Source: an uncultured Pseudoflavonifractor sp. (GTDB taxonomy: Bacteria > Bacillota_A > Clostridia > Oscillospirales > Oscillospiraceae). Taken from it: a stretch of DNA of 18,266 nt. Each line of letters begins with the position of its first letter. The stretch's first letter is position 1. The DNA lies in contig CANPNN010000009.1 of the NCBI GenBank assembly GCA_947575475.1, positions 1 to 18,266 on the forward strand. The letters are read 5' to 3'. Both the position numbers and the translations under genes were made by a program. Shown here one piece after another: positions 1 through 18,266 of the stretch. The notes below the pieces were generated by a model that worked only from the letters and a program-made list of their open reading frames with translations, was not told where the DNA came from and did not search any database.

Positions 1-84
1 GGTCCAAGGAGAGAGGTCCAAGGAGAGAGGTCCAAGGAGAGAGGTCCAAGGAGAGGGATTCAAGGAGAGGGATCCAAGGAGAGG
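1..84. repeat. 14-bp tandem repeat array, about six copies
   Basis: Six head-to-tail units of GGTCCAAGGAGAGA fill the left edge. Copies 1-3 are identical (1-14, 15-28, 29-42), copy 4 ends in GG, and copies 5 and 6 (57-84) begin GATT and GATC. The array starts at base 1, so it probably continues outside the window. The period is not a multiple of three and no ORF runs through it, so it is non-coding. Each unit contains an SD-like AAGGAG, but no start codon follows. Divergence increases towards the right end, as in minisatellites that expand from one side. Confidence 0.9.
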
Positions 85-100
85 GGGCCAACAGGCCCCC
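83..100. other. Short GC-rich hairpin at the edge of the repeat array
   Basis: GGGGGCC (83-89) pairs perfectly with GGCCCCC (94-100) across an AACA loop. There is no T-run on either strand, so it is not a convincing intrinsic terminator. It may stabilise the 3' end of a transcript or simply bound the repeat array. Bases 1-203 hold no gene; they contain only the array, this hairpin and the terminator of the gene to the right. Confidence 0.5.
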
Positions 101-118
101 GGTTAGCACCAGTGATGA

Positions 119-173
119 TAAAAAGTAGTGCAAAACAGGCAAGCCAGACCCCATCGGTCCACCTTGCCTGTTT
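119..173 (-). terminator. Intrinsic terminator of the NlpC/P60 gene
   Basis: On the minus strand, AAACAGGCAAG (173-163) pairs with CTTGCCTGTTT (143-133), an 11-bp perfect stem. An inner GACC/GGTC pairing lies in the loop. It is followed by a TTTT run and, a few bases on, TTTTT. It lies about 30 bp beyond the stop codon of the hydrolase gene and in the right orientation to end its transcript. Confidence 0.8.
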
Positions 174-203
174 CACTAACAACTCATATTATGTAAACTG
201 CGA

Positions 204-1109
204 TCAGATGATCCTTCTGGCATAGACGTACTTGGCGTCATAGTTTTTGGCATACAAACTGCTGATCTCCACGGTGTAGCTGTTGGAGGAGGCGTGGATA
301 AAGTCGCCGTTTCCAATATAGATGCCCACATGGGAGACAGGGGTGGACACCTTGCCGTTGTAGAAGAACACCAGGTCCCCGGCCTGAAGCTCACTGCGGG
401 AGACGGACACGCCGTTTTTCAGCTGGGCGGAGGCGGTGCGGTTGATATTGTAGCCAAAGTGGGCGTAGACATACTTGGTAAAGCCCGAGCAGTCAAAGCT
501 GTTGGGGCCGTTGCCGCCCCAGACGTAGGGCCGGCCCAGGAACTGCTTGGCGTAGGCCACGATCTGGGCGCCCAGGGCGGAGTCGGCGACCGCCGCATCT
601 CCCCGGTTGCCGCTCTGATCCAGACAGGGGGTCATGTAATCGCTGGAGGCGTATGCGATAACGCCGTTATAGCTGACCTTGAACCAGCCGTTCTCCATGC
701 CCAGGAGCTGGACCACCGTGCCGTCGTTGAGGACGGCCACCCGGTCAAAGTCGGTGCCCGCCCCGGCCCGGAGGTTCAGGGTGGAGCCGTCGGCGTCCAC
801 CTTGCCGTAGCCCAGGTCCGCCTCGTAGGAGGGGTAGAGGTCCACATATTCAGAGGACATATAGCCTTCGATGGACTTGTAATCCACCTTGTACCAGCCG
901 GTTCCCGCATCCTCTTTCACGATGGCAAGCTCCCCCTGACCGGCGGTGGCCAGAATGGAGGCGTTGGTGCCGGCCTCGGCGCGGAGGCGGAGGCCGCTGG
1001 CGTTTACCTGCCCGACGCCCAGGTCGGCGGCGGAGGCGGAAACGGCGCAGAGCAGGAACAGGGCGGCGGAGACAAGAGAGATGCGGAGTGCTTGACAAAA
1101 ACGCTGCAT
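204..1109 (-). CDS. Secreted SH3-SH3-NlpC/P60 peptidoglycan endopeptidase
   Basis: A 301-residue exported cell-wall hydrolase. Residues 1-28 form a signal peptide (basic start, hydrophobic core, SASAA cleavage region). Two bacterial SH3 domains follow at about 30-92 and 97-160, each with an LRxxAGT-type core. The NlpC/P60 domain spans about 175-301, with candidate catalytic Cys207 in NSFDCSGF, His260 in PVSHVGIY and His272 in DFIHAS. NlpC/P60 enzymes of this architecture cut stem peptides of peptidoglycan (gamma-D-Glu to diamino acid bonds), and the SH3 domains bind the wall. The start is supported by AGAAAGGA about 9 nt upstream. It is a single-gene transcription unit with its own promoter and terminator, and phased TGTAAC repeats at the promoter suggest WalR-type control. 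It looks intact and is probably a host gene, not part of the phage cluster. Confidence 0.95.
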   Translation of the reverse strand: MQRFCQALRISLVSAALFLLCAVSASAADLGVGQVNASGLRLRAEAGTNASILATAGQGELAIVKEDAGTGWYKVDYKSIEGYMSSEYVDLYPSYEADLGYGKVDADGSTLNLRAGAGTDFDRVAVLNDGTVVQLLGMENGWFKVSYNGVIAYASSDYMTPCLDQSGNRGDAAVADSALGAQIVAYAKQFLGRPYVWGGNGPNSFDCSGFTKYVYAHFGYNINRTASAQLKNGVSVSRSELQAGDLVFFYNGKVSTPVSHVGIYIGNGDFIHASSNSYTVEISSLYAKNYDAKYVYARRII

Positions 1110-1140
1110 GGCGGTGTGTCCTTTCTTTGGTAAGGGAATT

Positions 1141-1188
1141 TGTAACTGATTTGTAACTTATTGTAACACCTTGCAACTATTTTGTCAA
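1141..1188. promoter_or_regulatory. Phased TGTAAC repeats, WalR-like (or PhoP-like) operator
   Basis: On the plus strand TGTAAC occurs at 1141, 1152 and 1162, with TGCAAC at 1172 and TGTCAA at 1183. The starts are spaced 11, 10, 10 and 11 bp, so all five face the same side of the helix. The first pair matches the published WalR consensus (TGTWAH-N5-TGTWAH) exactly. WalRK controls NlpC/P60 and other autolysin genes in Bacillus and relatives, which fits the gene downstream. The repeats overlap the -35 and -10 and run into the leader, which suggests repression or a graded response. On the minus strand they read TTACAA-type repeats, so PhoP is an alternative. Confidence 0.6.
1160..1188 (-). promoter_or_regulatory. 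Sigma-A promoter of the NlpC/P60 gene
   Basis: Reading the minus strand, a perfect -35 TTGACA (1188-1183) is separated by 17 nt from TACAAT (1165-1160). Transcription would start near 1153 and give a leader of about 45 nt before the RBS and ATG at 1109. The promoter lies between the terminator of the upstream reductase gene and this gene, so the hydrolase is transcribed independently. Confidence 0.85.
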
Positions 1189-1240
1189 CGGCTGGGGAGT
1201 GGAAAATAGAGGAAATTTGCAAGATATAGTGGTTGGGGTG

Positions 1241-1271
1241 AAAAAACGCCCCCTCCCATGGGGAGGGGGCG
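1241..1271 (-). terminator. Strong intrinsic terminator of the PHP/reductase operon
   Basis: CGCCCCCTCCC (1247-1257) pairs perfectly with GGGAGGGGGCG (1261-1271) around a 3-nt loop. On the minus strand the stem is followed immediately by six T residues (plus-strand A at 1241-1246). It begins four bases past the reductase stop codon. This is a textbook rho-independent terminator and separates this operon from the hydrolase gene. Confidence 0.95.
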
Positions 1272-1275
1272 CTGT

Positions 1276-2397
1276 TTACTCCAGGGCCTGGGCGCATTCT
1301 TTCAGGTGCCGGATGATGGGCAGACGCTGGGGGCAGGCCCTCTCGCACTGGCCGCAGGCGATGCAGTCGGAGGCTTTTCCCTTGTCCCTGGTGTCGTCGG
1401 CATACGCCCTTTTGGCCCTGTCGGTCTTGCCCCAGATGAGCTCCAGGTTCCGGGCCTCAAAGATATCGGGGATGGGGATCTGCTTGGGACAGCCCGAAAC
1501 GCAGTAGCGGCAGGCGGTGCAGGGGATGGAGTCGATGCCCCGGAGGGCCTCCTGGGCCTTTTGGACCACCTCCGCCTCGGCGGGGGAGAGGGGCTGAAAG
1601 TCCTTCATATAGGAGAGGTTATCCTCCATCTGTTCCAGGGTGGACATGCCCGAGAGCACTGTCAGCACCCCCTCCTGGGAGGCGGCAAACCGGACGGCCC
1701 AGGAGGCGTAGGAGCAGTCTTTGCCCGCATCGTCAAAGACCTTCTGCACCGGGGCGGGGGGCAGGGCCAGGACGCCCCCTTTTACCGGCTCCATGATGAC
1801 CACGGGTTTGCCATGTTTCCGGGCTACCTCGTAGTTGGCACGGGCGGTGACTTGGGGGTCCTCCCAGTCGGCGTAGTTGATCTGGAGCTGGACGAACTCG
1901 GCGTCGGGGTGGTCGGTGAGGAGCCGGTCCAGGGTCTGGGGGCTGTCGTGAAAGGAGAAGCCCCAGTGCTTCACAAGGCCCTTTTCCTTCTGCTCCCGGA
2001 CAAAGTCCCAGATGCCCCAGGCGTCATAGGTCCCCGCGTTCTGGGCCTGGAGGGCGTGGAGAAGGTAGTAGTCGAAATACCCCGCCCCTGTCCGCTCCAG
2101 GCTGGCCTGGAACTGGGCCTTGGCCTGGGCTTCGCTCTTGGCCACACGGGTATTGAGCTTGGTGGCCAGGGTGAAGCTCTCCCGGGGATAGCGGGAGACC
2201 AGGGCGGCCCAGGCCGCACGCTCGGAATCCCCGTTGTCGTAGACGTAGGCGGTGTCAAAATAGGTCATGCCTGCGGAAAGGAAGGCGTCCACCATCCGGC
2301 AGACCTGGGGCAGGTCGTACCTGCCGTCCGGCCCTTTGGGCAGGCGCATGAGGCCGAAGCCCAGCTTTGGGGTGGCCATGGCTGTGTCAAAATTCAT
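1276..2397 (-). CDS. Aldo/keto reductase with C-terminal 2x[4Fe-4S] ferredoxin domain
   Basis: A 373-residue protein starting MNFDTAM. An open frame continues upstream to 2592 but overlaps the PHP gene. The ATG at 2397 has AGGAGG about 10 nt upstream and sits where the AKR fold begins. Residues 1-280 carry the aldo/keto reductase barrel, with Asp48 and Tyr53 in FDTAYVYDN, Lys80 in LATKLNTR and His114 in YLLHA forming the expected catalytic tetrad. Residues 287-373 hold two CxxCxxCxxxCP motifs (about C293-C303 and C345-C355), each expected to bind a 4Fe-4S cluster. This fused family is common in anaerobic Firmicutes and is annotated as an oxidoreductase; its substrate is unknown. The gene follows the PHP gene by 26 bp and ends in a strong terminator, so the two form an operon. 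Confidence 0.95.
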   Translation of the reverse strand: MNFDTAMATPKLGFGLMRLPKGPDGRYDLPQVCRMVDAFLSAGMTYFDTAYVYDNGDSERAAWAALVSRYPRESFTLATKLNTRVAKSEAQAKAQFQASLERTGAGYFDYYLLHALQAQNAGTYDAWGIWDFVREQKEKGLVKHWGFSFHDSPQTLDRLLTDHPDAEFVQLQINYADWEDPQVTARANYEVARKHGKPVVIMEPVKGGVLALPPAPVQKVFDDAGKDCSYASWAVRFAASQEGVLTVLSGMSTLEQMEDNLSYMKDFQPLSPAEAEVVQKAQEALRGIDSIPCTACRYCVSGCPKQIPIPDIFEARNLELIWGKTDRAKRAYADDTRDKGKASDCIACGQCERACPQRLPIIRHLKECAQALE

Positions 2398-2423
2398 ATT
2401 ATGTAAACCTCCTGTCGATTTTT

Positions 2424-3140
2424 TTAGGGCCGGCCGATAAACTGCTTGAACCGCTCCGTCTTTACGCTCAGGATCAGCTCCTGGGGGAAGTCCAGCTGCT
2501 CCAGCAACTGCCGGGCCTGGGACAGCTCTCCCACCTCCAGGGGATCGTGGGCGTCGGAGTCCACCAGGATGGGGACCTGGTGGGCGACGCACAGGGCCAG
2601 CATGGTCCTGTAGTTATCCACGCAGTTCAGACGCTTGTCGGGCTTCCAGAAGGAGCTGTTGTTTACCTCCAGGGCCACATGGTATTCTTTGGCGGCGGGG
2701 ACCAGCCGCTCATAGTCCAGGGGGGTGTGGTCGTCGTCGGGGTGGGAGACCAGAAACACCCGGGGGTGCTTCATACAGGAAATGAGGTCATCGGTGTTGA
2801 TCTCCCGGCCTTGGTTGACATAACAATTCCGGTGGATACCCACCACGCCGTAGTCGATCATGTCCATGTACCGCTCGGGAAGGGAGAGCTTGCCGCCCTC
2901 CAACACGTTGATCTCGCAGCCGTAGAACAGCTCCACCCCGTAAAGAACGCGGGGGGCGTGTTCCAGGGCGGCGAAATAGATGGGGTCGCAGGTCCCGGCG
3001 ATGCCGGGGCCGTGCTCGGCAAAGCCCAACAGCTTCAGGCCCCTGTCTGCCGCGGCCTGGGCCATCTCCCGGATGGTGCCGTAGGCGTGGCCGCTGACCA
3101 GGGTGTGGGTGTGGACGTCCAGTTCAAATGGGGGAAGCAT
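2424..3140 (-). CDS. PHP-domain metal-dependent phosphatase/hydrolase (YcdX-like)
   Basis: A 238-residue PHP-superfamily hydrolase. Metal-binding motifs occur in the canonical order: HTHT near residues 10-13, AEHG near 41, CEIN near 75, IHRN near 102, SHPDDD near 132 and SDAHD near 194. Such proteins bind a trinuclear metal site and cleave phosphoesters; the length and motifs resemble the YcdX group rather than full histidinol phosphatases. The ATG at 3140 has a strong AAGGAGG 8 nt upstream. It is the first gene of a two-gene minus-strand operon and has a good sigma-A promoter at 3168-3196. The physiological substrate cannot be read from the sequence. Confidence 0.93.
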   Translation of the reverse strand: MLPPFELDVHTHTLVSGHAYGTIREMAQAAADRGLKLLGFAEHGPGIAGTCDPIYFAALEHAPRVLYGVELFYGCEINVLEGGKLSLPERYMDMIDYGVVGIHRNCYVNQGREINTDDLISCMKHPRVFLVSHPDDDHTPLDYERLVPAAKEYHVALEVNNSSFWKPDKRLNCVDNYRTMLALCVAHQVPILVDSDAHDPLEVGELSQARQLLEQLDFPQELILSVKTERFKQFIGRP

Positions 3141-3167
3141 GGGGAAGACCTCCTTTATCTTTCCTTA

Positions 3168-3196
3168 TATATATCATATTTTGGAAAAATTTTCAA
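3168..3196 (-). promoter_or_regulatory. Sigma-A promoter of the PHP/reductase operon
   Basis: On the minus strand, TTGAAA (3196-3191) and TATATA (3173-3168) are separated by exactly 17 nt, in an AT-rich island that stands out in this GC-rich window. The predicted start lies near 3161, just upstream of the AAGGAGG that precedes the PHP ATG. Confidence 0.75.
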
Positions 3197-3203
3197 CGAA
3201 ATA

Positions 3204-3219
3204 TGTATGGAAACATACA
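3204..3219. promoter_or_regulatory. Perfect dyad TGTATG-GAAA-CATACA, candidate operator
   Basis: A 6-bp perfect inverted repeat with a 4-nt spacer lies in the divergent intergenic region, 8 bp upstream of the -35 of the minus-strand PHP promoter and about 45 bp upstream of the first phage-cluster start. A second exact 12-bp palindrome, AACTCCGGAGTT, follows at 3235-3246. No convincing sigma-A promoter was found on the plus strand here. The dyad could be an activator site for the host operon or an operator for the cluster; no regulator is encoded in the window. Confidence 0.4.
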
Positions 3220-3264
3220 ACTTCAGGGCCTGGAAACTCCGGAGTTGAAAGGGGGATGGACAGG

Positions 3265-3558
3265 ATGCTGACCATCATTGAGTTGAAGGCCCGGCCTGAC
3301 GGAGGCCACGGGCTGCAGAGCCAGAGCCACCGGCGGGAGTGCTGGCTGGAGGGCTGGGTGGAGGTGCCGGAGGAGCTTGCCGGGGCGGTGTGGGAGTGTG
3401 GGGGCTACTGTCAGCTGACGCTGGACAAGGCGGGGAGGCTGACCGGCGTTACGCCCACCCGGAGGCCGGAGCCGGAGGAGCCGGAGCCCACGGAGGAGGA
3501 GAGGCTCCGGGCGGATGTGGATTACATTGCGGCGCTGACGGGAGTGGAACTGAAATGA
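3265..3558 (+). CDS. Small acidic protein of the phage fibre/lysis junction
   Basis: A 97-residue hypothetical protein. The first half contains a compact Trp- and Cys-bearing segment (CWLEGWVEV, WECGGYCQLTL). The C-terminal third is Pro/Glu-rich (RPEPEEPEPTEEERL) and ends in a short predicted helix. From memory, similar small proteins lie between the tail fibre genes and XkdX in Clostridia prophages, which agrees with XkdX coming next. The ATG at 3265 is preferred because AAAGGGGG ends 9 nt before it; an in-frame ATG at 3256 would touch that ribosome site. This is the first gene of the phage cluster, and no fibre gene precedes it. Function is unknown. Confidence 0.6.
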   Translation: MLTIIELKARPDGGHGLQSQSHRRECWLEGWVEVPEELAGAVWECGGYCQLTLDKAGRLTGVTPTRRPEPEEPEPTEEERLRADVDYIAALTGVELK

Positions 3559-3607
3559 GAGCGGCGGGGCGGATCCATGGGGCGCCCCTGGGGAAAGGAG
3601 GAGAAGG

Positions 3608-3748
3608 ATGACCATATTGGAGTTGGCGAAGAAATATTACCCCCGGCTGTGGGGGAAGGAGCGGCTGGCGGCCTTGGTGAGGGCGGAGCGGCTTACCGCC
3701 AAAGAGTACAAGGCCCTCACCGGGGAGGTCTGGCATGATGCGGAATGA
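3608..3748 (+). CDS. xkdX: XkdX-family small phage protein
   Basis: A 46-residue ORF starting MTILELAKKYY. It has the XkdX pattern: an aromatic-rich N-terminal helix (KYYPRLWG), a central LAALVRAERLT, and the end motif YKALTGEVW, comparable to the ITxxqYxxITG seen in PBSX XkdX. The family lies at the junction of fibre and lysis genes in PBSX-like phages, and its biochemical role is unknown. A clear AAAGGAGG is 6 nt upstream of the ATG. The stop overlaps the endolysin start by 14 bp. It is tail-module debris or a retained gene: nothing to its left in this window encodes fibres. Confidence 0.8.
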   Translation: MTILELAKKYYPRLWGKERLAALVRAERLTAKEYKALTGEVWHDAE

Positions 3749-4454
3749 CCCGGTGGAGACCCTTCTGACCCTGGCGCGAAGCCAGCTGGGGGTCCGGGAG
3801 GAGCCACAGGGCAGCGGAAAGGTGAGGTATAACACGGAATACTACGGCCGGGAGGTCCGGGGAAGCTGGTATGCCTGGTGCTGTGTGTTCCAGTGGTGGC
3901 TGTTCCGGCAGGCGGGACTGGGGGAGCTTTTTTATGGGGGAGGCAAGACGGCTTCCTGCACCCAACTGTACCGGTTTTACAGGGGAAAGGGCAGGACGGT
4001 GGACAAAAACCGGCTCCGGCCCGGAGACCTGGTGTTCTTCGTCTTTGACGGGGGGAAGAGCGGGTGCATGAATCACGTGGGGATCTGCGAGAGCGTTGAG
4101 GAGGGCTATGTCACCACCATCGACGGCAACACCGGGGACGATGAGGCCAACGGCGGCGTGGTGGCCCGGAAGAGACGAAGTTTACGGTATGTGGGAGGCG
4201 CGGCGAGGCCTGCCTATGAGGAGGCCGGTCCCTGTGGAGGACAGGATGGAGAGAGGGAGGACGATATGAGGATATTTCAGTATGTGGACCAGGTGCCGCT
4301 ATGGGCCAGGGAGGCGGCCCGGAAGGCCGTGGTGAACGGCTATATCCGGATGGACGCCGCCGGGGCCATGACCCTGTATGAAATGAATCTCCAGCCCCTG
4401 GTGTGGCTGGACCGGGCGGGGCTGCTGGATGCACCCGCCGGGGAGGTGGGCTGA
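3735..4454 (+). CDS. Phage endolysin, CHAP-like amidase/peptidase with C-terminal wall-binding segment
   Basis: A 239-residue lysin. Residues 1-155 form a CHAP-like papain-fold domain, with candidate nucleophile Cys49 in WYAWCCVFQWW, His114 in NHVGI and Asn132 in DGNTG, plus the conserved RPGDLVFF strand. After a polar linker (about 160-177), residues 178-239 form a short helical segment (VPLWAREAARKAV...), similar to the C-terminal repeats of clostridial lysins and likely wall-binding or oligomerising. There is no signal peptide, so release needs the holin encoded next. GGGGAGG lies 6 nt before the ATG. The stop codon overlaps the holin start (TGATG). An in-frame ATG with its own RBS at 4266 could yield the C-terminal part alone. 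Confidence 0.88.
   Translation: MMRNDPVETLLTLARSQLGVREEPQGSGKVRYNTEYYGREVRGSWYAWCCVFQWWLFRQAGLGELFYGGGKTASCTQLYRFYRGKGRTVDKNRLRPGDLVFFVFDGGKSGCMNHVGICESVEEGYVTTIDGNTGDDEANGGVVARKRRSLRYVGGAARPAYEEAGPCGGQDGEREDDMRIFQYVDQVPLWAREAARKAVVNGYIRMDAAGAMTLYEMNLQPLVWLDRAGLLDAPAGEVG
4255..4268 (+). promoter_or_regulatory. Candidate internal ribosome binding site and start within the endolysin gene
   Basis: GGGAGG (4255-4260), a 5-nt spacer and an in-frame ATG (4266-4268, Met178) lie exactly at the boundary between linker and C-terminal domain. Initiation here would give a 62-residue wall-binding fragment. The clostridial lysins CD27L and CTP1L are known to use such internal starts to make a C-terminal partner. 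The site is visible; its use is inference. Confidence 0.5.
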
Positions 4455-4903
4455 TGGGGGAGAGTGTGAGGCGGTTCAAGCTGGTGGTCTCCGCCGCTGC
4501 CGCCGCCCTTACCGCCTTGTGGGGCTGGTTTGGATGGCTCATCGTGGCCTGGGGGGTGTGTATGGCGCTGGATGTGTTCACCGGGATGGCGGCGGGCTGT
4601 GCCAGGGGGGAGTGGAGCTCCCGGATCGCCCGGGAGGGACTTTGGCACAAGACGGGGTGCATTGCCGCCGTGACGGCGGCGGGGGTGCTGGATCTGGCCA
4701 TGGGGCTGCTGGTCCGGCAGCTGCCCCGGGAGGCGCTGCCGTTTGACTATACGGTGTTTCTGTGTCCCCTGACCGTGGTGTGGTATCTGCTTACCGAGGT
4801 GGGCAGCATCCTGGAGAACGTGGGGGAGATGGGAGCCCCCATCCCCGGGTGGCTGCGGCGGGCGGTGGCGGCGCTGCGGGACAAGGTGGAGGAGGGCAGG
4901 TGA
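4454..4903 (+). CDS. Phage holin (toxin secretion/phage lysis holin family)
   Basis: A 149-residue membrane protein. Hydrophobic stretches near residues 10-45 (probably two segments split by GWFGW), about 69-88 and about 95-118 give roughly three to four membrane spans. The motif ALDVFTGM and a C-terminal basic/acidic helix (RRAVAALRDKVEEGR) are typical of the phi-105/Cph1-type phage holin family. Holins permeabilise the membrane so the endolysin can reach the wall. The ATG overlaps the lysin stop (TGATG), with GGGGAGG upstream, so translation is coupled. A longer frame from 4403 is rejected because it would overlap the lysin and adds no membrane segment. Confidence 0.88.
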   Translation: MGESVRRFKLVVSAAAAALTALWGWFGWLIVAWGVCMALDVFTGMAAGCARGEWSSRIAREGLWHKTGCIAAVTAAGVLDLAMGLLVRQLPREALPFDYTVFLCPLTVVWYLLTEVGSILENVGEMGAPIPGWLRRAVAALRDKVEEGR

Positions 4904-4910
4904 GAGGAAA

Positions 4911-4940
4911 GAGATGGAGATGGAGATAGAGATGGAGATG
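4911..4940 (+). repeat. Hexanucleotide tandem repeat GAGATG x5 at a gene start
   Basis: Five consecutive 6-bp units (the third is GAGATA) cover the start region of the putative small terminase and encode alternating Glu-Met/Ile. Slippage in 6-bp steps would keep frame and only change the number of N-terminal residues and of alternative start codons. Confidence 0.85.
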
Positions 4941-5234
4941 AGGAGCCGGAAGGCGGTGCTGCGGGAGATCCAAAAGCTGGCCCGGAGCAGGGCCAACGAC
5001 GCGGTGAAGCTGGCCTTTATGAGCGGGGAGGAGCTGGGGGGACTGGACAAGCTGGACCTTTCGGCGGTGACCGACTTTAAGCGCAACAGCAACGGCACGG
5101 TGGAGCTGCGGTTCGTGGACAGGCTGGCGGCGCTGCAGTGGCTATTGGAGAGAGTGGAGGAGGACCCCCGGGCGGAGAGCCTGCGCCGGGCCATTGAGGG
5201 GGGCGCGGAGCGGCTGCGGGAGAAAGGGGACTGA
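4914..5234 (+). CDS. Putative terminase small subunit, short form
   Basis: A 106-residue protein directly upstream of the large terminase, with 0 bp between stop and start. The segment from about residue 46 to 80 (LDLSAVTDFKRNSNGTVELRFVDRLAALQWLL) resembles the conserved C-terminal half of terminase small subunits, where a strand-turn-strand is followed by a DKLKALELL-type helix. The usual N-terminal DNA-binding helix-turn-helix is not recognisable; only a basic helix (MRSRKAVLREIQKLARSRAND) precedes it. The call rests on position plus this resemblance. The start is uncertain: ATGs at 4914, 4920, 4932 and 4938 are all in frame because the 5' end is a GAGATG hexanucleotide repeat. Confidence 0.6.
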   Translation: MEMEIEMEMRSRKAVLREIQKLARSRANDAVKLAFMSGEELGGLDKLDLSAVTDFKRNSNGTVELRFVDRLAALQWLLERVEEDPRAESLRRAIEGGAERLREKGD

Positions 5235-6482
5235 ATGGAGTTTTCCGACAAGCAGAGAAGGGTGCTGACCTGGTGGTGCGACGCTTCGGAGTGGAGGGAT
5301 AGGGAGGCCATCATCTGCGACGGGGCGGTGCGCAGCGGAAAGACCCTGTGTTTGGGATTGTCCTTTTTCCTGTGGGCCATGGGGAAGTTTGACGGGGAGC
5401 AGTTCGCTTTGTGCGCCCGGAGCATGGAGACGGTGCGGCGGAACCTGCTCCACGCCCTGACGCCCAAGCTGAGAGGGCTGGGGATGGCGGTGGAGGAGAG
5501 GGTGAGCCGGGGCTTTCTGCGGGTGCGCTTCGGAGGGCGGGAGAACATCTTCTGGCTCTTCGGCGGCAAGGACGAGAGCAGCGCGGGGAGCATCCAGGGC
5601 ATCACATTGGCGGGGGCGCTGATGGACGAGGTGACGCTGATGCCCCGGTCCTTTGTGGAGCAGACGGCGGCCCGGTGCTCGGTGGAGGGGGCCAGGCTGT
5701 GGTTCTCCTGCAATCCGGAGGGGCCGGAGCACTGGTTTTACAGGGAGTGGGTGTGCAGGGCGGAGGAGAGACGGGCGCTGCGGGTCCACTTTCTGATGAC
5801 GGACAATCCGGGCATCAGCCCGGAGACGGTGGAGAGATACGGGCGGTACTTCCAGGGGATGTTTTACCGCCGGTTCGTGCTGGGGGAGTGGGTCCCGGCG
5901 GAGGGGCGGGTCTATGACTTCTTTACCGAGGACATGGCCCGGCCGCTCCCCCAGGGGGAGATGGAGGAATGGCGCATCTCCTGCGACTACGGGACGGTGA
6001 ACCCCACCTCCATGGGGCTGTGGGGGCGCCAGGGGGACACGTGGTACCGGATGAAGGAGTACTACTATGACTCCCAGAGGACGGGGATGCAGAAGACCGA
6101 CTATGAGTATGTCAAGGAGCTGGAGAGGCTGGCGGCGGGAAGGCACATCCGGAGAGTGGTGGTGGACTCCTCGGCCGCCAGCTTTATAGAGGCCCTGCGG
6201 CGGGAGGGCTGGCCGGTGATGGAGGCGGACCGGGAGGTGCTGACGGGGATCCGGGTGACGGCGGATATGCTGCGCCGGGGACAGCTTGTCATATGCAGGC
6301 CCTGCGTGGACGCCATCCGGGAGTTTTCCCTGTACTGCTGGGACCGGGAGGCCCAGGGGGACAGGGTGATCAAACGGTTTGACCACGCCATGGACGATAT
6401 CCGGTATTTTGCCATGAGTCTGCGGGATACCGGGAGCTATATGGGGGCCTTTGCGGTGGAGAGGCCCCAGTGGGGAATGTGA
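5235..6482 (+). CDS. terL: Phage terminase large subunit
   Basis: A 415-residue DNA-packaging motor and nuclease, PBSX XtmB-like. The ATPase domain has Walker A at 30-37 (GAVRSGKT), Walker B at 127-132 (GALMDE) and a coupling motif at 158-161 (SCNP). The nuclease domain has the expected acidic triad: Asp251 in SCDYGT, Asp311 in VVVDSSA and Asp387/388 in DHAMDDIRYF. All key residues are present, so packaging activity is plausible. It would use ATP to drive DNA through the portal and cut headful ends. The ATG follows the small-subunit stop immediately, with GGGAGAAAGGGG as ribosome site. It shows no truncation. Confidence 0.95.
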   Translation: MEFSDKQRRVLTWWCDASEWRDREAIICDGAVRSGKTLCLGLSFFLWAMGKFDGEQFALCARSMETVRRNLLHALTPKLRGLGMAVEERVSRGFLRVRFGGRENIFWLFGGKDESSAGSIQGITLAGALMDEVTLMPRSFVEQTAARCSVEGARLWFSCNPEGPEHWFYREWVCRAEERRALRVHFLMTDNPGISPETVERYGRYFQGMFYRRFVLGEWVPAEGRVYDFFTEDMARPLPQGEMEEWRISCDYGTVNPTSMGLWGRQGDTWYRMKEYYYDSQRTGMQKTDYEYVKELERLAAGRHIRRVVVDSSAASFIEALRREGWPVMEADREVLTGIRVTADMLRRGQLVICRPCVDAIREFSLYCWDREAQGDRVIKRFDHAMDDIRYFAMSLRDTGSYMGAFAVERPQWGM

Positions 6483-6594
6483 GGAGAGGGGAGCTTTTTC
6501 GGCCTGTCCGGCGGGGGGCGGCCATGGGGACATGGGTCCCTGGGGAGGGAGGGCGGTGTTGTGTGGGGAAGGTTTTTAGCGGGGAGGAAATGAG

Positions 6595-7731
6595 ATGAAA
6601 TGGTTGGAGAAAAAGAGGGCTTCCGCCCTGACGGTCCAGACCCGGGAGGGGGAGAGGCACCCCTTTGGGGAGCTGGGGGGATATGTGCCCCTCCGGTCCG
6701 GGGAGAGGGGGCTTTACCGGGCCATCCGGGAGGCGCTGCCCATCATTGACGCCGCGGTGAGCAAGCTGGTGCGGCTGAGCGGCGGGGTGAGGGTCACGGC
6801 CCCTGAGGGGCAGGAGGAGCTGGAGGAGTTTCTCCGCTCGGTGGATGTGGGCCGGGGACAGAGGGGGATCCAGGCTTTTCTGGACAGCTATCTGGACTCC
6901 ATGCTGGTCTGCGGACAGGGGGTGGGGGAGATGGTGGTGGACTGGAAGAGAGGAGAGATCGCCGCCCTTCTCTGCGCCGACCCGGGCGCCATCGAGCTGA
7001 AGGAGGGGGAGAGCCCCCTGGACTTTACCGTGTGCGCCCGAAGGCGGGACGGGACGGTGGAGGCGCTGCCCCGGCAGGAGCTGATCCTGTTTACCCCCTT
7101 TCAGCCTGAGACGGACAACCCCTATGGGACGTCTTTGCTGCGGAGCATGCCCTTTCTGGCGGGGATATTGCTGAAGATCTATCAGACCACCGGGGTCAAC
7201 TGGGAGCGGCTGGGAAACGCCCGGTTCGCGGTGACCTATAAGCCGGGGGCGGGGGAGGGACCCTGGGCCCGGGAGCGGGGGGAGGAGATCGCGCGGGAGT
7301 GGTCGGCGGCCATGCAGGCGGGGAGGAACGGGAACCTCCGGGATTTTGTGGCGGTGGGGGATGTGGACATCAAGGTCATCGGGGCGGACAACCAGGTGCT
7401 GGACGGGGAGGCGCCGGTGCGGCAGATCCTGGAGCAGCTGGTGGCCAAGACGGGCATACCCCCCTTTATGCTGGGGCTTTCCTGGTCGGCCACCGAGCGG
7501 ATGAGCGCCCAGCAGGCCGATATGCTGACCAGCGAGGTCACTGCCATCCGCCGGACGCTGACCCCTGTGGTGGAGCGGATCTGCCGGATGTGGCTGCGGC
7601 TCCACGGATATGCCGGGAAGGCCCGGGTGGAGTGGGAGGATATCAACTTGCAGGATCTGGTGGAGGAAGCGCGGGCGGAGCTGTATCACGAGCAGGCGGA
7701 AGCGCTGCGGGAGGAAAGGAAGGAGAGCTGA
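6595..7731 (+). CDS. Phage portal protein
   Basis: A 378-residue portal, rather short for the family. It follows terminase and precedes the protease, as expected. Characteristic features are an N-terminal region ending in the IREALPIIDAAVSKLVRL helix, an internal DPGAIEL/FTPF strand region and, in the C-terminal half, the KTGIPPFMLGLSWSATERMSAQQADMLTSEV segment typical of portal stem and clip regions. Twelve copies would form the ring at one capsid vertex, bind TerL during packaging and later the connector proteins. GGGAGG lies 7 nt before the ATG. The 112-bp gap upstream holds no convincing gene. Confidence 0.9.
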   Translation: MKWLEKKRASALTVQTREGERHPFGELGGYVPLRSGERGLYRAIREALPIIDAAVSKLVRLSGGVRVTAPEGQEELEEFLRSVDVGRGQRGIQAFLDSYLDSMLVCGQGVGEMVVDWKRGEIAALLCADPGAIELKEGESPLDFTVCARRRDGTVEALPRQELILFTPFQPETDNPYGTSLLRSMPFLAGILLKIYQTTGVNWERLGNARFAVTYKPGAGEGPWARERGEEIAREWSAAMQAGRNGNLRDFVAVGDVDIKVIGADNQVLDGEAPVRQILEQLVAKTGIPPFMLGLSWSATERMSAQQADMLTSEVTAIRRTLTPVVERICRMWLRLHGYAGKARVEWEDINLQDLVEEARAELYHEQAEALREERKES

Positions 7732-7732
7732 G

Positions 7733-8653
7733 ATGGAGATTTTGAAAGAGGCCAACGTGGGGGGCGGCGGTGAGGTCCGGGAGGAGGATCTGAAGCTGAT
7801 CAATGCCCTGGCGAGGAAGGAGCTGACGGCGGGGGAGGTGTATACCTTCCAGCTGCGGCTGTGCGACAACGAGATCGACCGGGAGGGGGAGAGGTTTTCC
7901 AGGCAGACGCTGGAGGAGCTGGCCCCCCTGTTTGTGGGCAGGAGCGGTATCTTTGACCACAACTGGTCGGCGGCGGGACAGGCGGCCCGAATCTACAGGA
8001 CCCAGGTGGTGGAGGAGGACGGAAAGCGCACCCGGGCCGGGGACGGGGCCTGCTATCTGAAGGGGTGGGCCTACATGCTGCGGACCGGGGCCAACGCCGA
8101 CCTGATCGCCCAGATCGAGGGGGGGATCAAGAAGGAGGTCAGCGTGGGCTGCGCGGTGGAGAAGGAGGTGTGCTCGGTGTGCGGAGAGGAGATGGGCTCC
8201 TGCCACCATGTGAAGGGGCGCACCTATAACGGCAAGCTGTGCTGGGGGGAGCTGAAGGGGGCGAAGGACGCCTATGAGTGGTCCTTTGTGGCGGTGCCCG
8301 CCCAGCGGCGGGCCGGGGTCATCAAGGGGATGGAGCCGGGGCTGAAGGAGCTTTCCAGGGGAAGCGGGAAGGCCCGGGAGGAACTGGAGGGACTGGAGAG
8401 GGAGGCCGAGCTGGGGCGGCGGTACCTGGCATCCCTCCGGGCCGAGGTGGTACGGAGGGCGGCGGCGGACCAGCCGGAGCTGGACGTGCAGGTGATCCGG
8501 TCCATGGCAGGAAAGCTGGAGGAGGGAGAGCTGGCGGCGCTGAAGGAGTTCTTCTCCCGGAAGGACCGGGAGAGCTGGGACGGCGGGGCGCAGCTGAGCT
8601 ATCCGGGGACCGGCGGAGCGGAGAGGTCCGGGGACGGGGCGTTTTTGGTGTAG
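7733..8653 (+). CDS. Prohead maturation protease (XkdF-like) with C-terminal scaffold-like segment
   Basis: A 306-residue protein between portal and capsid genes. Residues about 35-190 match the prohead protease pattern: DNEIDREGERF, candidate catalytic His76 in IFDHNW, candidate Ser137 in KKEVSVGC and the closing YEWSFVAVPAQ. A Cys/His cluster (C147, C150, C157, H158, H159, C170) is inserted between the Ser motif and this strand and looks metal-binding. Residues about 205-285 are charged and helical and could serve as a scaffold for capsid assembly, as in protease-scaffold fusions. The start at 7733 has AAGGAGAG just upstream and lies 2 bp past the portal stop; the frame is open further upstream but would overlap the portal gene. 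Confidence 0.82.
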   Translation: MEILKEANVGGGGEVREEDLKLINALARKELTAGEVYTFQLRLCDNEIDREGERFSRQTLEELAPLFVGRSGIFDHNWSAAGQAARIYRTQVVEEDGKRTRAGDGACYLKGWAYMLRTGANADLIAQIEGGIKKEVSVGCAVEKEVCSVCGEEMGSCHHVKGRTYNGKLCWGELKGAKDAYEWSFVAVPAQRRAGVIKGMEPGLKELSRGSGKAREELEGLEREAELGRRYLASLRAEVVRRAAADQPELDVQVIRSMAGKLEEGELAALKEFFSRKDRESWDGGAQLSYPGTGGAERSGDGAFLV

Positions 8654-8727
8654 GCCGCCCATTTGGCGGGGGTTTGGGCCGATGGGGACAGGGGCTTTTA
8701 TGAGAGTAAAAAAAGGAGGAGAGAAGT

Positions 8728-9072
8728 ATGAAAAACAAGGTTTCGTTTGAGGGGATCGGCGAGGTGGTGGCCACCTTCTATGCCGGCGAGGGCGTGAAGG
8801 CGGGGCAGGTGGTGAAGATCGGCGGAGATTCCTCGGTGGCCCCCTGCGCCGCTGGGGAGTGTTTTTGCGGAGTGGCGACCTCGGTAAAGGCGGGCTGCGC
8901 CGGTGTGCAGGTGGAGGGCTTTGCCGCCGTCTCCTGCGGGGACAGCTCGGTGACGGTGGGCAAGGTGGCGCTGGCGGCCGACGGAAACGGCGGCGTGAAA
9001 AAGACCGCCGGAGGCCAAGAGTACTGGGTGGTGGCCGACGACGGGGCCGGGACCATCACCATCAAAATGTGA
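8728..9072 (+). CDS. Putative capsid decoration protein
   Basis: A 114-residue, small-residue-rich, probably all-beta protein (repeated GEGVKAGQVVKIGGD-, AAGECFCGVAT- and VTVGKVALAAD-type strands). It lies immediately before the major capsid gene, where decoration or cement proteins (lambda gpD/DUF2190-like) are encoded. These bind mature capsids and stabilise them against internal DNA pressure. The ribosome site AAAGGAGG is strong, as expected for a high-copy structural protein. Identification rests on position, size and strand pattern, not on a definite motif. Confidence 0.65.
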   Translation: MKNKVSFEGIGEVVATFYAGEGVKAGQVVKIGGDSSVAPCAAGECFCGVATSVKAGCAGVQVEGFAAVSCGDSSVTVGKVALAADGNGGVKKTAGGQEYWVVADDGAGTITIKM

Positions 9073-9086
9073 GGAGGAGTGGGAGT

Positions 9087-10118
9087 ATGAGCTATCATTT
9101 TGACGATCTGAAGCTGGACAAGGGGATGTACAGCGTGGCGGGGAAGAGCTTTACCGCCGTGCTGGAGAAGGAGGATCCCTCGGAGAAGTACAAGGGCACG
9201 GCGCTGGAGGGACTGGATGCGTTTCAGCGGCAGCTCAAGCGGTTCGACATCAAGGTGAGGGGGGCGGGCAGCGACCCGGTGGAGAAGTTTTTCCAGTCCT
9301 CCCAGGCGGCGGTGCTGTTCCCCGAGTACATTGCCCGCAGCGTGCGCCAGGGCATGGAGGAGGCGGACCTGCTGGGCGCTATCACCGCCACGGTGACCAA
9401 CATCGACGGGATGGATTACCGCTCCATCACCTCTATCCCCGACAGGGACAGGAAGGAGCTCCGCCGGGTGGAGGAGGGGGCCCAGCTTCCCCAGACCCAG
9501 GTGAAGACCCAGGAGAATCTGGTGAAGCTCCACAAGCGGGGACGGATGCTGGTGTGTTCCTATGAGGCGGTGCGGTATCAGAAGCTGGACCTGTTTTCCG
9601 TGACATTGCGGCAGATCGGCGCACACATCAGCCGTCAGCTGCTGGAGGACGCCATCGATGTGCTGGAGAACGGGGACGGAAACGGCAACCCCGCCCAGAA
9701 GCTGAAGGTGGGCACCGCTCCCATCGGGGGTACCGCCGGGAAGCTGAGTTATGGGGAGCTGGTGGACTTCTGGGCCCAGTTTGAGCCCTACGAGATGAAT
9801 ACCCTGCTGGTGAGCGGGGATGTGATGCTCCAGATGCTCAAGATGGAGGAGCTGCAGAACCCCATGACCGGACTCAACTTCCAGGGGACGGGAAAGCTGA
9901 CCTCGCCTTTGGGAGCGGATCTGCTGCGGACCTCCGCCCTGGGGAGCGGGAAGCTGATCGGGCTGGACAAGCGGTATGCCTTGGAGATGGTCAAGGCCAG
10001 CGACGTGCTGGTGGAGTACGATAAGCTTATCGACCGGCAGATGGAGAGGGCGGCCATCAGCTCGGTGGCCGGGTTTGCCAAGGTATTTCCTGAGGCCGGC
10101 AAGGTGCTGACGGTGTGA
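9087..10118 (+). CDS. Major capsid protein, HK97 fold
   Basis: A 343-residue capsid subunit, XkdG-like in position. An acidic, helical N-terminal arm (about 1-60) precedes the shell domain. Residues about 75-130 (LFPEYIARSVRQGMEEADLLGAI...) resemble the start of the HK97 core in many Firmicutes phages, and RRVEEGAQLPQTQV, a long helix near 185-210 and the terminal MERAAISSVAGFAKVFPEA also fit. The start at 9087 follows GAGGAGGAGTGGGAGT; an open frame to the left (from 8859) only shadows the decoration gene. A strong terminator-like hairpin follows the stop. Confidence 0.88.
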   Translation: MSYHFDDLKLDKGMYSVAGKSFTAVLEKEDPSEKYKGTALEGLDAFQRQLKRFDIKVRGAGSDPVEKFFQSSQAAVLFPEYIARSVRQGMEEADLLGAITATVTNIDGMDYRSITSIPDRDRKELRRVEEGAQLPQTQVKTQENLVKLHKRGRMLVCSYEAVRYQKLDLFSVTLRQIGAHISRQLLEDAIDVLENGDGNGNPAQKLKVGTAPIGGTAGKLSYGELVDFWAQFEPYEMNTLLVSGDVMLQMLKMEELQNPMTGLNFQGTGKLTSPLGADLLRTSALGSGKLIGLDKRYALEMVKASDVLVEYDKLIDRQMERAAISSVAGFAKVFPEAGKVLTV

Positions 10119-10119
10119 T

Positions 10120-10148
10120 AACTCTCCCCCCATTGGGGGGAGAGTTTT
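10120..10148 (+). terminator. Terminator-like hairpin after the major capsid gene
   Basis: AACTCTCCCCCC (10120-10131) pairs perfectly with GGGGGGAGAGTT (10135-10146) across a 3-nt loop, followed by T residues to 10148. It begins one base after the capsid stop codon. With a 12-bp stem but a short U-tract, it probably attenuates rather than fully stops transcription, lowering expression of connector and tail genes relative to the capsid. Confidence 0.8.
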
Positions 10149-10166
10149 GATGCGGGAGGTGGAAGT

Positions 10167-10508
10167 GTGGAAGAAGTGCTGCGATTGGCGGCGGCCCTGG
10201 GGAAGCAGGAGGAGACGGAGGAGCTTGCTTTGCTCTGCGGCGCCGCGGTAGAGGAATTGAGGGGGCTGCTGCGGGAGGGGGTGACCCCTGAGGATTGCGG
10301 CGGGGCCTTTCCGCTGGCGGCGGCCTGGATGGCCCTGGCGGGCGGGCAGGCCGCCGGGAATGAGGTGGAGAGCTTTACCGCCGGGGAGGTGTCCATTCGG
10401 AGGAGAGACGGCGGAGAGAGGGGAAAGGCCCTCCGGCTGCAGGCGATGCAGGTGATGAGGCCCTGGCTCCGGGATGAGGGATTCGTGTTCCGGGGGGTGA
10501 GGGGCTGA
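10167..10508 (+). CDS. Head-tail connector/adaptor protein
   Basis: A 113-residue, mostly helical protein with a GTG start and GGGAGG 7 nt upstream. Alternating helices (EVLRLAAALGK, EELALLCGAAVEELRGLL, FPLAAAWMALAGG, ALRLQAMQVMRPWL) match the all-alpha adaptor (HK97 gp6/SPP1 gp15-like) that docks under the portal. Position directly after the capsid gene supports this. Its stop overlaps the next start (TGATG). The family assignment is from position and fold pattern only. Confidence 0.6.
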   Translation: MEEVLRLAAALGKQEETEELALLCGAAVEELRGLLREGVTPEDCGGAFPLAAAWMALAGGQAAGNEVESFTAGEVSIRRRDGGERGKALRLQAMQVMRPWLRDEGFVFRGVRG

Positions 10509-10828
10509 TGGATGAGAGAGTATGGAAGGATATTTTGGAGCGGTACGGACAGAGGGTGAGCCTCTGGCGGGAGAGCGGGGAGAGGGAGATAAAGGCTTTT
10601 TTTCAGCCGGTCCGGGAGAGGGCCGCTGGGGAGGAGCCCACCCCTCTGGGGGTGGCACCCAGGGGGAAATACCTCTATCTGGGACCGGCGGAGGAGAGTC
10701 TGGAGAATGTAGAGAGACTGGGCTGGAGGGGCCGGAGCTTCCATATCCTGCGGTGGAGGGAGGTCCCGGCGGGGGAGGGGATCGCCTACCTGTGGGGGCT
10801 TTTGGAGGAGATGGATGGGAGCGGATAG
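10508..10828 (+). CDS. Head closure/stopper protein (XkdH-like)
   Basis: A 106-residue protein with a helical start (MDERVWKDILERYGQRVSLW) and then a strand-rich body (KAFFQPVRE, GKYLYLGPAE, FHILRWREV). This is the pattern of SPP1 gp16/HK97 gp7-type stoppers and PBSX XkdH, which close the connector after packaging. It is translationally coupled to the adaptor (TGATG overlap). Inferred from gene order and strand pattern. Confidence 0.6.
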   Translation: MDERVWKDILERYGQRVSLWRESGEREIKAFFQPVRERAAGEEPTPLGVAPRGKYLYLGPAEESLENVERLGWRGRSFHILRWREVPAGEGIAYLWGLLEEMDGSG

Positions 10829-10835
10829 GGCCTGG

Positions 10836-10860
10836 GTAGGCGGATGATATCCGCCCCTAC
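10836..10860. repeat. REP-like palindrome 1
   Basis: CGGAT (10841-10845) pairs with ATCCG (10849-10853), and the outer GTAGG/CCTAC (10836-10840/10856-10860) pair beyond a 2-nt bulge. Its reverse complement, extended two bases, starts ATGTAGGGGCGGAT. A second palindrome at 12461-12488 starts ATGTAAGGGC in the same orientation. Short palindromes of this type are common dispersed repeats in gut Clostridia. It fills most of the 51-bp gap between two connector genes. Confidence 0.6.
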
Positions 10861-10879
10861 ATGGGGGAGGAGAGAGTGA

Positions 10880-11368
10880 GTGAAGGGGTTACAGGAACTG
10901 CGCGGCGCATTGGCCGGGTTTTTGAGGGAGCATGGGCTGGAGGCGGTGACCGCCTGGGGGCCGGAACGGCGGCCGCGGGCGGGGGGACCGGTGGCGGCGG
11001 TGTCTCTGCGGGGATTTGAGAGCGGACCGCCGGGATTCCAGGATTATCTGGGAGAGCGGTACGACGAGGCCAAGGGCGGCTGGGAGGAACTTTACGGAAA
11101 GCGGGTGGAGCTGACCTTTGGGCTGGATGTGTACGCCGCCTCCGCCCAGGGGGTGCAGGCGGGGTTGGACATTTTGCAGGAGGCCCTGGGAGAGAAAGGG
11201 CCGGCGGGGCTTTGCCCGGTGGGGCTTACAGTGGGAGAGACCGCCTTTCAGAGCGGAAGTGGACGGTATTGCTGTCCGGTCCAGGCGAGATTCTGGGTCT
11301 GGGCGGTGGCGGTGAGCAGGGAGGACGGGGCCTTCCTGGACTTTGAAGTGAGAGGAGAGAGGGTATGA
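10880..11368 (+). CDS. Tail completion/terminator protein (XkdI/XkdJ region)
   Basis: A 162-residue protein with a GTG start behind GGGGGAGGAGAG. It has the alpha/beta layout of tail terminators: an N-terminal helix (LQELRGALAGFLREHG), a central strand EELYGKRVELTFGLDVYA, the helix AGLDILQEALGE and a closing strand RYCCPVQARFWVWAVAV. Such proteins cap the tail tube and join it to the connector. It directly precedes the sheath gene and overlaps it by 4 bp (ATGA). Position is the main evidence. Confidence 0.6.
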   Translation: MKGLQELRGALAGFLREHGLEAVTAWGPERRPRAGGPVAAVSLRGFESGPPGFQDYLGERYDEAKGGWEELYGKRVELTFGLDVYAASAQGVQAGLDILQEALGEKGPAGLCPVGLTVGETAFQSGSGRYCCPVQARFWVWAVAVSREDGAFLDFEVRGERV

Positions 11369-12390
11369 GCGTGAATGTGACGGAGCATCAGAGGCCGGGA
11401 GTGTACTCGGTATATGACGCGTCCTCGGTGGTCAGCGGCCGGCCTGGGGGCGGAAACGCCGGGGCGGCGGCGGTGTGCCCAAAGGGGACGGCGGGGCAGG
11501 TCTATGAGCTGGCAAGCCCTGAACAGGCCGAGGCCGCCTTTGGGGCGGGGGAGACCCTGACGGAGCTGGTGAGGCTGCTGCTTCAAAATGGGGCGGCCAA
11601 GGCCTACGCCGTTCCGGCGGCCGATGAGGAGGGCTATGAGGCGGCATTCGCCGCGTTGGAGAAGGTGGAGGATATTGCCGTGGTGGTCTGCGGCTCCACG
11701 GAGTTGACGGTGCAGCAGAGGCTGCGGGACAGCGTGAAGCGGGCCTCGGAAAACCGCCGGGAGCGGCTGGCGGTGGCGGGCGGCGCCGAGGGCGAGACGG
11801 CGGAGGAGCTGGTGGCCCGGGCGGGGGAGCTGAACTGCGAGCGGGCGGTGCTGGTCCCCGGCGGGGTCCGGGCCGCGGCCGCGGCAGCGGGGGCCATGGC
11901 GGGAGAGACCGACCCGGCGGTTCCCCTGGGGGGCGCGGAGCTTTCCGGGCTTACCGCTTTGGAGGAGGACTGGAACGACAAGGAGATCGACAGCTTGATC
12001 TTGGGGGGAGTGACCCCCCTGGAGCGGACCGGCGGGGCGGTGAGCGTGGTCCGGGGGATCACCACCCGGACCAGGACGGGGAACGCGAAGGACGCTACCT
12101 GGCGGGAGTTGACCACCATCCGGGTGGTGGACGATGTGATCCCGGCTCTGCGAAACGCCCTGCGCGCCAAATTCAGCCGGGCCAAGAACACCGCCCAGGG
12201 CCGGGAGGCGGTGCGCAGCCAGGTCATTGTGGAATTGGAGCAGAAGGTCCGGAAGGAGATCATCACCGGGTATGACGGCGTGACGGTAAACGCTCTGGAG
12301 AGCGACCCTTCCGTGTGTCTGGTGGAGTTTCGCTTCCGTGTGGCCCACGGGCTCAACCAGATCTGGGTGGCGGCCCATATCACGGTGTGA
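11365..12390 (+). CDS. xkdK: Contractile tail sheath protein (XkdK-like, compact)
   Basis: A 341-residue sheath subunit, clearly shorter than PBSX XkdK (about 466). It shows the N-terminal RPGVYSVYDASS arm, the sheath core (ITTRTRTGNAKDATWRELTTIRVVDDVIPALRNALRAKF) and the C-terminal VVEFRF/HGLNQIWVAAHITV-type strand that donates to neighbouring subunits. Contraction of the sheath would drive the tube through a target envelope. The missing length is probably an outer insertion domain, leaving the contractile core. The start overlaps the previous stop (ATGA), with GAGAGG upstream. Presence of a sheath makes the particle myovirus-like. Confidence 0.88.
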   Translation: MSVNVTEHQRPGVYSVYDASSVVSGRPGGGNAGAAAVCPKGTAGQVYELASPEQAEAAFGAGETLTELVRLLLQNGAAKAYAVPAADEEGYEAAFAALEKVEDIAVVVCGSTELTVQQRLRDSVKRASENRRERLAVAGGAEGETAEELVARAGELNCERAVLVPGGVRAAAAAAGAMAGETDPAVPLGGAELSGLTALEEDWNDKEIDSLILGGVTPLERTGGAVSVVRGITTRTRTGNAKDATWRELTTIRVVDDVIPALRNALRAKFSRAKNTAQGREAVRSQVIVELEQKVRKEIITGYDGVTVNALESDPSVCLVEFRFRVAHGLNQIWVAAHITV

Positions 12391-12460
12391 GAGATGGGGC
12401 GGATCTGATGGGGACGGAGCCTTGCCCGTAAAGGGCGCGGCCCATCCCTAAGCGGCAGAG

Positions 12461-12488
12461 GGGCCGGTGGGGACACCGGCCCTTACAT
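12461..12488. repeat. REP-like palindrome 2 in the sheath-tube gap
   Basis: GGGCCGGTG (12461-12469) pairs perfectly with CACCGGCCC (12474-12482) around GGGA; TTACAT follows. In reverse complement it begins ATGTAAGGGCCGGTG, sharing ATGTARGGGC with the copy at 10836-10860. The 127-bp gap between sheath and tube contains only this and a small GCCC/GGGC hairpin near 12424-12435; no gene was found. Confidence 0.6.
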
Positions 12489-12517
12489 CTGATAGAGAGC
12501 AAGGAGGAGGGAGAGAT

Positions 12518-12907
12518 ATGATCGCATCGCAGTTTCCCACCAGCGCGGATATCTATCTGGAGCTGAACGGGAAGAAGATGGCGGTGGTGCAGGGGTACTC
12601 CTGCTCCACCACAAAGTCAAGCTCGGTGGTGGAGGCCTTTGGGGAGAGCGAGCCGGTGGCCACCATTCCGGGGCCGAAGCAGCACACCATCGTGCTGACG
12701 CGGCTCTATGCCACCGAGGAGGCCGCCCGCAGCGGCATGAATTTCCATGACCTGGAGGACTTTAACCTGGTCATCTGTAAGCCTGACCGGCGGATCATTT
12801 ACTCCGGGTGCCAGTGGGAGAGCCTCAGCGAGACGGGAAAGCTGGGGGACATGGTGCTGGAGAAGGTCACCATCGTGGCCGCCCGGCGAGTGGAGAGCGC
12901 CCTGTGA
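12518..12907 (+). CDS. xkdM: Tail tube protein (XkdM-like)
   Basis: A 129-residue protein, close to the 147 of PBSX XkdM. Features are an N-terminal SADIYLELNGKKMAVVQGYSCSTT, a middle PKQHTIVLTRLYATEEA and a C-terminal RIIYSGCQWESLSETGKLGDMVLEKVTIVAARR strand pair, typical of the phage tube beta-sandwich. Stacked hexamers form the inner channel of the tail. The ATG at 12518 has AAGGAGGAGG upstream, one of the strongest sites in the cluster. The stop overlaps the GTG of the tail chaperone (GTGA). Confidence 0.88.
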   Translation: MIASQFPTSADIYLELNGKKMAVVQGYSCSTTKSSSVVEAFGESEPVATIPGPKQHTIVLTRLYATEEAARSGMNFHDLEDFNLVICKPDRRIIYSGCQWESLSETGKLGDMVLEKVTIVAARRVESAL

Positions 12908-13323
12908 GGGGCGGTCTGCTTGGGCTTCCCTGGTGGAGAGATCTGGACGGAGGGCTGAGACTGCGGCTGCTGTCCGCCCGGGAGGAGCTGGAGTGCCGGC
13001 GGGAGGGGGAGGAGCTGGCGGAGAGGGAGGGGGACGTCGCCCTCTGCGCCAACGCCTGCCTGTTGGCCCGGGCACTCTGGAAGGACGGGTATCCGCTCTA
13101 TGAGAGTGGGGCGGAGGCCCTGGAGAAGATGACGGCGGGACAGATCGCCCATTTTGCGGGGCTGTGGGCGGAGTTTGACCGGGAGTGCGACCCGGGGCCC
13201 TGGGATGGGGAGGCGGCGGATGAGGCAAAAAAAGACTGGAGCACACGCCTTATGAGCGCCTTCAGTGGCGTGTGCTCAAGGCTTTTGGCGCTCTTCCGAC
13301 GGAGGAGCGGGCGAGGGCGATGA
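12904..13323 (+). CDS. xkdN: Tail assembly chaperone, zero-frame product (XkdN-like)
   Basis: A 139-residue protein starting at a GTG that overlaps the tube stop, with GGAGAG about 8 nt upstream. It is helical (LRLRLLSAREELECRREGEELAEREG, ALCANACLLARALW, KMTAGQIAHFAGLWAEFDRE), as in gpG/XkdN-type chaperones that hold the tape measure before tube assembly. After Lys110 the frame becomes Arg-rich (RLLALFRRRSGRGR) and ends. This is the unshifted product; a programmed -1 frameshift at 13227-13233 makes a longer form. Confidence 0.82.
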   Translation: MRGGLLGLPWWRDLDGGLRLRLLSAREELECRREGEELAEREGDVALCANACLLARALWKDGYPLYESGAEALEKMTAGQIAHFAGLWAEFDRECDPGPWDGEAADEAKKDWSTRLMSAFSGVCSRLLALFRRRSGRGR

Positions 13324-13520
13324 CCCATCGGGACTACCTTTGGTGCGCAGTGAATATGGCCCTGGACGGGGAGGAGGAGCTTGCCCGGCTGTGTCCGGCC
13401 TGCCGGGCGGAGGCGGAGGAGGACCGGTGCCCGGTGTGCGGGGCGGCGGTGAATGATTGCGGGGAGAACCGAGGGTTTGATATGGAGCGGTTTTTGTCAT
13501 TGGGAGGTGATGGGGAGTGA
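12904..13520 (+). CDS. Tail assembly chaperone, -1 frameshift product (GT-type) with zinc ribbon
   Basis: Joining 12904-13233 in the zero frame to 13233-13520 in the -1 frame gives a 205-residue protein. The shifted part starts RLEHTPYERLQWRVLKAFG and continues TEERARAMTHRDYLWCAVNMALDG, a helical region normal for the T domain of such chaperones. It is followed by CPACRAEAEEDRCPVCG, a CxxC-x8-CxxC zinc-ribbon-like motif, then a short acidic tail. In lambda the GT form bridges the tape measure and tube protein. The -1 ORF has no good start of its own for most of its length, which supports production by frameshifting. Confidence 0.82.
13227..13277 (+). other. Programmed -1 ribosomal frameshift signal
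   Basis: The heptamer A AAA AAA (13227-13233) sits in the correct zero-frame register (GCA AAA AAA GAC), so both tRNAs can re-pair after slipping by one. A 5-nt spacer (13234-13238) follows. Then GAGCACACGCC (13239-13249) pairs perfectly with GGCGTGTGCTC (13267-13277), an 11-bp stem with a 17-nt loop. Slippery site, spacing and stem all match known -1 frameshift signals in tail chaperone genes. Confidence 0.9.
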
Positions 13521-14110
13521 GGAATTTTTTGGAGGAGGCCTTGGAGCAGGAGCGGGATGAGAATGAGGACATGGAGAGGGAGATCCCGTTTGAATTTCAT
13601 TCTGCTGGAGGGAAGGCCCTGGGGGCCTCTTGTGCGCAAAAGAGGCTCCCAGACCATCAGAAAGCACCAGAGGGAGAGAGTTTCGACTCTCGTCTCCCCC
13701 GGCTCCCCACTCTCAAGGACCGGGGGAAGGGGTCTGCAGGCGCCCTCCCGCTGGGCCGTTCTACGGGCTTTTCTAACGTAAGGTCATTTGCCCCGGCGGT
13801 TTATGACCTTACGCCGCCGGGGGGTGATAGGCGGGGTGCTCTGACGGAACGACTGCAGGCCCCAAGGGCAGGGGGCGAAGGGCAGGGGCAAGGGCGAGGA
13901 ATTGTGGGCCGCGCGGCTGAAATTCCCCTGATGACCGCTTTGCGGCGGGCTGAGAGGACGACCGCTTTTGTGCAGGGGAGTGGGAGAAGGCTGACGGTCA
14001 GCCTGCCGGAGAGCGTTGGGGGAGAATGCGCGGGGCTGAGCGTGGAGGAGCTGGACCGGGCGGTGGAGCGGGACGCCCGGCGGTATGACGGTGGGAGCGT
14101 GTTTTATTGA
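13517..14110 (+). CDS. Hypothetical 197-residue ORF in the tape-measure position
   Basis: GTG start overlapping the chaperone stop (GTGA). This is where the tape measure gene normally lies, but at 197 residues it is far shorter than PBSX XkdO (over 1,300) and has no hydrophobic or long coiled-coil region. The ends look protein-like: an acidic N-terminus (MRNFLEEALEQERDENEDME) and a C-terminus from about residue 136 (PLMTALRRAERTTAFV... to VERDARRYDGGSVFY). Residues about 35-135 are Gly/Pro/Arg-rich, low in structure, and are encoded by DNA full of inverted repeats (13619-13825) and a G-run cluster. Possibilities are a degenerate tape measure, a small conserved phage protein carrying an in-frame insertion, or a miniature replacement. 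I do not recognise a family. Confidence 0.45.
   Translation: MRNFLEEALEQERDENEDMEREIPFEFHSAGGKALGASCAQKRLPDHQKAPEGESFDSRLPRLPTLKDRGKGSAGALPLGRSTGFSNVRSFAPAVYDLTPPGGDRRGALTERLQAPRAGGEGQGQGRGIVGRAAEIPLMTALRRAERTTAFVQGSGRRLTVSLPESVGGECAGLSVEELDRAVERDARRYDGGSVFY
13619..13825. other. Cluster of inverted repeats inside the 197-aa ORF
   Basis: Successive hairpins: 13619-13631 with 13640-13652 (13 bp, one G-U); 13676-13681 with 13686-13691 around a TTCG tetraloop; CCCCCGG 13696-13702 with CCGGGGG 13720-13726; GTAAGGTCAT 13778-13787 with ATGACCTTAC 13803-13812; and CCCCGGCG 13791-13798 with CGCCGGGG 13815-13822, which competes with or interlocks with the previous stem. Such density is not seen elsewhere in the cluster and suggests an inserted structured element or RNA. 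Confidence 0.6.
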
Positions 14111-14122
14111 GGAGGGGAAGAG

Positions 14123-14707
14123 ATGGCTTTGGCGCCTATGAGGTATAAGGATTTCACCTGGCCCCACAACCCCCGGACCTATACCATCGAGTACAGGCGG
14201 GAGATGGGGGTCCACAAGGTGCCCTTTGGACGGTATCATCTGCAGGATCTGGGACCTACCCGGCGGGTCATGAAGGGGGAGGGGGAGTTCGTGGGGGAGG
14301 ACGCCTACGAGACCTTCAAGAAGCTGGCCGCCGTATTCTACAGTGACGGGCCGGGGGCGTTGGTGCATCCCGTGTGGCAGGGCTGCAACGCTTACTTTGT
14401 GGAGCTGTCTTTGAGCCAGGAGCCGCGGAGGGACTATGTGCGGTATACCTTTACCTTTTGGGAGAGCTATGACGGGTATCAGGCGTATGCGCGGAAGGCG
14501 GAGGGGGGCGGCGCGTCCGGGCGGCCGCTTCCCGCGGAGACCGGAGGCGGCGCCGAAGGGGAGGTCTGGCACACGGTGGTCCGGGGGGACAACCTGTGGA
14601 GTATCGCGAGGAGGTACGGCGTGGAGCTGACGGGGGTCATCGCCCTGAACCCCCAGATCCGCAATCCCAACCTCATCTATCCGGGAGAGAGGGTGCGGGT
14701 GAGATGA
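14123..14707 (+). CDS. xkdP: LysM-containing tail protein (XkdP-like)
   Basis: A 194-residue protein. Residues 1-120 (FTWPHNPRTYTIEYRREMGVHKVPFG...) match the N-terminal region of PBSX XkdP and related tail proteins. After a Gly/Pro linker (about 128-145), residues 148-194 form one LysM domain (HTVVRGDNLWSIARRYGV ... NPNLIYPGERVRV). In contractile systems this protein sits between tube and baseplate and its LysM domain helps position the hub. GAGGAGGGG lies 5 nt before the ATG. The stop overlaps the hub start (ATGA). Confidence 0.87.
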   Translation: MALAPMRYKDFTWPHNPRTYTIEYRREMGVHKVPFGRYHLQDLGPTRRVMKGEGEFVGEDAYETFKKLAAVFYSDGPGALVHPVWQGCNAYFVELSLSQEPRRDYVRYTFTFWESYDGYQAYARKAEGGGASGRPLPAETGGGAEGEVWHTVVRGDNLWSIARRYGVELTGVIALNPQIRNPNLIYPGERVRVR

Positions 14708-15636
14708 CGGGATATCTGCTGACGGCGGCGGGGGAGAGGATAGACCTGCCCCCCTTTACCGGATGGAGGCTCCGGCGGACGGGAGGCGTGCCCTGTGACA
14801 GCTTTGAGGGGGCCTGCCCCTGGGACGGAGGGATAGAGCCTGCCTTTGACGCCGCCTGCCGGCTCGTTGTGAACGAGGAGGGGGCGCGGCGGTTTACCGG
14901 GGTGCTGGACGAGTATGAGCTTTCCTGGGATGGCGCAGGGGGCGTTTTGTCCCTGTCGGGGCGGGGGCTGGCGGCGCTGCTGCTGGATAACGAGGCCCTG
15001 GGACAGGATTACCAGGCGGCCACCCTGGCCGATATTTTGAGGGATCATGTGGAGCCCTACGCCATTCCGGTGGGGCGGGTAGGGCGGTTGGAGCCGGCAC
15101 CGGGGTTTCAGGTGAGCTCGGGGAGCAGCGAGTGGCAGGTGCTGTATGATTTTGCCCGGTATCACAATGGGGTGCAGCCCCGGTTCGACGTTTGGGGAAG
15201 CCTGATCGTAGATCCGGACCGGAGGGGACAGACGGTGATGGTGGACGACAGGACGGGGATCACCGCGGTCCGGTTCCGGGACAAGAGGTTCGGGGTGGAG
15301 TCGGAGGTGCTGGTCCAGGATCGGGGAAGTCTGACCCCTCAACGGGTGGTGAATGGGGAATTCCTGGCCCAGGGGGGACGGCGGCGGAAGGTATACACTA
15401 TGCCGGGAAGGAGCGCCTATCAGGCCATGCGGTACTCTGGGCGGTTCCAGCTGGACAGGTCTGCAGAGGAGAGGTACCGGGTGGAGCTGACGGTGCCGGG
15501 GAGCTATTTCTGCGAGCCGGGAGACCGGGTGGAGGTAAAGCTGACCAGACCTGCCCTCCGGGGGAGTTGGACGGCGCTGGAGACGGAGGCGGCACTGGAC
15601 GAAACGGGCTGCCGGGTGAAGGTGACCTTGGGGTGA
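14704..15636 (+). CDS. xkdQ: Baseplate hub protein (XkdQ-like, gp27/gpD type)
   Basis: A 310-residue protein that overlaps the LysM gene (ATGA). It has the layout of hub proteins: an initial strand-rich domain (YLLTAAGERIDLPPF...), VNEEGARRFTGVLDEYELSWDGAGGVLSLSGRGLAALLLDN, a central segment SSGSSEWQVLYDFARYHNGVQPRFDVWGSLIV typical of the late-control-D fold, and a final beta domain (RYRVELTVPGSYFCEPGDRVEV). The hub trimer joins the tube to the spike. An upstream in-frame ATG at 14596 is rejected because it lies inside the LysM gene. Confidence 0.85.
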   Translation: MTGYLLTAAGERIDLPPFTGWRLRRTGGVPCDSFEGACPWDGGIEPAFDAACRLVVNEEGARRFTGVLDEYELSWDGAGGVLSLSGRGLAALLLDNEALGQDYQAATLADILRDHVEPYAIPVGRVGRLEPAPGFQVSSGSSEWQVLYDFARYHNGVQPRFDVWGSLIVDPDRRGQTVMVDDRTGITAVRFRDKRFGVESEVLVQDRGSLTPQRVVNGEFLAQGGRRRKVYTMPGRSAYQAMRYSGRFQLDRSAEERYRVELTVPGSYFCEPGDRVEVKLTRPALRGSWTALETEAALDETGCRVKVTLG

Positions 15637-15649
15637 GAGGAGTGTTGGG

Positions 15650-16051
15650 ATGTTTTTGAGCGGAACGGGGCGGCGGCGGAGCGGGGCCTCTGCCCTTACA
15701 GGGCCGGTCACGGTGCCGGGGACTATGGCGGGGGCCTATGTGGAGGGGGAGAGGCGGGAGATGAGCGTCTTTGCCCCCGGAGGTTATCACTGGGTCCCGG
15801 GCCTGGGGGACGAGGTGCTGGTACTGAAGGCCGGAGAACAGGGGGAGCGGCCCTGTGTGGTGGGATGCGTCATGGGGGAGGCGGGGCTAAGACCCGGGGA
15901 GGTGCTGATCTCCGCCGGAAGGGCGGCCATTCTGCTTTCCCCGGAGGGGGCGGTGAGAGTGACGGGAAATCTCAGCGTCAACGGGACTTCGGTGGGACCG
16001 CCCCTCCCGCCGCTGGAGGAGGATGGCGATGAGACGGGAGGGGAGAGCTGA
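15650..16051 (+). CDS. Baseplate spike protein (gpV/gp5 type)
   Basis: A 133-residue protein with an OB-fold-like N-terminal half (TGPVTVPGTMAGAYV..., YHWVPGLGDEVLVLKAG...RPCVVGCVMG) and a short repetitive beta tail (VLISAGRAAILLSPEGAVRVTGNLSVNGTSVG), as in compact membrane-piercing spikes of P2/PBSX-like tails. It ends with an acidic Pro-rich tail. The spike caps the tube and pierces the target membrane on sheath contraction. AGAGGAG lies 7 nt before the ATG. The stop overlaps the next start (TGATG). Confidence 0.75.
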   Translation: MFLSGTGRRRSGASALTGPVTVPGTMAGAYVEGERREMSVFAPGGYHWVPGLGDEVLVLKAGEQGERPCVVGCVMGEAGLRPGEVLISAGRAAILLSPEGAVRVTGNLSVNGTSVGPPLPPLEEDGDETGGES

Positions 16052-16404
16052 TGGCCCTTATTTTGCGGGAAGGAGACTATGTGCCAGACGGACGGGGAGG
16101 CTTTCAACAGGTCTCGGGGGCGGAGGAGGTTTTGGAGCGCTCGCTCTGGAAGCTCGCCGTTCGCCGGGGGAGCTTTCCCTTTCTGCCCGGGCTTGGAAGC
16201 CGGCTCCACCTGCTGGGGCGGGCCCCGGACAGAGAGAGGGAGGCCCTGGCGGGACAGTATGTGGCGGAGGCCCTTGCCGATGAGGATGTGACGGTGACGG
16301 GGACGGAGCTGACCCGGGAGGCGGGAGGAGCGGTGCTGACGGTATGGCTGGATTGGCGGGGGGAGGAGTTGCATTTGACGGTGAAGGTGGGGGAAATGGA
16401 ATGA
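16051..16404 (+). CDS. xkdS: Baseplate wedge protein (XkdS-like, gp25/gpW type)
   Basis: A 117-residue protein. The segment LWKLAVRRGSFPFLPGLGSRLHLLGRAP is the typical lysozyme-like wedge core, and LTVWLDWRGEELHLTV forms the closing strands. In PBSX the DUF2634/gp25-type XkdS lies before XkdT, as here. The protein links sheath to baseplate and starts sheath assembly. Coupled at both ends: TGATG with the spike gene and ATGA with the baseplate J gene. Confidence 0.78.
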   Translation: MALILREGDYVPDGRGGFQQVSGAEEVLERSLWKLAVRRGSFPFLPGLGSRLHLLGRAPDREREALAGQYVAEALADEDVTVTGTELTREAGGAVLTVWLDWRGEELHLTVKVGEME

Positions 16405-17456
16405 AAACGGTGGAGGAGATCTATGACGAGATGCTGGCCGTCTTCCGGCGGGAGACGGGGGCGGAGGCCTCGGCGGTCAGCGACCTCTCAGTGAAGCTGT
16501 ACGCTGTGGCGGCCCAGGTCTATGGGCTGTACACCCAGGCCCAGTGGCTGTCCCGGCAGTGCTTTCCCCAAACGGCCCAGGGGGAGTGGCTGGACCGCCA
16601 TGCGGCTCTGCGGGGGCTGGAGCGGAGAAAGGCGGTGAGGGCGGAGGGAGCCATCCGCTTTTCGGTGGATATGCCTGCCGGGGCTGATCTTGTCATCCCG
16701 GCGGGGACGGTATGCGCCACGGCGGGGCTATGCAGGTTTGAAACGGTGGAGGAGGCGGTCCTGCCGGCGGGACAGACCTCTGTGGAGGTCCCGGCCCAGG
16801 CGGTGGAGCCGGGAAGCGCGGGAAACGTGCCGGCGGGCAGTATCCTGGTGATGACTGCGCCGCCGGTGGGCATCGGGCGGTGCGTGAACTCCCTGGCTTT
16901 TTTGGGAGGGGCCGACGAGGAGGAGGACGAGGGACTTCGGAAACGGGTGCTGGAGACATACAAACGGATGCCCAACGGAGCCAACGCCGCCTTTTATGAG
17001 CAAGGGGCCTTGTCCTTTGACCAGGTGGCGGCCTGCACAGTGATCCCCCGGCCCCGGGGTACGGGAACGGTGGACGTGGTGGTGGCCGGGCAGGGGGGAC
17101 TGCCCGACGCGGAGCTGTTGGAGGAGCTGAGAGCCTACTTTGAGGAGAAGCGGGAGATCGCTGTGGAGGTGGCTGTGAAGGCCCCTGAGGGGAAAACGGT
17201 GGACGTGGAGGTCACTGCTACGGCAAAGGAAGGGGCGGACCCGGAGCGGGTCCGGGAGGATGTGGAAAACGCCCTCCGGGAATATTTCTCCGGGGAGCGT
17301 TTGAGCGAGGATATTCTGGTGGCACGGCTGAATCAGATCGTATTTTCTGTCAGAGGAGTGGCCAACTGTGCGATCACCGCCCCCGCCGCGGATGTAGCGG
17401 TGGAGCGGGGGGAGCTGCCCCTGCTGGGGGACCTGAGGGTGGAGGTGAGGACATGA
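16401..17456 (+). CDS. xkdT: Baseplate J-like protein (XkdT)
   Basis: A 351-residue wedge protein, near the usual length. It begins MKTVEEIYDEMLAVFRRETG and has SDLSVKLYAVAAQVYGLYTQAQWLSRQCFPQTAQGEWLDRHAALRGLERRKA, a hallmark of the baseplate J family, then IPAGTVCAT, the AVEPGSAGNVPAGSI motif and the EEDEGLRKRVLETYKRMPNGANAAFYEQ stretch. It builds the ring that surrounds the hub and recruits fibre-linking proteins. The start at 16401 overlaps the wedge gene stop (ATGA); the frame further upstream is discarded. Confidence 0.93.
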   Translation: MKTVEEIYDEMLAVFRRETGAEASAVSDLSVKLYAVAAQVYGLYTQAQWLSRQCFPQTAQGEWLDRHAALRGLERRKAVRAEGAIRFSVDMPAGADLVIPAGTVCATAGLCRFETVEEAVLPAGQTSVEVPAQAVEPGSAGNVPAGSILVMTAPPVGIGRCVNSLAFLGGADEEEDEGLRKRVLETYKRMPNGANAAFYEQGALSFDQVAACTVIPRPRGTGTVDVVVAGQGGLPDAELLEELRAYFEEKREIAVEVAVKAPEGKTVDVEVTATAKEGADPERVREDVENALREYFSGERLSEDILVARLNQIVFSVRGVANCAITAPAADVAVERGELPLLGDLRVEVRT

Positions 17457-18013
17457 GCCACGCGGAGCGGATGTGGGAGCTGCTGGCGCCCTTGGGACCC
17501 TACCGCCGCCAAGGGGCCTATACCGCCGGGGAGCTGGCGGGAGAGGGCCGGGCCCTGGACGGGGTGGCGGCGGCCCTGGAGGATCTGGAGCGGGAGGCTA
17601 TGCTGGATACGGCGGAGGGGGAGGGGTTAGAGAAGGTGGAGGAGCTGCTGGCAAGCCGGCCGGTGGCCCGGACCCTGCCGGCCCGGAGGGCGGCGTTGTC
17701 CGCCCTCCTTCGCATCGGAGGAGACAGCTTTACCCTGGACGCCGTCAACGACAATCTGAAGGGCTGCGGGCTCAACGCCGCCGTCAGCGAGACGGCCGAG
17801 CCGGGAGTGGTGGAGGTCCGATTTCCCGACGTGCCCGGGATCCCGGAGGGATTTGGACAGCTGAGGAGGATCATAGAGGAGATCTTGCCCTGCCATTTGA
17901 AGGTGAACTATGTGTACTGGTACATCACATGGGCCATGATGGAGGAACGGTTCCCGACCTGGGGGGACGTGGAGGGGCATAGCTGGGGAGAACTGGAAAA
18001 AATGGTGAAATAA
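17453..18013 (+). CDS. xkdU: XkdU-like baseplate protein (DUF2313)
   Basis: A 186-residue protein with typical XkdU features: RMWELLAPLGPYRRQGAYTAGELAGEGRALDGVAAALEDLEREAMLDTAEGEGLEKVEELL at the start, LRIGGDSFTLDAVNDNLKGCGL in the middle and EVRFPDVPGIPEGFGQLRRIIEEILPCHLKVNYVYWYITW near the end. P2 gpI-like proteins of this kind finish the baseplate and connect to tail fibres. It overlaps the XkdT stop (ATGA). It is the last gene of the cluster: no fibre (XkdV/W) gene follows, and a T-box leader begins within 60 bp. Confidence 0.92.
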   Translation: MSHAERMWELLAPLGPYRRQGAYTAGELAGEGRALDGVAAALEDLEREAMLDTAEGEGLEKVEELLASRPVARTLPARRAALSALLRIGGDSFTLDAVNDNLKGCGLNAAVSETAEPGVVEVRFPDVPGIPEGFGQLRRIIEEILPCHLKVNYVYWYITWAMMEERFPTWGDVEGHSWGELEKMVK

Positions 18014-18035
18014 ACGGCGGGAGCGCGGAGCGGAC

Positions 18036-18064
18036 TTGACTTTTTTTCCGGCGAGTGATACACT
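18036..18064 (+). promoter_or_regulatory. Sigma-A promoter of the T-box gene
   Basis: TTGACT (18036-18041), a 17-nt spacer and TACACT (18059-18064), with a T-rich stretch just downstream of the -35. Predicted start near 18071. No clear terminator separates XkdU from this promoter, so read-through from the phage cluster into the leader is possible. Confidence 0.8.
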
Positions 18065-18070
18065 TCCCTT

Positions 18071-18266
18071 GTTAAAATGGCTTTGATGGAGAAGAAGCCG
18101 CACGGTACCGTTCAGAGAGAGGCCTGTATGCTGGAAGGGCTTTACGGAATACGGCGGCAGTACCACTCCTGAGCCGCCCGCGAGGAGCGGGCCGGGGCCT
18201 TCCCGTTACAGGGGGACACAAGCGGCGGTTTTCGAAGAAAACCGCAAGCAGGGTGGAACCGTGGAG
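18071..18266 (+). ncRNA. T-box riboswitch leader (truncated by the window end)
   Basis: The T-box sequence AGGGTGGAACCGTG (18250-18263) is one base from the AGGGTGGNACCGCG consensus. A perfect stem III precedes it (GCGGTTTTC 18225-18233 with GAAAACCGC 18237-18245). Stem I is visible: GGAG 18088-18091 pairs with CTCC 18166-18169, and GCCGC 18097-18101 with GCGGC 18154-18158. The AG-bulge-like AGAGA follows at 18114. Between the two lower stems the 3' loop AGTACCA (18159-18165) must contain the specifier: AGU (Ser) or ACC (Thr), each followed by A, with UAC (Tyr) less likely. The regulated gene, probably an aminoacyl-tRNA synthetase, lies outside the window. Confidence 0.92.

Follow-up and report, generated by a model that had tools for sequence, protein, structure and literature searches.

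A small protein stands in the tape-measure slot of a PBSX-like contractile-tail gene cluster of Oscillospiraceae

Long tails and contractile tails are commonly held to require a tape measure protein. In lambda-type systems the tape measure is the known partner of the frameshifted tail assembly chaperone (gpG/gpGT), and the gene order of PBSX is terminase, portal, capsid, sheath, tube, chaperone, a slot, and then XkdP, XkdQ, XkdS, XkdT, and XkdU. PBSX, from Bacillus subtilis, is a GTA-like element described as packaging dispersed 13.4-kb fragments of host DNA (PMC12946183). The tape measure of RcGTA from Rhodobacter capsulatus has ~216 residues for five tube hexamers as reported (PMC7296036), and its small terminase is described as being without a DNA-binding domain, a loss proposed as a hallmark of GTA terminases (PMC6854486). 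In the contractile diffocin, C-terminal helices of the tape measure have been resolved in the baseplate region (PMC11329794), and part of the tape measure of phage phiCD508 is reported to touch the needle tip (PMC11948020).

For gut bacteria, Borodovich et al. (2026) report GTA-like packaging in Ruminococcaceae and Oscillospiraceae; for the latter, their account gives Onthomonas (3 of 25 events) and assigns no operon for MAG 925_bin.12 (PMC12946183). The same account describes the Faecalibacterium elements FpGTA I and II as podovirus-like, with a small terminase without obvious DNA-binding domain and with 40-nm capsids lacking identifiable tails, which "may be very short"; its main text is silent on sheath and tape measure, and our comparison with these elements is by description only (PMC12946183). 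Our searches of the literature on contractile elements, on this host group, and on Bacillota turned up no account of a contractile element that lacks a tape measure. Two reports considered as such a precedent (PMC8026635 and PMC9865981) appear from their accounts to concern other cases.

We analyzed an 18,266-nucleotide stretch of DNA from an uncultured Pseudoflavonifractor sp. (contig CANPNN010000009.1, positions 1 to 18,266; hereafter the window), which ends 253 nt past an XkdU-like gene. Endolysin and holin genes are followed by small and large terminase, portal, capsid, and neck genes, and these by the tail genes: sheath, tube, −1-frameshift chaperone, a 197-amino acid ORF, LysM/XkdP, hub, spike, and XkdS-, XkdT-, and XkdU-like genes. 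The features are as follows.

3735..4454, + strand: CHAP-domain endolysin (Pfam CHAP, E 1e-10; PHROG endolysin)
4403..4903, + strand: holin (Phage_holin_4_1, E 7e-30; scanned part 4445-4900)
4914..5234, + strand: small terminase without the N-terminal DNA-binding half, 106 amino acids (Terminase_2 positions 61-128 only; E 6e-4, under the curated cut-off)
5235..6482, + strand: large terminase (phrog_2, E 8e-43)
6595..7731, + strand: portal protein (phrog_30703, E 6e-155)
9072..10118 (start approximate), + strand: major capsid protein (Phage_capsid_4, E 2e-17)
10880-11368: putative tail terminator by gene order, in the place expected for that gene (phrog_25177, function unknown)
11365..12390, + strand: tail sheath (Pfam Phage_sheath_1 and _1C; phrog_279)
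12521..12907, + strand: tail tube, XkdM-like, placed after the sheath (phrog_27038, an unnamed family, E 2e-54; dN/dS 0.028)
12904..13323, + strand: tail assembly chaperone, frame-0 product, a conserved ORF before the −1 frame, named by position (no Pfam or PHROG match)
13227..13233, + strand: A7 slippery site for the −1 frameshift, a heptamer conserved in relatives
13272..13520, + strand: −1-frame extension of the chaperone with a zinc-ribbon-like part, conserved in relatives (weak zinc-ribbon matches, below cut-off)
13517..14110, + strand: 197-amino acid ORF with an N-terminal helix, a disordered spacer, and a conserved C-terminal helix and motif; proposed to be a vestigial tape measure
14123..14707, + strand: LysM/XkdP-like tail-tube initiator or hub protein (LysM, DNA_circ_N)
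14704..15636, + strand: baseplate hub, XkdQ-like (phrog_177, E 1e-26)
15650..16051, + strand: baseplate spike-like OB-fold protein (Phage_base_V, E 0.003, below cut-off)
16051..16404, + strand: baseplate protein, XkdS-like (phrog_975, E 4e-6)
16401..17456, + strand: baseplate wedge, XkdT/gpJ-like (Baseplate_J, E 3e-61)
17453..18013, + strand: XkdU-like tail protein (conserved in loci L022, L049, L076, and L101)

The cluster shares its gene order with PBSX and PBSX-like contractile prophages (xkd genes): sheath, tube, chaperone, and baseplate genes stand in PBSX order, and a full-length tape measure (XkdO) is absent. Unlike PBSX, the cluster has no long tape measure in the slot, and the small terminase is truncated in the window and some relatives. 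The original prediction, that no tape measure lies between the chaperone and LysM/XkdP, was borne out: the slot between the chaperone stop (13520) and the XkdP start (14123) holds a single 197-amino acid ORF, with 4 nt of overlap at the chaperone stop and a spacing of 12 nt to XkdP. RcGTA, as described, offers a likeness in its very short tape measure and its small terminase without a DNA-binding domain; it differs in being of another lineage, in having a 113-residue repeat-bearing helix in its tape measure, and in that its description mentions no contractile sheath. Among solved phage structures, a LysM-type chain named "tail tube initiator" (PDB 9g8s_T) resembles XkdP; the match is to the LysM-side part of the window protein (E 8e-4). 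The diffocin tape measure is described as full-length and spanning a particle of 32 layers, whereas here the slot protein has ~200 mostly disordered residues.

The arrangement recurs across the family. A search with XkdP gave 21 viral-contig loci, two of them weak. In genomes of species, an XkdP alignment gave 538 confirmed stretches; the best 80 of these 538 entered the analysis (some stretches outside the best 80 may be LysM-only), and 20 lower-scoring family loci were examined besides. Loci occur in Flavonifractor, Pseudoflavonifractor, Intestinimonas, Lawsonibacter, Evtepia, Oscillibacter, and Dysosmobacter, and in many Oscillospiraceae/Clostridiales; L076 belongs to the commensal isolate Evtepia gabavorous KLE1738. 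Within the XkdP-matched set of 101 loci (100 relatives and the window, the best 80 of 538 included), the tube-to-XkdP interval spans 500–1621 nt in the 92 loci where it is measurable. An ORF with a shared C-terminal motif (…LDRAVERDARRYDGGF.LY), scored as R[DE][AS]RR[YF] followed by a few last residues, stands just upstream of XkdP in 97 of these 101 loci, which are not independent counts because some represent one contig or species seen twice. As for the misses, L019 and L020 come from a partial contig or match in LysM alone, the small gene of L043 carries a variant motif, and in L091 (1–521) the half kilobase available upstream is repetitive and lacks the motif. In 48 of 75 measurable loci, the window included, the start of the small gene lies 4 nt inside the chaperone stop. 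This overlap, together with the conserved C-terminus, argues that the 197-amino acid ORF is not a chance reading frame, and the premise that a tape measure is obligatory at this position fails for this family.

The fetched same-lineage loci with a measurable interval include no relative with a full tape measure in place. A scan with the tube protein for a close relative bearing a tape measure returned 12 loci, all of the same family, and these were entered in the classification below. Protein searches yielded 30 relatives of the small protein (125–305 amino acids, none named) and an independent full-length copy, 94% identical, in a public assembly (P0001), so the window layout is not due to assembly collapse. 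Phage records contained an XkdP-protein match in 15 cases, mostly covered in four, all four being unannotated gut-metagenome records. The C-terminal piece of the small protein had four weak matches among phage records, the best two being the two closest gut-metagenome records (E 0.008 and ~1).

The small protein has the consensus M[TI]DYLExLL... at its start and LDRAVxRDARRYDGGFxLY at its end; the stretch between them is variable, with much Ala, Glu, Gly, Arg, and Pro. Across 63 small proteins with a well-placed start, the length is 102–329 amino acids (median 197, SD 41), and none has a membrane-like window, the 197-amino acid ORF included. For comparison, 120 tape measures are 668–793 amino acids long (SD 17), and 63 of the 120 have a membrane-like window; as all are the best homologs of one host-prophage query, their narrow spread is a loose yardstick only. 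Where two loci share at least 90% identity in XkdP, the lengths of their small proteins lie a median of 3 residues apart and 61 at most (13 pairs); with 80–90% identity in XkdP this median is 33 (28 pairs). The AlphaFold model (41 rows), which is weak (mean pLDDT 59.9), has helices at residues 4–17, 136–154, and 176–190 and a disordered middle, without a coiled-coil ruler. This low-confidence model and the membrane-window scan agree with the original prediction of an ORF lacking a coiled coil or membrane segment. The 197-amino acid ORF has no match in Pfam or PHROG, nor does the family among PDB sequences, and an hhalign comparison of the C-termini of 81 small proteins with 32 tape measures gave a probability of 1.4%, so that homology is not significant. 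The small protein thus has the position of a tape measure, between the chaperone and the XkdP/hub genes, with neither sequence homology to tape measures nor a long α-helical or coiled-coil form. By sequence and fold it falls formally outside the tape-measure family; what we propose is that it acts as a residual tape measure would.

Two features of the DNA of the variable middle may be recorded here. A palindrome with 17-nt arms and no loop lies at 13619-13652, and interleaved palindromes with 11- and 9-nt arms lie at 13777-13822. They give the impression of in-frame repeat insertions, and no copies were found in the other fetched loci or in phages.

Selection on the small gene is uneven. Values of dN/dS were obtained from 25 close pairs, taken from 135 candidates in descending order of XkdP identity with each locus used at most twice. 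The median is 0.52 for the whole small gene (25 pairs), 0.18 for its last 25 codons (24 pairs), and 0.54 for the remainder (25 pairs); single extremes (up to 1.4 for a whole small gene and 1.75 for one C-terminus) are of the kind that small numbers of changes would produce. Medians elsewhere are 0.03 for the tube (23 pairs), 0.07 for the capsid (15 pairs), 0.13 for XkdP (25 pairs), and 0.15 for XkdT (24 pairs). The C-terminus, tube, capsid, and baseplate are under purifying selection, and the middle of the small protein drifts. The frameshift is likewise kept. Both chaperone parts were recognized in 71 loci, with 62 in −1 relation and nine fused in frame, and a slippery heptamer lies within the overlap in all 62 of the −1-frame pairs (A7 in 61). 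The chaperone machinery is therefore maintained despite there being no long tape measure for it to serve. A non-functional tail, one of the options offered originally, is disfavored by the strong purifying selection on tube, capsid, and baseplate and by the retained frameshift signal. We also consider it very improbable that the window is a decaying prophage or an assembly collapse in which a tape measure was lost recently. One fetched family member (L176) is visibly broken or misassembled, but the layout recurs in relatives from many species, selection is strong, and the ORF exists in an independent copy. Decay, deletion, or assembly error of the window copy is contradicted by the relatives with the same layout.

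The disordered, relaxed middle and the wide range of lengths also suit the main rival reading, that the small protein is an assembly adaptor, lumen plug, or carried peptide and not a ruler. Its N- and C-terminal helices would then bind chaperone and hub, and tail length would be set by the terminator or by a baseplate that templates one or two rings. We hold this to be unlikely, though to be taken seriously: the protein occupies the exact slot of the tape measure and travels with a frameshifted chaperone whose partner elsewhere is the tape measure.

Full-length tape measures do exist in some of the hosts. The Pfam family TMP_3 matches in seven of 10 host genomes and PhageMin_Tail in five, which could favor a ruler supplied in trans from elsewhere in the host genome. 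The tape measures that we viewed in context belong to separate prophages of textbook layout with their own XkdP-type gene, most clearly in L119 and L120. The L120 prophage has sheath (4510-5592), tube (5589-6017), chaperone (6030-6449), a 698-amino acid tape measure (6644-8740), and XkdP (8733-9395), and in L119 a 700-amino acid tape measure directly precedes its XkdP. In L118 and L121, tape measures of 714 and 773 amino acids lie near a LysM-type XkdP match. Three of the 10 host genomes have no match to TMP_3, PhageMin_Tail, or TMP_2, and a direct query with a tape-measure protein, run without a positive control, was negative in the same three. A ruler in trans is therefore not general, and we give this suggestion of the original prediction very little credence.

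The cluster looks like a GTA/PBSX-type element of Oscillospiraceae. Exactly one full-length XkdP occurs in each of 10 host genomes, and 107 of 300 genomes drawn from the family were positive with one XkdP match each, a fraction lowered by incomplete genomes. Distances for six element proteins follow those of host RecA (Mantel r 0.60–0.81, P 1e-4, 26–27 genomes, without a mobile-prophage control); 30 genomes had been chosen, of which one had no RecA match and two a partial RecA. Downstream flanks fall into one single-linkage group in 44 of 71 loci and otherwise into small groups or singletons, and a neighboring hydroxyacid dehydrogenase or pyruvate carboxylase gene was detected directly in 17 of 72, counting the locus that supplied the query. 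The locus in the genome of L023 is also flanked by the window's left neighbors (PHP, SH3/NlpC), endolysin, and holin. IMG/VR lists L001–L018 (contigs of 4–18 kb) as viruses, although the family appears to be chromosomal and passed on vertically. No integrase or replication module was recognized by eye in the ORF lists of the window, L022, L049, L076, and L101 or in upstream flanks; L126 has one serine recombinase ~9.5 kb upstream of the terminase.

Vertical inheritance in single copy and purifying selection on the structural genes are features of GTAs that the family has. The third, a small terminase without DNA-binding domain, holds for the window and not family-wide. The small terminase matches only the C-terminal half of Terminase_2 in the window and three of five short relatives, the other two having no match. 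L080, L086, L102, and L103 keep it in full length, and from the first two it follows that the domain loss is not family-wide. In the window and L023 the lysis genes precede the terminase, and in 13 other loci they come after XkdU (five endolysin and eight holin matches). Near L022, L049, L076, and L101, where by eye the cluster ends after XkdU, neither lysis genes nor a tail-fiber gene after XkdU were recognized. In L044 the gene next to XkdU (10932-11390) encodes a small carbohydrate-binding protein (CBM_5_12), which suggests that a receptor-binding part may exist in some loci.

A graded series of tail layouts exists among the relatives: loci with the small gene, loci with a chaperone-like protein and related motif, a locus with sheath and tube and neither of these, and loci with a tube and no sheath. 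The classification covered 138 loci, of which 14 were unusable and 108 informative (the best 80 of 538 and the 20 lower-scoring loci included); four were classified without a tube match in range (L102, L103, L172, and L174), and 12, all with the motif ORF, had upstream sequence too short to judge the sheath. The strict-motif ORF is present in 96 of 101 sheath-bearing loci (the best 80 of 538 included) and in none of seven sheathless loci (Fisher 3e-8, with rows that share ancestry and uncorrected for relatedness). Among the sheath-bearing loci, L043 and L170 have variant motifs, and L167 and L168 have one 102-amino acid protein that ends in EREMRCRD.GFI.Y and whose start, by eye, resembles the chaperone extension. 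L169 has sheath and tube, and its tube runs straight into XkdP with neither chaperone nor small gene. The XkdP frame of L169 is open and ends with the N-terminal domain, LysM being absent; with a hub gene next in line, it does not look broken. In all seven sheathless loci the tube-to-XkdP gap is at most 172 nt. The gut-metagenome records L102 and L103 also have a sheathless layout; with their full small terminase they need not be FpGTA.

Other departures were seen in single loci. In L172, a 117-amino acid ORF with a partial sheath match (5266-5619), perhaps a remnant sheath, lies upstream of a tube-size ORF and XkdP. XkdP ends after the N-terminal domain, without LysM, in L169, L175, L177, L178, and L179. 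In L175 a host gene that by eye is TypA/BipA-like comes after XkdP. L175 and L177–L179 gave no hub match, and their baseplate may be gone or elsewhere. In L176 the capsid gene runs into a partial XkdP, a deletion or misassembly in that genome. L104 has a head-only cluster (17412-23515; terminases, portal, capsid, and neck-size ORFs) with no tail genes following, located in the chromosome near genes that by eye are ribosomal and rnf-like host genes.

From L169, a short tail apparently can do without the small protein, and that sheath and tube can exist without it counts against the reading that we prefer. The same locus, with no gene at all between tube and XkdP, would fit a tail without length control, in which sheath and tube polymerize until subunits limit and the small protein is incidental. 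In type VI systems, length is limited by subunit supply. We regard a tail without length control as improbable for the present family, which has a gene in the expected place of the tail terminator and keeps the motif ORF, with its constrained C-terminus, in nearly all sheath-bearing loci.

Our preferred reading, to which we assign a somewhat better than balanced probability, is a PBSX/GTA-like, chromosomal, vertically inherited contractile-tail element whose tape measure has been reduced to a vestige of ~200 residues; conservation, position, selection, co-inheritance, and graded loss are what we observed in its favor. A vestigial tape measure is the likeliest explanation because the slot, the chaperone, and the hub-side conservation are kept and the rod is gone. 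The small slot protein suggests very short tails. In the mechanism that we propose, the chaperone pair would load the small protein, and its conserved C-terminal helix (LDRAVERDARRYDGG) would dock in the baseplate hub/initiator (XkdP/XkdQ), as tape-measure C-termini do elsewhere. The disordered middle may serve as a loosely measured spacer and as a plug in the tube lumen; the tube would grow only a few rings before being capped, and the finished particle would have a very short contractile tail, with host DNA as its cargo. With ~43 residues per tube hexamer as described for RcGTA and ~26 per layer as described for diffocin, 197 amino acids might correspond to 4–8 rings (26–43 residues per ring), which is a guess because the middle is predicted to be disordered and lengths vary widely in the family. 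The range of 102–329 amino acids, and the one of 13 closest pairs that lies 61 residues apart, speak against a strict ruler. The miniature ruler and the extremely short tail, two of the four options raised originally, fit best, and neither is proven.

We tentatively suggest, at somewhat less than even confidence, that a vertically inherited lineage of contractile-tailed GTAs dismantled its tape measure stepwise, from a long ruler through the layouts of the graded series to a tube without a sheath. In that case, one to a few rings could make a working contractile tail with no tape measure, and within one host family tailed particles could grade continuously from myovirus-like into podovirus-like form. 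The graded series, in which the slot shrinks and empties while sheath and tube genes persist, makes the minimum contractile tail directly testable. The cluster may also be a candidate for the GTA-like DNA packaging measured in Oscillospiraceae, for which the account of Borodovich et al. assigns no operon (PMC12946183), and, if the two prove related, its proposed very short tail might explain why no tail was visible on a gut GTA particle.
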